From contig NZ_FXXA01000002.1 of assembly GCF_900184265.1 (NCBI RefSeq), forward strand, positions 124,001 to 188,000: 64,000 nucleotides of DNA, read 5' to 3'. Below, in pieces: positions 1 through 64,000 of the stretch (the stretch's first letter is position 1; every line of letters starts with the position of its first letter). Position numbers and translations under genes: made by a program. This DNA is from Eggerthella timonensis. GTDB lineage: Bacteria > Actinomycetota > Coriobacteriia > Coriobacteriales > Eggerthellaceae. A model generated the notes under the pieces. It was not told the origin of the DNA. It did no database searches and saw only the letters and a program-made list of their open reading frames with translations.

Positions 1-30
1 CGCCGACGTCAGCGAGAAACGGCGTCGGAA

Positions 31-681
31 CTACACGGCGCGAATGCGCTCAGCCAGCCATTCGGTCCAAGCTTCGACGCCGTCGCCCTTCGTGGCGGCG
101 ATCGGGAAGATGGGTGCCTGCGGGTTCAGCTGCGCGACCGCCTCGTCGAATGCAGTACGGTCGAAGTTAAACACCGGCATGGTATCCACCTTGTTGAGCA
201 CCACGGCCTCGGCAACCTGGAACACGCCGGGGTACTTGAGGGGCTTGTCGTCGCCCTCGGGCACGGACAGGATCATCACCTTGGCGTTCTCGCCCAGGTC
301 GAAATCGGTGGGGCACACGAGGTTGCCCACGTTCTCCACGATGATGAGGTCGAGGCGTTCGAGGTCGAGCACGTCGACGGCACGCTTGATCATCGCGCTT
401 TCGAGATGGCATGCACCGCCCGTGTTGATCTGCACGGCGGCGATGCCCTGCGCCTTGATCTTCTCGGCATCCACGTTGCTGGCGATATCGCCCTCGATGA
501 CCGCGATGTTGAACTCGTCGCGCAGCGCGTCGATGGTGGCCAGGATGGTAGACGTCTTACCCGAGCCGGGGCTGGCCAGCAAGTCGAGCACGAACACGTG
601 GTTTTCGGCGAAGCGCTGACGCAACTCGGAAGCGATCGCGTCGTTCTTCTGGAGGATCGGCTGCTTCAGATCGATTTGCAT
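31..681 (-). CDS. hypB: Hydrogenase/urease nickel incorporation GTPase HypB
   Basis: Cytoplasmic SIMIBI-class GTPase of 216 aa that helps load nickel into [NiFe]-hydrogenase. The P-loop PGSGKTS is at residues 38-44, a Cys-His metal pair (GGACH) at 91-92, Cys123 lies in NLVCPTDF, and the NKVD guanine-specificity motif is at 163-166. It lacks the His-rich or CxxC N-terminal extension seen in some HypB proteins. It starts two bases after the hypA stop, so hypA and hypB form one leftward transcript. No hydrogenase structural genes lie in the window, so the client enzyme is encoded elsewhere. Confidence 0.95.
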   Translation of the reverse strand: MQIDLKQPILQKNDAIASELRQRFAENHVFVLDLLASPGSGKTSTILATIDALRDEFNIAVIEGDIASNVDAEKIKAQGIAAVQINTGGACHLESAMIKRAVDVLDLERLDLIIVENVGNLVCPTDFDLGENAKVMILSVPEGDDKPLKYPGVFQVAEAVVLNKVDTMPVFNFDRTAFDEAVAQLNPQAPIFPIAATKGDGVEAWTEWLAERIRAV

Positions 682-683
682 GG

Positions 684-1073
684 TTAGTCCTCGTTCTCCT
701 CGTCATCGTCGTCTTCATCGGGTAGGTCGACCTCAATCGAGTCGATCTGCAGCTCGCGGCCGGCGATGAGCTCGGTGGCGAAGCTGTTGCATTCCGGGCA
801 CAGCATGTGGAAGCGGTCGTGCTCGTACTCGGCACCGCATTCCAGGCAGCGGCTTTTCGGTCGCACCATGGTGATCTCAAGTTCGGCGCCTTCGCACAGC
901 GCGTATTCGCGCTGCTCCGACAGAGCCTCGAACGCGAACATGAGCGCGTCTTCGATGGCCTCGGTCATCTCGCCCACCGACAGGCTCACTTTCAGCACGC
1001 ACGTGGCTCCGGCCTGCTGCGCCGACGACGTCACCGCGTCCATCACGCCCGTCATGATTCCCAATTCGTGCAT
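684..1073 (-). CDS. hypA: Hydrogenase nickel metallochaperone HypA
   Basis: 129-aa partner of HypB that binds and delivers Ni(II). I chose the ATG giving an N-terminus of MHELGIM, because the family requires His2 as a nickel ligand; the open frame extends 25 codons further upstream but those residues do not fit. The structural zinc site is visible as CLEC followed about 14 residues later by CPEC. The C-terminus is very acidic (DEDDDDEENED). It is the first gene of a hypA-hypB pair. Confidence 0.95.
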   Translation of the reverse strand: MHELGIMTGVMDAVTSSAQQAGATCVLKVSLSVGEMTEAIEDALMFAFEALSEQREYALCEGAELEITMVRPKSRCLECGAEYEHDRFHMLCPECNSFATELIAGRELQIDSIEVDLPDEDDDDEENED

Positions 1074-1183
1074 GGCGCTCCTTCGCGCTTGATCCGCCTT
1101 GTATCGTTCGTGCCTATAGTAGCCGAAGACTCCGCACCGTGCAGGCATCGATGCGTCAACGGGTGCGAATGCTGCTCAGAAAA

Positions 1184-1216
1184 CGCAAAAAGGCCCGCCG
1201 CTGATCGACGGGCCTT
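1184..1216 (-). terminator. Intrinsic terminator after tatC
   Basis: On the minus strand AAGGCCCG and CGGGCCTT flank a short loop, followed by TTTTTGCGTTTT. It lies just past the tatC stop and upstream of hypA, so it ends the tat transcript. Confidence 0.8.
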
Positions 1217-1235
1217 CAACCTGGTACGGTTCGGA

Positions 1236-2069
1236 CTACTTGGCTTTCTTGGCCTTCGTCTTCTTGAGCGCCAGCTCCTCGGCGCGCTCCTCCGCCTCTT
1301 CGGCGTCGAGCTCTTCCGTTTGCTTCTTGATGCGGTTGCGCAACACGATGCGGGCGATAAACAAGCTTCCTTCATACAGCACGAGCAAGGCGGCGAACAT
1401 GAGCAGCATGGTAACCGGGGATGCGTCCGGTGTGGCCATAGCGGAAACGACCATGAGCACAACGTACACCGTGCGCCAGCTCCCGCGAAGCTTCTTGTAC
1501 GGAACGACATCGAAGATGACGAGGTAGAACACGATAAGCGGCAGTTCGAACGCGAAGCCGAAGCCCAGTTCGAACTTGATAATCATGTCAATATACGATG
1601 ACATACGGGGAGCGACGGTGCCAAGGCCGTTCGCCTGATCCGTGAGCCATTGAAACGCGGGATTCAGAATGACCAGATAGCAGAAGATCGTTCCAAAAAT
1701 GAACAGGCCAACCGCAGCTGCAAACGTCGGGATGAACCACTTGCGCTCGCTCGGCTTGAGAGCCGGCAGGAAGAACGCAAGGATCTGCCACAGAATTACG
1801 GGAGCGCACGCCACAACCGACGCCCATAACGAAATCTTGAAGCGCGTGGAAAACGCCTCGAACGGGTCAATCGCTTGCAAAGAAGCGAACCCGGACGCAT
1901 CCGTCGGAAGAAATTCCGAGATAGGCAGCAGCAAGAACTGGCCCATGATAGGCGTGGCCATGTAGAAGACAACCACGGCGATGGCGAGGCATGCGATGAT
2001 GCGCACCAGGCGCATGCGAAGCTCGCCCAGGTGATCGAATAGGGGCATTCGTGCCGGTCCGACGGGCAT
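1236..2069 (-). CDS. tatC: Sec-independent protein translocase subunit TatC
   Basis: 277-aa integral membrane receptor of the twin-arginine translocase. The N-terminal signature MPLFDHLGELRMRL is the family hallmark (acidic Glu in HLxELR) and six hydrophobic segments follow. The C-terminal tail after the last helix is long, charged and Lys/Glu-rich. ATG begins three bases after the stop of the upstream tatA/B-like gene, so the two are co-transcribed. A second Met at residue 8 is a possible alternative start. Likely cargo includes molybdopterin and Fe-S oxidoreductases, which are abundant in this type of anaerobe (inference). Confidence 0.95.
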   Translation of the reverse strand: MPVGPARMPLFDHLGELRMRLVRIIACLAIAVVVFYMATPIMGQFLLLPISEFLPTDASGFASLQAIDPFEAFSTRFKISLWASVVACAPVILWQILAFFLPALKPSERKWFIPTFAAAVGLFIFGTIFCYLVILNPAFQWLTDQANGLGTVAPRMSSYIDMIIKFELGFGFAFELPLIVFYLVIFDVVPYKKLRGSWRTVYVVLMVVSAMATPDASPVTMLLMFAALLVLYEGSLFIARIVLRNRIKKQTEELDAEEAEERAEELALKKTKAKKAK

Positions 2070-2072
2070 GGC

Positions 2073-2909
2073 TTATTCCCCCTTCTCGTTTGTGTTGGCT
2101 TTGGCAGCCGCTTCGACGGCCTTCCGGTTCGCCGCGCGCGTGGCTGCGGCCTTCTTCGCGGCCGCCGAACGGGCAGCTGCCTTTTCGGCGTCGGTTTTCG
2201 CAGCGGGCTTGGAAGCGGCCGCGGCTTTTGCAGCCGTGGGCTTCGCGGCGGGCTTGGATGCGGGCTTCGAAGCTGCCGGGGACTTCGCGGCTGCAGGCTT
2301 GCTGCCGGCCGCGGGCTTCGCGGCTGCGGGCTTCGCGGCAGGTTTTGCTGCTGCAGAAGGAGCCGCCGGTTTCTTGGCTGCGGGCTTCGTGCCGTAGAGC
2401 TCGTCGGGCGACGGTTTCGGCTTTGCGGCGGTCGCGGCGGCGGGCTTGGCAGCCGGCTTCGCTTCCGCAGGTTTCGGAGCTTCGGGCTTGGCGAACGAGC
2501 CGTCGGGCTTCGCCACGGGCTTGGCTGCAGCCGCCGTCGTCGCAGCGGCGGCAGCGGGGGCGGCAGCGTCGCCGCTTGCGGCCTTCTCGGCCTCGGCAGC
2601 TTTCTTGGCAGCGCGCTCCTTATCGTACTTCGCCTTGCGCTCGGAGAAGCTCTCGGTCTTCTCGGCCTTGTCGTCTTTGCCGATCTCGCCGACCTTCGAC
2701 AGCGCCTCAAGCGGATTCTTGAACGGCTCGTCGGACGTAGGGTCGTAGACCTCCGTCTTGATAACCTTGTTCATTTCCTCTTGAGCGCTTCGGAACTTGT
2801 TGATGGCCTTCCCCAGCGTTTTCGCCATGGCAGGCAGCTTGTCGGGTCCGAAAATCAGGAACCCGAACAGCAAAATGAGGAATAGCTCGAATCCACCTAT
2901 ACCAAACAA
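2073..2909 (-). CDS. tatB: TatA/TatB-family translocase protein with long Ala-Lys-Pro tail
   Basis: 278 aa. Residues 1-50 are a standard Tat hairpin subunit: a short hydrophobic helix (FELFLILLFGFLIFG), the hinge G-P-D-K-L-P, then an amphipathic helix. A charged linker follows, and from about residue 85 the protein becomes a low-complexity Ala/Lys/Pro tract with PAAKPAA-like repeats to the end. Usual TatA/TatB proteins are 60-170 aa, so the tail is unusual. The start is TTG, preceded by AAAGGGG at good spacing. With only one such gene beside tatC it may serve as TatA, TatB or both; the extra length favours TatB. Confidence 0.85.
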   Translation of the reverse strand: MFGIGGFELFLILLFGFLIFGPDKLPAMAKTLGKAINKFRSAQEEMNKVIKTEVYDPTSDEPFKNPLEALSKVGEIGKDDKAEKTESFSERKAKYDKERAAKKAAEAEKAASGDAAAPAAAAATTAAAAKPVAKPDGSFAKPEAPKPAEAKPAAKPAAATAAKPKPSPDELYGTKPAAKKPAAPSAAAKPAAKPAAAKPAAGSKPAAAKSPAASKPASKPAAKPTAAKAAAASKPAAKTDAEKAAARSAAAKKAAATRAANRKAVEAAAKANTNEKGE

Positions 2910-3428
2910 AGCAAACCCCTTTGTGCGGTTACTCTTCTCTCGTTTCCGCGCCCCGTGCGCGGCAACGATTTATAGTATCACAAACCCGTCCCGTCGACCC
3001 GAACGAGATAGCTCTACAGAAAAAGCATGACGAATGGTCACGATGCCGCGCTCCACGACCTTCCCACACGGCATGCGCCGTTCGGATCGGATCGGAAAAG
3101 CGGGCTGCGCGTCGGCGAATTCTGGCAAGTTCGCGTCGTTATGGCTAGGTTTTCGGGGGCGGACGACGAGCACGTCCGGTGCCTCGGGGCAAATGCCCAG
3201 CTCAGCAAGTTTCGATCCTTATCCATTCGCCTTTGAGGATAGCCAAAACGACTCGAACTCGCCGCCGCATGCGCACCGCCTTGCAGCACAAGGGAACCGT
3301 TCCCGATTGCGCCGTGCAACGAGATCGGCGATGCGGCTTTCGTTCTGGCCTTCGACGAGCAAGCGCCTCTGGCACAAATAGTGGCACAAATAGGGACTGT
3401 CCCCATTTGTGCCAGTTCGCGACTTGGC
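2910..3428. other. Non-coding gap upstream of tatB
   Basis: About 520 bases without a convincing gene. Short open frames on both strands lack ribosome sites and family-like composition. The tatB promoter should be near 2930-3000. The distal end holds the TGGCACAAAT palindrome at 3370-3414. Confidence 0.5.
3370..3414. repeat. Palindromic repeat, TGGCACAAAT family
   Basis: TGGCACAAATAGGGAC is followed after one base by a near-perfect inverted copy ending ATTTGTGCCA (3382-3414). A direct copy of TGGCACAAATAG precedes it at 3370. It resembles REP-type stem-loops elsewhere in the window but has its own core. It lies just downstream of the small membrane protein gene. Confidence 0.7.
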
Positions 3429-3629
3429 TTACGAGCCGCTTCCGAGGAAGGCGAGCGCCACCGTGGGGATGCCGAGCGCCAGCACGAGGATGACGCACAC
3501 GACGATGGTGAATATCTTCTTGGTGCGCGCCGCCGCCTCGCGACGCTCTTTCTCCTTGCGTTCGCGCTCCTGTGCGGCGCGGACGCGTTCGCTCTTCTGC
3601 TGAGCCGTCAGCTTCTGGTTCGTTCCCAT
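3429..3629 (-). CDS. Small single-pass membrane protein, function unknown
   Basis: 66 aa. The first 38 residues are strongly charged (Lys/Arg/Glu/Gln, probably a helix or coiled coil) and are followed by one transmembrane segment (IFTIVVCVILVLALGIPTVALAFL) and a short Gly/Ser end. The ATG lies three bases past the stop of the amidohydrolase gene, so the two are probably co-transcribed. No family recognised; clear topology and operon position argue that it is real. Confidence 0.7.
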   Translation of the reverse strand: MGTNQKLTAQQKSERVRAAQERERKEKERREAAARTKKIFTIVVCVILVLALGIPTVALAFLGSGS

Positions 3630-3632
3630 GGA

Positions 3633-4988
3633 TTACAACCTCAACTTACCGCGGATCTCGATGACGCGGGCGATGTTCTTCGCAACCTCGACGCCCACGT
3701 TCCACTTGTTCTTCTCGTACAGCGTGACGCCGTTCACCATCGTCATGAGGATGTCGGCACCGCTGCAGGTGTTCACGACGGCCGACACCGGGTCGGTGGT
3801 GGGCGTCTGGTGCGAACCGGACAGGTCCACGGCGACGACGTCGGCCAGCTTTCCTATGTCGAGCGAGCCGATCTTGTCGTCCAGCCTGAGCGCGCGGGCG
3901 CCGCCGATGGTGGCCATCTCCAGCATGGTGGCCGAGTCCAGGAACTCGCCCACGTTCACCGCGCGCTGCACCAGCATGCCGATGCGCATCTCGGTGAGCA
4001 TGTCGGTGGAATCGGTCGCGGCGGGCGAGTCGGTGCCCATTCCCAAGCGCAGGCCGGCGCGCATGAACTCGTTGATGGGCGCCACGCCCATGCCCAGCTG
4101 CGCGTTGCAACGCGGGCACACGGCCACGGCCACGTCGTACTCTTTCAGCTTCTGCACGTCCTTGTCGTCCACGTGCACGCAGTGGATGGCCAGCACGTTG
4201 TCGGACTCGAACGCTCCCCAGTTCAGCGCGTAGCGCACGGGCGTCGTGCCCGTGGGCAGCCACGGCGGGATCTCGACGAAGCCGCGCTTCTGGTCCATCG
4301 TGTGCACCGAGAACGGCGACGATCCGTACTTGATGAAGTTGTACTCCTCGCGGTTGCCGGCCATGTGCATGGCCACGGGCACGCCCTCGCGACGAGCGAA
4401 TTCCGACACCTTCGTGAACACGGAGGGATGGCACGCGTACATGGCCGCCGGGGCCACGCCGATGGTGATGCGGTCGCCGTCGACCTCTTCGCGCCAGTGC
4501 ATGATGTCGTTCTCGGCGATGCGCATGGCGTAGTCGACGCGGCGCTTGTCCATGGCGCCCACTTCGCGGTAGATGACGCTGCGCATGCCCAGCTTCTGCG
4601 TGGCCGTGCACGCGGCGCCGGTGGTGGTGATGTCGGCGACGGTGGTGATGCCGCTCGACAGCGCCTCGAGGCCGCCGAGGATGGCGGAATCGTACCAGTC
4701 GCCCACGTCCATCTTGGCGCTCTTTTCCAGCATGGACGTGATCCAGGTGGTGTACGGCACGTCGTGCACGATGCCGCGCATGACGGAGTTCTCGAGGTGC
4801 GTGTGCAGGTCGACGAGGCCCGGCATGAGCGCCGCCTGGCCGAAGTCCGTCACCTCTTCGTCGGGATAGCGCAGCTTGAGCATCTCGGCCGTGCCGATAT
4901 CGCGAATGACGTTGTCGCGGACCAGCACCGCGCCGTTCTGGAACGGCTCGGACGTGATGGGAAGAATGTATTGTGCGCACAAAAGCAT
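3633..4988 (-). CDS. Amidohydrolase of the MtaD/SsnA deaminase group
   Basis: 451-aa metal-dependent hydrolase. The metal-binding HTH motif (LVDLHTHLE) is near residue 60, further ligands are expected at the His of VAMHMAG and of LAIHCVH, and the catalytic Asp is in GMGTDSP. This pattern fits deaminases acting on methylthioadenosine, S-adenosylhomocysteine or aminofutalosine. Because menG is nearby, an aminofutalosine (menaquinone-pathway) role is possible but not shown; atrazine-hydrolase-like proteins of unknown substrate are the other option. It leads a two-gene unit with the small membrane protein. Confidence 0.8.
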   Translation of the reverse strand: MLLCAQYILPITSEPFQNGAVLVRDNVIRDIGTAEMLKLRYPDEEVTDFGQAALMPGLVDLHTHLENSVMRGIVHDVPYTTWITSMLEKSAKMDVGDWYDSAILGGLEALSSGITTVADITTTGAACTATQKLGMRSVIYREVGAMDKRRVDYAMRIAENDIMHWREEVDGDRITIGVAPAAMYACHPSVFTKVSEFARREGVPVAMHMAGNREEYNFIKYGSSPFSVHTMDQKRGFVEIPPWLPTGTTPVRYALNWGAFESDNVLAIHCVHVDDKDVQKLKEYDVAVAVCPRCNAQLGMGVAPINEFMRAGLRLGMGTDSPAATDSTDMLTEMRIGMLVQRAVNVGEFLDSATMLEMATIGGARALRLDDKIGSLDIGKLADVVAVDLSGSHQTPTTDPVSAVVNTCSGADILMTMVNGVTLYEKNKWNVGVEVAKNIARVIEIRGKLRL

Positions 4989-5125
4989 GTCTGTCCCGCC
5001 AATCTCTTAGAATAATCGCATGATGCGTATGATAGCATTCCCCGTCCCCTCTTCGGCAAACGCACACAGGGGAATCGGCAGCCGCGCGCACGGAATCGCC
5101 CCGGAGGAGGGCGATAAGGGCGACG

Positions 5126-7309
5126 TCAGGAGCGGTTGGCGAGCAGAGGCGTGACCTCCCCGTGTGCGAGCAGCGTGATGGTGCGCGTGGCGCGCGAGAT
5201 GGTGGTGTACAGGCGCCGGCGCGACAACGGGTCGTCCGGGAAGGTCCGCGCGCTGGCGTCGGGAACGATGACGTGGTCGAACTCCAATCCCTTCGCCAAG
5301 CGCAGCGGCAGGAGCACCACGCCGCGCGCCGGCAGCGTCGCGGACGCGTCGATGATCGCGGGGGCCGCATCGCCCAACGCTTTCTGCAGCTGCTTGGCCT
5401 GGTGCTTCTGGGGCACTATCACCGCGGTCAGCCCGTCGTTTTCGGACGCTTCCGCGATGGTGCGGCGCAGCGCGCGGTCGTATTCGTCGCGGTCGGCGTA
5501 CGCGCGGATCACCGGCGCAGTGTCGGCGCGCTGGATGGACGAGATGCGCAGGCGCTCCTCGGAGCTGAGCAGGCTGGCGAACAGCTGCGTGATCTCGGGC
5601 GTTGAGCGGTAGCTGGTCATGAGGCGGCATTCCTCCAGCGGGCCGCGCGCCTTCCGGAACAGCGCGCGCACCTCGTCGAAGGTGGCCGTGCCCGGCGCGA
5701 TGGCTTGGTTCCCGTCGCCCAGCAACAGGAAGTGGGCGCGTTTGAAGTAGCGCGCGAGCACGGCCAATTGAGCCACCGTGTAGTCCTGCACCTCGTCGAT
5801 CATCACGTACTTCGCATCCGGATTACCAAGGCCCGTGAGCGCCATCTTGAGGTAGAGCCACTCCACCGGAACAAGGTTCTCCACACCCAGCAGGCGCATG
5901 CCAATGCGGTCGATGCGCAGCCAGTCGTCGTTCTCCACCGCGCGCTGCGCAGCCGCGAAGCGGGCGTCCACGTACTGCTGCCCCATGGCGCGCACCTGGG
6001 TTTCGTCGTGCGGGTCGAACGTCTCGCGGAACAAGTCGACCTGTTCGTCGGGGGTGAGCTCCGCGATCTCGTCGAGCACCTTCTCCGACGAAGCCAGCTG
6101 CTTGAGGCGGCTCTCCAAGCGCTCCATCAGCTCCTCGCGCATGAGCGTGACGAGGTGCGGGCCGGCGGGGATGTTCTTGAACTTCGCCGCCACCTGGAGG
6201 ATCTGGCCGACGGTGACCAGACGCTCCCCGTGGCAGTGAATCTCCTTGAAGTCGTGCTGGTCGAACGTGAACGTGGCGCACGCCTCGTCGATGCGCTTGA
6301 GCGTGTCGAGCGATGCCGGCGCCTGGCCGCCGGTGCGGTCGGGCGGCATGAGGCCTTGCAGGAACTCGTCCCAGGTGAGGCATTCGGGATTGCGCTCGCC
6401 CAGGTCGGGCAGCACGCCCTCGATGTAGTGCTCGAACACGGGGTTCGGCGTGATGAGGAACACCTCGCTGGGGTCGAGGCTTTCGCGCTGCTGGTAGAAC
6501 AGGTAGGCGATGCGCTGCATGAGGACGGACGTCTTCCCGCTGCCGGCGATGCCGTTCACGAGCAAGGTCGGAACGTCCTCGTGGCGGATGACGAGGTTCT
6601 GCTCTTTCTGGATGGTGGCGGTGATGGCCTTCATCTGCGCCGTGCGCTGCTTCGTCAGCGAGGCCAGCAGCATGGCGTCCTGGATGGCGACGCTCGTGTC
6701 GAAGTAGGCGTTCAGCCGGTCGGCCTCGATGTCGAACTGACGACGCAGCTTGAGGTCCACGTGGATGGTGCGGCCGTTGGCCTCGTAGGACGTGGGGCCG
6801 TTCTCCTGGTTGTAGTACACCTCGGCCACGGGCGAGCGCCAATCCACCACGAGGCGACGGTACGCGTCGTCGGAGATGCCGGCCGTGCCGATGTAGAGCT
6901 CCTTGGGCTTTTGGCCGGGCTTGAGCTGCATGACCACCTTCGCGAAGTAGGGCTGTCTGAGCAGCACCTGGATGCTCGTGAGCTTCTCGGCATCGACAGT
7001 TTGCGCGAGGTTGTACGCGTCGATCACGCGGTTCACCGTGGCGAAGTCGGCGTAAGTCTCCATGGCGTCGGCGTAGCTGGCGAGGTTCACCGACAGCTCG
7101 TCCACCATCGCCAGCTTGTCGGCGGCAGCGTCCTTGCTGTTCCGCTCCATCTTCGCCAGCAGGTCGCGGCCCATAGTCTGCAGCGTGGCGTACGTCTCGC
7201 TCAGGTGGCGCTGCTCCGCTTCGAATACCGGGTCGGATTCGGGCGCGAGCTCGGGATCGGTCGCGGGGTCTGCGAGGTCCGTTGCGAGGTCTGTGTGCTC
7301 GTGTTCCAA
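5126..7309 (-). CDS. helD: HelD-type UvrD/Rep-family ATPase
   Basis: 727-aa superfamily-1 ATPase. A charged helical N-terminus (about 1-180) precedes Walker A (GIAGSGKTS, about 255-263). Walker B-like MIDEVQDY and C-terminal helicase motifs including KGLEFDHVIVPDA and YTTISRA follow. The N-terminal arm and split helicase core match HelD/HelR, proteins that pull stalled RNA polymerase from DNA. The start is TTG with GAGGAG six bases upstream. It is transcribed alone, divergently from menG. A DNA-repair helicase role is the alternative. Confidence 0.8.
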   Translation of the reverse strand: MEHEHTDLATDLADPATDPELAPESDPVFEAEQRHLSETYATLQTMGRDLLAKMERNSKDAAADKLAMVDELSVNLASYADAMETYADFATVNRVIDAYNLAQTVDAEKLTSIQVLLRQPYFAKVVMQLKPGQKPKELYIGTAGISDDAYRRLVVDWRSPVAEVYYNQENGPTSYEANGRTIHVDLKLRRQFDIEADRLNAYFDTSVAIQDAMLLASLTKQRTAQMKAITATIQKEQNLVIRHEDVPTLLVNGIAGSGKTSVLMQRIAYLFYQQRESLDPSEVFLITPNPVFEHYIEGVLPDLGERNPECLTWDEFLQGLMPPDRTGGQAPASLDTLKRIDEACATFTFDQHDFKEIHCHGERLVTVGQILQVAAKFKNIPAGPHLVTLMREELMERLESRLKQLASSEKVLDEIAELTPDEQVDLFRETFDPHDETQVRAMGQQYVDARFAAAQRAVENDDWLRIDRIGMRLLGVENLVPVEWLYLKMALTGLGNPDAKYVMIDEVQDYTVAQLAVLARYFKRAHFLLLGDGNQAIAPGTATFDEVRALFRKARGPLEECRLMTSYRSTPEITQLFASLLSSEERLRISSIQRADTAPVIRAYADRDEYDRALRRTIAEASENDGLTAVIVPQKHQAKQLQKALGDAAPAIIDASATLPARGVVLLPLRLAKGLEFDHVIVPDASARTFPDDPLSRRRLYTTISRATRTITLLAHGEVTPLLANRS

Positions 7310-7377
7310 AAGTGCTCCTCAGTCTCCTTCGTTGGCTCGGGAGATTATACGCTCAGCCTGTGGAAAAAAGGAGCCTG

Positions 7378-7405
7378 TTCTCGCCAGGTTCCTTTCCTGT
7401 ATAAT
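7378..7405 (+). promoter_or_regulatory. Candidate sigma-70 promoter of menG
   Basis: A perfect TATAAT at 7400-7405 lies 44 bases before the menG GTG start; the -35 (TTCTCG, 7378-7383) is weak. Confidence 0.5.
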
Positions 7406-7449
7406 AAGGCTACACCTTCCCCTCTTTCCTGATTAACGGAGCAATACCT

Positions 7450-8193
7450 GTGAGCATCGACACCGCTACCGGCAAGGAAGCGCCCGCGGACATTTCGTCC
7501 GAACGCGTGAAAGACATCTTCTCCTCCATCGCCAAGAAATACGAACGCTTCAACGCCGTGTCGAGCTTCGGCGCGTACAAGGCGTGGCTGGCCGGCATGA
7601 TGCGCCAAGCTCCCATCGGCGCCGACGCGGACGTGCTCGACATCGCGGGCGGCACGGGCGACGTGACGTTCACCGTGGCGCGCGCCAAGCACCCCCGCCA
7701 TATCCAGTGCACCGACCTCGTGGACGAGATGCTCGACGTGGCGCGCATGCACTACGCGGACGGAAAAGCCGAGGGCGTCCCGGTGGACTTCGAGGTGGTG
7801 GACGCGCAGCACATCCCATACGACGACTGCTCGTACGACGCCATCACCATGGCGTACGGCATCCGCAACATGCCCGAGCGCGATCGAGCGCTGTCCGAGA
7901 TGTTCCGCGTGCTGAAGCCCGGCGGCGCGCTCGTGTGCCTGGAGTTTTCCACGCCTCCGAACGCCGTATGGCGCGCGCTGTACGGTTTCTACCTCAAGCA
8001 CCTCATCCCCTTCTGGGGCGGACTCATCACGGGCGACCGCGAGGGCTTCGTGTACCTATCGCGCTCCATCAAGGCGTTCCCCGATCAACAGGGGCTGGCG
8101 ACCATGATGGAGAAAGCCGGGTTCGAGGATGTGACCTGGAAAAACTATACCGGCGGCATCGCTGCCGTGCACGTGGCGAGGAAGCCGGAGTAG
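7450..8193 (+). CDS. menG: Demethylmenaquinone methyltransferase (MenG/UbiE)
   Basis: 247-aa class I SAM-dependent methyltransferase that C-methylates demethylmenaquinone in the last step of menaquinone synthesis. Glycine-rich SAM motif VLDIAGGTGD is at residues 62-71. UbiE signatures YERFNAVSSFG near the N-terminus and ITMAYGIRNMPERDRAL in the middle are clear. GTG start. The neighbours are not other men genes. A menaquinone pool suits an anaerobe with many membrane-linked reductases. Confidence 0.93.
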   Translation: MSIDTATGKEAPADISSERVKDIFSSIAKKYERFNAVSSFGAYKAWLAGMMRQAPIGADADVLDIAGGTGDVTFTVARAKHPRHIQCTDLVDEMLDVARMHYADGKAEGVPVDFEVVDAQHIPYDDCSYDAITMAYGIRNMPERDRALSEMFRVLKPGGALVCLEFSTPPNAVWRALYGFYLKHLIPFWGGLITGDREGFVYLSRSIKAFPDQQGLATMMEKAGFEDVTWKNYTGGIAAVHVARKPE

Positions 8194-8208
8194 ACAGCGC
8201 AGGAGGGG

Positions 8209-8577
8209 CTACCCGGTGATTTCCGCTACGGACTTGATGTCGGCTATGCGGAACAAGCGCTGCGTAGCGCCTTTGGCGCCGAAGGGGGCGGGGCACTCGA
8301 TGAGCACCCACTCGTCGTCGGAGTCGAGAACGATGCCACGGCCCTCCGTCGACGGGGAGCCAGCTTCGGAAAAGATGCGTCCTGGCAACCACAAGGTGAA
8401 TGCGCACGCACGACCGTGCAGGTCGCGCAGCTGCTCGGCGACGAACGCGGCGTTTCCTTTTTGCTCGCGATCGAAACGCTCGGAGAAGCTCTCCTTCGAG
8501 GTCGAGTTCTTTTTGGGCAACCGGCTGAGCACGAAGCCGAGCTGCACGATGACGACGACCAGCAGAAGCTCGATCAT
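8209..8577 (-). CDS. Membrane-anchored protein of unknown function paired with an XRE regulator
   Basis: 122 aa. One N-terminal transmembrane helix (MIELLLVVVIVQLGFVL) precedes a soluble C-terminal domain. The ATG overlaps the TGA of the upstream XRE regulator (ATGA), implying translational coupling; the longer open frame upstream is antisense-like and was rejected. Both products share a similar segment (GRGIVLDSDDEWVLIE here; ARVLNVGDEWLRVE in the regulator), suggesting a common small beta domain. Function unknown. Confidence 0.7.
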   Translation of the reverse strand: MIELLLVVVIVQLGFVLSRLPKKNSTSKESFSERFDREQKGNAAFVAEQLRDLHGRACAFTLWLPGRIFSEAGSPSTEGRGIVLDSDDEWVLIECPAPFGAKGATQRLFRIADIKSVAEITG

Positions 8578-9095
8578 GACGCCTCCTCCTCGTCGTCGTT
8601 CGGCCAGGCAAGCACGCTGTCGATCAGGTCGATGTCGATGAGGCGCACCGCCGTCTGCTTCTTGAAGTAGAATCCTCCTTCGAACCAGGAACCTCCGCCA
8701 AGCATATGCTCGACACGCAACCACTCGTCGCCGACGTTCAGCACGCGTGCCTTATCGGGAAGAGCGGACGACTTCATAATGTCCATCACGTCAGGGGAAG
8801 TGCGATAGCAAATGCGGCAGCGCTTTCCTTCGAGGCGCTTGAGCACGTGCAGGTCGCGCGGTTCCCCGGTCGCGCGATCGGGATCGGCCATCACGACTTC
8901 CACGTCGTCGGCCACAAGGTCGTCCAGGCTCACGCCGTACAGCCGCGCAAGCTCGCTCGCCTTGTCGAGCGCCGGCGCGCCCTGGTCGCATTCCCAATTC
9001 GAGACGGTTTGGCGCGTCACGCCCAGCGCGGTGGCCACCTGCTGCTGGCTCATCCCCCGCTTCTTCCGCAGCTTCATCAGTTTCTCGCCGAGCAT
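8574..9095 (-). CDS. XRE-family transcriptional regulator with C-terminal sensor-like domain
   Basis: 173 aa. A Cro/C1-type HTH covers about residues 6-60 (SQQQVATALGVTRQTVSNWE). The C-terminal 90 residues contain CRICYRT and a beta-rich section related to part of its downstream partner. Gene overlap with the small membrane protein indicates a two-gene operon, so the pair may be a membrane-tethered regulatory system (inference). Promoter probably in the 120-base gap upstream. Confidence 0.8.
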   Translation of the reverse strand: MLGEKLMKLRKKRGMSQQQVATALGVTRQTVSNWECDQGAPALDKASELARLYGVSLDDLVADDVEVVMADPDRATGEPRDLHVLKRLEGKRCRICYRTSPDVMDIMKSSALPDKARVLNVGDEWLRVEHMLGGGSWFEGGFYFKKQTAVRLIDIDLIDSVLAWPNDDEEEAS

Positions 9096-9218
9096 CGCAC
9101 CTTCCTTCCCAAACGATTCCGCTGGGATTATTCTCGCTGATCAGAGGCGCGGATTGAAGCAAATAATCCCGACATTTCGGCAAATTCGTTTGGCGGGACG
9201 ACAACGAACCGCCCAGCC

Positions 9219-9863
9219 TCAGAATTCTAGAAGGTCCTCCATGGTGCAGCCAAGCGTGCGCGCAAGAGCGTACAGCTTCATAGCATGAGCGCCGTTGATG
9301 TCTTTCGCCCGCTGCTCGTACTGTTGAACGGCCCTCAACGACGCACCCGAAGCCCTCGCAAGCTGCTTCTGGGTCATGCCGCGCGCCTGACGGATCGTCT
9401 TGAGCCGCGTGGGCTGCGCTTTGCGATCGATCAGCGATTCGATCGCATCGGCCGCACGATCTTCCGACGCCTCGTGTAGCGGTTCGTACAAACGCATCAA
9501 ATCTTTCATGCTAACTTTCTCATGCAAAGACGCGAACGGTCGGCCGGATCGCCATTGCGCATACGCGAGAATCCACCCGCACCAATACTCTGGAGAACGA
9601 TCCAGGGGAGCATGGAGGGCTTCGCAGAGAGGATCGAGCCGCATTCCCGCACGTTCGCAAACCTGCAAGACGAGTTCGATACCCGACATCCCCGCAACGT
9701 AGCGAGGGGAGCCGCCGCCGAACGCGGCGGCAATGTCGGTCTGCACGAACAGGTCGAAAAAGCGTTGGGCTCCCACCCGATCATCGCGCGCGGCATAGTC
9801 GAACGCTTCCGCAAGCGCGTCCATAGCGTCGTACAGATATGTTTTATCGTAGGCGCTCATCAT
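9219..9863 (-). CDS. HTH protein partnered with a DUF3990 ART-fold protein (probable antitoxin)
   Basis: 214 aa from the ATG at 9863 (a second ATG follows immediately). The N-terminal region has a conserved-looking core (DAMDALAEAFDYA, FGGGSPRYVAGMSGIEL), and residues from about 155 form a Cro/C1 HTH (MTQKQLARASGASLRAVQQYE). It overlaps the 3' end of the DUF3990 gene by about 20 bases, so translation is coupled. Toxin-first order with an HTH second gene fits type II toxin-antitoxin loci; autoregulation through the palindrome at 10527-10564 is likely but inferred. Confidence 0.75.
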   Translation of the reverse strand: MMSAYDKTYLYDAMDALAEAFDYAARDDRVGAQRFFDLFVQTDIAAAFGGGSPRYVAGMSGIELVLQVCERAGMRLDPLCEALHAPLDRSPEYWCGWILAYAQWRSGRPFASLHEKVSMKDLMRLYEPLHEASEDRAADAIESLIDRKAQPTRLKTIRQARGMTQKQLARASGASLRAVQQYEQRAKDINGAHAMKLYALARTLGCTMEDLLEF

Positions 9864-10527
9864 CTGCCCCCATTTCGCCGAGGATGATATCTCGCAGGAA
9901 CAGGCCCTGCATGCCCTGCCGCCGCACTTCCGTACGATACCGCGAGCGCGCTTGATCATCGCGCAGCTTACGCCTTGGGTAGTAGAGCGCGCTTGAAACA
10001 GGCTCGGACGACATGAAGCTGATACGCTCGAACGCGCGCTCGCTTTTCAGCACGACCTGTTCGCCCAAGTCGCCCAACTTCATAGCATGCGAGAGCTGTT
10101 CGACCGAGATGGCGTTGTTGAGAAACGCTCGTGCAAAGGAGAAGTAGCTGTCGTCGGCCCGGTAGCCAACGATGACGTCGCATGTCGAAACGTCGACGGC
10201 GAATCGCTCGCGCAGATACGTCGCGCCCTGCGAAGCCACCGGCAAACTGAGATCGACGATGCGATGATCCAAAAGCAGCGCAAGCCAATGGAGTATCCCG
10301 TATTCGGCAGCCGACAGATCAAGCACGGAAAGCCCGCGCGCATCGAACCGATACTCGTTGACATACCCATCGGAATCGGCGGCGGCACAGGCCCATTCCC
10401 GAGCAAGCTCGACGTGCTCGGTACAGTAAAAACCGCGCCCGTAGTCATTATAGGTTCGCCCTTTGCCGCATCGAGGCACTTCGATGATGTCGCAAGAACC
10501 ATGGTAGAGCATCAAGGTCTCGTTCAT
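9844..10527 (-). CDS. DUF3990 protein, ADP-ribosyltransferase-like fold (probable toxin)
   Basis: 227 aa. Near the N-terminus LYHGS (7-11) and YGRGFYCTE (29-37) match the nicotinamide-binding His and the G-x-FY-x-T strand of DUF3990 and related ADP-ribosyltransferases. DVIVGYRADD and the segment around VVLKSERAFERI are typical of the DUF3990 C-terminal half. Target and activity cannot be read from sequence. The ribosome site (AGGAG) sits inside a perfect hairpin that reaches the start codon. Co-expressed with the HTH gene at 9219-9863. Confidence 0.75.
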   Translation of the reverse strand: MNETLMLYHGSCDIIEVPRCGKGRTYNDYGRGFYCTEHVELAREWACAAADSDGYVNEYRFDARGLSVLDLSAAEYGILHWLALLLDHRIVDLSLPVASQGATYLRERFAVDVSTCDVIVGYRADDSYFSFARAFLNNAISVEQLSHAMKLGDLGEQVVLKSERAFERISFMSSEPVSSALYYPRRKLRDDQARSRYRTEVRRQGMQGLFLRDIILGEMGADDERLR

Positions 10528-10564
10528 AAGCTACTCCTATCTCTTTAGAGATAGGAGTAGCTTA
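10527..10564 (-). promoter_or_regulatory. Perfect palindrome covering the DUF3990 ribosome-binding site
   Basis: 18-base arms (TAAGCTACTCCTATCTCT and its exact complement) with a two-base centre. On the minus strand the 3' arm contains AGGAG and runs straight into the ATG. It could be a DNA operator for the HTH partner, an RNA hairpin hiding the ribosome site, or both. Confidence 0.8.
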
Positions 10565-10600
10565 CCATAAGAGACCCCTCGAGCGCGAAGGAAACGCGCC

Positions 10601-11308
10601 CTACTCTACGCGCATCATGCGGTAACCTACGCCCACGTGGGTTTGGATGTAACGGGGGTTCGCGGGGTCGGGCTCGATCTTCTTGCGGAGGGTGGCCATG
10701 AACACGCGCAGCGACGAGCGGTCGGAAGCGAGCGCGCTGCCCCACACTTCCTTGAGCACGTAGTTGTGCGTGAGCACCTTGCCGGTGTTACGAGCGAGCA
10801 GGCACAACAGTTTGTATTCGATGGGGGTGAGATGGATCTCCTCGCCGTCGCGGTGCACGCAGGCTGCCGCGTAGTCGATGCGCAGGCCGCCGTTCTCGTA
10901 CACGGCTTCGTCGGCCTGACCGCGCATGGCGCGCTCGCGCTCGAGGCGGCGCAGCGCCACGCGCACGCGCGCGAGCAGCTCTTCCACGGAAAACGGCTTC
11001 ACAAGATAGTCGTCGGCCCCGGCATCGAGCGCTTCCACCTTGTCGGCGTCCTCGAGCCGCGCCGATAGCACGATGACCGGCAGCGCCGACCACTCCCGCA
11101 GCGTGCGGATGACTTCCACGCCGTCGCGGTCGGGCAGCCCGAGGTCGAGCACCACCAGATCGGGCGGTTGGGTGGACAGGTCAAGCAGCGCCTGGTTGGC
11201 CGTCTTGGCCTCCTGGCAGGCGTAGCCGTGCAGGTCGAGCGTCGTCGTCACGAGACGGCGTACCGCTGCATCGTCTTCCACCACCAGTATTCTGTAGCCA
11301 TCAGCCAT
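10601..11308 (-). CDS. kdpE: Response regulator KdpE
   Basis: 235-aa OmpR/PhoB-type regulator that activates kdp transcription under potassium limitation or osmotic stress. The receiver domain has acidic pair ED in VVEDD, phospho-acceptor Asp in VVLDLGLPDRDG, and Lys in DDYLVKPF. The C-terminal winged helix ends YIQTHVGVGYRM. Its ATG lies inside the end of kdpD (8-base overlap), indicating translational coupling. Last gene of kdpFABCDE. Confidence 0.95.
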   Translation of the reverse strand: MADGYRILVVEDDAAVRRLVTTTLDLHGYACQEAKTANQALLDLSTQPPDLVVLDLGLPDRDGVEVIRTLREWSALPVIVLSARLEDADKVEALDAGADDYLVKPFSVEELLARVRVALRRLERERAMRGQADEAVYENGGLRIDYAAACVHRDGEEIHLTPIEYKLLCLLARNTGKVLTHNYVLKEVWGSALASDRSSLRVFMATLRKKIEPDPANPRYIQTHVGVGYRMMRVE

Positions 11309-14117
11309 GCCGCTCCTCCGTCGTAGACGCTTCGGACTCGTTCATGCGATCGGCGATCACGTCGCCTGCTTGCACCGCGGGCAGCATGAACGAGAACTCG
11401 CTGCCGTGCGGCTCGACGTTGCGCACCTCCAGCACGCCGCCGTGCACGTCCACGATGGAGTGGCACAGCGGCAACCCGAGGCCCAAGCCGCGCTTGAAGT
11501 CGCCGCTCTTGCCGTCGCGCTTGCCAGTGGACCCATTGTAGAACAGGTCGAACAGGTGCGCGCGTTCGTCCTCGGAAATGCCGGGACCCTCGTCGGACAC
11601 GCCGATGCGCACGCGCGGCCCTTCGCCGCCTCCCGCCGCCACCGCGCAAGCTGACACGACGATGCGCCCGTCGGGAGGCGTGTAGGACACGGCGTTGTTC
11701 ACGAGGTTGATGATCACCTGGATGATCAGGCGCGCGTCCATTTGGGCCATGAGCAGCTCGTCATCCAGCAACACGTCGATGCGGCGCTGCTCGGCACGTC
11801 GGTCCACATGCTGAAGCGCCTCGCGCACCACCTCGCCCACCAGCTCGGGCTGGCGGGCGATCTGCAGCGTGCCGTTGTCGATGCGCGTGATGGACAGCAG
11901 GTTCTCCACGAGCGTGACCAGCCAGCACGCATCGTCGTGGATGTCGCGGTACAGACGCTTCCTCTGCTCCTCGCTGAGCGCGCCGTCCTCGTGCAGCAGC
12001 ACATCGGCATCGCCGGAGATGCTGGTGAGGGGCGTGCGCAGGTCATGCGAGATGGTGCGCAGCAAATTCGAGCGCAGCGTCTCCTTCTCCACGCGCACGG
12101 CCATGTGACGGCGTTCGCGCTCGAGGCTGATCTGCTCCGCGGCCTGGCCGCATTCGTCCAGCACCATGAGCAGCAGGTTCTTCTCGAAGCCGCCGAAATC
12201 CTCGTCGTCGGCACCGTCCACCACGAGGCCCGCCACACCGTACACCGCATCCTTCGCCCTGATGGGCAGGTAAAGGCAGCGTGCGTCCGCCAGCGTTTCG
12301 GTGGTGGCGCCCGCGCGCTCGTTGTTCGAGGCTACCCACGCCGCCACGCCCGCTTCGCCCGGCGATACGAGCGCAGCCGCCGACCCGTCGCCCACGGTGC
12401 CGGGCACGTCGTACACCTCGGGCGCTCCCAGCACGCCGTCGTGCAGCCGATACATCACCACGGGCCGGTTCAGCAGCTTGATGATCTGCTGCGCGGCCAG
12501 ACGGAAGCACGTGTCCACGTCAGGAGCCGTCTGCAGCTTCCGGCTGGATTCGAGCAGCACCTCGGTGCGGTAGGCTCGCCGCGTGGTGCTGATGGCCTGA
12601 CGCTTCATGCGCACGGCCAGCGACGAGGCCGCCAACGTGCCCAGCAGCAAGAAGCCGAAGATGAACGGGTAGTTCAACCCGTAGGCGTTGAAGGTGAAAC
12701 GCGGCGTGGTGAAGAAGAAGTTATACGCCAGCATGCTGCCGAGCGACGCGATGAGCCCGTAGAAGAACCCGTCGGCCTTCGTGGCCACGAACAGCACCAC
12801 GAGCAGGTACAGCATGAGGATGACCGACGACGATAATCCTATCGCATACACGCCCACGCCGAGCGCCGTGGCGATGCCCACGGCCGCCAACGCCTTCCAC
12901 ACGTCGCCGGTCGTGGGGCGCAGGCCGGCCGCCTCGCGCAAGCGACCGTACTGCACCGGCAGATCGCGCACGGGAACCACGTTCACCACCGCGCCGTGCA
13001 CGTGGCGCATCAGCCGGCTTGCCAGCCCCTCGCGCCCGAGCGCCAGCGATCGAAGCCCCATCGTGCTGCCCACCACGATATGCGCGATGCCCGCCGTCTC
13101 GGCATACTGTGCGATCTGCTGGGCGATGTCCTCGCCGTACAGCGTGACCACATGCGCGCCCAACTCCTCGGCAAGGTCGGTGTTAGCGCGCAGGCGGCCG
13201 CGCACCTCGCTTTCCACCCGCTTGTCGCGCGAGGTTTCCACGATGAGCGCCGTGAGCGCGCCATGGTAGGCCTCGGCCATGTTCGCCGCCTCGCGGATGG
13301 CCTTCACGTTGCCCGCGTCGGCCGTGACGTACACGAGCACGTCCTCGCCCACCTCGAAGTGGCGGCCGGCCTCCACGCATTCTCCCTTGCGCGTGAGGCG
13401 GTCGGCCATGCGGCGCAGCGAGATCTCGCGCAGCGCCGCCAGGTTCTTGCGCGAGAAGAAGTTCGCCAGCGCCGTGTTCGCGCGCTCGGGCAGGTATATC
13501 TTGCCCGCCTCCAAACGCTCGATGAGGTCGTCGGGCTCGATGTCGACGAGCTCGACCGACGCGGCCTGGTCGAACAACCGGTCGGGAATGCGCTCGGCCA
13601 CGCTGACGTGCGTGATGGCGGCGATCTTGTCGTTGAGCCCCTCGAGATGCTGCACGTTGACGGTGGTGAACACGTTGATGCCGGCGCGCAGCAGCTCCTC
13701 CACGTCCTGGTAGCGCTTCTTGTGGCGGCCGCCCGGAGCGTTCGTGTGGGCCAGCTCGTCCACGAGCATGATCTGCGGGCGACGCTCCAAGGCGGCATCG
13801 AGATCGAATTCCCTGAGCGTGATGCCGCGATGGCGCTGCTCGCGCGGGGGAATCTGCTCGAGCCCGTCGACGAGCGCCATCGTCTCGACGCGCGTGTGCG
13901 GCTCCACGTATCCCACCACCACGTCGTAGCCCTTCGCCAGCACCTCATGGGCCTCCGTGAGCATGGCGTACGTCTTGCCGACGCCCGCCGCATAACCGAA
14001 GAATATCTTGAGCTTACCGCGCGTGTCGCCCTCGGTAGCCTCGGCTTCCTCGATTTGCCGCAGGATGGCATCGGGATCGCGCCGGGCATCGAAGCCGTCG
14101 CACCTCGTATCGGCCAT
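11301..14117 (-). CDS. kdpD: Potassium sensor histidine kinase KdpD
   Basis: 938 aa. Domains in order: KdpD N-terminal domain with Walker A GYAAGVGKTYAML (about 47-59), a USP-like domain, four transmembrane helices in DUF4118 (about 400-500), a GAF-like region, and HisKA/HATPase. The phospho-acceptor His is in SHDLRTPLTSI (about residue 690) and G-boxes DEGPGISEDE and GLGLGLPLCHS are present. Full length for the family. Starts shortly after the damaged kdpC and overlaps kdpE. Confidence 0.95.
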   Translation of the reverse strand: MADTRCDGFDARRDPDAILRQIEEAEATEGDTRGKLKIFFGYAAGVGKTYAMLTEAHEVLAKGYDVVVGYVEPHTRVETMALVDGLEQIPPREQRHRGITLREFDLDAALERRPQIMLVDELAHTNAPGGRHKKRYQDVEELLRAGINVFTTVNVQHLEGLNDKIAAITHVSVAERIPDRLFDQAASVELVDIEPDDLIERLEAGKIYLPERANTALANFFSRKNLAALREISLRRMADRLTRKGECVEAGRHFEVGEDVLVYVTADAGNVKAIREAANMAEAYHGALTALIVETSRDKRVESEVRGRLRANTDLAEELGAHVVTLYGEDIAQQIAQYAETAGIAHIVVGSTMGLRSLALGREGLASRLMRHVHGAVVNVVPVRDLPVQYGRLREAAGLRPTTGDVWKALAAVGIATALGVGVYAIGLSSSVILMLYLLVVLFVATKADGFFYGLIASLGSMLAYNFFFTTPRFTFNAYGLNYPFIFGFLLLGTLAASSLAVRMKRQAISTTRRAYRTEVLLESSRKLQTAPDVDTCFRLAAQQIIKLLNRPVVMYRLHDGVLGAPEVYDVPGTVGDGSAAALVSPGEAGVAAWVASNNERAGATTETLADARCLYLPIRAKDAVYGVAGLVVDGADDEDFGGFEKNLLLMVLDECGQAAEQISLERERRHMAVRVEKETLRSNLLRTISHDLRTPLTSISGDADVLLHEDGALSEEQRKRLYRDIHDDACWLVTLVENLLSITRIDNGTLQIARQPELVGEVVREALQHVDRRAEQRRIDVLLDDELLMAQMDARLIIQVIINLVNNAVSYTPPDGRIVVSACAVAAGGGEGPRVRIGVSDEGPGISEDERAHLFDLFYNGSTGKRDGKSGDFKRGLGLGLPLCHSIVDVHGGVLEVRNVEPHGSEFSFMLPAVQAGDVIADRMNESEASTTEERHG

Positions 14118-14623
14118 GGTCGTCCTTTCCTTTCGCGCCGCCCATCATAGCACGCCGCCCTCCCGCGGTTGATGAGCGAAGAATCACGGGTTGGCGTCGG
14201 AGGCGGGGTGAGGCCGCTGCCCGAGCACGTCACGAGATCGCTCGGGATGGCGCGGTCGCCCTTTTCCGGATGCGCCTCGCGGATCTTCTGCACGCGCTCG
14301 GCCACGATCTGGTCGAATTCGTCGCTAGCCGGGCTCAGGTTCGAGGGACCGTACCACATCACGGGATTGCCGGCATCATCGGTGAACGTGCTGACGTTCG
14401 CGTTCGTGGGACGTCCCCACATATGGTCGTCGTCCGAGAACTCCTGGCCCACCAGCGTGCTGCCGTACTTCACGCCGTCCACTTCGATGATGGATCCGTT
14501 CGCCTGCTGAGGAAACAGCAGTTGCGCGATGCCCGTGGTAACCGCCGTGTACAGCACGCCGCACACAAGCGTCATCGCCACGAAGAAGAGGGCGCCGGCG
14601 ATCCATGTTCTTGCTTTCGTCAT
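14118..14623 (-). pseudogene. kdpC: kdpC, potassium-transporting ATPase C subunit, 3' end missing
   Basis: The first ~138 residues are normal KdpC: an N-terminal transmembrane helix, then IIEVDGVKYGSTLVGQEF, MWGRPTNANV, and SDLVTCSGSGL. KdpC is usually near 190-200 aa and continues after SGSGL with D-P-x-I-S and a conserved C-terminal half. Here the frame instead reads TPPPTPTRDSSLINRG and runs without a stop into kdpD, in another frame; a one-base shift at this point would reach TGA after about nine codons. The C-terminal quarter is absent, so this is a truncation or deletion. Start chosen at the second ATG, 8 bases after AAAGGA. Confidence 0.75.
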
Positions 14624-14639
14624 GATGAGCATCCTTTCG

Positions 14640-16793
14640 TTAGAGGCCGAGGGCTACCAGCGCCATGTCCAGCAGCTTGATGGCCACGAAGGGCAGCACC
14701 ACGCCGCCCACGCCGTATACCACGAGGTTGCGGGTGAGCAGGCTTTGCGCCGTGCCCTCGCGATACTTCACTCCCTTGAGCGCCAACGGGATCAGCGCCA
14801 CGATGATGAGCGCGTTGTAGATGATGGCCGCCATGATGGCGGACGACGGGCTGCCCAGACGCATGATGTTGAGCGCTTCGAGCTGGGGGTACAGCGGCAC
14901 GAACAGCGCCGGGATGATGGCGAAGTACTTGGCCACGTCGTTCGCGATGGAGAACGTGGTCAGGCTGCCGCGCGTCATGAGCAGCTGCTTGCCGATGCGC
15001 ACGATGTCGATGAGCTTCGTCGGGCTGGAATCGAGGTCCACCATGTTGCCGGCTTCCTTCGCCGCCTGCGTGCCGCTGTTCATGGCCACGGCCACGTCGG
15101 CCTGGGCGAGCGCGGGCGCATCGTTCGTGCCGTCGCCCGTCATGGCCACCATGTGGCCCTCGGCCTGGTACCCGCGGATGGCAGCCAGCTTCGTCTCGGG
15201 CGTCGCCTCGGCGATGAAGTCGTCCACCCCGGCCTCGGCCGCGATGGCCGCCGCCGTCATGGGGTTGTCGCCCGTGATCATGACGGTTTTGATGCCCATG
15301 GTGCGCAGATCGGAGAAGTTCTCCTTGATGCCCTGCTTCACGATGTCCTTCAGATGCACGACACCCAGAATACGATGATCGCGAGCAACGAGCAGCGGAG
15401 TGCCGCCTGCGCGCGAGACATCCTCAACGATGCCGGCGCACTGAGCGCTGTACGTGCCGCCGTGCGACTCCACATAACCCTTGACGGCATCGGCCGCCCC
15501 CTTCCGAATCTCGTGACCGCCGAAGTCGACGCCGCTCATGCGCGTCTGCGCCGTGAACGGGATGGACTCCATGCCCGACCCTTCCAGCTCGCGGGCACGG
15601 ATGTCGAACAGCTCCTTTGCCAGCACCACGATGCTGCGGCCCTCGGGCGTCTCGTCGGTGAGGCTGGCCAGCTGCGCCGCGTCGGCCACGTCGCGCTCCG
15701 ACGCGCCGTCCACCGGGATGAACGCCGTAGCCTGACGGTTGCCCAGCGTGATGGTGCCCGTCTTGTCGAGCAGCAGCACGTCCACGTCGCCCGCGGCCTC
15801 CACGGCGCGGCCGCTCATGGCCAGCACGTTCGCCTGGTTGAGGCGGCTCATGCCGGCGATGCCGATGGCCGACAGCAACGCGCCGATGGTGGTGGGCGCC
15901 AGGCACACGAACAGCGCGATGAGCGAGGTGAGCGTCGTCGGGTTCGCCGCGCCTTCCTGCCCGGCCGTGAACGCGCTGAACGGGAACAGCGCCACGGCCA
16001 CGATGAGGAACACGATGGTCAACGCCACGAGCAGGATCTCGAGGGCGATCTCGTTCGGCGTCTTCTTGCGCGCGGCCGACTCCACCATCGCGATCATCTG
16101 GTCGAGGAAGCTGTGGCCCGCCTCGGCCGTCACCTCCACCACCAGCCAGTCGGACAACACCGTGGTGCCGCCGGTCACGGCCGAGCGGTCACCGCCCGAT
16201 TCGCGGATGACCGGGGCCGACTCGCCCGTGATGGCGCTCTCGTCAACCGATGCCGCGCCCAGGACGATCTCGCCGTCGGCGGGAATCTGCTCGCCTGCCG
16301 CCACGAAGAACAGGTCCTTCTTCTTGAGCAGCGCCGAGCTCACTTCGTCGGCGTTCAGGCGGAAGAACTCGGCCGGATCGTCGAGGTGCACGCCTTTCGC
16401 CAACTGACCTTGGTTGATCTTGTGCGCGTCCACATCGCGCTTGGCCGCGCGCAGCGAGTCGGCTTGCGCCTTGCCGCGGCCTTCGGCCAACGCTTCGGCG
16501 AAGTTCGAGAACAGCACGGTGAGCCACAGCACCACCGATATGGCCAGCACGAACGCCGGATGCGAATCCGTCACGCCGAACAGCGCCAACACGAACAGCC
16601 CCAGCGTGAGGATGGCCGAAAGGTACACCATGAGCATCACGGGATTCTTCGCCTGCTCGCGAGGGTTGAGCTTCTCGAAGGCGTCGCGCACCGCGTGCTT
16701 CGCGAGCGCGCTCATGGCGCCGTCGTTGTGATTGCCACGGGGGCTGCGAGCACCCGCTTCTTCCCAAGTAGTCGTAGTCATAGCTCCATTCAC
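14640..16793 (-). CDS. kdpB: Potassium-transporting P-type ATPase subunit KdpB
   Basis: 717-aa ATP-hydrolysing subunit of KdpFABC in the cell membrane. The phosphorylation site DKTGTIT is near residue 345, TGES in the actuator domain (AITGESAPV) and [11 protein letters not shown] in the P-domain are intact. Seven membrane helices fit the family. The stop is followed within 20 bases by kdpC. Two possible ATGs (residues 1 and 5). Nothing suggests loss of function, in contrast to kdpC. Confidence 0.96.
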
Positions 16794-16799
16794 CTTGCC

Positions 16800-18581
16800 T
16801 TACCCGAGCACCATCTGGAGATGCTCGGCAATGGGACCCAGCGCAAGCGCGGGGAACATCGTGAGCGCGCCCACCAGCAGCACGATAACGATCAGCAGGA
16901 ACACGAACATGGCGTTGCACGTGGACAGCGTTCCCGCGCTCGTCGCCACCTTCGAGCGCTTCGCCAAACCACCGGCCAGCACGAGCGCCGCAGCCAACGG
17001 GACGAAGCGGTTCACCAGCATTTCAAGCCCCAGCACCACGTTGATCATGGGCGTGTTCGCGCTGAGGCCCGCGAACGCCGATCCGTTGTTGCCGCCAGCC
17101 GAGATGGCCGCGTACAGCACTTCCGAGAACCCGTGCGCACCCGTGTTGGTGAGGCTGTCCACCGTGGCGGGGTCGAGACACATGACGGCCGCGCCCACGA
17201 GTATGACGAGCGGCGTGGTGACGCACAGGATCACCGCCATGCGCATCTCCTTCGGCCCGATCTTCTTGCCGAGGTACTCCGGCGTGCGTCCCACCATGAG
17301 GCCGGCGATGAACACCGTGAGCAACACAAATCCGATGAGCGAGTACAGGCCGCAGCCGACGCCGCCGAACACCACTTCGCCGAGCGCCATGAGAATCATG
17401 GGCACCATGCCGCCGAGGGGTGTGAAGCTGTCGTGCATCGAGTTCACCGCGCCGTTCGAAGCAGCGGTGGTGAAAGCTGCCCACAGCGACGAGTCGGTCA
17501 CGCCGAAGCGCGTCTCCTTGCCTTCCATGTTGCCGCCGGACTGATCGGTCGTGCCCATGTACACCGCGCCGTCTTGCGCAAGCTGCGGCGTTCCCGTCTG
17601 CTCGAAGTACGCGATGGCCACGAGGCCTGCCAGCAACAGGATGAACAGGGCCGCGAACAGGGCACGCCCTTGCCGCCGGTCGTTCACGAAGCGACCGAAG
17701 CTGAACACGAGCGACACGGGGATGAGCAGCAGCGATACGCACTGGATGAGGTTCGTCAACGGCGTGGGGTTCTCAAGCGGGCTTGCGGAGTTCACGCCGT
17801 TGTAGCCGCCGCCGTTCGTGCCGAGCTGCTTGATGGCGACCTGGCTGGCCTGCGGCCCCAGGGGGATGGCCTCCTGGGTGACGATCTGCTCGGCCGCGGG
17901 ATCGTCGGCGCTCACGATGGCGCCGTCCGCCGTCACGCCCACCGGCTCCACCAGTTGCACCGTCTCGTACGGCGAGAGGTTCTGCGGCGAGCCCTGCGCG
18001 ACGTCGACGATTGCCACCACCAACGACAACGGCAGCAGCACGAACAGCACGGCGCGGGTCGCGTCTTTCCAGAAGTTGCCGAGACCCGGCGCGTTCTCGG
18101 CCACGATGCCGCGGAACAGCGCGAACAGCACGGCAATGCCCACGGCCGGCGTGACGAAGTTCTGCACGGTCAGGCCGATGGCCTGCGAGAAGTAGCTCAG
18201 CGCCGCTTCGCCGCTGTAAGCCTGCCAGTTCGTGTTCGTCACGAAGCTGACGGCGGTATTGAACGCGAGGTCCCAGCTGAGGCCGGGCAGGCCCTCTGGG
18301 TTGCCGGGCAGCACGCCTTGCAGCATGAGGATGGCGAACAGCCCCACGAGCGAGACGACCGAGAACGCGAGCGCGCTCACCAGATAGCGCTTCCAGCCCA
18401 TGTCTTCGTGACGGTCGACGCGGATGCCGCGGTAGATGAGGCTTTCCACCGGATTGAGCACGCGCGATAGCACAGCCACCCGCTCGCCCGCCATCACCCG
18501 GTTGATATACCCGGACAACGGGATGGCGAGAGCCACCAATACGGCGAGGTAGACCGCATACTCGAACACTTCGCCCGTCAT
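16800..18581 (-). CDS. kdpA: Potassium-transporting ATPase subunit KdpA
   Basis: 593-aa potassium-channel-like subunit with ten hydrophobic segments. Selectivity-filter regions such as VSFVTNTNWQAY, LGTNGGGYNG, and SAGGNNGSAF are visible. ATG overlaps the kdpF stop (ATGA). Length is close to E. coli KdpA (557 aa) with a slightly longer periplasmic loop. Confidence 0.96.
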   Translation of the reverse strand: MTGEVFEYAVYLAVLVALAIPLSGYINRVMAGERVAVLSRVLNPVESLIYRGIRVDRHEDMGWKRYLVSALAFSVVSLVGLFAILMLQGVLPGNPEGLPGLSWDLAFNTAVSFVTNTNWQAYSGEAALSYFSQAIGLTVQNFVTPAVGIAVLFALFRGIVAENAPGLGNFWKDATRAVLFVLLPLSLVVAIVDVAQGSPQNLSPYETVQLVEPVGVTADGAIVSADDPAAEQIVTQEAIPLGPQASQVAIKQLGTNGGGYNGVNSASPLENPTPLTNLIQCVSLLLIPVSLVFSFGRFVNDRRQGRALFAALFILLLAGLVAIAYFEQTGTPQLAQDGAVYMGTTDQSGGNMEGKETRFGVTDSSLWAAFTTAASNGAVNSMHDSFTPLGGMVPMILMALGEVVFGGVGCGLYSLIGFVLLTVFIAGLMVGRTPEYLGKKIGPKEMRMAVILCVTTPLVILVGAAVMCLDPATVDSLTNTGAHGFSEVLYAAISAGGNNGSAFAGLSANTPMINVVLGLEMLVNRFVPLAAALVLAGGLAKRSKVATSAGTLSTCNAMFVFLLIVIVLLVGALTMFPALALGPIAEHLQMVLG

Positions 18582-18673
18582 CGTTCATCACCTCCTCGCA
18601 GAAGCACATAAAAGAGGTAGAGCGCGACGAAGATGCTCAACCCTCCTACGATGCCGGTAACGATGTCCATCAT
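18578..18673 (-). CDS. kdpF: KdpF, small stabilising subunit of KdpFABC
   Basis: 31-residue peptide starting MMDIVTGIVGGLSIF and ending LLRGGDER: one transmembrane helix, as in KdpF of other bacteria. Its TGA overlaps the kdpA ATG. The ribosome site AAGGAAGG lies just upstream; spacing slightly favours the second ATG (18670). First gene of the kdp operon. Confidence 0.85.
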   Translation of the reverse strand: MMDIVTGIVGGLSIFVALYLFYVLLRGGDER

Positions 18674-18697
18674 GATCCTTCCTTACGAGTTGCCTGG

Positions 18698-18727
18698 CGT
18701 GGCGGCGCATACGGGAGCGCCGCCACG
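18698..18727 (-). promoter_or_regulatory. Hairpin in the kdp leader region
   Basis: Perfect 11-bp arms CGTGGCGGCGC / GCGCCGCCACG around an 8-base loop, 25 bases upstream of kdpF. No U-tract follows, so it is not an obvious terminator; it may stabilise the mRNA or be an operator. Confidence 0.45.
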
Positions 18728-18836
18728 GACCCAGCATAAGGAGAACCGCATGAGCGCGGCGTAAAGATGAGAGCCTGCGTGTTAAGGAAGGATTAAGATA
18801 GGGAAATTGGTGCGCGCGATCGCGCCCCCGAATGGA

Positions 18837-18852
18837 TGGTTCACGTGAAACA
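18837..18852. promoter_or_regulatory. Near-match parS site
   Basis: TGGTTCACGTGAAACA, one mismatch from the ParB-binding consensus TGTTTCACGTGAAACA. Confidence 0.6.
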
Positions 18853-18932
18853 TCCGTTCCTACTCCCTGTTCGCCGCATCATCCCAGGAAGGGCCCGCGC
18901 GGGCGCCCGCCATGCGGCGGAAGGCGCCCGGG

Positions 18933-19096
18933 ATGGCAAGTTCTCACCGAATTCGGAATCTTCGGCGCGGCCGGGAGGGCGCTGCGGCGCGCCGGAGGGC
19001 AAGCGCCTTCCAGCCACCTGGCCTTATTCAGGAAGGGATGCGCAGCCGCGCCCCGGACACCGTATCAAAGCTCCGAATTCGGTGAGAACTTGCCAT
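18933..19096. repeat. Long inverted repeat with 25-bp perfect arms
   Basis: Arms run ATGGCAAGTTCTCACCGAAT... (18933-18957) and the exact complement (19072-19096) around a ~114-bp GC-rich centre. MITE-like, with no open frame inside that encodes a transposase. Confidence 0.75.
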
Positions 19097-19151
19097 CGAG
19101 GGCCCTCCGGGATGCGCGCGGGCGATGCGACGGCATCGTGTATCGAACGAG

Positions 19152-19167
19152 TGTTTCACGTGAAACA
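19152..19167. promoter_or_regulatory. parS site (ParB/Noc-type)
   Basis: Perfect 16-bp TGTTTCACGTGAAACA in the intergenic region next to the tsaD 3' end. Confidence 0.88.
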
Positions 19168-19215
19168 CTCGCAGAAGAGGTCGCGCGACGGGAGGGGGGC
19201 TAGCGCACCTCTTCC

Positions 19216-21723
19216 CTAGTACGCCTCGTCGAGGTTGGCGTGGGCTTGGGCGTCGGCCTCGAGGGGGAAGAACTTGCCCTGGTTGTGGCGGTCGAGGGCC
19301 ACGAGCGCGATCATGCCGGCGTTGTCGCCGCAGGCGCTCAGGGGAGGCAAGGTCAGCCGCACGCGCAAACGTTCGCACAGCGCAACGTAGGCGTCGCGCA
19401 GCACGGGGTTCGCCGCCACGCCGCCGCCGAGGCAGAACGTGCGCGCGCCCGTTTGCCGCAGCGCCATTTCGGCCTTTTTCACCTGCACGTCCACCACCGC
19501 CTGCTGGAAGCTGGCGGCGATATCGGGCACGTTGAGCTCGCGCCCGGCGGCGCGCTCGTTGTTGATGTAGGTGACCACCGCGGTTTTCAGCCCCGACAGC
19601 GAGAAGCGCAGGTCGCCCGAGTGCATCATGGCGCGCGGGAACGGGATGGCCTTCGGATCGCCCAGCGCCGCCTGCTTCGAGATCACGGGTCCGCCCGGAT
19701 AGCCCAGGCCCAACGCCTTAGCCACCTTGTCGAATGCTTCGCCCACCGCGTCGTCGATGGTGGCTCCCAGCGTTTCGTAGTCGCCCCAGCCCTTCATGTG
19801 CACGAGCAGCGTGTTGCCGCCCGACACGAGCGACACCACCGCGGGCGGCTCGAAATCGGGCGCGCCGATCTTGTTGGCGTACAGGTGGCCCTCGAGGTGA
19901 TTGACGCCGATGAACGGCAGGTCGGCGGCCCAGGCCGCGCCCTTCGCGAAGGCGACGCCCACCACGAGCGCGCCCACGAGCCCCGGCGCGTAGGTCACGG
20001 CCACGGAATCGAGATCGCGCCAGGTGAGACGCTCCACCCCGAGCGCGGCGGCCGCCACGTCGAAGCACTCGTCGCACACGCCGCAGATGGCCTCGATGTG
20101 CTTGCGGCTGGCGATCTCGGGCACCACGCCGCCGAAGCGCGCGTGGAAGTCGATCTGCGATGCCACGACGTCGGCGATGAGCGCGCCGTTGCCGTCGACG
20201 ATGGCGGCGGCCGTCTCGTCGCAGGACGATTCGATGGCGAGGATGAGGGGGCGGACGACATTGACTGCCGAAGCGGTGTCTGCCTCGCAAATTGTTTCAC
20301 GTGAAACAATTGTTCGTGTTTCGCCGCGAAGGGCGCGCGCGTCTTCGCAGGCCGCGCCCACCACCAGCTCCATCCCGGCCACGTCGTGCTTGGCAAGCGG
20401 CAGGGGGCCCTCCATGATAACGGCATCCTCGCCGTCGGAATAGTAGCGCGGGCGCACGCCGAGCGAGGCCAGGCCGAGCGCTGCGTACAGCGCCTGCGCG
20501 CCGGCGTTGCTCGCGCGCACCTCGAGCGAGCAGCTCAACGCGCCCAAATCGCGCGCGTCGGCCGCCACGCGGGCCAGCAGCCCGCGCGCGATGCCGCGGC
20601 GGCGCATGGCCGGGTCGACGCCCACCTTGAGAATCTGCACCTGCCCGTCGACGATCCACCCGCCGGCGTAACCCACGAGCGTCTCCCCCTCGTAAGCAGC
20701 CCACCAACTGCGATCCCCTCGGGGAAGCTCGTCGGCTACGAGGGCTTCGTTCCAGGCGTCCGAGCCCATGACCTGCGACTCCAGCGCCGCGACCGCAGTC
20801 GCGTGAGCGGCGTCGAGCGGTTTGTACGTGATGCCGCGCTCGTCGGGACGGGCGTTCAGAATGGCGGTGTCGTGCATGGTGGCGCGCTGGTCGGCCCGCG
20901 TCTCCACGTCCTGCACGCCGGTCATGAGGTTCTTCGGGTCGTTCTTCGCCAGCCGGATGCGCTCGTTCTCCTCCGCGTCCGACAGCCGCGTGTACACGGG
21001 CAGCGCGAACGCGGAATCATGTCGGCGCGCGTCGAACGGGTCGGCCTCGTCCGATTGCCACGCCGCCTGCAGCGCCAGCAGCAGCCCGCGCCCCGTCGGC
21101 GTCCACAGCTCGGGTGCCAGCACAGCGCCGCACGCCGCGAACAACTCGGCGTACTTGCGCAGCGCGTCGCCCGTCACCTGCTGCGCGGCCGCGTCGGCCG
21201 CGAGTTCCTCGGCAGCCAGCTCGGCCTTCACCACGCGGTCGGCCTCGAGCCGCTCGATCCCCTCATCGCCCAGCAGGTAGCGTACCGGGTACACTTCCTT
21301 GCGCATGGCGTCGGCCACCACGGCCAGCGGCCCGCGCTCGCCCGCAGCCCATGCATTCCACGCCACCGCGTCGAGCGACGACACGCCCACGAGCCCCACC
21401 TCGAGCGCCGATGCGATGCCCTTCGCCGTGGCCATCGCGATGCGCACGCCCGTGAACGAGCCCGGGCCGCGCCCCACCGTCACGCACGCGATATCCTCGC
21501 GCGCCACGCCGTGCGCGGTCAGCGCCTCGTCGATGCGCGGCAGCAGCTGCGTGTTCGACGCGCGACGCGCCTCCACCTCCACCGAGGCGACGAGGTCCAC
21601 CGTCCGCGACGACGCGCGCAGCACACCCAGGCCGATCGCGATGATTTCGTTGGCAGTATCGAATGCGAGCACGTAACGTGCCCGCTCAGACGCGCCCTCA
21701 GGACGCGAGTTCAATTCGCTCAC
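19216..21723 (-). CDS. tsaD: TsaB-RimI-TsaD triple fusion: t6A tRNA modification and N-terminal acetyltransferase
   Basis: 835 aa from a GTG whose bases overlap the tsaE stop (GTGA). Residues about 1-280 are TsaB (AFDTANEIIAIGLG, GRGPGSFTGVRIAMATAKG). About 282-455 are a GNAT acetyltransferase of the RimI type (acetyl-CoA loop MRRRGIARGLL). About 485-835 are TsaD (IESSCDETAAAIVDG, metal site HLEGHLYANKIG). TsaB and TsaD with TsaE form the threonylcarbamoyl-adenosine transferase complex; RimI acetylates ribosomal protein S18. The three are normally separate or partly fused genes. The RimI-TsaD linker (472-477, VSRET) is encoded by a perfect parS site. Confidence 0.9.
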   Translation of the reverse strand: MSELNSRPEGASERARYVLAFDTANEIIAIGLGVLRASSRTVDLVASVEVEARRASNTQLLPRIDEALTAHGVAREDIACVTVGRGPGSFTGVRIAMATAKGIASALEVGLVGVSSLDAVAWNAWAAGERGPLAVVADAMRKEVYPVRYLLGDEGIERLEADRVVKAELAAEELAADAAAQQVTGDALRKYAELFAACGAVLAPELWTPTGRGLLLALQAAWQSDEADPFDARRHDSAFALPVYTRLSDAEENERIRLAKNDPKNLMTGVQDVETRADQRATMHDTAILNARPDERGITYKPLDAAHATAVAALESQVMGSDAWNEALVADELPRGDRSWWAAYEGETLVGYAGGWIVDGQVQILKVGVDPAMRRRGIARGLLARVAADARDLGALSCSLEVRASNAGAQALYAALGLASLGVRPRYYSDGEDAVIMEGPLPLAKHDVAGMELVVGAACEDARALRGETRTIVSRETICEADTASAVNVVRPLILAIESSCDETAAAIVDGNGALIADVVASQIDFHARFGGVVPEIASRKHIEAICGVCDECFDVAAAALGVERLTWRDLDSVAVTYAPGLVGALVVGVAFAKGAAWAADLPFIGVNHLEGHLYANKIGAPDFEPPAVVSLVSGGNTLLVHMKGWGDYETLGATIDDAVGEAFDKVAKALGLGYPGGPVISKQAALGDPKAIPFPRAMMHSGDLRFSLSGLKTAVVTYINNERAAGRELNVPDIAASFQQAVVDVQVKKAEMALRQTGARTFCLGGGVAANPVLRDAYVALCERLRVRLTLPPLSACGDNAGMIALVALDRHNQGKFFPLEADAQAHANLDEAY
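20293..20308. promoter_or_regulatory. parS site inside the tsaB-rimI-tsaD fusion
   Basis: Perfect TGTTTCACGTGAAACA read in frame as part of T-I-V-S-R-E-T-I in the linker before the TsaD domain. Confidence 0.88.
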
Positions 21724-22235
21724 GCATTTCCTCCCGCGCACTTCATGAGCCGCGACTTCGAATCCTTCGCCCATACGAACAGCAGCCTGCGCGCGCGATC
21801 GCCGTAGGCATGCGCCGTGACAGCGCGGTTGCCCGCGTCGTCCACGCGCAGCGACAACTCGAGATAGCCGTACGGCAGCGCTTCCGGAAACTTTTCGCCC
21901 CACTCGATGAACGACGCGCCGTCGCCGTCGATGGTCTCGTAATAGCCGATGTCCTCGAGCTCGTCCGCCTCCTCGAGACGGTACAGGTCGAAGTGGTACA
22001 GCGGCAGCGAACCGGCCGGATACGTCAGCAGGATGTTGAACGTGGGGCTGGTCACCTGATCGCGCACGCCGAGGCCCGCCGCGACGCCCTGCACGAACTG
22101 CGTCTTGCCCGCTCCCAGGTCGCCCGATAGCACGATGACGTCGCCCGCCTGCAAGTAGGGCGCAAGCGTGGCCGCCAGCTGCTTCGTCGCTTCGGACGAG
22201 GTCGTTTTGCGCGTGTATGTCAGTCCGTTTGCCAT
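21720..22235 (-). CDS. tsaE: tRNA threonylcarbamoyladenosine biosynthesis ATPase TsaE
   Basis: 171 aa. Walker A SGDLGAGKTQF at residues 38-48, the family motif VTSPTFNILLTYP, and Walker-B-like YHFDLYRL plus FIEWGEKF are clear. TsaE is the ATPase that drives TsaB/TsaD turnover. I chose ATG 22235 (MANGLTYTR); its Shine-Dalgarno is weak and an ATG four codons upstream is possible. Overlaps the GTG of the fusion gene, so all t6A transfer components here are on one transcript. Confidence 0.92.
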   Translation of the reverse strand: MANGLTYTRKTTSSEATKQLAATLAPYLQAGDVIVLSGDLGAGKTQFVQGVAAGLGVRDQVTSPTFNILLTYPAGSLPLYHFDLYRLEEADELEDIGYYETIDGDGASFIEWGEKFPEALPYGYLELSLRVDDAGNRAVTAHAYGDRARRLLFVWAKDSKSRLMKCAGGNA

Positions 22236-22398
22236 GCTTCGTATCATACGCCAACGCCTCTGCGCGAACCAGCCCTCCCGAATATCACCGCATTCGGCGG
22301 ACGTGCTCTGCACGAGGCGTTCGATGAGCTATGATCGCAGCGAACAAAGAAGCAGCCAGCAGTTCAGCCCTGCCGACGACCACGTTAGGAGCCATGCC

Positions 22399-23475
22399 AT
22401 GTACGAACAGCGCGTCGATGCCGCGAGGCGCAACCTCGCGAGCCGCGACCTCGAGCAGATGCTCGTGTGCGACCCCCGTTCCATCCAGTACCTCACCGGC
22501 GTCTACGCCGAGCCGGGCGAACGTTTCCTCGGGCTGATAATCGCTCCGAGCATCCAGCCCACGCTCATAATGAACGCACTGTTCACCGCCCCGGCCGATG
22601 CGGCCTGCGTCGTCCGCTCGTTCACGGATACCGACGACCCGCTGGCCATCGTCGAAGAGCTGTGCGACCCCGACGCGCCGCTCGGCTGCGACAAGAACCT
22701 GCCCGCGCGCTTCCTGCTGCCGCTCATGGACCGCGCCGCCGCAGCGGGCTTCGTGCTGGCCTCCGAGGCCGTCGACGACGCGCGCGCCATCAAGGACGAC
22801 ACCGAGCGCGAGCTCATGCGCGCTGCCAGCGCCACGAACGATGCCGCGATGAGCCGCTTCCGCCAGCTCGTGCACGAGGGCGTCACCGAAGCCGACGTCG
22901 CCGGCCAGCTGGAGGCGATCTACCGCGAGCTGGGCGCGCAGGGACACTCGTTCACGCCCATCGTCAGCTTCGGCGCGAACGCCGCCGACCCGCATCACGA
23001 ACCCGACGACACGCCGCTGGCCAACGGCGACGTGGTGCTGTTCGACGTCGGCTGCCGTCGGGACGAATACTGCTCCGACATGACGCGCACGTTCGTGTTC
23101 GGCGAGCCCAGCGCGTTGCAGCGCGAAGTGCACGATACCGTGCGGCGCGCGAACGAAGCGGCCCGCGAGCTGGTTGCCCCCGGCGTGCGCTTCTGCGACA
23201 TCGATGCGGCGGCGCGCACCGTCATCGAAGAGGCCGGCTACGGCCCGTACTTCACCCATCGCCTGGGACATCAGATCGGCCTCGACGTGCACGAGCCCGG
23301 CGACGTGTCGGCCGCGCACGACGCGCCGGTTGAAGCGGGCATGGTGTTCTCCATCGAGCCGGGCATCTATCTACCCGGCGAGTTCGGCGTGCGCATCGAG
23401 GATCTCGTGCTGGTCACCGACGACGGCTGCGAAGTGCTCAACAGCTACCCCCGCGAGCTGACCGTCGTCGGCTAG
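22399..23475 (+). CDS. M24-family aminopeptidase (Xaa-Pro type)
   Basis: 358-aa cytoplasmic dimetal peptidase. An N-terminal creatinase-like domain (1-~125) is followed by a pita-bread catalytic domain. Metal ligands can be assigned: Asp in LFDVGCRRDEY and DMTRTF, His in HRLGHQIGLDVHE, Glu in SIEPGIY and VRIEDLVL. The start ATG lies 7 bases after AGGAG; the longer open frame is not used. Transcribed alone, divergent from tsaE. Could be PepP- or PepQ-like; specificity cannot be resolved. Confidence 0.88.
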   Translation: MYEQRVDAARRNLASRDLEQMLVCDPRSIQYLTGVYAEPGERFLGLIIAPSIQPTLIMNALFTAPADAACVVRSFTDTDDPLAIVEELCDPDAPLGCDKNLPARFLLPLMDRAAAAGFVLASEAVDDARAIKDDTERELMRAASATNDAAMSRFRQLVHEGVTEADVAGQLEAIYRELGAQGHSFTPIVSFGANAADPHHEPDDTPLANGDVVLFDVGCRRDEYCSDMTRTFVFGEPSALQREVHDTVRRANEAARELVAPGVRFCDIDAAARTVIEEAGYGPYFTHRLGHQIGLDVHEPGDVSAAHDAPVEAGMVFSIEPGIYLPGEFGVRIEDLVLVTDDGCEVLNSYPRELTVVG

Positions 23476-23498
23476 CGCTCCGCCCCCCCGCATCGCGC

Positions 23499-23542
23499 AG
23501 CGACCCCGCCTCGGCTTCCGGAGGCGGGGTCGCTTTTCGTTT
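23499..23542. terminator. Bidirectional intrinsic terminator
   Basis: Perfect 14-bp stem (AGCGACCCCGCCTC and complement) with 8-base loop, followed by TTTCGTTT on the plus strand. It serves the M24 peptidase and possibly the convergent small gene. Confidence 0.8.
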
Positions 23543-23813
23543 ACTTGCCGCCGAACAAGCCCGACAGCTTCCCCAGGATGTCGCCGTCGCCCAGGAAGTC
23601 GCCTACCGCTTCCATCACCTTGTCCATGTTGAGCTCCTTGCCCTCGAGCAGCGGCTCCACGGCACCCACCACGTCCTTGAGCTCCTCGTCGCTCAGCTCG
23701 AGCCCCGTCGCGTTCTTGATGGCGGCGCCCGGGTCGATGCCGAACCGCTTCAGCTGCTCCGGATCCTCGGCCGCCCCCTTCACGAACTGCCCTACGATCT
23801 GCTGCACATCCAT
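23541..23813 (-). CDS. Small acidic protein of unknown function
   Basis: 90 aa, helical, acidic. The middle (AEDPEQLKRF, GLELSDEELKDVV) faintly recalls Nif11-type leader peptides, and the C-terminus is Gly-rich (GDFLGDGDILGKLSGLFGG). No peptide-maturation genes are adjacent, so I do not call it a precursor peptide. ATG follows GGAGAGAAC. Transcribed alone. Confidence 0.6.
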   Translation of the reverse strand: MDVQQIVGQFVKGAAEDPEQLKRFGIDPGAAIKNATGLELSDEELKDVVGAVEPLLEGKELNMDKVMEAVGDFLGDGDILGKLSGLFGGK

Positions 23814-23928
23814 GGTTCTCTCCTTGCTTCAACTATCCGTTGAACTGGGCTTATTCTGATCTGAACCCCTGCGCGTACCTTATCATATCGATAACCGTTC
23901 AAGGAGAATAAGAGGGGACGACACGCCT

Positions 23929-24873
23929 ATGACAGCGAAGAAGCAGCTGAGCGAGCACGACGCAAAAGCAAGCGAGGCGCCGAAGAAGCCGACCGAGAAA
24001 AAGGAGCCGAAGGAGCGCCACTTCGTTGACGCGAAAACCGGGGAGACCGTCGCGAAACCGAAGCAGGGCGGCTCGGGTGCGGCGACGCAAGCCGTGCGCG
24101 AGGAGATGCACGCGGAGCGCAAGGGGAACGCGCTGCCGTTCCGCATCGGCGCCATCGTGCTGTGGGTGCTGGGCATCGTGTTCGAGGTGGTGGCCATCCT
24201 CGTGGCGAACAGCACGCTGTATCTTCCAAAGTTCCCGCCGATCACCTGGGTGGTTATCTTCCTCGTAGTCGACCTCGTGTTCGTGGTGGTGGGCTCGCAG
24301 CTGTGGAAACGCGCGAACCACCTCAGCCCGGCGTCCAAGGAGAACAAGCTGGCGTACTGGGTGCAGACCGAGCTCGGCGTCGTCATCGCGGTTATCGCGT
24401 TCGCGCCCATCCTGCTGCTCATGCTGACGAACAAGGACCTGGACAAGAAGACGAAGCAGGTGTGCTCCATCGTGGCCGGCGTGGCGCTCGTGGCCGGCGT
24501 CGGCAGCGGCATCGACTACCATCCGACGTCGCAGGAGGACCTCGACCAGGCCGAAGCCGGCGCCGCTGTGCTTTCGGACGACGGGCTGGCATACTGGACG
24601 CCGTTCGGCGAGGTGTACCACTTCAACCCCGATTGCCAGTACATCAAGAATTCGGGCACCATCTACTCGGGCTCGATCAACGACGCGCTTGAGGCCGGCC
24701 GCAACCGCGCCTGCTCCGGCTGCGCCGTGGAAGACGGAACCGACACGCTCGACAGCGCCGATCCCGCCGCCGTGGAGGAAGCCGCCGCGAACGCCATCAG
24801 CGTGATCGAGGGCGGCGCCGGGGCGAACGCCGAGGGCGCCAGCAAGCAGGAGGATCTCCCGAAAGCGGCGTAA
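23929..24873 (+). CDS. Membrane protein with C-terminal Ada-like Cys zinc-finger motif
   Basis: 314 aa. A Lys/Glu-rich cytoplasmic N-terminus (1-65) is followed by about four hydrophobic segments (about 70-200). A soluble C-terminal part contains VYHFNPDCQYIKNSG...ACSGC, similar to the metal-binding strand-loop in Ada and related extracellular modules. The tail is Ala/Glu-rich. No functional family recognised; it may sense or bind metal outside the cell. Followed by a large hairpin. Confidence 0.65.
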   Translation: MTAKKQLSEHDAKASEAPKKPTEKKEPKERHFVDAKTGETVAKPKQGGSGAATQAVREEMHAERKGNALPFRIGAIVLWVLGIVFEVVAILVANSTLYLPKFPPITWVVIFLVVDLVFVVVGSQLWKRANHLSPASKENKLAYWVQTELGVVIAVIAFAPILLLMLTNKDLDKKTKQVCSIVAGVALVAGVGSGIDYHPTSQEDLDQAEAGAAVLSDDGLAYWTPFGEVYHFNPDCQYIKNSGTIYSGSINDALEAGRNRACSGCAVEDGTDTLDSADPAAVEEAAANAISVIEGGAGANAEGASKQEDLPKAA

Positions 24874-24895
24874 CGACCCCTCCCCGCAGGTCAAC

Positions 24896-24935
24896 GAATG
24901 CCGGAAACCGCGTATCGACGCGGTTTCCGGCATTC
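24896..24935. repeat. Perfect hairpin downstream of the membrane protein gene
   Basis: 18-bp arms (GAATGCCGGAAACCGCGT and complement), loop ATCG. It may act as a terminator although no T-run follows. Confidence 0.6.
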
Positions 24936-24936
24936 T

Positions 24937-25095
24937 GGGCGCAAATGGGAACCTGTGCCAATTTTGAGCGGACAAGCGAGCTACGAAGAAGCTGAGATTT
25001 CTCCTCCACCTGGGGTTTTGAGAAGCAACGAAGGCAGTGTTGCCGCCACGCGCGCTGAGAAATTGCCATGGGTGCCGATGTGCGCCCAAAACCTG
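24937..25095. repeat. Imperfect inverted repeat in the gap before the ferredoxin cluster
   Basis: The outer ends GGGCGCAAATGGGAACC and the complement of GGTGCCGATGTGCGCCC align with a few mismatches, as do inner TGCCAATTT/AAATTGCCA. No gene inside. Confidence 0.45.
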
Positions 25096-25148
25096 CCGGC
25101 CTCTCAGCGGCGGTGCAACGCAGACGACGTCGCGAGGCAAGAGAGGCG

Positions 25149-25667
25149 CTACCGCTTCATCCCGCTGCGGCGAGCGGCGGCTTTCGCATCGTGGAGGCGC
25201 TTGCAGTCGGGGCAGATGGACGTGAGCGCGCGTGCGCGGGCGGCATCGGCGTTCTCCTCCTGCTCGAGCAGCTCGTTCGCGAACGCCACCTCCTTGTTCG
25301 TGGCGTAGTAGCGGCCACATGATTCGCACTCGGCCAGCGCGAACAAGCAGCGCTTGGGCGGCTCGGGGTCGTCGGCGAACCCTGAGTCCTCGATGAGGCT
25401 CATTGCCCCGGTCGGGCACACGGGCACGCAACGGCCGCACTGCGTGCAGTCGTACAGGTCGAGCGTCCACACGAGCATGCCCTCGTCCTCGTCGATGAAG
25501 ATGCGGATGGCACGGGAATCGCACGCCACCGCGCAGGCGGCACAGGCGATGCAGCGCCCGAAGTCATGGCGCGGCTTTCCCTCCACCGGCTCGTGCGCGC
25601 GGCGCGCCAGCGGAACGGGCCTTCCTCCGGAGATGGCGTTCGGCACGCGCGGCTTGACCGCCCCCAT
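25149..25667 (-). CDS. Polyferredoxin-like Fe-S subunit of the formate dehydrogenase cluster
   Basis: 172 aa. Two 4Fe-4S motifs: CIACAACAVACD and CTQCGRCVPVCP. After them CESCGRYY and CPDC form a probable extra metal site near the C-terminus, as in HycF/HydN-like proteins. The ATG overlaps the upstream ferredoxin stop (TGATG). Likely transfers electrons to or from FdhF; partner choice is inferred from the operon. Confidence 0.8.
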   Translation of the reverse strand: MGAVKPRVPNAISGGRPVPLARRAHEPVEGKPRHDFGRCIACAACAVACDSRAIRIFIDEDEGMLVWTLDLYDCTQCGRCVPVCPTGAMSLIEDSGFADDPEPPKRCLFALAECESCGRYYATNKEVAFANELLEQEENADAARARALTSICPDCKRLHDAKAAARRSGMKR

Positions 25668-26260
25668 CACGCCTCCCCCTCCTCGACGCCCAGCGCGCCG
25701 CGCATGGCGATGTCGGTCATCTCGATGGCCTCGATGCGACGCGTGCGGCCCAAAGCCCCCAGCATTCCTTCGTCTACCAGCGCAAGCGCTTTCGTGGGGC
25801 AGGCAGCCACGCAGCGCGGACCGTCCGGCGATTTCGCGCACAGGTCGCACATCACCACCGACGTGTACGAACCCGTCTCCTTCTGGCGCAGCAACCCTGC
25901 CGAGCGCGACGACGAGGCGCGGCTGTACGGCACCGCCTTCACGTGCGCCGTCGAAGGGGCCGACGGGTACACGGCGCCGAAGGGACACACGAGCGCACAG
26001 AGCAGGCATCCCGTGCAGCGGCTTTCGTCCACGTGCAGACGATCGCGCTCTTGCACGATGGCCCCCTCGGGGCACACGGACATGCAGGGAGCGCCCTCGC
26101 ACTGATGGCACGTCACCGCGGCGGACACGGTGCGCGTCTTCACGAGCGAGATGCGCGACGCGGGCCGCAACGCACGCCGCCGATGGCTTTCCGTGCAGGT
26201 GACGCGACAGGCGCCGCAACCGATGCAGCGGGACGGGTCGGACACGACGAAGCGGTTCAT
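25667..26260 (-). CDS. HycB/HydN-type ferredoxin with four 4Fe-4S clusters
   Basis: 197 aa. Four cysteine groups: CIGCGACRVTC, CHQCEGAPCMSVCP, CTGCLLCALVCP, and CDLCAKSPDGPRCVAACP. This is the standard four-cluster electron-transfer subunit that pairs with molybdopterin enzymes. Begins within the last codons of fdhF (4-base overlap) and ends within the next gene, so the three are translationally coupled. Cytoplasmic: no signal peptide. Confidence 0.85.
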   Translation of the reverse strand: MNRFVVSDPSRCIGCGACRVTCTESHRRRALRPASRISLVKTRTVSAAVTCHQCEGAPCMSVCPEGAIVQERDRLHVDESRCTGCLLCALVCPFGAVYPSAPSTAHVKAVPYSRASSSRSAGLLRQKETGSYTSVVMCDLCAKSPDGPRCVAACPTKALALVDEGMLGALGRTRRIEAIEMTDIAMRGALGVEEGEA

Positions 26261-28614
26261 ACGAGCGTCTCTTCCTCGCCGTTCGCGTAGAGGGCGCGCC
26301 CCGCCACCTCGGCCTCGTGGGGCGCGAAGGCGGGAGCGGGAGCGGGGGCCTCATCGGATGGAGCAGCGGGGACTCCTTCGACCCCGGCTGCTTCGCCGCC
26401 TTCGCTCAGGAAGATAGGCTCGGGGGCAGCCTCAGGCTCCACCGGGTTCTGACGGTCGGCCTCGGCGGCCAGCTGCGCCTTCAGCTCGGCGTAGCGCTCC
26501 ACGAGGTACGTCTCGGCCCACGCTTGATCGGGGATGGCCTCTACCTGGCAGGCGCTGAACTTGTCCTCGGGCGTGCCCGACTCCCCGTCCGTGACGTGCA
26601 GCGTCAGCTCGTTGCACTTGCCGATCCACCACTGGTAGGTCATGTACACGGCGCCGTCGTTCACGCGATCGTCCACCGCCGCACGGGCCAGCACCTTCCC
26701 GCGGCGCGACGTCACCCACACGAGCTGTTCCTCGTCGATGCCGCGCGCGTCGGCGTCATCCGGGCTGATGCTCACGTACCCCGGCTCGTCGGCCAGCGCG
26801 GCCAGCGCCTTGCAGTTCCCGGTCATCGAGCGGCACGAGTAGTGCCCCACCTCGCGCACCGTGCACAGCACGAGCGGATAGCGCTCGTCGGGCTCCTCGG
26901 TGGGCGGGCGCCATGCGGCGGCCTCCAAATGCCCCTTGCCGTCGGGCGTGGTGAACGCGCCGCCGGCGAACAGCTCGGCCGTGCCGTGGTCGTCAGGGTC
27001 GTCCGCCGCCTCGGCGAAGATGGGCCACTGCGCGTAGCCGACGCCCGCCATCTTCTCGTACGTCGCACCGGCGAACTGCGGGCACAGGCTGCGCACCTCG
27101 TCCCAAATCTCCTCGGTGTCGCGATAGCGCATCGGGTAGCCCATGCGCGTGGACAGGTCGGCGAAAATCTCCCAGTCGTGGCGACACTCGCCTTTCGGCG
27201 GCAGCGCCGCGGTGGTGCGCTGGAACGAGCGGTCGGACGCGGTGTACACGGCGTCGTGCTCGGCCCACGAGGTTGCGGGAAGCACGACGTCGGCCAGCGC
27301 CGTGGTCTGCGTCATGAAGATGTCCTGGCTGATCAGCAGGTCGAGGCCTTCAAGCGCGGCACGCACCTGCGCCGTGTCGGGCTCGGTCTGCAGCGGGTCT
27401 TCGCCGAAGTTGTAGAACGCGCGAATGGCGCCCGTCTCCACACCGTGCGGAAGGTCGGTAAGCTTGAAGCCCTCCTCGAGCGACAGGCGCTCCTCGTCCA
27501 CGCCCCAGGCGGCGGCGAATTTGGCACGCACTGCCGGGTCGCTCACGCGCTGGTAACCGGGGTAGAGGCTCGGCCACATGCCCATGTCGCAGCTGCCCTG
27601 CACGTTGTTCTGGCCGCGCACCGGCGCCAGGCCGCTCGCATGACGGCCGATATGCCCAGTGATCATCGCCAACGCGGCGATGGCGCGCACGGTCTGAACG
27701 CCCTGAGCCTGCTGCGTCACGCCCATGCCCCAGCCGATGACGGCGGTTTCGGCGTTCGCGTAGCGTCGGGCAGCATGGCGGATGGCTCCGGCCGAAAGGC
27801 CCGTGATCTCCTCCACATCTTCGGGCGCGTAGTTCTGCACGATCTCCCACCAGGCGTCGAATCCCGTCGTATGCTCGTCGATGAAATCCCAATCGGCGAG
27901 CTCTTCGTCGATGATCGTGTAGGCGAACGCGTTGAGCAGCGCGAGGTTCGATCCGTTCTTCAACGGCAGGTACACGTCCGCGATGCGCGCCGACTCGATG
28001 ACGCGGGGGTCGCATACGATGAGCTCGGCCCCGCGCTCCTTCGCGTTCACGATGCGACGCGCCACGATGGGGTGGCTGGCCGCCGGGTTGTAGCCGAACA
28101 GCAGGATGCAATCCGTCTCCTCGAGCGTGGGGATGCTCACGCTCATGGCCCCCGACCCCACCACCTCCATGAGGCCGATGACGCTGGCCGCGTGGCAGGT
28201 GCGCGCGCAGTTGTCGATGTTGTTGGTGCCCAGGCAGGCGCGCGTGAACTTCTGCATCACGTAGTTCGCCTCGTTGCCCGCGCCGCGGGACGAGCCGGTC
28301 AGCATCACCGATTTCGCCCCCTGTTCCGCGATGATGGCGCGCAGGCGGTCGGCCGTGAAATCGAGCGCCTCGTCCCAGGTCACGCGCTCGAGCGGCGCGC
28401 CCTTCGTACGGCGGATCATGGGATGGTAGATGCGGGGCGTGAGGATTTTCGTGTCGTTGACGAAGTCGTAGCCATACATGCCCTTGAGGCACAGCTCGCC
28501 CTCGTTCGTGATGCCCGGCAGGCCTTCCGCGTCGATGACCTGGCCGTTCTCCACCACGAGGTTCATCTTGCAGCCGGCACCGCAATACGGGCACACCGCC
28601 ATATGCTTTTCCAT
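26257..28614 (-). CDS. fdhF: Formate dehydrogenase-type molybdopterin oxidoreductase, Cys form
   Basis: 785 aa, close to FdhF/FdhH. The 4Fe-4S ligands C8, C11, C15 and C42 have the same numbering as in E. coli FdhH. The metal-binding residue is Cys140 (CARTCHAAS, codon TGC) where E. coli uses selenocysteine. No Tat signal, so it is cytoplasmic. Flanking four-cluster ferredoxins and C1-folate genes suggest it makes formate from CO2, or oxidises formate. The last ~55 residues form a Pro/Ala/Glu tail outside the enzyme fold that includes a repeat-like stretch (AAGVEGVPAAPSDEA). Confidence 0.88.
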   Translation of the reverse strand: MEKHMAVCPYCGAGCKMNLVVENGQVIDAEGLPGITNEGELCLKGMYGYDFVNDTKILTPRIYHPMIRRTKGAPLERVTWDEALDFTADRLRAIIAEQGAKSVMLTGSSRGAGNEANYVMQKFTRACLGTNNIDNCARTCHAASVIGLMEVVGSGAMSVSIPTLEETDCILLFGYNPAASHPIVARRIVNAKERGAELIVCDPRVIESARIADVYLPLKNGSNLALLNAFAYTIIDEELADWDFIDEHTTGFDAWWEIVQNYAPEDVEEITGLSAGAIRHAARRYANAETAVIGWGMGVTQQAQGVQTVRAIAALAMITGHIGRHASGLAPVRGQNNVQGSCDMGMWPSLYPGYQRVSDPAVRAKFAAAWGVDEERLSLEEGFKLTDLPHGVETGAIRAFYNFGEDPLQTEPDTAQVRAALEGLDLLISQDIFMTQTTALADVVLPATSWAEHDAVYTASDRSFQRTTAALPPKGECRHDWEIFADLSTRMGYPMRYRDTEEIWDEVRSLCPQFAGATYEKMAGVGYAQWPIFAEAADDPDDHGTAELFAGGAFTTPDGKGHLEAAAWRPPTEEPDERYPLVLCTVREVGHYSCRSMTGNCKALAALADEPGYVSISPDDADARGIDEEQLVWVTSRRGKVLARAAVDDRVNDGAVYMTYQWWIGKCNELTLHVTDGESGTPEDKFSACQVEAIPDQAWAETYLVERYAELKAQLAAEADRQNPVEPEAAPEPIFLSEGGEAAGVEGVPAAPSDEAPAPAPAFAPHEAEVAGRALYANGEEETLV

Positions 28615-28618
28615 GATC

Positions 28619-29260
28619 CTACTTCCCCTCGTCCAGATCGGCGTTGAGCTTCATGCTGGCGTACGACGCTGCCGCCCGGGCGGCCGCCTTGCGCTTGTTC
28701 TGCCGCGCGCGCTCCATGAACTGCGCGTCGATGAGGCGCAGCGCCTTCGTCGGGCACGCCGCCGCGCACGCCGGACCGCCGGAGCGGTCGATGCACAGGT
28801 CGCACTTCACCACGGTCGACTTCGTGCGCTTGCGCTTCTTCGCTCGCGCCCGCGCCCGGGCCCCCTTTTCTCCCTGAGCGGAGGCAGCCGCGGCCTCGGC
28901 TCCGGGCGCGGGCTCCGGTTCGGGCGGCAGCTTCTCGGTGACGATCTCCACGGCACCGTACGGGCAGGCCAGCACACAGTTGCGGCAGCCGATGCACTTG
29001 TCCGCATGCACGCCCACGTGCTCGTCGTCGGTGAAGAGGCACCCGGTGGGGCACGCATCCACGCACGGTGCCTCGGCGCAGTGATGGCAGCCAACCGGCG
29101 CGGAGATGGTGCGCGTGGTGACCAGCGTGAGACGCGGGACGGCCACGTCGTTCGGCACGTCGTGGCGATGGAAGCATGCGGCCATGCACGTTTTGCAGCC
29201 GATGCAGGTGGCGGGGTCGGCGATGACGAACGTGCGGCCCATCGGAGAGGGAGCGCGCAC
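28619..29260 (-). CDS. HycB-type ferredoxin with four 4Fe-4S clusters
   Basis: 213 aa. Cysteine groups CIGCKTCMAAC, CHHCAEAPCVDACP, CIGCRNCVLACP and CDLCIDRSGGPACAAACP. Between the third and fourth is an insert with Pro/Glu/Ala and a basic Arg/Lys run. Paralogue of the 25667-26260 product. It lies between folD and fdhF with gaps of a few bases. Two HycB-like subunits with one FdhF resemble hydrogen-dependent CO2 reductase, but no HydA-type hydrogenase gene is in the window. Confidence 0.85.
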   Translation of the reverse strand: MRAPSPMGRTFVIADPATCIGCKTCMAACFHRHDVPNDVAVPRLTLVTTRTISAPVGCHHCAEAPCVDACPTGCLFTDDEHVGVHADKCIGCRNCVLACPYGAVEIVTEKLPPEPEPAPGAEAAAASAQGEKGARARARAKKRKRTKSTVVKCDLCIDRSGGPACAAACPTKALRLIDAQFMERARQNKRKAAARAAASYASMKLNADLDEGK

Positions 29261-29263
29261 CGC

Positions 29264-30133
29264 CTACCGCCCCTCCCCATGCGCGGCGAGCACCGCTTCG
29301 GCGGCGGCAACCGTATGCGCCATCGTCACCGACGTGGTCACCGTTCCGATGCCGCCCGGCACCGGCGTGACGGCTCCCACCACGGGCTCGACCTCGGCGA
29401 AGTCCACGTCGCCGCAGAGATTCCCCTGCGTGTCGAAGTTGATGCCCACGTCGAGCACCGTCTGCCCCGGGCTGAAGAACTCCGCACCGAAGGCCCGTGC
29501 GCGGCCCGTTGCGCAGATGACCACGTCGGCCGAGCGCATGATGCCGGCGAGATGCTCGGTTTTGCTGTGACAGATGGTCACGCTGGCGTTGCGGCGCAGC
29601 AGCATCATGGACACGGGCTTGCCCACCACGAGGCTGCGGCCCACCACCACGACGTGCTTGCCCTCGAGCGGCACCTGGTAGAAGTCGAGCAGCTCGATGC
29701 AGGCGGCGGCCGTCGCCGGTGGATACCCGCGATGGCCGTCGGTGAACACCGAGGCCAGCGACGCCAGCGTGATGCCGTCGATGTCCTTCTTCGGATCGAG
29801 CAGTTCGCATACGTGCGATTCGTCCACGAACGAGGGCAGCGGGCGGAACAGCAGGCAGCCGTGCACGTCGGGATCGGCGTTGACCTCGTGAATGGCAGCT
29901 TCGATGGCCGCTTGCGGAGCGAATTCCTCCAGCTCGTACGGCCTGACGGCGATGCCGAGCGATTCCGCGCGTTTGCGCGCCGTGCGCTCGTACGACAGGT
30001 CGTCGGGCCGCTGCCCCACGCGCACGAGCGCAAGCGTGGGCGTGACGCCCGCGCTCCCGAGCGCCTCGATACGCGCGCCTAGGTCGAGCGCCATGCTGTC
30101 GACAACGGGCTTCCCCTTCAGTAGTTCAGCCAT
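29264..30133 (-). CDS. folD: Bifunctional methylene-THF dehydrogenase / methenyl-THF cyclohydrolase FolD
   Basis: 289 aa from ATG 30133, which follows AAAGG at good spacing. Catalytic Lys is expected in YERTARKRAESLGI. The signature PLPSFVDESHVCELLDPKKDIDG matches the PLP-x-H...I-x-P-x-KDVDG family block, and the Rossmann motif VVVGRSLVVGKP is present. In PLP the usual 'PLPKH' is altered to PLPSF. Converts methylene-THF and formyl-THF; here part of a C1 assimilation operon. Confidence 0.93.
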   Translation of the reverse strand: MAELLKGKPVVDSMALDLGARIEALGSAGVTPTLALVRVGQRPDDLSYERTARKRAESLGIAVRPYELEEFAPQAAIEAAIHEVNADPDVHGCLLFRPLPSFVDESHVCELLDPKKDIDGITLASLASVFTDGHRGYPPATAAACIELLDFYQVPLEGKHVVVVGRSLVVGKPVSMMLLRRNASVTICHSKTEHLAGIMRSADVVICATGRARAFGAEFFSPGQTVLDVGINFDTQGNLCGDVDFAEVEPVVGAVTPVPGGIGTVTTSVTMAHTVAAAEAVLAAHGEGR

Positions 30134-30172
30134 GTCAGCCTTTCTGCCTCGCAAGCCATGAACCTGGCGATG

Positions 30173-30784
30173 TTACCGTATCGCGTCCATCGTATATGCG
30201 AGAATTCCGTCGGCGCGCGTGTTTGCCTCGGCGATGAGCGCATCGGCTTCGGCGCGATAGCCGTCGGCGCGGTTCTCGTCGTCCATCGAGGCCGCGTTGA
30301 TGAACACGTTCATGCTGGCGGCGACCAGCGCAGCACGCGCCAGCACCGCCGCCGCGCCCGCGTCCGACACGGCCAGCTTGCTGCCGTTGCGCGCAAGGAA
30401 GTCGGCGTAGTCGATGACCTCGGCGCACGCGCGCATGATGGCCAGCGGCACGTCGCACGCAGGCCCCAACGCCAGCTGCAGCGCCGCCTGCTTCGCCGCC
30501 GCTTCCTCAGGCGTGGCTTTCGGCATGCGATACGACGCGGCCAGAGGCTCGAACGCCCGCGCGTCCGACTCGATGAGCGCGAGCAGCTTAACGCGCACGC
30601 CCTCGAGGTCGCGCAACGCATCCTGCACCTCGTCCTCCACGGCAGCATAGGTCTTCTTGCCCACGGTCAGGTTGCCAACCATGGACGCGAGCGCGGACGC
30701 CACCGCTCCCACGTAGGCCGAGGCCCCGCCGCCTCCCGGCGTGGGCGCCGCCGAAGCCAGCTCGTCGATAAAGGTCGTATCCAA
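30173..30784 (-). CDS. fchA: Methenyltetrahydrofolate cyclohydrolase FchA (FTCD cyclodeaminase family)
   Basis: 203 aa. PTPGGGGASAYVGA near the N-terminus is the folate-binding signature of the cyclodeaminase/cyclohydrolase family. Acetogens use FchA for methenyl-THF hydrolysis. I chose a TTG start at 30784 with AAGGAGG six bases upstream; it gives the family's normal N-terminal length, and no ATG or GTG fits. Adjacent to folD and downstream of fhs on the same strand. Confidence 0.82.
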   Translation of the reverse strand: MDTTFIDELASAAPTPGGGGASAYVGAVASALASMVGNLTVGKKTYAAVEDEVQDALRDLEGVRVKLLALIESDARAFEPLAASYRMPKATPEEAAAKQAALQLALGPACDVPLAIMRACAEVIDYADFLARNGSKLAVSDAGAAAVLARAALVAASMNVFINAASMDDENRADGYRAEADALIAEANTRADGILAYTMDAIR

Positions 30785-31009
30785 GAAGATCCTCCTTGTC
30801 GCATCGCGCGCTCGAACATGGCCCCATGATACGACAAACCGCCTGCAAACGCACCGCGCTGGCATCGTCGCCCGAAAAACATGGAAATCCGGAGTAGAGC
30901 GTATGGCACCGGAGCGCTAAGGGGAATGGGTGCGCCGGCTCCTTTGACGCACAGCCCGCAGCAACATGCTGCCCGGAAGCATGCAAACATCCTGCCATGC
31001 GACCCTTTC

Positions 31010-31151
31010 TGACAGGAATTTCCCCTATTGGAAGCCTCGTCCGGCGTTCGCGTTTACGGCTGGCAATGCGACCTGGTCTTTTCGTCTGGTCGTCCAGAGA
31101 CGAAGGGCTTCCGGCGGAGCTCTATCGACCAATAAGGGAAATTCCTGTCAG
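31010..31151. repeat. Inverted repeat with 23-bp arms
   Basis: CTGACAGGAATTTCCC... and its complement, one mismatch in 23 bp, around ~95 bp. MITE-like; no coding capacity. Confidence 0.7.
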
Positions 31152-31200
31152 TTGAGCCTCTTTTCGCCGACGTTGCGCGGCGAGCGGGGGTCGGGGCGGG

Positions 31201-31216
31201 TGTTTCACGTGAAACA
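31201..31216. promoter_or_regulatory. parS site
   Basis: Perfect TGTTTCACGTGAAACA in the fchA-fhs gap. Confidence 0.88.
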
Positions 31217-31264
31217 CCCGGCAGTCCCTCGTGCGGACGCCTCACAAGATGAGCACTCACAAAG

Positions 31265-31298
31265 AAGAGCCCCCGGCTTCGGAGGAAACCGGGGCTCT
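31265..31298 (-). terminator. Terminator after fhs
   Basis: Minus strand AGAGCCCCGGTTTC / GAAGCCGGGGGCTCT stem followed by TCTTTGTG, seven bases past the fhs stop. Confidence 0.7.
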
Positions 31299-31304
31299 CT
31301 GTGC

Positions 31305-32972
31305 TTAGAACAATCCCGAGATCTTGCCGGTTTCGTCGACGTCGATGCGCTCGGCGGCGGGCACCTTGGGCAGGCCTGGCATCGTCATGATGTCGCCCGT
31401 CAGCGCCACGACGAACCCGGCACCGGCCGACACTTTCACGTTGCGCACCGTGATGCGGAAATCGCGCGGCGCACCGAGCTTCTTCGCGTCGTCGGAGAAG
31501 CTGTACTGCGTCTTCGCCATGCACACCGGCATATGCGCGAAGCCCAGATCCTCGAGCTTCTTGAGCTCGGCCAGCGCCTTCGGCTCGAAGTCCACGCCGT
31601 CGGCATGGTACACGCGCGTGGCGATTGCCTCGATCTTCTCGGCCAGCGACAGGTCGTCCTCGTAGGCGAACTGGAAGTCGTTCGGCTCTTCGCATAGGCG
31701 CACCACTTCGTCGGCCAGCGCGAGGCCGCCTTCGCCGCCCTTGGCCCACACTTCGGACAGGGCCACGTTCACGCCCAGGTCGCGGCACTTCTGCTCCACC
31801 AGCGCCAACTCGGCCTCGGTGTCGGTCGGGAAGCGATTGATGGCCACGACGCACGGCAGCTGGTACACCTTCGTGATGTTCTCCACGTGCTGCAGCAGGT
31901 TCGGCAGGCCCGCCTCGAGCGCTTCGAGGTTCTCGTCGTTGAGGTCGGCCTTCGCCACGCCGCCGTGGTTCTTGAGCGCGCGCACCGTGGCCACCACGAC
32001 CACCGCATCGGGGCGCAGGCCCGCGAGGCGGCACTTGATGTCGAGGAACTTCTCCGCACCCAGGTCGGCGCCGAAGCCGGCCTCCGTCACGCAGTAGTCG
32101 CCCAGCGCCATGGCCATGCGCGTGGCCATGATGGAGTTGCAGCCGTGCGCGATGTTGGCGAAGGGGCCGCCGTGCACGAGCGCCGGCGTGCCCTCGAGCG
32201 TTTGCACGAGGTTCGGCTTGAGGGCGTCCTTCAGCAGCGCCGCCATCGCACCCTGCGCATTGAGGTCGCCGGCCGTGACGGGCTTGTCGTCGCGCGTGTA
32301 GCCCACGACGATGCGAGCCAGGCGCTCTTTGAGGTCGGTGATGGAGGTGGACAGGCAGAAAATGGCCATGATCTCGCTGGCCACGGTGATGTCGAAGCCG
32401 TCCTCGCGCGGCACGCCGTGCGCCTTGCCGCCCATGCCGTCCACCACGTTGCGCAGCTGGCGGTCGTTCATGTCCACCACGCGCTTCCACGTGATCTTGC
32501 GCACGTCGATGCCCAGCTCGTTGCCCTGCTGGATGTGGTTGTCCAGCATGGCGGCCAGCAGGTTGTTCGCAGCTCCTATGGCATGGAAGTCGCCCGTGAA
32601 GTGCAGGTTGATATCCTCCATGGGGATGACCTGGGCGTATCCGCCGCCTGCGGCGCCGCCCTTCACGCCGAACACGGGGCCCAGGCTGGGCTCGCGCAAC
32701 GCGACGACGATGTTCTTGCCCTGGCGCGCCAAGGCGTCTGACAGGCCCACGGTCGTGGTGGTCTTGCCCTCGCCAGCGGGCGTCGGGTTGATAGCCGTGA
32801 CCAAGATGAGCTTGCCAGGCGTGTGCTCCTCGTCGGTAAGCAGGTTGTAGTCCACCTTCGCTTTGTTCGTACCGTACAGCTCGAGGTACGACTCCGGCAC
32901 GCCCGCCTTCTCGGCGATCGCGCTGATGTGCAGAGGTTTCGTCGCCTGGGCAATTTCAATGTCGCTCAACAC
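31305..32972 (-). CDS. fhs: Formate-tetrahydrofolate ligase
   Basis: 555 aa from GTG 32972, with AAGGAAGG seven bases upstream; this length matches the ~556-aa family norm, and the longer frame was rejected. ATP loop [12 protein letters not shown] at 64-75. FTHFS signature [14 protein letters not shown] is intact. Catalyses ATP-dependent formyl-THF synthesis. With FdhF, FchA and FolD it supplies each step from CO2 or formate to methylene-THF. Confidence 0.95.
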
Positions 32973-33419
32973 GTCGGGCCCTTCCTTTCTTTTCGCCTGC
33001 TCGTTGCAAGCGGGACGGCTTTCCTGATAGCAGCATTCTATCCGGTCGGCGCGTCGGGAACGAGAACCATTCCCCAAGAGCGCAATAAAGCCAGCATTGC
33101 GGCGAAGGGCCCTTGGAGCGAACTCCGTGCGAAGCCCTTCGACTTCGGCGCAACGCGCCTCCACTCAAGATGGCGGCAACGCATGTCCAAGACAGTGCGT
33201 CAAAGAAATCGCGAATAGTGGCCGTTTTCGACGGATATACGTCATCGGGAGAGGACGAATCCAGCTCGAAGGAGAAGGAAAATGCATCTCTTTTGCGTCG
33301 TCTCTGATCAGAGGATCGAGAAACGCGTAGCTTGCGAGAAAATCTCCGACGAAAGACGTACTTCCGTCAAAAGCGGCCACGAATCCCGAAATCCGCGACG
33401 CGCAAGCAACCCGCGTCCC
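32973..33419. other. Gap between fhs and coaX
   Basis: No gene seen. The fhs promoter should lie in the first ~150 bases. The coaX-proximal half is the inverted repeat at 33218-33380. Confidence 0.5.
33218..33380. repeat. Imperfect inverted repeat downstream of coaX
   Basis: Arms GTGGCCGTTTTCGACGGA... and GTGGCCGCTTTTGACGGA... (inverted), about 26 bp with a few mismatches. Confidence 0.6.
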
Positions 33420-34196
33420 TCAGCGGCTCTCCTCTTGCGCTTCATAGACGAGACGCAAGCCCTCGAGGGTCAGTTCGGGGTTGATGGCGGTGATGGTTTG
33501 GGACTGGGCCGCAACACGCGACGCGAGGCCGCCCGTCGCCACCACGGGCGTCTCGTAACCCAGCTGCGCGAAGATGCGGCGGATGATGCCGTCCACGCGG
33601 TCGGCCTCTCCGTACACGATGCCGGCCTGGATGGCCTCCTCAGTGTTGTGCCCGATGGCGGTGCCCGGATCGACCAGATCGATGGCGCCCAGCTTCGTGG
33701 CGTGCGAGAACAGCGCGGAAGCCGACGTCTCCACGCCCGGCGCGATGACGCCGCCGATGAAGCGCCCGTCCGCATCGATGACCTCCATGTTGGTCGCCGT
33801 GCCGAAATCGACCACGATCACAGGCGAGCCGTACAGCGCCTTCGCGGCCACGGCGTCGGCCACGCGGTCGGCCCCGATCTCGTGCGGGTTGGGATAGTCC
33901 GCCTCGAACAGCGCGCACGCGGTCTCAGCCGAGCACACGAGCGCCTCCTCGCCGATCATGCGGTGCGCCGCCGAGCGCCACGCCATCGTGAGCGCCGGCA
34001 CCACCGACGCCAGCGCCACCCCGTGGATGTCGTCGAGCGTCAGCCCTTCGGTTGCCAGCAACGGCACGAGCTTCACGCGCAATTCGTCCGAAGTATGGCT
34101 TTTGTTCGTGGCCACGCGCCACCGGTACAGCAGGCTTCTGTCCTGGTAGATCCCGACAACCGTTTGGGTATTCCCCACGTCGATGGCAAGTAACAT
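33420..34196 (-). CDS. coaX: Type III pantothenate kinase CoaX
   Basis: 258 aa of the ASKHA fold; catalyses the first step of CoA synthesis. N-terminal phosphate loop DVGNTQTVVGIY, GADRVADAVAA with the catalytic Asp, and DFGTATNMEVID are all typical. Monocistronic, divergent from the two-component system. CoA supply is relevant to the CoA-thioester genes 3-20 kb away but no direct link is shown. Confidence 0.93.
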   Translation of the reverse strand: MLLAIDVGNTQTVVGIYQDRSLLYRWRVATNKSHTSDELRVKLVPLLATEGLTLDDIHGVALASVVPALTMAWRSAAHRMIGEEALVCSAETACALFEADYPNPHEIGADRVADAVAAKALYGSPVIVVDFGTATNMEVIDADGRFIGGVIAPGVETSASALFSHATKLGAIDLVDPGTAIGHNTEEAIQAGIVYGEADRVDGIIRRIFAQLGYETPVVATGGLASRVAAQSQTITAINPELTLEGLRLVYEAQEESR

Positions 34197-34320
34197 GTTC
34201 CTGACAGTCTCCCTCGCTTGCGGCCCGAATGCTTATAGTTGCTCTCGTCATTATAACAACCCGCCCACGCGCATCTGTCAGGCACCGGCAACGGGAGTCC
34301 ATCTGATAGAAAGGCAACAC

Positions 34321-35016
34321 ATGAACGACACCCCGCATCGCATCCTCGTTGTTGACGACGAGCCCTCCATCACCGAATTCGTCAGCTACGCCCTCAAGAA
34401 GGAGGGTTTCTTCACCGACGTCGTGGACAACGGCGAAGACGCGCTGGCGCTGGCCACGAAGAACTCGTACGACCTGTTCGTGCTCGACATCATGCTGCCC
34501 GGCATGGACGGCTACGAGCTGTGCCGCCGCCTGCGCTCGAAGACGACCGTCCCCGTCCTGTTCCTGTCGGCGCGCGACACCGAGCTGGACAAGGTCGTGG
34601 GCCTCGAAATCGGCGGCGACGACTACCTGGCGAAGCCCTTCGGCGTGCGCGAGCTCATCGCACGCGTGCGCGCCCTGCTGCGCCGCGGCTCGGGCGGCGA
34701 TTTCCCCGGCGCGAACCACGCCGTCACCGCCAGCGGCATCACGCTGGACGAGGACGCCCATACCGCATCGGGCGCCAACGGCGAGATCGACCTCACGCCG
34801 CGCGAATTCGAACTGCTGGCCAGCCTCATGAAGAACGCCGGCAAGGTGGTGTCTCGCGAGGATCTGCTGCGCGATGCCTGGGGTTGGGAATACTTGACGG
34901 AAACCAAGACCGTCGACACCCACATCAAGCGTCTGCGTGATAAGATTGAGTCCGCCGGGTACGATCCCGGCTTGGTGGAAACGGTTCGCGGCTACGGATA
35001 CAGGTTCAAGCAATAA
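34321..35016 (+). CDS. OmpR/PhoB-family response regulator
   Basis: 231 aa. Receiver domain with DDE at 12-14, phospho-acceptor Asp56 (FVLDIMLPGMDGYEL) and Lys in DDYLAKPFG; C-terminal winged helix ending VETVRGYGYRFKQ. ATG preceded by AAAGG-CAACAC; the longer upstream frame was rejected. The stop lies inside the upstream-extended frame of the kinase gene, so the two are co-transcribed. Target genes unknown. Confidence 0.9.
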   Translation: MNDTPHRILVVDDEPSITEFVSYALKKEGFFTDVVDNGEDALALATKNSYDLFVLDIMLPGMDGYELCRRLRSKTTVPVLFLSARDTELDKVVGLEIGGDDYLAKPFGVRELIARVRALLRRGSGGDFPGANHAVTASGITLDEDAHTASGANGEIDLTPREFELLASLMKNAGKVVSREDLLRDAWGWEYLTETKTVDTHIKRLRDKIESAGYDPGLVETVRGYGYRFKQ

Positions 35017-35126
35017 AAAGACTGCAAACATACTTCTCGCTGCTGGCAACGCTGCTTTCGCTTCTCGCCGGCGCGGTACTGCTCCTCGTTTGCTTCCTCG
35101 CCTTCGACCTCCCGTCGAAGGCGTTT

Positions 35127-36044
35127 TTGCTGCTCATCCCCGTCGGGATCGTGGTGTTCACGTTCAGCCTGATCATCGGCCACTTCATATCTGAGCCGCT
35201 TCGCCTGCTGGCGAAGAAGACCGCCGCCTATCGCTCGGGAGCCGACGTGCCGTTCGAGCCCGACGGGCGCCTGCACGAAGCAGACGAGCTGGCGGCCGAC
35301 TTCAAGGCGCTCGCGCAAACCACGAAGACGCAGCAGCACGATCTGGTGTTGAAGGAACGTCGTCAGGCGGCGTTCATCAGCGACGTTGCCCACGAGCTGC
35401 GCACGCCGCTCACCGCCATCCGCGGCAACGCCGAGATGCTGGAAGACCCCGACCTGCCGCCCGAGCTGCATGAGAAGTTCTGCTCCATCATCATCACCGA
35501 GAGCGAGCGATTGAGCCGCCTCACGCACGACCTGCTGACGCTGCAGCGCCTCGACGACGCCGCGATGCCCATGGAGCTGTCGCGCGTGAACCTGCGCGAG
35601 CTGGCCACGGGCGTGCTCGACGCGCTCGAGCCCATTCTGCGCGACCGTCACGCGAACACCGAGATCATCGGCGAGGCCCCCGACGTGCTGGGCGACCCCG
35701 ACCGCCTCAAGCAGGCCGTGACGAACCTCGTGGAAAACGCAAGCCGCTTCATCGAGCCCGACGGCCACATCACCATCGAGCTGTTCGGCCTCAAGGGCAA
35801 TTCCATCTTAGCCGTCAAGGACGACGGCACCGGCTTCGGCGACATCGACCCGCAGCTGCTGTTCGACCGCTTCTACCGCACCGACGCCTCGCGCAGCCGC
35901 GGCACGGGAGGCACGGGCCTCGGGCTGGCCATCGTGAAGTCGGTGGTGGAAGCGCACGACGGCACGGTGGAGGCCATCAACCTGCCCGACGGAGGCGCAT
36001 GCTTCATCATCGCGCTGCCGTCGATCCTCCCCGGAGAACGCTGA
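35127..36044 (+). CDS. Sensor histidine kinase partnered with the upstream regulator (start uncertain)
   Basis: 305 aa from TTG 35127. This includes one transmembrane helix (2-20), a HAMP-like linker, HisKA with His89 (SDVAHELRTPLTAI) and HATPase with GTGGTGLGLAIVKS. However, the same frame stays open upstream to 34950 and encodes a second hydrophobic helix (YFSLLATLLSLLAGAVLLL) with no ATG, GTG or TTG; a non-standard start (ATA 35013 or CTG 35022) next to the regulator's stop would give the normal two-helix topology. Confidence 0.85.
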   Translation: MLLIPVGIVVFTFSLIIGHFISEPLRLLAKKTAAYRSGADVPFEPDGRLHEADELAADFKALAQTTKTQQHDLVLKERRQAAFISDVAHELRTPLTAIRGNAEMLEDPDLPPELHEKFCSIIITESERLSRLTHDLLTLQRLDDAAMPMELSRVNLRELATGVLDALEPILRDRHANTEIIGEAPDVLGDPDRLKQAVTNLVENASRFIEPDGHITIELFGLKGNSILAVKDDGTGFGDIDPQLLFDRFYRTDASRSRGTGGTGLGLAIVKSVVEAHDGTVEAINLPDGGACFIIALPSILPGER

Positions 36045-36051
36045 GAATCCA

Positions 36052-36131
36052 GGGGTGAGACAGAGGGACGGGGTAATTGTCTCATTTCGCTCGCGAAATG
36101 AGACAATTACCCCGTCCCTCTGTCTCACCCC
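36052..36131. repeat. Perfect 80-bp palindrome, GTGAGACAGAGGGACGGGG family
   Basis: 39-bp perfect arms with a TC centre, 8 bases after the kinase stop. One of four related elements in the window (47831, 51317, 60889). It may double as a transcription terminator. Confidence 0.9.
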
Positions 36132-36173
36132 GCCCCCTCCGTCTCGCCGCCCGCGCAAGTCCGCGACCCGCTG

Positions 36174-36662
36174 CTAGCGAGCTCCCTGCGCATGGCCCTT
36201 CTTGCCGCGGAACAGCAGGAACGCAAGCACCGCCACCACGACCACGCTCGTGCCGATAGCGCACACCGTCTGGAGATGGATCATCGGAATGCCCACGAGC
36301 ATGCCGATGATGTACGGGACGAGCCACGCCAGCCACACGAACGTGCTGAACGTGTGGAAGCGCTGCATGCCGCGCTCGTTGCGACGCACGTAGGTCACGG
36401 TCGCCCAGGTGGCATGCACGAGCATGAGCCCGATGGCGATTACTCCGGTCACTGCGTGGATGCCGAACCCGCCTGTCGCCGACTGCTGCGCCAAGTTCGA
36501 CATGATCATCGTGCCGGTGGTGTCGCAGACGAGGCCGCCCCAGAACAACAGCACATGGGGTAAAGACAACGTCCCCGATCGACGCTCTCCGAACACTCCG
36601 ACGGTATACAACACCAGCGCACAGGTGATGGCTACGCTTGCTACGATCAACTCCACACTCAT
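36174..36662 (-). CDS. HsmA-like (TIGR03987-type) small membrane protein
   Basis: 162 aa with four to five transmembrane helices and conserved-looking His residues in membrane segments (GIHAVTGVIAIGLMLVHATWATVTYV). The pattern recalls the HsmA/TIGR03987 family, whose role is not well defined. ATG 36662 follows AAAGGA; upstream in-frame codons were rejected. The tandem palindromes in its promoter suggest repression by the divergent TetR protein. Confidence 0.75.
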   Translation of the reverse strand: MSVELIVASVAITCALVLYTVGVFGERRSGTLSLPHVLLFWGGLVCDTTGTMIMSNLAQQSATGGFGIHAVTGVIAIGLMLVHATWATVTYVRRNERGMQRFHTFSTFVWLAWLVPYIIGMLVGIPMIHLQTVCAIGTSVVVVAVLAFLLFRGKKGHAQGAR

Positions 36663-36687
36663 ATGGCGATCCTTTCGCTTTTCTTTT

Positions 36688-36719
36688 ATGAACAATGTTC
36701 ATTAATGAACTAGGTTCAT
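36688..36719. promoter_or_regulatory. Tandem palindromic operators for the divergent TetR regulator
   Basis: ATGAACAATGTTCAT (36688-36702) and ATGAACTAGGTTCAT (36705-36719): two dyads 17 bp centre to centre, immediately upstream of the HsmA-like gene and between it and the TetR gene. Confidence 0.75.
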
Positions 36720-36855
36720 ATTAAGAAGAGGATCGAGGGATTGCAACACATCGCACAGGTCGCCCACCGTTTCTTCACGAACGATGCACGCGTCTTCCTC
36801 TACAATGAGGTACATCCTTTCCAACCCTCTGGACTTCCGCACGCGGGAGGTGCGC

Positions 36856-37425
36856 ATGGGCAACAAACCCATCATCAGCAAGCAGCAGATCCTCGACACC
36901 GCCTTCGCGCTTGCGAGCGAATCCGGCCTGGCGGGACTCAGCATCCGCGACGTCGCGCGCGCCTGCAACGTGGCCGTGGGCACGGTGTACAACTCCTACC
37001 CCACCAAGAACGACCTCGTCAACGACGTGGTGGGCCGGTTCTGGAACGAGGCGCTGGCCGACCGCATGCCGCGCGCCGTGGCGGGCGACGATTTCATCTC
37101 CTTCTGCCAGGAGCTTGCCCGACAACTGTCGGGTGCGCTCGCGCAGTTCCGCGACGACTGGCTCACCGAGATCGCAGCGCTCGACGCGCAGGGCCTGGCC
37201 GCCGCACGCAAGCGCGAAGAAGCATGCTTCGCGCACATCCGCCGCGGCCTCGTGGTCGCGCTCGAGCGCGACCCCCGGGTGATGCGCGACCGCCTGCACG
37301 ACGCGCTGGCCCCCGAGCCGCTGTGCGCGTTCGTATGGGACAGCATGCTGTCGTCCATCAAGCACGGCGACCCGAACTGTCGAACCTTGTTCGCCCTGCT
37401 CCGCAGCACGGTGTACGAAGCCTGA
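36856..37425 (+). CDS. TetR-family transcriptional regulator
   Basis: 189 aa. N-terminal HTH (about 9-55; LSIRDVARACNVAVGTVYNSYPTKNDL) and an all-helical ligand domain. ATG 36856 is five bases after GGGAGG; the longer frame was rejected. It faces the HsmA-like gene across the tandem operators, so it probably represses that gene and maybe itself. Ligand unknown. Confidence 0.85.
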   Translation: MGNKPIISKQQILDTAFALASESGLAGLSIRDVARACNVAVGTVYNSYPTKNDLVNDVVGRFWNEALADRMPRAVAGDDFISFCQELARQLSGALAQFRDDWLTEIAALDAQGLAAARKREEACFAHIRRGLVVALERDPRVMRDRLHDALAPEPLCAFVWDSMLSSIKHGDPNCRTLFALLRSTVYEA

Positions 37426-37434
37426 AACGTCAAC

Positions 37435-37458
37435 GGGGCCCCGGATTTCCGGGGCCCC
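37435..37458. terminator. GC hairpin between convergent genes
   Basis: GGGGCCCCGG / CCGGGGCCCC stem between the TetR gene and fixB; no T-run, so the terminator role is likely but unproven. Confidence 0.5.
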
Positions 37459-37484
37459 GCCTGCATCATGCGCGTTTCAAGCGC

Positions 37485-38402
37485 CTACAGGGACGCGAGC
37501 GCGGGAAGCACCTTCTCGAGGTCGGCCACAAGCCCGAGATCGCACTGCTTCATGAGCGGGGCGTTCTTGTCCTTGTTGACGGCCACCACGAACTGGGATT
37601 CGGCCATGCCAACCGTGTGCTGCACCTGGCCCGACACGCCCAGGCCCACATAGACCTCCGGCTTGACGGTCGCACCGGAAACGCCCAGGTAGCGACTGTG
37701 CGCCATCCATCCCTCGCCTTCGGCGATGGGGCGCGAGCAGGCCATCTCGCCGCCGATGCGCGTTGCGAACCGCTGCGCCGCGCCCAGGTTCTGCTCGTTC
37801 TGGATGCCGCGGCCCACGCATACCACCACCTTCGCGGAGCCGAGGTCGACCACTTCCTCCTGCTTCTCCTGGCGCCCGACCAGCTTGATGGGACCCGGCT
37901 CGATCGACGCCGACGCGCGCTCCACCGTGCCGGAAGCCGGGGGCGCGTCGATCTCGAACACGCCCGAGCCCACGAGCACGAGCGCCGTGCCGTGCGCCCG
38001 CTCGACGCGCTCGGCCGCGCCGCCGTACGCCATATGCGCCACCTCGACGCCCGCGTCGTCGAGCGTCACGCGCGACGCGTCGGTGACCACCGGCATGCCC
38101 AGCCGCACGGCGAGACGGCCCGCCACGCACTGCGTGCGCTTCGACATGCGCGCCAGCACCAGCGCCGGCTGCTCGGCCTCGAGGATCTCCTGGAATGCGG
38201 GGACGCAGTCTTCGTACAGCGCGCCTTCGGGGACGGCCCCGACGCAGATCACACGCGCGCCCCAGGCGGCGATGCGCTCCGCATCGGCCTCGTCGCCCGC
38301 CCACAACGCCACCGGGCTGCCGCCCAGCGCCCGCGCGCCGCTGCACAGTTCCTCGTAGGGCTCAACCGCATCGGCGAACACCGCGATCGTCTTATTGCTC
38401 AT
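37485..38402 (-). CDS. fixB: Electron transfer flavoprotein alpha subunit, FixB-like
   Basis: 305 aa. The C-terminal FAD domain has the segments VVCVGRGIQNEQN, YVGLGVSGQVQHTVGM and VAVNKDKNAPLMKQCDLGLVADL, which align well with EtfA/FixB. The N-terminal part is shorter than in mitochondrial-type EtfA. ATG 38402. Second gene of a fixAB pair behind a sigma-54 promoter. In E. coli FixA/FixB feed electrons to the CaiA reductase, and a CaiA-like enzyme is 6 kb away. Confidence 0.88.
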   Translation of the reverse strand: MSNKTIAVFADAVEPYEELCSGARALGGSPVALWAGDEADAERIAAWGARVICVGAVPEGALYEDCVPAFQEILEAEQPALVLARMSKRTQCVAGRLAVRLGMPVVTDASRVTLDDAGVEVAHMAYGGAAERVERAHGTALVLVGSGVFEIDAPPASGTVERASASIEPGPIKLVGRQEKQEEVVDLGSAKVVVCVGRGIQNEQNLGAAQRFATRIGGEMACSRPIAEGEGWMAHSRYLGVSGATVKPEVYVGLGVSGQVQHTVGMAESQFVVAVNKDKNAPLMKQCDLGLVADLEKVLPALASL

Positions 38403-38412
38403 GGAAGCCTCC

Positions 38413-39180
38413 TTACAGCCGCTCGCGCACGCGCGCCACGAATGCCTGAACCGTCTCGTCGTCATCGCCCTCGAGGATCTCGCACGCGCGATCGCGCTGC
38501 TTCGGCGCAAGCGTGCTCACCACCTCGATGGCCTCGTCGGCGCCGGCGAACCCCACGTCCTCGAGCGAAAGCACGCGCGAAGGCTTCTTCCCCGCGCCCA
38601 GGATGTCCTTCATGGAAGGGATGCGCGGCGTGTTCATGTCGGCGACCACCGACAGCACGGCCGGGAGCGGCACGTCCAGGCGCTCCACCACGGCGCCGAC
38701 GGTGCGCTCGACGTGCGCCACGTCGCCGTCGAGCTCGATGGAGCTCACGGCGTTGATGACGGGCAGGCCCAGCACCTCGCCCAGCTGCACGCCCACTTGC
38801 TGCGCGTAGCGGTCGGCAGATCCCTCGCCGCACAGCACGAGATCCACCTCGCCCAGCTGCTTGACGGCCGCCGCAAGCACATGCGCCGTCACCGTGGAGC
38901 CGGCCTCGGGCAGCGACGCGTCCTTCACCGCCACGTTCTCCTGCGGGCCGCGCGCGAGGACGGCCTTCTTCAGCTTCGTGTCCTCCACGGCGTCGCCGCC
39001 GGCGGTGAGGCACACGAGCGACGCCCCATGCGCGGCCGCCAGCTGTGCGCCGGCCTCCACGGCGTTCAGATCGTAATCGCCGATTTTGAGCGCAGCGCGC
39101 CCGAACGACAGCGTGCGGTCGGCTTGCACGACCACGTCCTGCTCGTCGGGCACGATCTTGTAGCACACAACGATGTTCAT
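38413..39180 (-). CDS. fixA: Electron transfer flavoprotein beta subunit, FixA-like
   Basis: 255 aa. The opening YKIVPDEQDVVV, GEGSADRYAQQVGVQLGE and IPSMKDILGAGKKP match FixA closely (as remembered) and are more FixA-like than generic EtfB. ATG 39180. Translated 10 bases before fixB. A consensus -24/-12 promoter lies about 50 bases upstream. Confidence 0.9.
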   Translation of the reverse strand: MNIVVCYKIVPDEQDVVVQADRTLSFGRAALKIGDYDLNAVEAGAQLAAAHGASLVCLTAGGDAVEDTKLKKAVLARGPQENVAVKDASLPEAGSTVTAHVLAAAVKQLGEVDLVLCGEGSADRYAQQVGVQLGEVLGLPVINAVSSIELDGDVAHVERTVGAVVERLDVPLPAVLSVVADMNTPRIPSMKDILGAGKKPSRVLSLEDVGFAGADEAIEVVSTLAPKQRDRACEILEGDDDETVQAFVARVRERL

Positions 39181-39227
39181 GAATCACTCCTTTTGCGTAT
39201 CGGGAATGCGGTTCCGTGCATTCGAGA

Positions 39228-39243
39228 AGCAAAAAGCGTGCCA
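39228..39243 (-). promoter_or_regulatory. Sigma-54 promoter of fixAB
   Basis: TGGCACGCTTTTTGCT on the minus strand: exact match to TGGCAC-R-N4-TTGCW. Predicted leader about 37 nt. Confidence 0.85.
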
Positions 39244-39282
39244 TCCTGTCGCGACTGCCCTCCGTCGGGGAAGAAGCCGTCC

Positions 39283-41325
39283 CTAGAACGTATCGTCGGT
39301 GCTTTCGAGCACCACGCGAACGCGCAGATGAAGGCGGTTGAGCAGCTCGGCAAGCTCGTCGTGCGTGAGGTTGAGCTGGCGCCCCACCGCGGCGAGGTCG
39401 CCTTCGTACTGCGCGAGGAGCGCCTGCACGAGATGGCGCTCCTCGGACGTCGCATCGTCCTCCACGCCTTCCCGCATCGCGCCTGCGCCCTGCTGCATGG
39501 TCGCAGCCACGTGGGCGACCGGACCGTCCGGCATCGCGTTCGCCGCGTTCGCAATATGCGGCGGCAGCGAGTCCAGGGTGACGTTGGCGCCTTGGCCCTG
39601 CATGATCAGGCAGCGCTCCACGATGTTGCGCAGCTCGCGCACGTTGCCCGGCCAACTGTAGGCTTGCAACGCCTCGACGGTCTCGGCGGGGAAAGGCGTG
39701 CACGGGACCTCGAGCACCGAGGAGAGCTGCCCGTTGAAGTAGTCCACGAGCGGAGGGATGTCAGCAGCGCGCCGCCGCAGCTGGGGCAGGCGAATCTCCA
39801 CGAGGCTCAGACGGTAGTACAGATCGCTGCGGAACTTCTTCTCGGCGATGAGGCGCTCGATGTTCTGGTTCGTGGCGGCAATCACGCGCACGTCGAGCGT
39901 CTTCGCCGTGTTCGACCCCAGCTTCGTGACGCTTTGCTCCTGCAGCACGCGCAGCAAGCTCACCTGCATGTCCACCGGCATCTCGCCGATTTCGTCGAGG
40001 AACAGCGTGCCGCCGTCGGCGTATTCGAACTTGCCTACCGCGCCCGACTCGCGCGCGCCGGTGAACGCGCCGCCCTCGTAGCCGAACAGCTCGGTGGCCA
40101 GCAAATCGCGCGGCATGGCGCCGCAGTTGATGGCCACGAACTCGCCGGCACGTCCGCTGCGACGGTGCAACGCGCGCGCCACCACTTCCTTGCCCGTGCC
40201 CGTCTCGCCCAGCAGCAGCACGTTCGTCTTGATGGGCGCGACTTTCTGCACCATGCGGTCGATCTTCTTCCACTCCTCGGTTTCGCCGATGTAGTCGACC
40301 TTGTCGCCCGTGGGCATGACCGCCGCGTCGCTGCGACGGCCGGTCGCGCGCTTGGCGTTGCGCTCGACTTCGCTTCCGTCCTCGAACACGAGCATGACGA
40401 ACGGCTCCTGACCGTCGATGTCCACCACGCCCCGCCGCACGAGGTTGAGTTCCTGCACCGCGCGCGAGCGGCCCTTCTTGAACGGCAAAGGCAGCGGGGC
40501 CTCCAGCTTCTCGGGAAGGTCGAGCACATCCTGCGCGGTGAAGCCCTTGCCCAGATAGGCGCTCAGCGACTGCGATCCGTACGAGTACTGCTGCCAATCG
40601 GGGCAGTACTGCCGCATGCCGGCGTTGCCGCTCAGGATGCGGCCGCTTTGATCGATGAGCAGCACCGGATGCTCGTATGCCAGCATGAGCGGCTTGAAGA
40701 AGTCCACCGTGGACAGCAGCGCGCCCGCCTTCGAGCCCGCACGATGCAAATCGTTCGTCAGCGACACGCCGATGCGGCACAGGTCGAGGGCGCTCTGCGG
40801 CAGCACGGCGAAGGGGCTGTTGATGTTGAGCGCGCCGTAGTATTTCCCCGCTGCGTCGAGGTACGGCATCGACACGCCGGAGTACGTCTGCACGATGGCG
40901 CGGTAATGCTCGAACCCGTCGACGCGCACCGGGCGCTTCTCGTACGCAACGAGCGTCGCGTTTCCCGTTCCAACATCCTCTTCGCGCATGAACGTGCCGA
41001 ACGTGCGTGGATAGGTAGTGAGAGGAGACAGCAGCTCGAATACGAAATTCTCTCCATCCATGAGAGACACGTTGCAGCCCAGCATCTCCTTGAGGAACTT
41101 CATGACCGGAGTCGTCGCCTTGAGCGAGGCGGCGAAACGCGTCCGCTTCTCCTCGAGAAGCGGGACGTTCTGGTCGACGAAATCGCTCGACCATGGGTTC
41201 ACGCCCGCCGCGCGGCACCGAATCCATGAACGAGCTATTTCGGGGCGCACCTTGTCCTCGAGGATCGTTCCCGTGCTGACAAACGTTTTCCAGGCCTCTA
41301 TCGCGTGCTCTTTTCGATATATCAC
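39283..41325 (-). CDS. Sigma-54-dependent enhancer-binding regulator (GAF-AAA+-Fis)
   Basis: 680 aa. N-terminal sensory region with a GAF-like domain (about 70-200) and a PAS-like part (about 215-320). AAA+ domain: Walker A GETGTGKE at 373-380, sigma-54 contact loop GAFTGA at 419-424, Walker [13 protein letters not shown]-terminal Fis-type HTH (about 635-670). Architecture as in AcoR-type regulators. It is 30 bases behind rpoN on the same strand and upstream of fixAB, so it is the best candidate activator for the sigma-54 promoters at 39-58 kb. Effector unknown. Confidence 0.92.
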
Positions 41326-41355
41326 GTGCGCTCCCCTCTGTTCCGATTGAGAACC

Positions 41356-42774
41356 TTACCGTCTTCGCTGCGACTGCCGCCCGATGCCGAGCGCTTCCCG
41401 ATACTTCGCCACGGTGCGGCGCTTGATGTCCACGCCCTCGCCGTTCAAGATGGTGGTGATGGTCGCATCGCTCAGGGGCTTGCGGCGATCCTCCTGCGCG
41501 ACGAGGTCCTTGATGCGATCCTTGATGGCCAGCGAGGAAAGCGCATGGCGACGCTCTTCGGCCGAGCAGGCCACCGAGCTCGAGAAGAAATGCTTGAGCG
41601 GGTACACGCCCCAGGGGGTGAGCACGTGCTTGTCCTGCACCGTGCGACTGATGGTGGACACGTGCACGCCCAGCGCGTCGGCGGCCTGCTGCATGGTGAG
41701 CGGGCGCATGCGCGCATCGCCGCCGACGAAGAAATCGTATTGGACCTCCGCCAGATATACACCGAAGCGATGGAGCGTCTGGCGCCGTTGGTCGATGTTG
41801 GCCAGCGCCGCATCTGCCTCGGCACGCTTCTGCCCGAGCCATGCGCGCGCCTCGCCGTCCATAAGTCCCTGTTCGGCCATGCGATCGTAGGCTCCGTTGA
41901 GCACGAGCGTCTCCGACAGCTCGCCGGTCACGCGCACCGAGAACCCCGTCCCGTCGGGCATGATGGCCACGTCGGGGACGACGTACACCGTCTCCTTGCG
42001 CTGCGAGAACGACGAACCGGGACGCGGGTCGAGCGTGCAGATGACATCGCGGATGGCCGAGAGGTCGTCGACGCTCACATGGTACGCGCGCGTGAGCTTC
42101 GTCGTGCGATTCTCGGCGAGATCCTCCAAGCTGTTCTGCAGCATCGCGCGAATCACCGACGCATAGGGCGCATCGTCGTCGAGCTGCAGCATGAGACACT
42201 CGGCCAGGTCGCGCGCGCCCACGCCGCGCGGCGTCAGCGTCTGCACGAGCGAGAGCATCCGCTGGCCGTCCTCGGCCGAGCAGCCCGCTTCCGCGCACAC
42301 CGCGGGCATGCTGCCCGAGAAGTACCCATCGTCATCGATGTTCTCGATGAGGACGTCGAGCACAAGACGGTCCCGCTCGCTGATGCACGCCCCCGTCAGC
42401 TGCATGCGCAAGTGGCTTTGCAGCGTCTCGGTCTCCGAGCACTCGTCGCGCAAGCGCGCAAGATCGAACCCACGCGCATCCCACGCGATGGACGACGGAC
42501 GCGCATAGGCACTTTCGACATCGTCGCCGTCGTTGTCAGAAGCGCGTTCGTCCTCGTCGGGAATCTCCTCGAACGACAGGGAGGCATGATCGTAATCAAA
42601 ATCGAGCAGGGGGTTGCGCTCCGCCAGATCGCGCACGTAGGCGTCGAGGCGGGTAACGGGCAGCGCGAGGACCTCGAGCCCCTGGATAGCCGTGGGCGCC
42701 AATCGCTGCTTCGTGCGCAGCGAGACATCGGAACGCGCTTCCACGCGAACAGCTTGGCTCGGATGCTCGGGCAT
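41356..42774 (-). CDS. rpoN: RNA polymerase sigma-54 factor RpoN
   Basis: 472 aa. The N-terminal activator-interacting region is Leu-rich but short on Gln ([24 protein letters not shown]). The core-binding domain is intact and the C-terminal RpoN box reads RRTVAKYRE at 452-460. A helix-turn-helix ([22 protein letters not shown]) contacts -12. ATG 42774 with AAGGGGG upstream; the longer frame was rejected. Sigma-54 is unusual in actinobacteria. First gene of an rpoN-regulator operon with a sigma-70-type promoter at 42899-42927. Confidence 0.93.
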
Positions 42775-42898
42775 GCAACCCCCTTGGTACAGCACGCTGG
42801 TGCCATTCCCCCTCGGCAAGCGCGTGGTTTTACCGACAAGCGGTGTCAATACGCTCATTTTAAGATGATTCCGTGAAATTTTCAACTAAGTATGCGAT

Positions 42899-42927
42899 AT
42901 TATAAACTTTAGCATGATTTTTGCTAA
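42899..42927 (-). promoter_or_regulatory. Candidate sigma-70 promoter of rpoN
   Basis: Minus strand: TTAGCA, 17-bp spacer, TATAAT; about 125 bases upstream of the rpoN ATG. Confidence 0.5.
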
Positions 42928-42970
42928 TTGTTTTACTAATCTATGGATAAAGCTCAGGAAGGACCCCTTC

Positions 42971-43399
42971 ATGACGTGCGATCCATCCACCCTCGCCATT
43001 CGAGAAGCAACCGAGCGCGACGGCGACGCCATCGCGCGTCTGGCCGAAGATGCCGGCATGGGCACGCTCACCCCGCGCGGAACGTCGTACGTCGCGCTGA
43101 GCGAAGGACGCATCGTCGGCTTCATCCGCATCGTCGAAGCCGAAGGCAGCTGGTACATCAGCCCCATCGTGGTCGACGCGCGGGCGCGGCGGCTCGGCGT
43201 TGGACGCGCTCTCATGGAGGACGCACGGGCCCGTTACGGCGCGCTGCTGTTCGTCGCGCGCGGCCCGGCGGTTCCCTTCTACACGGCGCTCGGGTGCGAG
43301 CAGGTGGCGCGCGAGCGCATTTCGCCCGACCTCGGCGAGGACTGCGACACGTGCCCCGATTTCGCCACTTGCTCCCCCGTCCCCATGATCTACCGCTGA
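42971..43399 (+). CDS. GNAT-family N-acetyltransferase
   Basis: 142 aa. Acetyl-CoA loop RARRLGVGRALM is near residue 75. The C-terminal CDTCPDFATCSPVPM cysteines may bind metal or form disulfides. ATG 42971 follows AGGAAGGA. Divergent from rpoN and facing a REP-like palindrome downstream. Substrate unknown. An imperfect -24/-12 sequence (TAGCATGATTTTTGCT, 42910-42925) precedes it. Confidence 0.8.
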   Translation: MTCDPSTLAIREATERDGDAIARLAEDAGMGTLTPRGTSYVALSEGRIVGFIRIVEAEGSWYISPIVVDARARRLGVGRALMEDARARYGALLFVARGPAVPFYTALGCEQVARERISPDLGEDCDTCPDFATCSPVPMIYR

Positions 43400-43435
43400 A
43401 TGTCCCCAAAGGGGACAGGCACCTTTGGGGACATT
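43399..43435. repeat. REP-like palindrome AATGTCCCCAAAGG
   Basis: 14-bp perfect arms around GGACAGGCA, between the convergent GNAT and TIGR03084-like genes. Resembles REP sequences associated with TnpA-REP transposases (recollection). Confidence 0.75.
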
Positions 43436-43443
43436 TCCTGCGC

Positions 43444-44241
43444 CTAGCGCGGGTTCTTCGCTTCCGGGGCCGGATCGGCGGGACCGGCGTAGGTTTGCAC
43501 GATACCGGCGTAGATGCGCGCCTCGTCGCCGACTACCTCGAGGTCGGTATCCATCCAGTTGCGCCGACGGATAGCCACGAGCGCCCAGTCTTTCGCCGAC
43601 CCCTTGATGTAGTTCTGATCGTTCGGCTCGCCCTTCGTCCACAGCTCGCCCGACGGCAGCGTCAGCTCGAGATGCATCGGGATCGCAGGGTCGAACGCGA
43701 GGCCGTTCACGTTGTACATGTTCGGACGGCCCTGCCATGAAAGGAACAGCGTGGAGGCGATGCGCTCCTTCACCACAGGGTCGATGCCCATCGCGTCGTA
43801 CAGGTCCACGCTGTGCGCCCACAGCTCCATGAGGCGCGCCGACGCGAGCGAGCGCACGGACATGGGCGGAATGCCGGCGGCCCACGGCACGCGGCCCTTC
43901 GGGCCCAGCTCCATGAAGGCGGCCGTCATAAGGGTGCGCTGCTCGCGCCACCAGTTCAGGATATCGGCGCCGCTCTGGTCGCGGAACGCCATCACGTGGT
44001 AGTTCTCGTCCTGCTCGGACGCGGCGTCGGCCACGGCGTTCACGCTCTCGCCACGCCCGGCCAAAAGCTCGACCGCGCAGTAGTCGAAGAACGCGATGTG
44101 GCAGATGACGTCCTTGAACGTCCAGGTGGTGCAGTAGGCGGCCATGCGGTTCCAGTCGTCCTCGGTGAAGTCGGCAACGAGCGAATCGACCAGGGATTGC
44201 TCCGCCACGAGGTCGTCGACGGGATTGAAGATTTGGGGCAT
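43444..44241 (-). CDS. DinB/maleylpyruvate-isomerase-fold protein (TIGR03084-like)
   Basis: 265 aa. An N-terminal DinB-like helical bundle with likely metal or thiol-cofactor His residues (VICHIAFFDYCAVELL; LMELWAHSVDLYDAMG) and a C-terminal SCP2-like half. This arrangement matches the TIGR03084/wyosine-base family of uncertain function; relatives act as mycothiol- or glutathione-dependent isomerases. Downstream of the CaiA-like gene on the same strand, so it may be the end of the same transcript. Confidence 0.75.
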   Translation of the reverse strand: MPQIFNPVDDLVAEQSLVDSLVADFTEDDWNRMAAYCTTWTFKDVICHIAFFDYCAVELLAGRGESVNAVADAASEQDENYHVMAFRDQSGADILNWWREQRTLMTAAFMELGPKGRVPWAAGIPPMSVRSLASARLMELWAHSVDLYDAMGIDPVVKERIASTLFLSWQGRPNMYNVNGLAFDPAIPMHLELTLPSGELWTKGEPNDQNYIKGSAKDWALVAIRRRNWMDTDLEVVGDEARIYAGIVQTYAGPADPAPEAKNPR

Positions 44242-44286
44242 GATGGGGGTCCTTTCTCAACATACAGGTCCAGCAAAGTCAGCGAG

Positions 44287-44385
44287 GGCTTTCGTGGTGG
44301 CCCGAATTGGCGTGAAAGGTTGGGGAAGCGCACTTCGGTACGCGACGAAACCTTGGAGCGCCAAGGCGGGGTGCCACGAAAGGCC
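44287..44385. repeat. Imperfect inverted repeat between the dehydrogenase and DinB-like genes
   Basis: GGCTTTCGTGGTGGCCCGAA and the complement of CCACGAAAGGCC-type arm, several mismatches. Fills most of the 197-base gap. Confidence 0.5.
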
Positions 44386-44438
44386 GCCCCCTACGGGGAC
44401 TAGCTTCGCGTCGCAGCATCGAGCGGTTCCGGCGGCCG

Positions 44439-45620
44439 TCAGGCCGACGGAACAAATTGCTTCTGGATGGCTCGTCCGGCGATGTGGATCATGATCTCGT
44501 CGGTGCCGGCGCCGATGCGGTAGACGCGCTGGTCGCGCCACAGGCGCGAGATGCGGCAGTCCTTCGTGTAGCCGATGCCGCCCATCACCTGCAGCGCGGT
44601 GTCGCACACCTCGAACGCGGCGCGGCCGCAGTACAGCTTCGCCACGGCAGAGTCGATCTGCACCGACTCGCCGTTGTCGATCTTCCACGCCGTCTTGTAC
44701 ACCCAGTTGCGCATGTTCTCGATCTTCAGGTACATGTCGGTGATATGCTCCTGGATGAGCTGGTTCTTGCCGATGGGCTTGCCGAACTGGACGCGCTGCG
44801 TGGCGTAGCGCACGGCGTCCTCGTAGGCGCACTCCGCGGCGCCGAGCGACTGGGCGCATGCCAGCAGACGCTCCACCTCGAAGTTCACCATGGCCTGCAT
44901 GAAGCCGTTGCCCTCGACGCCCACGAGGTCCTTCTCCTCAAGCTCCACGTCCTGCATGTGCAGCTCGCAGGTGTTTCCCATGTTCCAGCCGATCTTCTCG
45001 AGCGGCTCGATGGAGATGCCGGGAGTCAGGTTGCCCTCGTCGTCGCGCAGCGGCACCCACCACATGGAGAAGCGCGAGCGGTTGGCGCGCTCGGCGGGAT
45101 CGTCGTCGGCATTGCGGGCCACGCACAGCATGTACTTCGAGTTCACGGCGTTCGTCATAAACGACTTGCTGCCGTTGAGGTACACCTTGCCGTCGCGACG
45201 CTGGTAGGTGCTGGCCAGCGCAGAGCTGTCGCTGCCCGCGCCCGGCTCGGTGAAGCCCAGCACGAATCCGGGGCGGCCCGCCATCACCTCGGCGAAGCAC
45301 TGCTCCTGCTGCTCGGGAGTACCGTACTCGGTCATGTCCTTGAGCGCGCACAGGTTGCCGTACACGTAGATGGGCGCGCCGTTCTTGCACACGCGCTCGG
45401 CCACCAGCATGAGCGTGGTCACATCGACGGGGGTGCCGCCGAACTCCTCGTCCACGCCCAGCATCTGGAAGCCGTTCTCCAGCAGCGCGTCGGTGAACTC
45501 GTGCGGCCATTCGTGCTTCTCGTCGCACTCCTTCATGTACTGCTCGGTGCAGTAACGCTCCATCAGCTCGTCGAGGCTCTCAAGCAGAAGCTGCTGCTCG
45601 TCGGTCAAACTGAAATCCAT
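44439..45620 (-). CDS. Acyl-CoA dehydrogenase, CaiA (crotonobetainyl-CoA reductase)-like
   Basis: 393 aa. Start MDFSLTDEQQLLLESLDELM, FTEPGAGSD flavin motif, KSFMTNA and GGIGYTKDCRISRLWRD match the CaiA subgroup. In most short-chain dehydrogenases the C-terminal catalytic base is Glu in an EGT motif; here it is AGT (RIGAGTDEI), as in CaiA where it is also non-acidic (recollection). That favours a reductase using FixAB electrons. Translated 2 bases after the ligase fusion on the minus strand. Confidence 0.87.
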   Translation of the reverse strand: MDFSLTDEQQLLLESLDELMERYCTEQYMKECDEKHEWPHEFTDALLENGFQMLGVDEEFGGTPVDVTTLMLVAERVCKNGAPIYVYGNLCALKDMTEYGTPEQQEQCFAEVMAGRPGFVLGFTEPGAGSDSSALASTYQRRDGKVYLNGSKSFMTNAVNSKYMLCVARNADDDPAERANRSRFSMWWVPLRDDEGNLTPGISIEPLEKIGWNMGNTCELHMQDVELEEKDLVGVEGNGFMQAMVNFEVERLLACAQSLGAAECAYEDAVRYATQRVQFGKPIGKNQLIQEHITDMYLKIENMRNWVYKTAWKIDNGESVQIDSAVAKLYCGRAAFEVCDTALQVMGGIGYTKDCRISRLWRDQRVYRIGAGTDEIMIHIAGRAIQKQFVPSA

Positions 45621-45621
45621 G

Positions 45622-48321
45622 TTATCGTTCCTTTCCTTCGGTTCCCTGAACGCCTTGCCCCATGAAATACCGGTACGCATCTTCCGCGCGCTCCCTGCGC
45701 ACCCGCCCTTCGCCCCTGAGGTGGTCGAGGTGGGCCAGCGTTTCGCACACGATGATCCAACGCTGGATGATGGGGATCCCCTCCCAGGTGTCATGCGGAA
45801 TGTTCCACGTGATGGACTTAGCAAGTTCCGTGCCAGTCATGCCGGGGCGCTCGGCGATTCGCGCGAGAATCTCGTCGAGCCGCTGGTGATGATGCTGGCG
45901 CAGCCACGCGATGCGCTCGGGCATGGCCTCGGCCTGCCGGCGCGGGTCGACGAACCCGTGCCCCATGCAGGCGAGCGTCACCGGCAGTTGCGCCACCTTG
46001 TCCAGACTGTGCAGATAGTCTCCCAGCGAATCCGCTTCGTCGGGAAACGGAGCCATGTTGGGCGAGCTGTTCATCAGCACGTGGTCGCCGTAGAACATGA
46101 TCTTCCGATCGGGCAGGTACAGGCATTGGTGTCCCGGCGTGTGCCCAGGCGTCTCCACCGCCCGCATCCGGTAGCCGCCGTAGCGCATCTCGTCCCCGTC
46201 GGCCAGGTTCACGAAGCTCTCGGGCATAGGCCATTCCGTGCGCGGGATGAGGCTGGCATCGGTGCGCTCGAGCTCGTCCAGCTCGTCCGGCGGAAAGCCC
46301 TCGCGCGCCAGCCGCGCCTTCACCGTGCCGCGATACGAGCGCGCGCCCCTGCCGCGGAATACCTCCTCGTCGCGCGAGCTCAAGTACACCTTCGTATCCT
46401 CGTGTGCAAGCGCCGCGACCAGTCCCAGGTGGTCGATGTGGAAGTGCGTGGCGAACACGTCGGTGCGCGCCATGTCCACGCGCAGATCCTGCAACGCCGA
46501 ACGCAGCACCTCGTAGGACGCCTCATGGCTCACGCCGGTGTCCACCAGCAGGTTGCGCTCGTCGGTGACGATGAGGTAGGCGTTCGTGTAGCCGATGGGC
46601 GTGCCGCCTGAGTACGGCACCTGGATGAGGTAGATGTCGGGGTCGCTGCACAGCTTCTCGTGGTGACGCGGCGCAGCCTGCTCCTTGCGTTCGTCGAAGT
46701 ACGCGACGACGTCGAGCTTCCGCACCTTGCCCGCGCTGTCGCGCCCCAGGTCGTCCATGAACACGACATAGCGCGGCTTCTTGTAGCTGGCGATGTAGCC
46801 CTTGCAGTGCGTCTGCACCTCGGCCGCCGTGAGGTTCGAGCCCGCTCGCGGCTGAATGACGGCTGCCACGGCCTCCCCCATCACCGGGTCGCTCGTGCCG
46901 AACACGACGCAATCCCCCACATCCGGGTGCGTGCGCAGCACGTTTTCCACCTCGGCGACGAACACGTTCTCGCCGCCCGACTTGATCATGTCCTTCTTGC
47001 GCGACCGCACGTAGTAGTATCCCTCCGCGTCGCGCATCATAAGGTCGCCCGTGCGCAGCCAGCCATCGGACGTGAACGCCTCGTCGGTAAGGTCGCGCTG
47101 CCCGTAGTAGCCGCGCATCACCGACGCCGAGCGGAACAGCGCCTCGCCCACTTCGCCGTCGGGCACCTCTTGGCCCGCCTCGTCCACCACCTTCATCTCC
47201 ACGTGCTTCATCGGCCGCCCCACGCTCTCCAGCAGGGGCGAATCGGCCTCGAGCATCGCGCGCGTGATCTTCAGGCTGCTGCCCGCGCCGCTTTCCGACT
47301 GGCCCCAGCCGTAGTTGAGCACCGCGTTGGGGAACTTGTCGTAGATGGCCTGGATGATAGGCTTCGTGGTGGCTCCGGCGGCGCTTTGCACGAGGCGCAC
47401 CGAGCTGAGGTCGTACTGGTCGATGGTGGGACACCGCAGCAGGCGCAGGTACGTGGTGGGCGGCAGCAGAATCATGTACGTCACCCGGTAGAACTCGATG
47501 AAGTGGAGGATCTGCTCGGCGTTGAACGCCTCGCAGATGACCAGCGTCGCTCCCGCCGCGAACGTGATGGTGAACCAGCTATGGCCGCCGTGATGCTCGA
47601 GCGGGCACTGGATGAGCACCACGTTGTCAGGATCGTCGCCGATGCCGTTCGAGTCCATGATGGCATCGAGCTCCACGAGGTCGGCGGCATGGGTGCGCGC
47701 GGCGCCCTTCGGCAGGCCCGTCGAGCCGCCCGTGTACTGGATGCGCGACAGGGCGTTCGGGTCGCGGAACAGCGGGGGCTCGGCAGTGTCGTGGCCGGCG
47801 CGCGCCCGCTCCAGCTCCAGGGCGGGGCAGGGGGACGGGGTGAGACAGAGGGACGGGGTAATCGTCTCATCTTGCTCGCAAGATGAGACGATTACCCCGT
47901 CCCTCTGTCTCACCCCGTCCCCGCCTACGCTGACGAGCGCCACGTCGGCCGAAAACGCACGCGCCGCCTCGGCCACTGCCGCGGCGAACTGGTGGGCGAA
48001 CACGAGCACTTCGGCTCCGCTCGCGTTCACCAGATAGCCGATCTCGCGCGGGATGAGCTTGTAGTTCAAAGGCACGGCAACGGCTCCGATCTTCTGGATG
48101 GCGTAGTACACCTCCAGAAGCTCGGAGCAGTTCGGCAACAGGTAGGCCACGCGGTCGCCCGGCCGAACGCCCAGGTCGCTGACCAGCACCGCTGCCGTTT
48201 GGTTGACGCGATCGTTCAGGGCGCCGTAGGTGATCTCGCGTCCGTCGAACACGACGGCCGTTTTATCGGGATGCGCCTGCGCGCTTGCGAGGAACGGTTC
48301 CGCTACGTTGCACTGTGCCAT
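45622..48321 (-). CDS. CaiC-like acyl-CoA ligase fused to a metallo-beta-lactamase-fold domain
   Basis: 899 aa. Residues 1-~545 are an AMP-forming ligase: P-loop YTGGSTGLPKG at 196-206, YGWGQSE, DGWLRTGDL and C-terminal GKVRKL. From ~560 an MBL-fold hydrolase follows, with the metal motif THFHIDHLG (His at 625-630), PGHTPGH (~724) and YGDH (~744). No stop or start separates them. Residues 133-164, immediately before the P-loop, are encoded by a 92-bp palindrome of the GAGACAGAGGGACGGGG family inserted in frame. The MBL part may be a thioesterase (inference). Confidence 0.87.
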   Translation of the reverse strand: MAQCNVAEPFLASAQAHPDKTAVVFDGREITYGALNDRVNQTAAVLVSDLGVRPGDRVAYLLPNCSELLEVYYAIQKIGAVAVPLNYKLIPREIGYLVNASGAEVLVFAHQFAAAVAEAARAFSADVALVSVGGDGVRQRDGVIVSSCEQDETITPSLCLTPSPCPALELERARAGHDTAEPPLFRDPNALSRIQYTGGSTGLPKGAARTHAADLVELDAIMDSNGIGDDPDNVVLIQCPLEHHGGHSWFTITFAAGATLVICEAFNAEQILHFIEFYRVTYMILLPPTTYLRLLRCPTIDQYDLSSVRLVQSAAGATTKPIIQAIYDKFPNAVLNYGWGQSESGAGSSLKITRAMLEADSPLLESVGRPMKHVEMKVVDEAGQEVPDGEVGEALFRSASVMRGYYGQRDLTDEAFTSDGWLRTGDLMMRDAEGYYYVRSRKKDMIKSGGENVFVAEVENVLRTHPDVGDCVVFGTSDPVMGEAVAAVIQPRAGSNLTAAEVQTHCKGYIASYKKPRYVVFMDDLGRDSAGKVRKLDVVAYFDERKEQAAPRHHEKLCSDPDIYLIQVPYSGGTPIGYTNAYLIVTDERNLLVDTGVSHEASYEVLRSALQDLRVDMARTDVFATHFHIDHLGLVAALAHEDTKVYLSSRDEEVFRGRGARSYRGTVKARLAREGFPPDELDELERTDASLIPRTEWPMPESFVNLADGDEMRYGGYRMRAVETPGHTPGHQCLYLPDRKIMFYGDHVLMNSSPNMAPFPDEADSLGDYLHSLDKVAQLPVTLACMGHGFVDPRRQAEAMPERIAWLRQHHHQRLDEILARIAERPGMTGTELAKSITWNIPHDTWEGIPIIQRWIIVCETLAHLDHLRGEGRVRRERAEDAYRYFMGQGVQGTEGKER
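47831..47922. repeat. Perfect 92-bp palindrome inside the ligase coding sequence
   Basis: 46-bp arms beginning GGGGACGGGGTGAGACAGAG with a TC centre. Translated in frame within the CaiC-like gene as residues 133-164. Confidence 0.92.
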
Positions 48322-48342
48322 ATCTTCTCACCTTCGCAGGGT

Positions 48343-49176
48343 TCAGCGGGCAAATCTCTCCATAGTGGCGGCGTACGCCTTCGTCGTCGTGCAGAACGGC
48401 GACGCCGTCGATTCGGCTTCCAGGCATGCCTCCAGATTGCCGTCGGCAAGCCCGTTCATGATGTTCTTCGTCAGCTGGATGGACGCGTCGGGCATTCCCG
48501 CCAGCTGGCGCGCGAACCAAAGCGTGTCGGCTTCCAGGGTCTCAGCCGGGAACAGCCGGTTCACCACGCCCCAGTCGTACAGCTGGAGCGCAGGGATCTT
48601 GCCGCCGAAGAACAGCAGCTCCTTGGCACGCTGCAGGCCCACCAGATCGGGCAGCAGCTTCATCATGCCCATCTCGGGCACGATGCCGATCTGGCAGAAC
48701 GCCGGCACGAACTGCGCACGCTCGGACGCGCACACGAGGTCCGACGCGCACACGAGGGCGAATGCGCCGCCCACGGCGTAGCCGTCCACCATCGCGATCA
48801 CCGGCTTCGCCATCGTGCGGATCGTCCGGATCACGGCCAGGTACCGACGCAGCGTCTTGCGCGCGCCCTCGGGGCCGGGCTCGAGGGCGGGGCCCTGATC
48901 GAGGTCCCCGCCGCTCGAGAAGTCGTCCCCCGCGCCGCGCAGCACCACCACGCGCACGCCGTCGTCGACGTCCGCCGCGCGCAACAGCCCGTCGAGCTTG
49001 GTCATCATCTCGCCGGATAGGGCGTTCTTCTTGCGCGGCTGGTTCAGGTAGACGACCTCGATGCCCCCATCGAGCCGTTCGGCGTACACGACGTCGTGAA
49101 CGGAAGCGCACGCAGGAGATCCTTCGACTCCGGCGACTTCGCTCGGAACGACAGGTTGTTCGGTCATAGCACTCAC
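48343..49176 (-). CDS. Enoyl-CoA hydratase/isomerase (crotonase) family protein
   Basis: 277 aa. The oxyanion-hole elements GAGDDFSSGGDLD and DGYAVGGAFALVCASDLV are present; the position after FCQIGIVPEMGMMK normally carries the catalytic Glu. Analogous to CaiD by position. I chose GTG 49176, which has GGAGAGGA upstream; ATG 49167 is possible. The first ~20 residues (VVPSEVAGVEGSPACAS) look repeat-derived, not part of the fold. 21 bases from the ligase gene. Confidence 0.85.
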   Translation of the reverse strand: MSAMTEQPVVPSEVAGVEGSPACASVHDVVYAERLDGGIEVVYLNQPRKKNALSGEMMTKLDGLLRAADVDDGVRVVVLRGAGDDFSSGGDLDQGPALEPGPEGARKTLRRYLAVIRTIRTMAKPVIAMVDGYAVGGAFALVCASDLVCASERAQFVPAFCQIGIVPEMGMMKLLPDLVGLQRAKELLFFGGKIPALQLYDWGVVNRLFPAETLEADTLWFARQLAGMPDASIQLTKNIMNGLADGNLEACLEAESTASPFCTTTKAYAATMERFAR

Positions 49177-49190
49177 TCGCGTTTCCTCTC

Positions 49191-51287
49191 CTACAGCGCG
49201 CATGCCGCGCGATAGCCCATCTTGGTTGCGTCGGCAATGCGCCCCGGCGTCTCGCAGTCGCCCACGAGGTACACCTCGTCCACGAGCGGCTTGCACGCCT
49301 CGCCCAGATCGTGGTTCTCGGCAAGACCCAGCGTGATGGCCACGGTCTTGGCGGGGATGAACAGCTCCTTGTCTCCCTCCGGCGTGGTCTGCACGGCCTT
49401 CACGCCCTCCTCGGTGATGGCCGTAACGCGCGTGAGCGGGTACATCTCGACGTTCTCGGCCTTCTTGAAACCGCTGATCAGCCCGAAGCGGTCCGAACCG
49501 CCCACGTCGAAGCCCACCTTCTTGCGCTCCTCGACGATGGCGGTGGTGCGGCCCGTCTCCATGCACAGGTGGCCGAACTCGCAGCCCGGCAGGCCGCCGC
49601 CGATGATGGCGACGCTGCGGCCGATGGGCCACGGCGACTTCTCGGTCATCGTGCGCGCGAACGACGGCGTGTAGTAATGCTTGAGGAACTGCGAGCCCGC
49701 GCCCCACATGAAGCTGTTGAGCGCGCCCTTCTTCCCCGCAGGCGCATGACCGTTGATCATCTCGAGGAAATCGTGCGACGACACGACGTTCTTGCCGTCG
49801 GCGCCCGGCACGTCCAGCCCCACGGGCTTGCCGCCCACGGCCACGATGGCCGCGTCGGGCTTGGCCTGCCGCACCGTCTCGGGCGTGACCTTCGTCTTGA
49901 GGTGCACGGTGATCTCGGGGTGCTGCTTCACCTGCGTGAGGAGGTAGTCCAGATAGCGTTCGTGGTAGGGGCTGAAGATGCTGCTCATCTTCACGCATCC
50001 GCCGAGGCGCGGGCCTTCCTCGTACAGGTCCACGGCATGGCCGCGCTGCGCCGCCGTCAGCGCCGCGTTGATGCCGGCCGGCCCCGAGCCAACCACCATC
50101 ACCTTCTTGGCGCTCTGTGCCGGCGGAAACGCCTCATGGTCGAGCTCCTCGCCCAAGCGCGGGTTCACGCCGCAGTTGTTGAGCGGCTTGCCCTGGCTCA
50201 CCACGTCGTCCAGGCAGCGGCAGCACACGATGCACAGGCGCATGTCGCAGGTGCGGTCCTCCATCACCTTGCGGGGCAGCGCTGGGTCGGCGATGCTGTA
50301 GCGCAGCCCGGCCACCACGTCCATCTTGCCGTCCTGCAGGTTCCGTTCCATCACGCGCGGATCGGTGTTGCGGTACCCCTGCGCCACCGGCTTCTTCGCC
50401 ACAGTCTTGATCTGCTGCGAGACGAACGTCCAGTGGCCGTCCTCGATGACCTTCGTGGTGAGCGGCTCGCTGGTCTCGTGCCAGCCCACGGCAAGATCGT
50501 GCAAGTCGCAGCCCGCTTCTTCCAGCATCGGCGCGATGCGCAGCGCCTCCTCCATGGATAGGCCCGGGCCTGCAGGGCTCTTGATGAAGTCGACGGGCGA
50601 CCAGCGCACCACGATGGGGAACTCCGGCCCCACCGCTTCGCGCACGCCGCGGATCACCTCGAGCGTCAGCTTCACGCGGTTCTCCAGGCTGCCGCCGTAC
50701 TCGTCGGTGCGGTTGTTGGTGGCAAGCGCCATGAAGCGCGACAGGATGCCGCCCACGCCGGCCATGACCTCGATGGCGTCGAAGCCGGCCGCCTTGCACA
50801 CGCGCGCCGCATTGAAGAACTGCTGCTTGAACGCCTCGATCCGCTCGAGCGTCATGGCGCGGAAGCCGCCCATGAACTTGAGGATGGCGATATCGGACGG
50901 GCCGTAGGGGCCTTCCGGCGTTTCGGCGTCGGGCTTCCAGTCGTGCACGTAGTACGGCTGTGCGCAGATGAGGCCGCCGTGCTTGTGCACCGGCTCGACC
51001 AGGTAGCGCTGCAGGTCGGGAATGCAGCTTTCGTCGTAGCAGCTGGGCAGCTCGTGGATGTGGTCGGGGTCGATCTCGTTGCGCTTCCACGGGCAGATGG
51101 TTTGGATGATGAGGGCCGTCTGCCCTTCGGCCCGTTCCTCCAGGTAGTTCGCCAAACGCTGCGTGGGACGGTTGTCCTTCGTCACATAGCCCGCGCCCGG
51201 CGACATGGACGTGGTGATCATGCGATTCTTCAAGGTGACGCCGTTCACCTGCAACGGCGATCCCAGGATGGGGTACTGCGTGCTCAT
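49191..51287 (-). CDS. OYE-family flavin/Fe-S enoate reductase (2,4-dienoyl-CoA reductase-like)
   Basis: 698 aa. N-terminal FMN TIM barrel (about 1-380) with the family blocks NRTDEYGGSLENR and the substrate-site His/Tyr expected near VGWHETS. A 4Fe-4S motif CDMRLCIVCCRC...NNC (about 345-375) and a C-terminal FAD/NAD(P)H domain with VVGSGPAGINAAL and AIIGGGLPGCEFG follow. This three-part layout is that of FadH, BaiCD/BaiH and trimethylamine dehydrogenase. Substrate unknown. Downstream of the MFS gene; a palindrome fills the gap between them. Confidence 0.87.
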   Translation of the reverse strand: MSTQYPILGSPLQVNGVTLKNRMITTSMSPGAGYVTKDNRPTQRLANYLEERAEGQTALIIQTICPWKRNEIDPDHIHELPSCYDESCIPDLQRYLVEPVHKHGGLICAQPYYVHDWKPDAETPEGPYGPSDIAILKFMGGFRAMTLERIEAFKQQFFNAARVCKAAGFDAIEVMAGVGGILSRFMALATNNRTDEYGGSLENRVKLTLEVIRGVREAVGPEFPIVVRWSPVDFIKSPAGPGLSMEEALRIAPMLEEAGCDLHDLAVGWHETSEPLTTKVIEDGHWTFVSQQIKTVAKKPVAQGYRNTDPRVMERNLQDGKMDVVAGLRYSIADPALPRKVMEDRTCDMRLCIVCCRCLDDVVSQGKPLNNCGVNPRLGEELDHEAFPPAQSAKKVMVVGSGPAGINAALTAAQRGHAVDLYEEGPRLGGCVKMSSIFSPYHERYLDYLLTQVKQHPEITVHLKTKVTPETVRQAKPDAAIVAVGGKPVGLDVPGADGKNVVSSHDFLEMINGHAPAGKKGALNSFMWGAGSQFLKHYYTPSFARTMTEKSPWPIGRSVAIIGGGLPGCEFGHLCMETGRTTAIVEERKKVGFDVGGSDRFGLISGFKKAENVEMYPLTRVTAITEEGVKAVQTTPEGDKELFIPAKTVAITLGLAENHDLGEACKPLVDEVYLVGDCETPGRIADATKMGYRAACAL

Positions 51288-51316
51288 GCGTTCGAAGTCC
51301 TCTCTTGTCGGTCGTG

Positions 51317-51408
51317 TGAGACAAAGGGACGGGGTATTTGTCTCATTCCCGTTTCTCCTCTTTGATGATGGCGGTCGGATGAGACAAATACCCCGTCCCT
51401 TTGTCTCA
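51317..51408. repeat. Inverted repeat of the TGAGACAAAGGGACGGGG subfamily
   Basis: 29-bp arms separated by 34 bases, between the MFS and OYE genes. Confidence 0.88.
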
Positions 51409-51428
51409 TCCGCATTGCGATGGATTTG

Positions 51429-52700
51429 CTAACGGCTGCCGTCGCGCTTCCAGGCTTTCTGGGATAGCGCAAGCGTGATGGGAACCAGGACGACGGCCAG
51501 CACGTACAGGGCGATGACCAGGATGAAGCATAGGTCGAACGAGCCCGTCGTGTCGTAGATCATGCCGTACACCAAGAACGACACGGCCGTTGCGATGAAG
51601 ATGCCCGTGGACACCCAGGAGTAGATCTGCGAGTAGTTGAGCGAGCCGAAGGCCGCGCGCGCCAGCATGGGAGCGATGACCGTGAGGCCCGCGTAGCCGC
51701 CGCCGAACACCACCATGCCCGCGTAGAACAGAGCCACGTTCTCACCGGCGATGTAGGCGAGCAGGATGCCGATGGCGCCGCACGACGCGGCGATGATGCC
51801 CGTGAACTTGACGCCGATCTTGTCGTTGAGCGCGCCCAGCAGCAGCTTGAACACCACGCCTCCCACCATGATGATGGACACGGCCATGGCACCCGCGCTC
51901 GCGCCCAGCGCGCCGTGCGCGGCGAACGCGGGGATCTGCTGGAAGAACGCGGCGCACATGACGAAGATGCAGGCCACGAGGATGAGCAGGTAGAGGCCGG
52001 GCGACTTGATGGCCTGCGCCACCGTGGCGCCCTCGTCAGCCTCGGGGGCCGCGGCGAGCTTGTCGTCGGATGCGTCCTTCTCGCCCGCACCGAACGGCAG
52101 CAGCCCCATCACTGACGGGCTCTTGCGCACGAACGCCACCGTCAGCACCACCGACAGCACCGTGGTGACGATGGACAGCGCGGCGCGCGCCGTCTGCCAA
52201 CCGAACTGGTTGATCAGCTCCTGCCCGATGGGGCTGGCCACGGCCGCCAGAATGGACAGCACCGCCGCCGTGATGCTGATGGCCAGACCGGCGCTCTTCT
52301 TGAACCAGGCGTTGATCAGCACGGGAGCCGCGAGGTACATGTAGAACGCCGACGTTACGCCGTACACGACGCCGTAGAGGTTCCACTGCCACAGCTCGGT
52401 GGCGTAGGCGCTCGCCCACGATGCCAGGCCGAAGGCCGCCGACACCGCAGCGAGGATCCAGCGGGGGTTGTACTTCTCCATCAGCTTGCCGGCGATCGGC
52501 GCACACACGGCCGCGACGAGCGGCTGGATGGTGCGGTACATGGTGGTGTCGGTTTGCGTCCAACCGAACTGGTCCATCACCGGGGCGACGAAAATGCCCG
52601 AGGTGTTGCCGACGATGCCCGTCGGAATCGAATAGAAGCCGATGCACCCGATAACGACGAGCCAAGCCCACACGGCTCCTTTGGTACGTGCAGTGCCCAT
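51429..52700 (-). CDS. MFS transporter, OxlT (oxalate:formate antiporter)-like
   Basis: 423 aa with 12 transmembrane helices; N-terminal GFYSIPTGIVGNTSGIFVAPVM and motif-A-like loops (GKLMEKYNPRWIL). Paralogue of the 55631-56905 carrier. ATG 52700 with AAGGAG upstream. The sigma-54 promoter at 52752-52767 gives a leader of about 41 nt. First gene before the OYE-crotonase-ligase-dehydrogenase series, so the promoter may drive all of them. Probably carries the pathway's carboxylate substrate or exchanges it with product. Confidence 0.87.
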   Translation of the reverse strand: MGTARTKGAVWAWLVVIGCIGFYSIPTGIVGNTSGIFVAPVMDQFGWTQTDTTMYRTIQPLVAAVCAPIAGKLMEKYNPRWILAAVSAAFGLASWASAYATELWQWNLYGVVYGVTSAFYMYLAAPVLINAWFKKSAGLAISITAAVLSILAAVASPIGQELINQFGWQTARAALSIVTTVLSVVLTVAFVRKSPSVMGLLPFGAGEKDASDDKLAAAPEADEGATVAQAIKSPGLYLLILVACIFVMCAAFFQQIPAFAAHGALGASAGAMAVSIIMVGGVVFKLLLGALNDKIGVKFTGIIAASCGAIGILLAYIAGENVALFYAGMVVFGGGYAGLTVIAPMLARAAFGSLNYSQIYSWVSTGIFIATAVSFLVYGMIYDTTGSFDLCFILVIALYVLAVVLVPITLALSQKAWKRDGSR

Positions 52701-52717
52701 GTCCTCATCTCCTTGTC

Positions 52718-54061
52718 TCAAATCCCCTGAAACTTCCGATGAAGACCAGAAAGCAAATACCGTGCCAAGTTGGAATGGGAGGGGGGCGGGAATGCGATGC
52801 CGTCCCCCTCCCATTCCAACTTGGCACGGTATTTGCTTTCTGGCTTGAGGAGCTGCTCGTCGTAGAGGCTGGCGACGTCGTCGGGCGTGGCGCCCAACTC
52901 TTCGAGGATGTCCTCGTTGTCGGCGCCCACGAGCGGCATGCCGCGCCATATTTGACCGGGGTTGTTCTTCATGCGAGGCACCACGTTCACCCCGCGGATG
53001 GATTCGTCGTCGTAAGAGCTCTTCCACGACGTGAAGCTCTCGCGCGCCTGGTAGTGGGGATCCCGTTCGGCCATCTCAAAGGTGTAGATGCGGCTGCACG
53101 GAACGCCCGCATCCAGCATGATGCGCTCGGCCTCCTCGGCGGTGTGCGACCCGAAGAACGCTTCCATCGCCTCCTCCAGCACGATGCCGGCCTCGCTGCC
53201 GAACGAGATGACCGGCGTGCCTTCGGGGAACAGCTCGCTGCCGTATTCCAAACCGAACACGGGCAGCGCGGCGCGCACCACGCCGGGACCCAGGATGAGC
53301 GTGTAGATGGGCACGCCGTCCTGGCAGATGTAGGTGCCGTAGCCGGCGCTCGACGTGCTGTGCGACCCCTCGCGCACGGGCAGCGCGCCCGTGTTCAGGT
53401 AGTTCAGCGCATAGAAGCCCTCGCAGCGCAGCATGGCCTCGTACTGGGCAACGTCCACGCTGTCGCCCTTGCCCGTACGCTGCGCGTTGATGTAGCCGGC
53501 CAGCGCGCCGATGCTGGCCATGAAGCCCGCGTAGTAGTCCGACACCTGGGGAAACGCGAGCACCGGCAGACGATCGGGATAGCCGTTCATCTCCATGAAG
53601 CAGCCGTAGGCCTGGCCGATGCCGTCGAACGAGGCGCGCGACACGTACGCCGGATCGCCTGTCTGGCCGAAACCCGAGATGTGCGCGATGGTCAGCTTCG
53701 GGTTGACCTCCCATAGCGCTTCGTCCGACATGCCCCACTTCGCCATCTGGCCGCCGCGGAAGCCGTCCACGAGGATGTCCGCCTGCTTGAGCAGCTCGAA
53801 GAACCAGGTGCGGCCTGCGCCGTCCTTCACGTTCATGCACAGCGAGCGCGTGTTGCGGCGCTCCATCTGCGTGCCCCAGCCCTGCAACGCCTGATTGGTA
53901 GGACGCGAGGTGTCGCGGCCGCGCGGGCTTTCCACGCCGATGACCTCGGCGCCCAGGTCGGCCAGCAGGCTGCAGGCGAACGGGCCCGCGATAGCCATGG
54001 TGAGGTTGACCACCTTCACCCCTTGCAGCGGGCCGAACTTCGGGCAATCTTGAGCTTTCAT
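52718..54061 (-). CDS. Class III CoA-transferase, CaiB-like, with repeat-derived C-terminus
   Basis: 447 aa. PKFGPLQGVKVVNL at the N-terminus and KNNPGQIWRGMP near the C-terminus resemble CaiB (recollection); catalytic Asp175 is in FPQVSDYYAGF. ATG 54061 follows AAGGAGG. Residues ~409-447 are encoded by the 52746-52843 inverted repeat; the paralogue at 57058 ends where this extension starts. The stop is 18 bases from the MFS ATG, so the gene overlaps the MFS promoter. Driven by its own sigma-54 promoter at 54114. Confidence 0.88.
   Translation of the reverse strand: MKAQDCPKFGPLQGVKVVNLTMAIAGPFACSLLADLGAEVIGVESPRGRDTSRPTNQALQGWGTQMERRNTRSLCMNVKDGAGRTWFFELLKQADILVDGFRGGQMAKWGMSDEALWEVNPKLTIAHISGFGQTGDPAYVSRASFDGIGQAYGCFMEMNGYPDRLPVLAFPQVSDYYAGFMASIGALAGYINAQRTGKGDSVDVAQYEAMLRCEGFYALNYLNTGALPVREGSHSTSSAGYGTYICQDGVPIYTLILGPGVVRAALPVFGLEYGSELFPEGTPVISFGSEAGIVLEEAMEAFFGSHTAEEAERIMLDAGVPCSRIYTFEMAERDPHYQARESFTSWKSSYDDESIRGVNVVPRMKNNPGQIWRGMPLVGADNEDILEELGATPDDVASLYDEQLLKPESKYRAKLEWEGDGIAFPPPSHSNLARYLLSGLHRKFQGI
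52752..52767 (-). promoter_or_regulatory. Sigma-54 promoter of the first MFS gene
   Basis: TGGCACGGTATTTGCT on the minus strand, exact consensus. Confidence 0.85.
52822..52837 (+). promoter_or_regulatory. Mirror-copy sigma-54 promoter, antisense to the CaiB-like gene
   Basis: The identical 16 bases TGGCACGGTATTTGCT in plus orientation; no gene start follows, so any transcript would be antisense. Confidence 0.6.
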
Positions 54062-54113
54062 ACGGTTCCTCCTTCTCGACGTTGCCGCCTGAGAGAGCGG
54101 CTGCGAAATCCCC

Positions 54114-54129
54114 TGCAAAATTGATGCCA
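54114..54129 (-). promoter_or_regulatory. Sigma-54 promoter of the CaiB-like gene
   Basis: TGGCATCAATTTTGCA, one departure from consensus (C after TGGCAT). Leader about 42 nt. Back-to-back with the plus-strand promoter. Confidence 0.75.
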
Positions 54130-54132
54130 ACA

Positions 54133-54148
54133 TGGCATGCTTTTTGCG
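54133..54148 (+). promoter_or_regulatory. Sigma-54 promoter of the Hsp70-SBD-like gene
   Basis: TGGCATGCTTTTTGCG; GG and GC are at the correct 10-bp spacing. Leader about 35 nt. Confidence 0.78.
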
Positions 54149-54192
54149 ATGATCGAGGCAAGGGATACCCGATCGATGCAGGAGGAGCGACT

Positions 54193-54954
54193 ATGGCGAG
54201 CAAGGCTTCCGACCTCTATCAGAATATGGTTCGCGTCGACGAACCCGAGGCGCGCATACAGGTGGAGCTGCCGGGCGGCCTATTGCCCCTGGCCCTCAAC
54301 GTGGAGCTGCCGGGCGGCTACGTATCCGAGGTGGTCCCGAGCGACGTGCGCGTGCCCCATACGGCGTCCACGATGTTCTCCACGGCCGACTCGTTCCAGA
54401 TGGCCGCGGAGTTCCACGTCCTCATGGGGAACCGCCCGCTCGCGCGCGACGGCATCGAGCTGTGCCGCATCCGGGTGCGCAACATCAAGTGGAGCGGCGC
54501 AGGCGTGCCCCAGATCGAGCTGCGGTTCGAGCTGGACGCGACGGGTGTCCTGACCGTGTCGGCCGCGAACCTGGACCGGAGCAACGCGGAGATCGTCGCG
54601 TTCACCGCCGGAGACGTCGTCACCCAGAGCGACATCCAGCAGGCCTTGGCCGACGCGCTCGAGCACGAGGCGGCCGACCGGGCCACCCGCGACCTCATCC
54701 AGAAGATGCTCGAGTGCTACGCGTTCATCGGGGCGACGAACGACTACTACAGCGCGGCGAAGAAGAAGATGAGCCACGGCGCGAAAAGCGCGTACAAGCA
54801 AACCCGCAAGCGCCTCGAGAAAGCGCTGAGCGTGGATGTTGCCGACGCAACCGACGACACGGTGGCCGAGCTGGACGCCGCCGAAGCCGCCTTCCGCGCG
54901 CAGCGTCAGCAGATCCTCCCCCTCTACAAGCAAGTGATGGACTGGTACAAGTAG
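54193..54954 (+). CDS. Stand-alone Hsp70 substrate-binding-domain protein (no ATPase domain)
   Basis: 253 aa. Residues about 18-130 follow the DnaK substrate-binding domain: LPLALNVELPGGYVSEVV, the loop MFSTADSFQMAAEFHVLMGNR, then VPQIELRFELDATGVLTVSAAN. The rest is helical and may correspond to a lid (KKKMSHGAKSAYKQTRKRLEKAL). The ~380-residue ATPase domain of Hsp70 is absent, and the gene begins with a good ribosome site (GGAGGA) so it is not a cut-off fragment. Its role is unknown; it might act as a holdase for enzymes of this island (inference). Confidence 0.78.
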   Translation: MASKASDLYQNMVRVDEPEARIQVELPGGLLPLALNVELPGGYVSEVVPSDVRVPHTASTMFSTADSFQMAAEFHVLMGNRPLARDGIELCRIRVRNIKWSGAGVPQIELRFELDATGVLTVSAANLDRSNAEIVAFTAGDVVTQSDIQQALADALEHEAADRATRDLIQKMLECYAFIGATNDYYSAAKKKMSHGAKSAYKQTRKRLEKALSVDVADATDDTVAELDAAEAAFRAQRQQILPLYKQVMDWYK

Positions 54955-55022
54955 GAGGCGCTCCGCTTCCCACCGGTGGGGAAACCCACGCAGGAAGGGA
55001 TCGAAAAAGGAGGAGGTGCGGG

Positions 55023-55190
55023 CAAGCGGCGGCGGCGGCTCGGCGCGGGCAACAGCTCGGCGGCGACGGCGGCTCAACGCGGGCGGCGGCTCAACACCGG
55101 CGGCTCGGTGTGAACGACAGCTCGGCACCGGCGACAGCTCGGCGGCGACGGCGGCTCGGCGCGGGCGGCTCGGCGCGGACGAGCGCCCAT
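55023..55190. repeat. Degenerate GC-rich tandem repeat
   Basis: Repeated units around GGCGGCTCGGCGCGGGC and GACAGCTCGGCGGCGACG, irregular length, starting about 68 bases past the Hsp70-SBD stop. Possibly a decayed Gly/Ala/Arg coding tract or a slippage-prone array. Confidence 0.7.
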
Positions 55191-55209
55191 GCGCGACTGC
55201 GGAGCTGCG

Positions 55210-55406
55210 ACGGTAATGGATTCGGGATTTTTTCTCGATATAGTACCGAAACTCGAGATCTCGTACCCGGAACCCGCCTTCGGTCGCTCGGAACCGGGCT
55301 TTTTTCGACGCGTCGGGTTGTTTTTCCATCTTAGGAGGGGGATTCGGGGTCCCTGCTCACCCGTTACGGTAAGATATCGGAAATTTTCTCTGATTCCATT
55401 ACCGTA
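55210..55406. repeat. Imperfect inverted repeat GGTAATGGATTC
   Basis: Ends GGTAATGGATTCGGGATTTT and, inverted, GGTAATGGAATCAGAGAAAA; mismatched but alignable over ~37 bp. MITE-like. Confidence 0.55.
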
Positions 55407-55576
55407 TTTCGAGCCGTCAGTACGCCCCGCCGCCCTCCGACGGCTCGGAAGCATGCCGCCTTACGGAAGCGCGGCAGTGGCGGCTCGACACGGGCGAGCG
55501 CCGATGCTGCGACGGATTTCGCGCCAATGCGCTGCATCGTTCGCCAGCCCGCTCGTCACCTTCGAAGCATGGACGC

Positions 55577-55606
55577 AAACGGGCCGCCCGAGAGGGCGGC
55601 CCGTTG
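55577..55606 (-). terminator. Terminator after the second MFS gene
   Basis: Minus strand ACGGGCCGCCC TCTC GGGCGGCCCGT followed by TTGCGT. Confidence 0.65.
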
Positions 55607-55630
55607 TGCGATTGGACGAGAAACGCGAGC

Positions 55631-56905
55631 TTACTTCTTTGCCCAGGAGCGACGTCCCATCGGAACGATCACGAGCGAGCAGATGAGCGTCACCACGTAG
55701 AACGCGATGATCAGCCAGAAGCAGCCGGCAAACGATCCGGTGATGTCGTAGATCTGCGCGTAGATGAGCGCCGAGAAACCGGAGAACACGTTGAGGCCGG
55801 TGGCCACCATCGAGAAGATGTTGGCGTAGTCCTTCTGGCCGAACGCCTGACGGCACGCCATGGGCGGCACGATGTTGAGCGCCGCGAAGCCGATGCCGAA
55901 CAGGAACACGCCCACGTAGAACATCATGGCGCTGTCAACGCTGAACAGCACGATGGCGATGCCGAGCGCGCCGAAGACGCTGGCCACCACGCCGGAGACG
56001 CGGGCGCCGGTGTGGTCGCACAGCCAACCCAGGCCGAACTTGCCGAACAGCTGGCCGATCATGCACACGGTCACGCCCATAGCACCCACGGCCGCGCCGA
56101 GCGCGCCGGTGGAAGCATAGGACGAGAACTGCTGCATCATGCCGGCGGCGATCACGAAGAAGCCGGCCATCACGATGAGCAGCCACAGCGCGGGATTCTT
56201 GCGCGCCTGCGCAGCCGTGGCACCCTCGTCGGCGGCAACGTCGATAACGGACTTGGCCTCGGACTTCGCGGACGCAACCTCAGCAGCTCCGTAGCCCCAG
56301 GGCAGCACGCCCATCTTCTCGGGCGACTCGCGCAGCAGCGCAGCGGTCAGCACGACGGACGCGACAAGCGCGATGACGCTGATGATAATACGGGCGGTGT
56401 GCCAACCGTAGCCGCTGATCCAACCCTGGATAACCGGGCTCATGAACGCGCCCAGCAGCGATGCGCACACGCCGATGACGCCGATGACGGTGCCGTTGCT
56501 CTTGGCGAACCAACGGTTGATGAACGTCGGCGTGGCGATGTACATCCAGAACGCGGCAGAAGCGCCGTACAGCACGCCGTACACGTTCCACTGCCACGGT
56601 TCGGTGAACCAGGCGCACGCAAGCGAGGCCAGGCCGAATACGGCAGCGGCAGCGGTCATCACCCAGCGGGGATTGAACTTGGTGATGAGCTTACCGGCGA
56701 ACGGCGTGCAGATGGCCGCCACCCACGGCTGGATGGACATGTACAGCGTTGCATCGGTGCGCGACCAGCCGAACTCTTCCATGACCGGCGATGCGAACAG
56801 GCCCGCTTGGTTGGCCACGAAACCAAGCGGTATAGCGTAGAAGGCTACGCAGGCGATGGCGATCGCCCAGGCGTAGTTGCTGCCCTTCATTGTTTCAGAT
56901 CCCAT
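55631..56905 (-). CDS. MFS transporter, OxlT-like (second copy)
   Basis: 424 aa, 12 helices. Shares FYAIPLGFVANQAGLFASPVMEEFGW and GKLITKFNPRW with the 51429 carrier and is clearly its paralogue. ATG 56905 is preceded by AAAGGAGG. Sigma-54 promoter at 56951 (leader about 35 nt). Two related carriers beside two CaiB-like transferases suggest two substrates or an uptake/export pair (inference). Confidence 0.87.
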   Translation of the reverse strand: MGSETMKGSNYAWAIAIACVAFYAIPLGFVANQAGLFASPVMEEFGWSRTDATLYMSIQPWVAAICTPFAGKLITKFNPRWVMTAAAAVFGLASLACAWFTEPWQWNVYGVLYGASAAFWMYIATPTFINRWFAKSNGTVIGVIGVCASLLGAFMSPVIQGWISGYGWHTARIIISVIALVASVVLTAALLRESPEKMGVLPWGYGAAEVASAKSEAKSVIDVAADEGATAAQARKNPALWLLIVMAGFFVIAAGMMQQFSSYASTGALGAAVGAMGVTVCMIGQLFGKFGLGWLCDHTGARVSGVVASVFGALGIAIVLFSVDSAMMFYVGVFLFGIGFAALNIVPPMACRQAFGQKDYANIFSMVATGLNVFSGFSALIYAQIYDITGSFAGCFWLIIAFYVVTLICSLVIVPMGRRSWAKK

Positions 56906-56950
56906 AATGCCTCCTTTGTCGAACGTAGAATCCCCAACGCTCTAGCGATA

Positions 56951-56966
56951 AGCAAAATCCATGCCA
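56951..56966 (-). promoter_or_regulatory. Sigma-54 promoter of the second MFS gene
   Basis: TGGCATGGATTTTGCT, exact consensus on the minus strand. Confidence 0.85.
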
Positions 56967-57057
56967 TCGTTAGGGCGTCCGAGGATTTCCCTTTCCCCGC
57001 CTGCCCGGCGATGCGGCCTCGGCCCGAGTACGTCGAGGCCGCCAACCGCCCGGCACA

Positions 57058-58302
57058 TTACTCGCCCTTGCGCAACACCCCCTTCTCGTACAGCAGCTCG
57101 ATCTCCTCTTCCGAGTAACCGAACTCGTTCAGCACGTCTTTCGTATCGGCGTCGTACTTCGCCCCGCCGCGCACGATCTTGCCGGGATGCTTTTTGAAGC
57201 GCGGGATCATGTTCACCTGCTTGACCGTCTTCTGCGTGATCTCGTCGTAGCAGTCGACGAACACCTCGCGCGCCTGGTAATGAGGGTCGTTCAGCATCAT
57301 CTCGTAGGTCATATGGGGGCTCACCGCCACGCCCATCTGGCCGAATATCCGGTTGACCTCCTCAACCGTGTGCTCCTCGCACCAGCTGTCGAGCGCAGCG
57401 CGAAACTTCGCGGCGCGGTCGGGAAGCGGCTCGTCGAGGCTCTTGCAGCCGGGCTTGCGCGTGATGGAGGGATACGTACCGAGCGGCTGGAAGTCGGGGT
57501 CGTCGGCGAAGCCGAAGAACTCGACGAGTTTCTTCACCGGGCCGGCTCCGCCCACGGCCACCTGGCAGTAACCGTCCTTGCACTTCTGCGCGCCGGCGCA
57601 CGCGCCCACGAGGTCTTCGTTGCCGATGCGCATGGGCTGGATGCCGTGGTTGATGCCGTCGGACAACGTGGCGCCCTGCAAGCGCACGAGGGCTTCGAAC
57701 TGGCAGCAGTCGATGGACTCGCCCTCGCCCGTCTCGCGCGCGCGAATGACGGCGGCCAACGTGGCCCACGCGCCCATGAGGCCGGTCATGAAGTCGCCAG
57801 TGAAGGGCTTGGTCACGCTGGGCGGGCTGTCGGGGAAGCCGTTGAGGTTCGAGTAGCCCGAGAACGCCTGGCCGATGGGATCGAACGACGCCTTGCGCAC
57901 GTAGTCCGGGTCGCCCCAGTTGCCGAAGCCGGAAATATGCAGGATGACCAGCGCGGGATTCGCCTCCCACAGCACCTCGTCGGTAAGCCCCCACTTCTCC
58001 CAGGTGCCGCCCTTGGACGACTCGACCAGCACGTCGGCCCACTTCACCATTTGCAGCAGGATCTCCTTGCCCTCGGGCGAGGGGATGTTGAGCGTGATCA
58101 TGCGCTGGTTTCGGCGATCGACCGACCATGCATCTCCGTACATGCGGTACATGTCGGGCGCCACCGTGCTTTCCAGCTCAATGACGTCGGCGCCTTGCTC
58201 GGCGAACAGCTCGCAGACGAACGGCGCCGCGATGACGGCGCCCGCGTTGAGCACCTTCAAGTTCTGCAAGTTGCCGAACTTGGGGCGATCCGATGACTTC
58301 AT
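57058..58302 (-). CDS. Class III CoA-transferase, CaiB-like (second copy)
   Basis: 414 aa. N-terminal PKFGNLQNLKVLNAG, catalytic Asp170 (KPFTGDFMTGL), and C-terminal KKHPGKIVRGG...GYSEEEIELLYEKG. CaiB-type relatives move CoA between carnitine-like acyl groups. ATG 58302 follows AAGGAGG. Sigma-54 promoter at 58382. The gap to the MFS start contains the MFS promoter, so the two genes have separate promoters. Confidence 0.88.
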   Translation of the reverse strand: MKSSDRPKFGNLQNLKVLNAGAVIAAPFVCELFAEQGADVIELESTVAPDMYRMYGDAWSVDRRNQRMITLNIPSPEGKEILLQMVKWADVLVESSKGGTWEKWGLTDEVLWEANPALVILHISGFGNWGDPDYVRKASFDPIGQAFSGYSNLNGFPDSPPSVTKPFTGDFMTGLMGAWATLAAVIRARETGEGESIDCCQFEALVRLQGATLSDGINHGIQPMRIGNEDLVGACAGAQKCKDGYCQVAVGGAGPVKKLVEFFGFADDPDFQPLGTYPSITRKPGCKSLDEPLPDRAAKFRAALDSWCEEHTVEEVNRIFGQMGVAVSPHMTYEMMLNDPHYQAREVFVDCYDEITQKTVKQVNMIPRFKKHPGKIVRGGAKYDADTKDVLNEFGYSEEEIELLYEKGVLRKGE

Positions 58303-58381
58303 GTGCGTTCCTCCTTGTGTCCTGATCCCGTATCCTGCGTCGCCCGCATCTGCGGGAGACAACCTTCTCTGGCCTCCCTGT

Positions 58382-58397
58382 AGCAACTAGCGTGCCA
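58382..58397 (-). promoter_or_regulatory. Sigma-54 promoter of the second CaiB-like gene
   Basis: TGGCACGCTAGTTGCT, exact consensus on the minus strand; leader about 70 nt. Confidence 0.83.
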
Positions 58398-58497
58398 ACC
58401 TTTCCCTCTTGCTTTTGTGGATTCCTCGCACGTCGATTCCCGAAGAAGCGCTTTTTCGTATGCTGCTGACAGGAAGACGGCGACCGGAGGTAACGGC

Positions 58498-59304
58498 ATG
58501 ATCATCGGTATCACCACCACGTATGTTGTAGAGGAGCAAGAGGACGAGCGCGTTCCCGTGGAGCGCGTGACGGTGGAATACGTGCGGCGCGTGGCCGCCA
58601 CCGGGGCGGTGCCCGTGCTGCTGCCGCCCGTCGCGGGCGGGGCGGATGCGAATCGCCGCGCGGCATGCGAGCTGGTGGAGCGGCTGGACGGCCTGGTGCT
58701 GGCCGGCGGCGGGGACCTCAACCCGGCAACCTACGGCGACGAGGCGCGCCTGCCGGAAACCGTGCACGTATTCGACGATCGCGACGCTCTCGAGCTGGAG
58801 CTGGCGCGCTTGGCCCACGAGCGCGACCTGCCCACCTTGGGAATCTGCCGAGGCATGCAGGTGCTCAACGTTGCGCTGGGCGGATCGTTGTACCAGGACG
58901 TGCGTGCTTGCGGGCTCACGGAGGCCGCGCATCAGCAGAAGCCTCCCTACGACGTTGTGGCGCAGCGCGTGGACATCGCGCCGGGAAGCGTGCTCGACCG
59001 CGTGCTGTGCGGCGGCCCGGGCGACGGCATGGTGCCGGGATGCAAGGCAGGATGGCCGGCGGCGCTGGAAACGAGCTGGGAGGGAATCGCCCCCGCGCCG
59101 CGCTCGCTGCTGGTGAACTCGATGCATCACCAGGCCCTCGCTCGCGTGGCCGATCCGCTGCAGGTGTGCGCGGTCAGCGGCGATGGCATCGTCGAGGGCG
59201 TGGAAGACCCCGCGCTCCGCTTCTACCTGGGCGTTCAGTGGCACCCCGAATACCTCGACAGCAACGCGGCGTTGTTCGAAGCGCTGGCAGCCGCCGCGCG
59301 GTAG
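58498..59304 (+). CDS. Class I glutamine amidotransferase-like hydrolase (PuuD-like)
   Basis: 268 aa. Catalytic Cys117 in GICRGMQVLN and His249/Glu251 in GVQWHPEY form the triad; LAGGGDLNPATYG is the typical peptidase C26 block. Close in layout to gamma-glutamyl-GABA hydrolase. ATG 58498 follows GGAGG. Divergent from the CaiB-like gene; no sigma-54 sequence is seen on its side, so it may not belong to the island's regulon. Confidence 0.87.
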   Translation: MIIGITTTYVVEEQEDERVPVERVTVEYVRRVAATGAVPVLLPPVAGGADANRRAACELVERLDGLVLAGGGDLNPATYGDEARLPETVHVFDDRDALELELARLAHERDLPTLGICRGMQVLNVALGGSLYQDVRACGLTEAAHQQKPPYDVVAQRVDIAPGSVLDRVLCGGPGDGMVPGCKAGWPAALETSWEGIAPAPRSLLVNSMHHQALARVADPLQVCAVSGDGIVEGVEDPALRFYLGVQWHPEYLDSNAALFEALAAAAR

Positions 59305-59331
59305 GAGGAGGAAACGCTCGGGCTCCCTCCG

Positions 59332-59455
59332 GCTAGCACAAAATCGCCTTTATGAACGATTCTGGGGAGGAATAAGCTCCACGCGGACGAGAAAGCCCAG
59401 GTCGCGATTTTTCGCAGCGATGCAGAATCGTTCATAAAGGCGATTTTGTGCTAGC
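59332..59455. repeat. MITE-like inverted repeat with 33-bp perfect arms
   Basis: GCTAGCACAAAATCGCCTTT... and exact complement, 58-bp centre. A related arm occurs at 63971-64000. Confidence 0.9.
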
Positions 59456-59462
59456 GAACGAA

Positions 59463-59478
59463 TGTTTCAAGTGAAACG
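59463..59478. promoter_or_regulatory. Degenerate parS-like site
   Basis: TGTTTCAAGTGAAACG, two mismatches from parS. Confidence 0.35.
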
Positions 59479-59632
59479 CGTGCGACACATCGGCCCCTCT
59501 CGCGGCACGAAGCAGGCGCAAGAGCCGGTTTCGCCCTTCCGCGCCGAGCGCGATCCCGACCCCGCTCGCTCCCTCCTCGCCCACCCCTTTGTGAAGGTCG
59601 CTTGGGTTTCTGGCGAGGAACAAGCTCGGTGC

Positions 59633-59659
59633 TATAATGCATTTAGTTTGATTATCAAA
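59633..59659 (+). promoter_or_regulatory. fabH promoter with FabT-like operator
   Basis: TATAAT at 59633-59638 is followed by the palindrome TTTGATTATCAAA at 59647-59659, which covers the predicted transcription start. The palindrome equals the core of the FabT box of streptococci (recollection). Confidence 0.7.
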
Positions 59660-59703
59660 GCATTAAGGATGCGCCTCGGTGGCGCGAACGAGGATGGAGC
59701 AGC

Positions 59704-60810
59704 ATGGGCAGCACGATCATCGGATGCGGAAAGTCCCTCCCGAAGCTGGAAGTGGCGAACGACGACCTGAAAGCGCTCGTCGACACGAACGACGAGTGGA
59801 TCAGCACGCGCACGGGCATCAGGACCCGCCACGTCGCCGTCGAGGAAACCGCAACCGACCTCGCCGAAGCCGCCGCGCGCCAGGCCCTCGGCCTCGTCGA
59901 GGGCGGTTGGTGCGAAGGGGCCATCGACCCCGCCACCATCGACCTCGTCATCTACGCAACCATCACGCCCGACGTCGTGGTGCCCTCCGCCGCCGGCCTG
60001 CTGCGCCGCCGTCTGGGCCTCGAGAACGCCATCGCGTTCGACCTGAACGCCGCTTGCACGGGCTTCGTGTACGGTCTGACCGTTGCCGAGTGCATGATGG
60101 CCGGCTCCGCCGCCGGCGCGCCGGGCGCGACCGGCCGCAACCCTATCCGCCGCGCGCTCGTGGTGGGCGCCGAGCGCCTGACGCGCGTCACGAACTGGGG
60201 CGATCGCAACACCTGCGTGCTGTTCGGCGACGGCGCCGGCGCGGCGGTGCTCGAGTGGGACGAGCAGCGCCCGGGCATCATGAGCAGCTTCATCACGAAC
60301 GCCGACGACGACACCAACGCGCTGACCTGCTCGTTCGCTTTCGATGCACCCATCCCGTTCACCACCGAGGGCGTGGAAGCCGGGCATTCCGAAGACGCTA
60401 CGCTCCCTCGCATCGACGACGAGCTGGACATCATCGAGCTCGTGAAGGCCGGTGAGCCGCGCCAAGTGCTGCGCATGGATGGCCCCAAGGTGTTCAAGTT
60501 CGCCGCCGAAGCTATGACGGTCGCCGTGCACGAAGCGCTCGACCGCGCGGGTCTGACGCTCGACGACGTCGCCTGCATTGTCCCCCACCAGGCGAACGAG
60601 CGCATCATTAAGTACGCCGCCAAGAAGCTCGGCCGTCCGATGGACTTCTTCCAGCTGTCCATCGACCACACCGGCAACACGTCGGCCGCCAGCCTGCCCA
60701 TGGCCCTCTGCGACGCCTTCGCCAGCGGCCGCATCAAGCGCGGTGACAAGGTGGTGCTCGTCGCGTTCGGCGGCGGTTTCACCTCGGGCGCCGTGCTCAT
60801 CGAAGCATAG
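59704..60810 (+). CDS. fabH: Beta-ketoacyl-ACP synthase III FabH
   Basis: 368 aa. Catalytic Cys118 (NAACTGF), His in VPHQANERI and Asn in HTGNTSAAS complete the triad. Initiates fatty-acid synthesis by condensing acetyl- or branched acyl-CoA with malonyl-ACP. Slightly longer than E. coli FabH (317 aa), with an insert after about residue 205. Transcribed alone, ending at a strong terminator; no other fab genes are adjacent. Confidence 0.94.
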   Translation: MGSTIIGCGKSLPKLEVANDDLKALVDTNDEWISTRTGIRTRHVAVEETATDLAEAAARQALGLVEGGWCEGAIDPATIDLVIYATITPDVVVPSAAGLLRRRLGLENAIAFDLNAACTGFVYGLTVAECMMAGSAAGAPGATGRNPIRRALVVGAERLTRVTNWGDRNTCVLFGDGAGAAVLEWDEQRPGIMSSFITNADDDTNALTCSFAFDAPIPFTTEGVEAGHSEDATLPRIDDELDIIELVKAGEPRQVLRMDGPKVFKFAAEAMTVAVHEALDRAGLTLDDVACIVPHQANERIIKYAAKKLGRPMDFFQLSIDHTGNTSAASLPMALCDAFASGRIKRGDKVVLVAFGGGFTSGAVLIEA

Positions 60811-60831
60811 CGACCCCCCCCCATCAGCATG

Positions 60832-60860
60832 AAAACGGGCACCTGCGGGTGCCCGTTTTT
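60832..60860 (+). terminator. Terminator after fabH
   Basis: AAAACGGGCACC TGC GGGTGCCCGTTTTT stem with T-run. Confidence 0.85.
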
Positions 60861-60888
60861 ATGCTCTAGCGCTTCGAGACAGGGGGAC

Positions 60889-60970
60889 GGGGGTGAGACA
60901 GAGGGACGGGGTTATTGTCTCATTTTGCCCGCAAAATGAGACAATAACCCCGTCCCTCTGTCTCACCCCC
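60889..60970. repeat. Perfect 82-bp palindrome, GTGAGACAGAGGGACGGGG family
   Basis: Centre CC; arms near-identical to the 36052 element. Located between fabH and bioY, 8 bases from the bioY stop. Confidence 0.9.
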
Positions 60971-60978
60971 GGACACAT

Positions 60979-61569
60979 CTACCGGATTGCGCGCTTCACG
61001 GCGCGGGCGCATAGCACGGCCGCCACCGCCTTCAGCACATCGGGCACCGCGAACGGCGCGATGGTCACGGCGAAGGCGGCAGCCAAGTCGACCCCTACCA
61101 CGGCGGCGTACTGGAAGCACCCGCACACGTACGTCACCACGATGAACGCGAGGCACGCCATCATGTCCACGGCAAACGCCTTCGTTCCCCCGAGGCTCTT
61201 CGCGCCGCCCATCGCGCGCCCGAGCGCCTCCCGCACGAGCAGCGCCGCGACGGCGCCCAGCAGATACCCCCACAGGTAGCCGCCCGTCGGCCCCATCAGC
61301 ATGCCGATGCCGCCGCGCATTCCCGAGAACATCGGCAGCCCGATGGCCCCCAGCACCAGGTAGCCCGCGATGGCCGCCATGCACTGCTTCGGCGTGAGCA
61401 CCATGATGGCGAACATGAGCGCGAACATCTGCAGCGTCAGCAGCACCGGCCCGAAGGGGATAGCCACCCATGCCGACACGCCCATGATCGCGATGGTCAA
61501 CCCGACGAACGCGATGGAACGCGTGCGCGACGCCCGCACGGAACCCTGTTTCACCTTGCTTGCCTCCAT
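60979..61569 (-). CDS. bioY: Biotin transporter BioY (ECF substrate-binding S component)
   Basis: 196 aa with about six membrane helices; BioY blocks PFGPVLLTLQMFALMFA, GAIGLPMFSGMRGGIGMLMGPTGGYLWGY are evident. ATG 61569. No EcfT/EcfA genes nearby, so it would use a shared ECF module or act alone. With birA 2.5 kb away it suggests the strain scavenges biotin (inference). Confidence 0.92.
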   Translation of the reverse strand: MEASKVKQGSVRASRTRSIAFVGLTIAIMGVSAWVAIPFGPVLLTLQMFALMFAIMVLTPKQCMAAIAGYLVLGAIGLPMFSGMRGGIGMLMGPTGGYLWGYLLGAVAALLVREALGRAMGGAKSLGGTKAFAVDMMACLAFIVVTYVCGCFQYAAVVGVDLAAAFAVTIAPFAVPDVLKAVAAVLCARAVKRAIR

Positions 61570-61624
61570 GTGCCGCTTCCTCTCTCGAAGCCCAAGTGCC
61601 GTTTTCACGACATCGCACTATAGA

Positions 61625-61657
61625 CAAGCCCCGCGGTCTTGTGAACCGCGGGGCTTG
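61625..61657 (-). terminator. Hairpin terminator after the MATE gene
   Basis: CAAGCCCCGCGGT / ACCGCGGGGCTTG stem between the MATE stop and bioY; no long T-run. Confidence 0.55.
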
Positions 61658-61733
61658 GGCAAGGGTGACAATCGGGATGATCGATGCGGAATCGCGCACG
61701 TTTCCGCGCGCTCCGCACGCGCGGCGGCGCCGG

Positions 61734-63242
61734 CTAGAACTTCGCCTTCAGCTCGCCGCTCTTGAGCTTCCGCAGACGGCCCATCTCCAGGATGATGAAC
61801 ACCACCGTCGTGAAGATGGCCAGGAAGTCGGCCGCAGGCGTGGCGAAATACAACGCATCGAGGCTGGTGAACTGCGGGAACCAACCAGGCAGCAGCATCG
61901 GCAGCACCACGAGCAGCGGGATGAGGAACAAGATCTGGCGCGTCAGCGACAGGAAGATGGACTTCAGCGGCTGACCCGTTGCCTGGAAGTAGTTCGAGCC
62001 CACGATTTGGAAGCCGATGAACGGCAGCATGAGCAGCTGCACCTTGAGCGCGAACACGGTGAAGTCGCGCAACGACTCGCTCGTGATGCCGAAGAACCCG
62101 ACGATCTGCTCGGGGAACAAATGCACGAGCGTCCACAGCACCACGCCGATGCCCGTCGCGCCGATGATGCCATACCACAGCGTCTTCTTCACGCGCTCGA
62201 ACAGATGCGCCCCGTAGTTGTAGCCCAGCAACGGCTGAATGGCGATAGCCACGCCGATAAGCGGCAGCACGGCGAACATCGACACGCGCTGCACCACGCC
62301 GATGGACGCGAGCGCGCCCTCGGCCCCCAGCGGGCTCATGGCACCGTACATGTTCAGCAGGTTGTTCAGCACGAAGTTCACCACGGCCATGCCCGCCTGC
62401 ACCGCGAAGCTGGCCAGACCGAGCGACAGGATGAGGCGCACGGTGCGCACATGCAGCGGCATGAAGCGCAGGTGCAGCTTCATGGGCACGTTCTTCGTGA
62501 AGATGAAGTACCACAGCACGGTGGCGCACGAGATGGCCTGGCCACACACCGTGGCCAGCGCGCTGCCCTGCACGCCCCAGCCCAGCACCATCACGAACAG
62601 GAAGTTGAAGATGGTGCACGACACGGCGCCGATGATCATGGTGCCCAGCGCGCGGTTCGGCGCGCCGGCCGTACGGATGAAGTTGTTCACGCCCATGCCG
62701 ATGCACTGGAACACGAAGCCCAGCGAGATGATCTGGATGAACGAACGCGCGAATTCCCAGTCTTCGGGCGTGGCGCCCGAAACGCTCAGCAGACCGTCGA
62801 CGCACGCAGGGACGTGCATGGCCACGGCCACCACCACGGCGAACACGATGGACAAGCACACCGTGTTGCCCAGGCTGCGCTCGGCTTCCACCCGGTTGCC
62901 CTCGCCCATGCGCAGCGCGGCCAACGCGTTGCCGCCGTTGCCCACGAGCATGGCGATGGCCATGAACACCGTCATAATGGGCATCGCCACGGTGGCGGTG
63001 GCCAGGCCGATCTCGCCCAGCGCCTGGCCGAGGAAGACGGAGTCGATCACGTTATACGCGCCGTTCACCAGCATGCCGAGAATGGACGGGATGGCGAATT
63101 CGACGATGAGGCGCGGGATGGATGCCGTGCCCATGCGACTGACTTTGTCGTCGCGTCCCGGGCGCTTCGGATCCTTGCCCACGGGCGCGCCGGTGCTTTC
63201 TTCGTTGAAGTTGAGGGTGGTATTCGTTGCTTCTGTTTCCAT
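61734..63242 (-). CDS. MATE-family efflux transporter
   Basis: About 502 aa with 12 membrane helices after a polar N-terminus. The opening helices IPRLIVEFAIPSILGMLVNGAYNVIDSVFLGQ and the second half repeat (GAEGALASIGVVQRVSMFAVLPLIGVAIAIQPLLGYNYGA) are typical of the DinF/MepA branch. Start uncertain: ATG 63242 has a distant Shine-Dalgarno, TTG 63263 a closer one. Substrate unknown. Confidence 0.88.
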   Translation of the reverse strand: METEATNTTLNFNEESTGAPVGKDPKRPGRDDKVSRMGTASIPRLIVEFAIPSILGMLVNGAYNVIDSVFLGQALGEIGLATATVAMPIMTVFMAIAMLVGNGGNALAALRMGEGNRVEAERSLGNTVCLSIVFAVVVAVAMHVPACVDGLLSVSGATPEDWEFARSFIQIISLGFVFQCIGMGVNNFIRTAGAPNRALGTMIIGAVSCTIFNFLFVMVLGWGVQGSALATVCGQAISCATVLWYFIFTKNVPMKLHLRFMPLHVRTVRLILSLGLASFAVQAGMAVVNFVLNNLLNMYGAMSPLGAEGALASIGVVQRVSMFAVLPLIGVAIAIQPLLGYNYGAHLFERVKKTLWYGIIGATGIGVVLWTLVHLFPEQIVGFFGITSESLRDFTVFALKVQLLMLPFIGFQIVGSNYFQATGQPLKSIFLSLTRQILFLIPLLVVLPMLLPGWFPQFTSLDALYFATPAADFLAIFTTVVFIILEMGRLRKLKSGELKAKF

Positions 63243-63355
63243 GAGTTCGCTGCTGCCTTTCAACTTTCTCCATTTTCGAGGAACGGCACATTGTAACCCC
63301 TACGAAAACATCGCTCAAAGCTGAGCAGCAGATACACAATTCGTACACAAACAGA

Positions 63356-63371
63356 TGTTTCACGTGAAACA
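63356..63371. promoter_or_regulatory. parS site
   Basis: Perfect TGTTTCACGTGAAACA between the MATE gene and birA. Confidence 0.88.
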
Positions 63372-63457
63372 TCTGGACGCGGCGCTACCACGAGGAGGCG
63401 CGTAAGGGACCGACGCCGTATCCCGCTCGATCCGTGCGCTAGGGGAAGCGGGAGGCG

Positions 63458-64000
63458 CTAGACGAGGTGGGCTTCGCCTGATGAAACGGGTATCTCGGTG
63501 CCGGATGCATCGAGGAGAACGAGGCGGCCCTGGGCGTCGATGCGCCGCACAACGCCTTCGGCCAAGGTGGAGCCCGCCCGATCGACGACGCTCACCGTGC
63601 GGCCGATGAGACTCGCATGGGCGTTGAACTCGTCGACGAGGGCGGCGAACCCGGCACGAGCCCACTCGTCGTACAGCGGCGAGAAGGCAGCGAGGAAGGC
63701 AGCGAGCACGGCTTCGATGGAGGGCGGCGCGACGGGAACGAGATCGGCCACGTACGCGGCGCGGTTCTTGCCGCCCACGTCGGGGCGCTCGTCGGGCGGC
63801 AACACGTTCACGCCCACGCCCACGCACACGCCGCCTCCGTGCGCCTCGAGCGAGATGCCGCAGAGCTTCGCAGGGGCCGGTTCCGAGTCTCCCGATGCGG
63901 CGAACGTCGCGGAAGCGAACGCATCCGCCGATCCGTCACGCCATGTATCGACGCTCGATGCGGGCAGCTTGGCACAAAAGTCGCGATATGAACGATTTTT
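63458..64000 (-). CDS. birA: Biotin-[acetyl-CoA carboxylase] ligase BirA, C-terminal part, cut by the window edge
   Basis: The frame is open from the right edge to 63458 (180 codons). KLCGISLEAHGGGVCVGVGVNVLPP is the biotin-ligase strand pair that follows the KWPND loop, and the last ~50 residues form the SH3-like C-terminal domain. The codons next to the edge (KNRSYRDFCAKLPASS) are encoded by an arm of the TGGCACAAAA/GAACGATT repeat and do not look like BirA, so a repeat appears to interrupt the catalytic region in frame. Confidence 0.8.
   Translation of the reverse strand, partial: KNRSYRDFCAKLPASSVDTWRDGSADAFASATFAASGDSEPAPAKLCGISLEAHGGGVCVGVGVNVLPPDERPDVGGKNRAAYVADLVPVAPPSIEAVLAAFLAAFSPLYDEWARAGFAALVDEFNAHASLIGRTVSVVDRAGSTLAEGVVRRIDAQGRLVLLDASGTEIPVSSGEAHLV
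63971..64000. repeat. Repeat arm at the window edge, related to the 59332 element
   Basis: GGCACAAAAGTCGCGATATG then AACGATTTTT matches the 59332 arm (GCACAAAATCGCCTTTATGA then ACGATTCT) with several changes. The partner arm lies outside the window. Confidence 0.5.

Follow-up and report, generated by a model that had tools for sequence, protein, structure and literature searches.

The Hsp70 proteins are textbook chaperones whose grip on a peptide is controlled by ATP. Among them, HscA is the Hsp70 of Fe-S assembly, a full ATP-driven chaperone with a J-protein, whose substrate-binding domain (SBD) serves one dedicated client. Feedback of a protein onto the regulator under which it is made is exemplified by PspA, which binds PspF, and by DnaK, which binds sigma-32, and the cai-fix genes of E. 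coli keep a CoA-transferase, an acyl-CoA dehydrogenase, a ligase, a hydratase and EtfAB together. In Myxococcus xanthus, the PilZ-DnaKs CsdK1 and CsdK2 are reported as likely to stabilise one protein, CdbS (PMC10313047), which gives a precedent for a DnaK variant that serves a particular client. As for sigma-54, the accessible portions of two papers state that Actinobacteria lack the system (PMC3162934) and that Actinomycetota effectively lack a functional RpoN (4 of 173 organisms in the initial search; PMC12316311). Among the titles and abstract openings listed in searches of open-access papers, we found no account of a conserved standalone bacterial Hsp70 SBD and no description of sigma-54 in Eggerthella, and the available part of a paper on E. 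lenta metabolism (PMC10234575) holds nothing on the island described below.

Here we describe a gene for an SBD that stands by itself, found in a 64,000-nucleotide stretch of the Eggerthella timonensis genome (the window; Table 1). The Pfam HSP70 profile matches residues 31-236 of its product at profile positions 390-595 of 599 (E 5.7e-25), and the only other Pfam match, to a DUF (E 0.14), falls under its cut-off. Seventy distinct PDB sequences match the protein (E up to 1), the best 60 of which have Hsp70-type names or are fusions with, or motor subunits of, Hsp70. The NCBIfam equivalog cut-offs for DnaK (111 bits versus 648) and HscA (98 bits versus 708.55) are not reached. No ATPase domain lies 5' of the gene: its open frame could start no earlier than 54082, and the DNA upstream consists of a promoter and CaiB1, a gene on the opposite strand whose start codon is separated from that of the SBD gene by 131 bp. 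A preliminary description had given the interval 54133-54954, which is made up of a promoter plus the gene proper (54193-54954), and the normal ribosome-binding site reported there is present. An antisense open frame of 349 amino acids (54280-55329) overlaps the SBD gene and was favoured by a simple gene caller; we take it not to be a gene. The DNA 3' of the SBD gene (55033-55217) holds GC-rich degenerate repeats, with 7 overlapping copies of 55 nt.

Table 1 The SBD gene, the surrounding island and sigma-54-type sites (positions in the window)
Feature	Position	Strand	Basis or remark
EtfA	37485..38396	-	Pfam
EtfB	38413..39180	-	Pfam
Sigma-54 site upstream of EtfB	39228..39243	-	consensus scan
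Sigma-54 activator (bacterial enhancer-binding protein)	39283..41325	-	E 2.9e-66, only strong match in the genome
RpoN	41356..42885	-	only sigma-54 found in the genome; 369 bits, cut-off 277
Small protein, presumably acetyltransferase-like	42914..43399	+	conserved in the island (synteny)
MDMPI_N/DinB-like protein	43444..44241	-	Pfam
Acyl-CoA dehydrogenase, CaiA-like	44439..45620	-	matched model PRK12341, which we take to be YdiO
Acyl-CoA ligase	45622..48321	-	ORF list, family model; C-terminal part presumably metallo-beta-lactamase-like
Sigma-54 site 200 nt upstream of acyl-CoA dehydrogenase	45820..45835	-	inside the end of the ligase frame
Enoyl-CoA hydratase	48343..49107	-	PF00378; start not fixed
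OYE-type FMN/FAD oxidoreductase	49191..51287	-	BaiCD- and mycofactocin-OYE-like, below family cut-offs
MFS1 transporter	51429..52700	-	homologues common with MFS2 at 37-48% identity; synteny
CaiB1, class III CoA-transferase	52718..54061	-	PF02515, E 8.9e-92
Hairpin upstream of MFS1	52746..52843	.	one sigma-54 consensus per arm: 52752-52767 (-), 52822-52837 (+)
Sigma-54-type promoter (-24/-12) of CaiB1	54114..54129	-	back to back with SBD promoter, 3 bp from TGCCA to TGGCA
Sigma-54-type promoter (-24/-12) of SBD gene, TGGCATGCTTTTTGCG	54133..54148	+	one mismatch to TGGCAN6TTGCW
Ribosome-binding site of SBD gene, aggaggag	54180..54187	+	read from the sequence
SBD gene	54193..54954	+	253 aa; start ATG 54193, stop 54952-54954
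SBD-beta; SBD-alpha lid	residues about 19-138; 145-252		predicted model
MFS2 transporter	55631..56905	-	PF07690
Sigma-54 site upstream of MFS2	56951..56966	-	consensus scan
CaiB2, class III CoA-transferase	57058..58302	-	synteny, family model
Sigma-54 site upstream of CaiB2	58382..58397	-	consensus scan

The AlphaFold2 model of the protein, built from 12 homologues, comprises a beta sandwich and lid helices (pLDDT 89.1, pTM 0.79). Its residues 27-250 superpose on residues 391-607 of E. coli DnaK (1dkx; VIA Z 18.3, rmsd 3.4 over 213; Foldseek E 9.0e-17), and it fits the HscA SBD structure 1u00, the title of which names an IscU peptide, with a Z of 17.3. A copy that is 23% identical to the window's (G254) yields a model with a pLDDT of 86.6 that again fits 1dkx (Z 15.8, rmsd 4.2 over 213). 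The preliminary description had proposed a DnaK-like beta SBD with a helical tail and no ATPase domain, to be compared with DnaK 390-600; that comparison agrees with the proposal, as both models fit DnaK and the Pfam match is confined to the part of the profile that lies in this region. Predicted fold and sequence together would place the protein, hereafter the clamp, in the Hsp70 SBD superfamily. It is not a complete Hsp70 or DnaK, lacking the ATPase domain and the interface to it and falling below the family cut-offs.

We investigated how widely the clamp is distributed. A search for close relatives across 84,980 species yielded three, all in Eggerthellaceae genera: Eggerthella sinensis (82% identity; Eggerthellaceae, Coriobacteriia, Actinomycetota), Adlercreutzia murintestinalis (51%) and A. 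mucosicola (47%). A standalone copy was found in 12 of 396 genomes of the class among the matches listed, all from Eggerthellaceae, and a profile of those 12 run over 138 Eggerthellaceae genomes brought two more, that is, 14 of 138 among the matches listed; because the listed matches end near E 2e-21 (class) and 2e-35 (family), weaker standalone copies could be missed. Proteins in G402 (249 aa), G383 (253 aa) and G346 (310 aa), which lie at or near contig ends and score like ordinary DnaK, were not counted as standalone; in G282 the open frame spans 423 aa and the protein from its likely start 254. Only 3 of 396 genomes drawn from the phylum matched at E 1e-55, all in the window's genus, a threshold and a sampling that would miss independent standalone SBDs. 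Searches for a phage origin gave 12 viral-contig stretches that match a pattern, none of them a relative, and none of the plasmid matches, in 133 records, extended over 80% of the query; the best 15 of these 133 records are annotated as dnaK or have no annotation under the match.

In the 13 other carriers, the clamp is 23-97% identical to the window's copy. In a tree with 32 DnaK rows, a branch supported at 100/100 sets the 14 standalone copies apart. The clade attaches near a second, ~600-aa, DnaK of the family, on long branches flagged by the program that leave both its rooting and its point of attachment unsure; by score, too, the second DnaKs come next after the members of the clade, among the matches listed. 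The reading frame is intact in each of the 14 copies, and among Eggerthella the gene is under purifying selection, with a dN/dS of 0.18-0.23 (6 pairs from 4 genomes) and substitutions concentrated at third codon positions (34/20/69 by position against G070, 28/24/79 against G054). The corresponding dN/dS values were 0.04-0.17 for CaiB1, 0.09-0.13 for the activator, 0.13-0.20 for EtfB, 0.11-0.26 for the acetyltransferase-like gene and 0.08 for the MDMPI-like gene (one pair), indicating that the SBD gene evolves faster than most of the genes compared, and not more so than the acetyltransferase-like gene.

Residues were counted, in DnaK numbering, in the 14 standalone copies and in 31 full-length DnaK rows of the class. 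At positions 414, 415 and 481, the full-length rows have R (31/31), N (31/31) and N (30/31), whereas only 6, 2 and 5 of the 14 standalone copies have R/K414, N415 and D/N481, respectively; the ATPase-facing residues that full-length DnaKs keep have been lost. PMC6843406 states that two residues of the SBD, K414 and D481, form bonds to the ATPase domain and that N415 forms one to the linker. The interdomain linker motif is likewise absent from the standalone copies, which have a variable N-terminus in its place. The peptide-site scaffold is retained (E402, G443, R445 and G468 in 14/14, S427 in 13/14, T428 in 12/14 and Q433 in 13/14), and P419 and G482 are invariant as well. Family-wide changes comprise M404 to P and D490 to N (14/14 each), P464 to W (12/14) and V436 to A and I438 to F (10/14 each); we take M404, the arch residue, V436 and I438 to be peptide-pocket positions and R467-D540 to be the latch. 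R467A is found in 11 of 14 standalone copies and P446 in 13 of 14, and both occur in 19 of 19 second DnaKs. The standalone copies may still bind peptides.

The clamp thus resembles the SBD of DnaK in its predicted fold (SBD-beta plus lid), in a sequence match of about 200 residues and in the peptide-site scaffold, and differs from DnaK in lacking the ATPase domain, the linker motif and the ATPase-facing residues, in having P at position 404 in every copy and in possessing its own sigma-54-type promoter. The fit to HscA is similar (Z 17.3 to 1u00; 98 bits), but here the clamp is alone, and neither IscU nor HscB was found among the island proteins scanned. The second DnaK of Eggerthellaceae, the nearest relative outside the clade among the matches listed, has R467A and P446 in common with the clamp; unlike the clamp, it is full-length, lies outside the island beside a J-domain-like protein and keeps its ATPase-facing residues. 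Its gene is found at G000:C2:970450-972114 (L051 3857-5794), next to that of a protein (L051 3099-3914) which, by its sequence, is presumably J-domain-like, and the two likely form a separate Hsp70 machine. CsdK1 and CsdK2, the nearest case that we met in the literature, are full-length DnaKs that retain a nucleotide-binding domain and a linker and carry PilZ as an additional domain (PMC10313047). The clamp has none of these.

The window also encodes RpoN and a sigma-54 activator, 11 and 13 kb from the SBD gene, which were absent from the preliminary description. Three more activator-domain matches exceed the Pfam cut-off (E 3.7e-8, 9.5e-6 and 5.0e-4) and are read as putative other AAA+ proteins. 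The gene order EtfAB, activator, RpoN, acetyltransferase-like, MDMPI-like, acyl-CoA dehydrogenase, CoA ligase, hydratase, OYE, MFS1, CaiB1, SBD, MFS2, CaiB2 recurs with variations: matches to EtfAB lie next to the activator in 7 of the 14 SBD genomes, and the islands of G206 and G315 are each spread over two contigs. The acyl-CoA dehydrogenase was found at an identity of at least 81% in 15 of 138 family genomes, which are the 14 SBD genomes and G266, and is 81-98% identical to the window's protein in its 14 other carriers. The SBD gene therefore occurs in 14 of 15 island genomes and in none of the 123 others, among the matches listed, a distribution with a chance probability of 3e-18 if genomes were independent, a figure that is only a guide because the genomes are related. 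In G266, MFS2 and CaiB1 lie about 140 bp apart with no SBD gene between them; the CaiB1 site and the opposite TGCCA are kept and the SBD-side -12 is absent, which we read as loss of the SBD gene.

The tie to one metabolic island proposed earlier stands in 14 of 15 genomes, but it concerns the entire sigma-54 island and not CaiB as such. The suggestion that homologues might always neighbour CaiB/MFS genes was not borne out: CaiB directly adjoins the SBD gene in only 9 of 14 genomes, for which reason we rejected it as a fixed partner, and G251 has neither MFS nor CaiB beside the SBD gene. By the curated CaiB and CaiA cut-offs, the island is not a carnitine (cai) operon, as CaiB1 scores 347 bits with the L-carnitine CoA-transferase model (cut-off 413) and the acyl-CoA dehydrogenase 409 bits with the crotonobetainyl-CoA dehydrogenase model (cut-off 540). 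It combines the same set of enzymes as cai-fix and differs in these scores, in the extra OYE and MFS genes and in the sigma-54 sites. A dispersed 89-nt repeat, a perfect palindrome with arms of 39-45 nt, is present in three copies in the window (36052-36140, 47837-47925 and 60890-60978); the copy at 47837 sits inside the CoA-ligase frame, which stays open through it.

In total, 16 sites in the window lie within one mismatch of the sigma-54 consensus, compared with 6.52 expected (sd 2.75) and a maximum of 13 in 100 shuffles of the window. The exact pattern TGGCAYN5TTGCW occurs 11 times in the 3.9-Mb genome (5 times for a reversed-pattern control), with 7 of the 11 within the 19-kb island, upstream of EtfB, acyl-CoA dehydrogenase, MFS1 (two), CaiB1, MFS2 and CaiB2. 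The site of the SBD gene itself ends in TTGCG and is not among the 11. The hairpin upstream of MFS1 is a 44-nt inverted repeat, 98% complementary, with a 10-nt loop.

A -24/-12-like site precedes the SBD gene in 12 of 14 copies, including that of the window; none was found directly upstream in G254 and G315, where the SBD gene follows other genes. The divergent arrangement with a CaiB-like gene that had been described is confirmed in the window, and at all nine CaiB1-divergent loci the -24 elements stand back to back, separated by exactly 3 bp. The arms running from TGCCA/TGGCA outwards to the -12 GC mirror each other in G213 and G253. The sites of G221, G251 and G206 differ in their first base and have no partner site placed back to back with them. 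TTGC lies 39-50 nt ahead of ATG in 10 of 12 copies, 114 nt ahead in G102 and 80 nt in G251. As a sigma-54 holoenzyme covers about 30 bp, the 3-bp spacing suggests that the two directions should exclude each other. By its promoter, the SBD gene is apparently a member of the sigma-54 regulon.

Sigma-54 was found in 99 of 396 Coriobacteriia genomes, 98 of them over the Pfam cut-off, and is thus common in this class, contrary to the accessible statements of PMC3162934 and PMC12316311. Within the family, 31 of 138 genomes encode it, including all 14 with the SBD gene, and G200, G134 and G102 have a second rpoN. Among the 17 sigma-54 genomes without the SBD gene, G266 has the island, G250 has a 4-kb contig with a related RpoN, activator and hydratase, and in 14 no island was found near RpoN within 10 kb on each side or to the contig end. 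In G207 (L091, G207:C63:19605-39604), a different cluster of EtfAB, CaiB, acyl-CoA dehydrogenase and CoA ligase genes lies beside RpoN, with 29-42% identity to island proteins and no SBD. In the window's genome, sigma-54 appears to be tied to a single island.

Our preferred reading, to which we assign a probability of roughly 0.48, is that the clamp would be an ATP-independent holdase or assembly escort, dedicated to one or a few island proteins and controlled by sigma-54. What was computed is the predicted fold, the absence of an ATPase domain and linker, the loss of ATPase-facing residues, a sigma-54-type promoter, linkage to the island and purifying selection. SBD and lid would form a nucleotide-independent, Hsp70-type peptide clamp that, like DnaK in its ADP state, would grip a short hydrophobic segment firmly and let go of it only slowly, as there is no ATPase domain to open it, resulting in a presumably long-lived clamp-peptide complex. 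Sigma-54 and its single activator would switch the clamp on together with the CoA-thioester island, and the clamp would act as a stoichiometric escort, guarding the segment from aggregating or mispairing until a partner subunit or cofactor is available. An island protein is the most likely client, given that the clamp is under the control of the island and was not found without it. The ordinary role of an SBD and the precedent of HscA speak for an enzyme as client. Against it, class III CoA-transferases, acyl-CoA dehydrogenases and OYEs in other settings are not known to depend on a chaperone of their own.

Several observations count against an enzyme holdase. The likely enzyme clients can be far better conserved than the clamp (81-98% for the acyl-CoA dehydrogenase compared with 23-97%), which is odd for an obligate enzyme chaperone, and G266 keeps the island enzymes without it. 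In a mirror-tree comparison with ten island proteins other than CaiB1, which rests on 66 non-independent pairs from 12 genomes and is suggestive only, clamp distances followed those of the activator and RpoN more closely than those of the enzymes included. Correlations (r/partial) were 0.90/0.79 for the activator, 0.88/0.69 for the MDMPI-like protein and 0.87/0.74 for RpoN, followed by OYE (0.82/0.57), MFS1 (0.81/0.54), hydratase (0.78/0.52), acyl-CoA dehydrogenase (0.67/0.31), ligase (0.67/0.27), MFS2 (0.21/-0.51) and CaiB2 (0.10/-0.45); median distances were 1.21 for the clamp, 0.87 for RpoN, 0.60 for the ligase, 0.56 for the activator and 0.16 for the acyl-CoA dehydrogenase. These correlations would fit a feedback regulator, a distinctly less likely reading in which the clamp binds the activator or RpoN, holding it inactive or stabilising it, such that the island tunes its own expression. 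A sigma-54 site ahead of the clamp gene in 12 of 14 genomes is the layout of such a loop, only one sigma-54 and a single strong activator match were found in the genome, and in G254 the order is RpoN-activator-clamp, with the start of the clamp gene overlapping the activator stop (gtgTAATGagg), while in G315 the clamp gene comes after an MFS-like gene that follows the activator. However, the operon link is limited to one or two of 14 genomes, the slowly evolving MDMPI-like protein reaches almost the same correlation across the non-independent pairs, and G266 keeps activator and RpoN without the clamp. The arrangement would match that of PspA-PspF and DnaK-sigma-32, although PspA is not an Hsp70 and DnaK uses a full ATP cycle, which the clamp would do without. 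The fuller proposal, that an SBD freed of its motor became an ATP-independent feedback regulator that binds the activator or RpoN and, made from a bidirectional promoter firing in one direction at a time, sets island expression, we consider rather doubtful.

Attachment of the clade on the side of the second DnaK, with R467A and P446 common to both, could point to a helper or competitor of the DnaK machines of the cell, having clients in common with DnaK or the second DnaK or shielding them from it. We regard this as improbable: the surface and linker through which the clamp would meet an ATPase domain are gone, the second DnaK lies at a different genomic place beside a J-domain neighbour of its own, and it is present in genomes without island or clamp (such as G178 and G357), whereas the clamp follows the island. 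The changed pocket (M404P, V436A, I438F and W464) and the acyl-CoA enzymes encoded nearby might instead suggest that the fold has been reused for a small ligand or one of the pathway's acyl groups in place of a peptide, but S427, T428, Q433 and the lid are kept; we know of no precedent for such reuse of an Hsp70 SBD fold and think it very unlikely. A degraded dnaK fragment or a chance reading frame, finally, would explain why the protein is a piece of a larger known one and is overlapped by the antisense frame. We rejected decay or artefact, which has almost no probability left, on the strength of the clade, the residue pattern and purifying selection, together with the intact frames, the gene's own promoter and ribosome-binding site, the third-position substitutions and the high-confidence fold. 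Degradation, like a different fold, had been named at the outset as an outcome that would overturn the proposal, and the homologues instead form one clade of 14 with a dN/dS of about 0.2 and the expected fold.

Collectively, these results describe, in Coriobacteriia, a sigma-54 system linked to a single island, within a phylum that PMC3162934 and PMC12316311 describe as lacking it. Candidate clients of the clamp make up a short list, the roughly 15 genes of a single island. A conserved lineage that has kept the grip and lid of Hsp70 but shed its motor and linker, together with much of the surface facing the motor, is a natural experiment on what the clamp can do alone.
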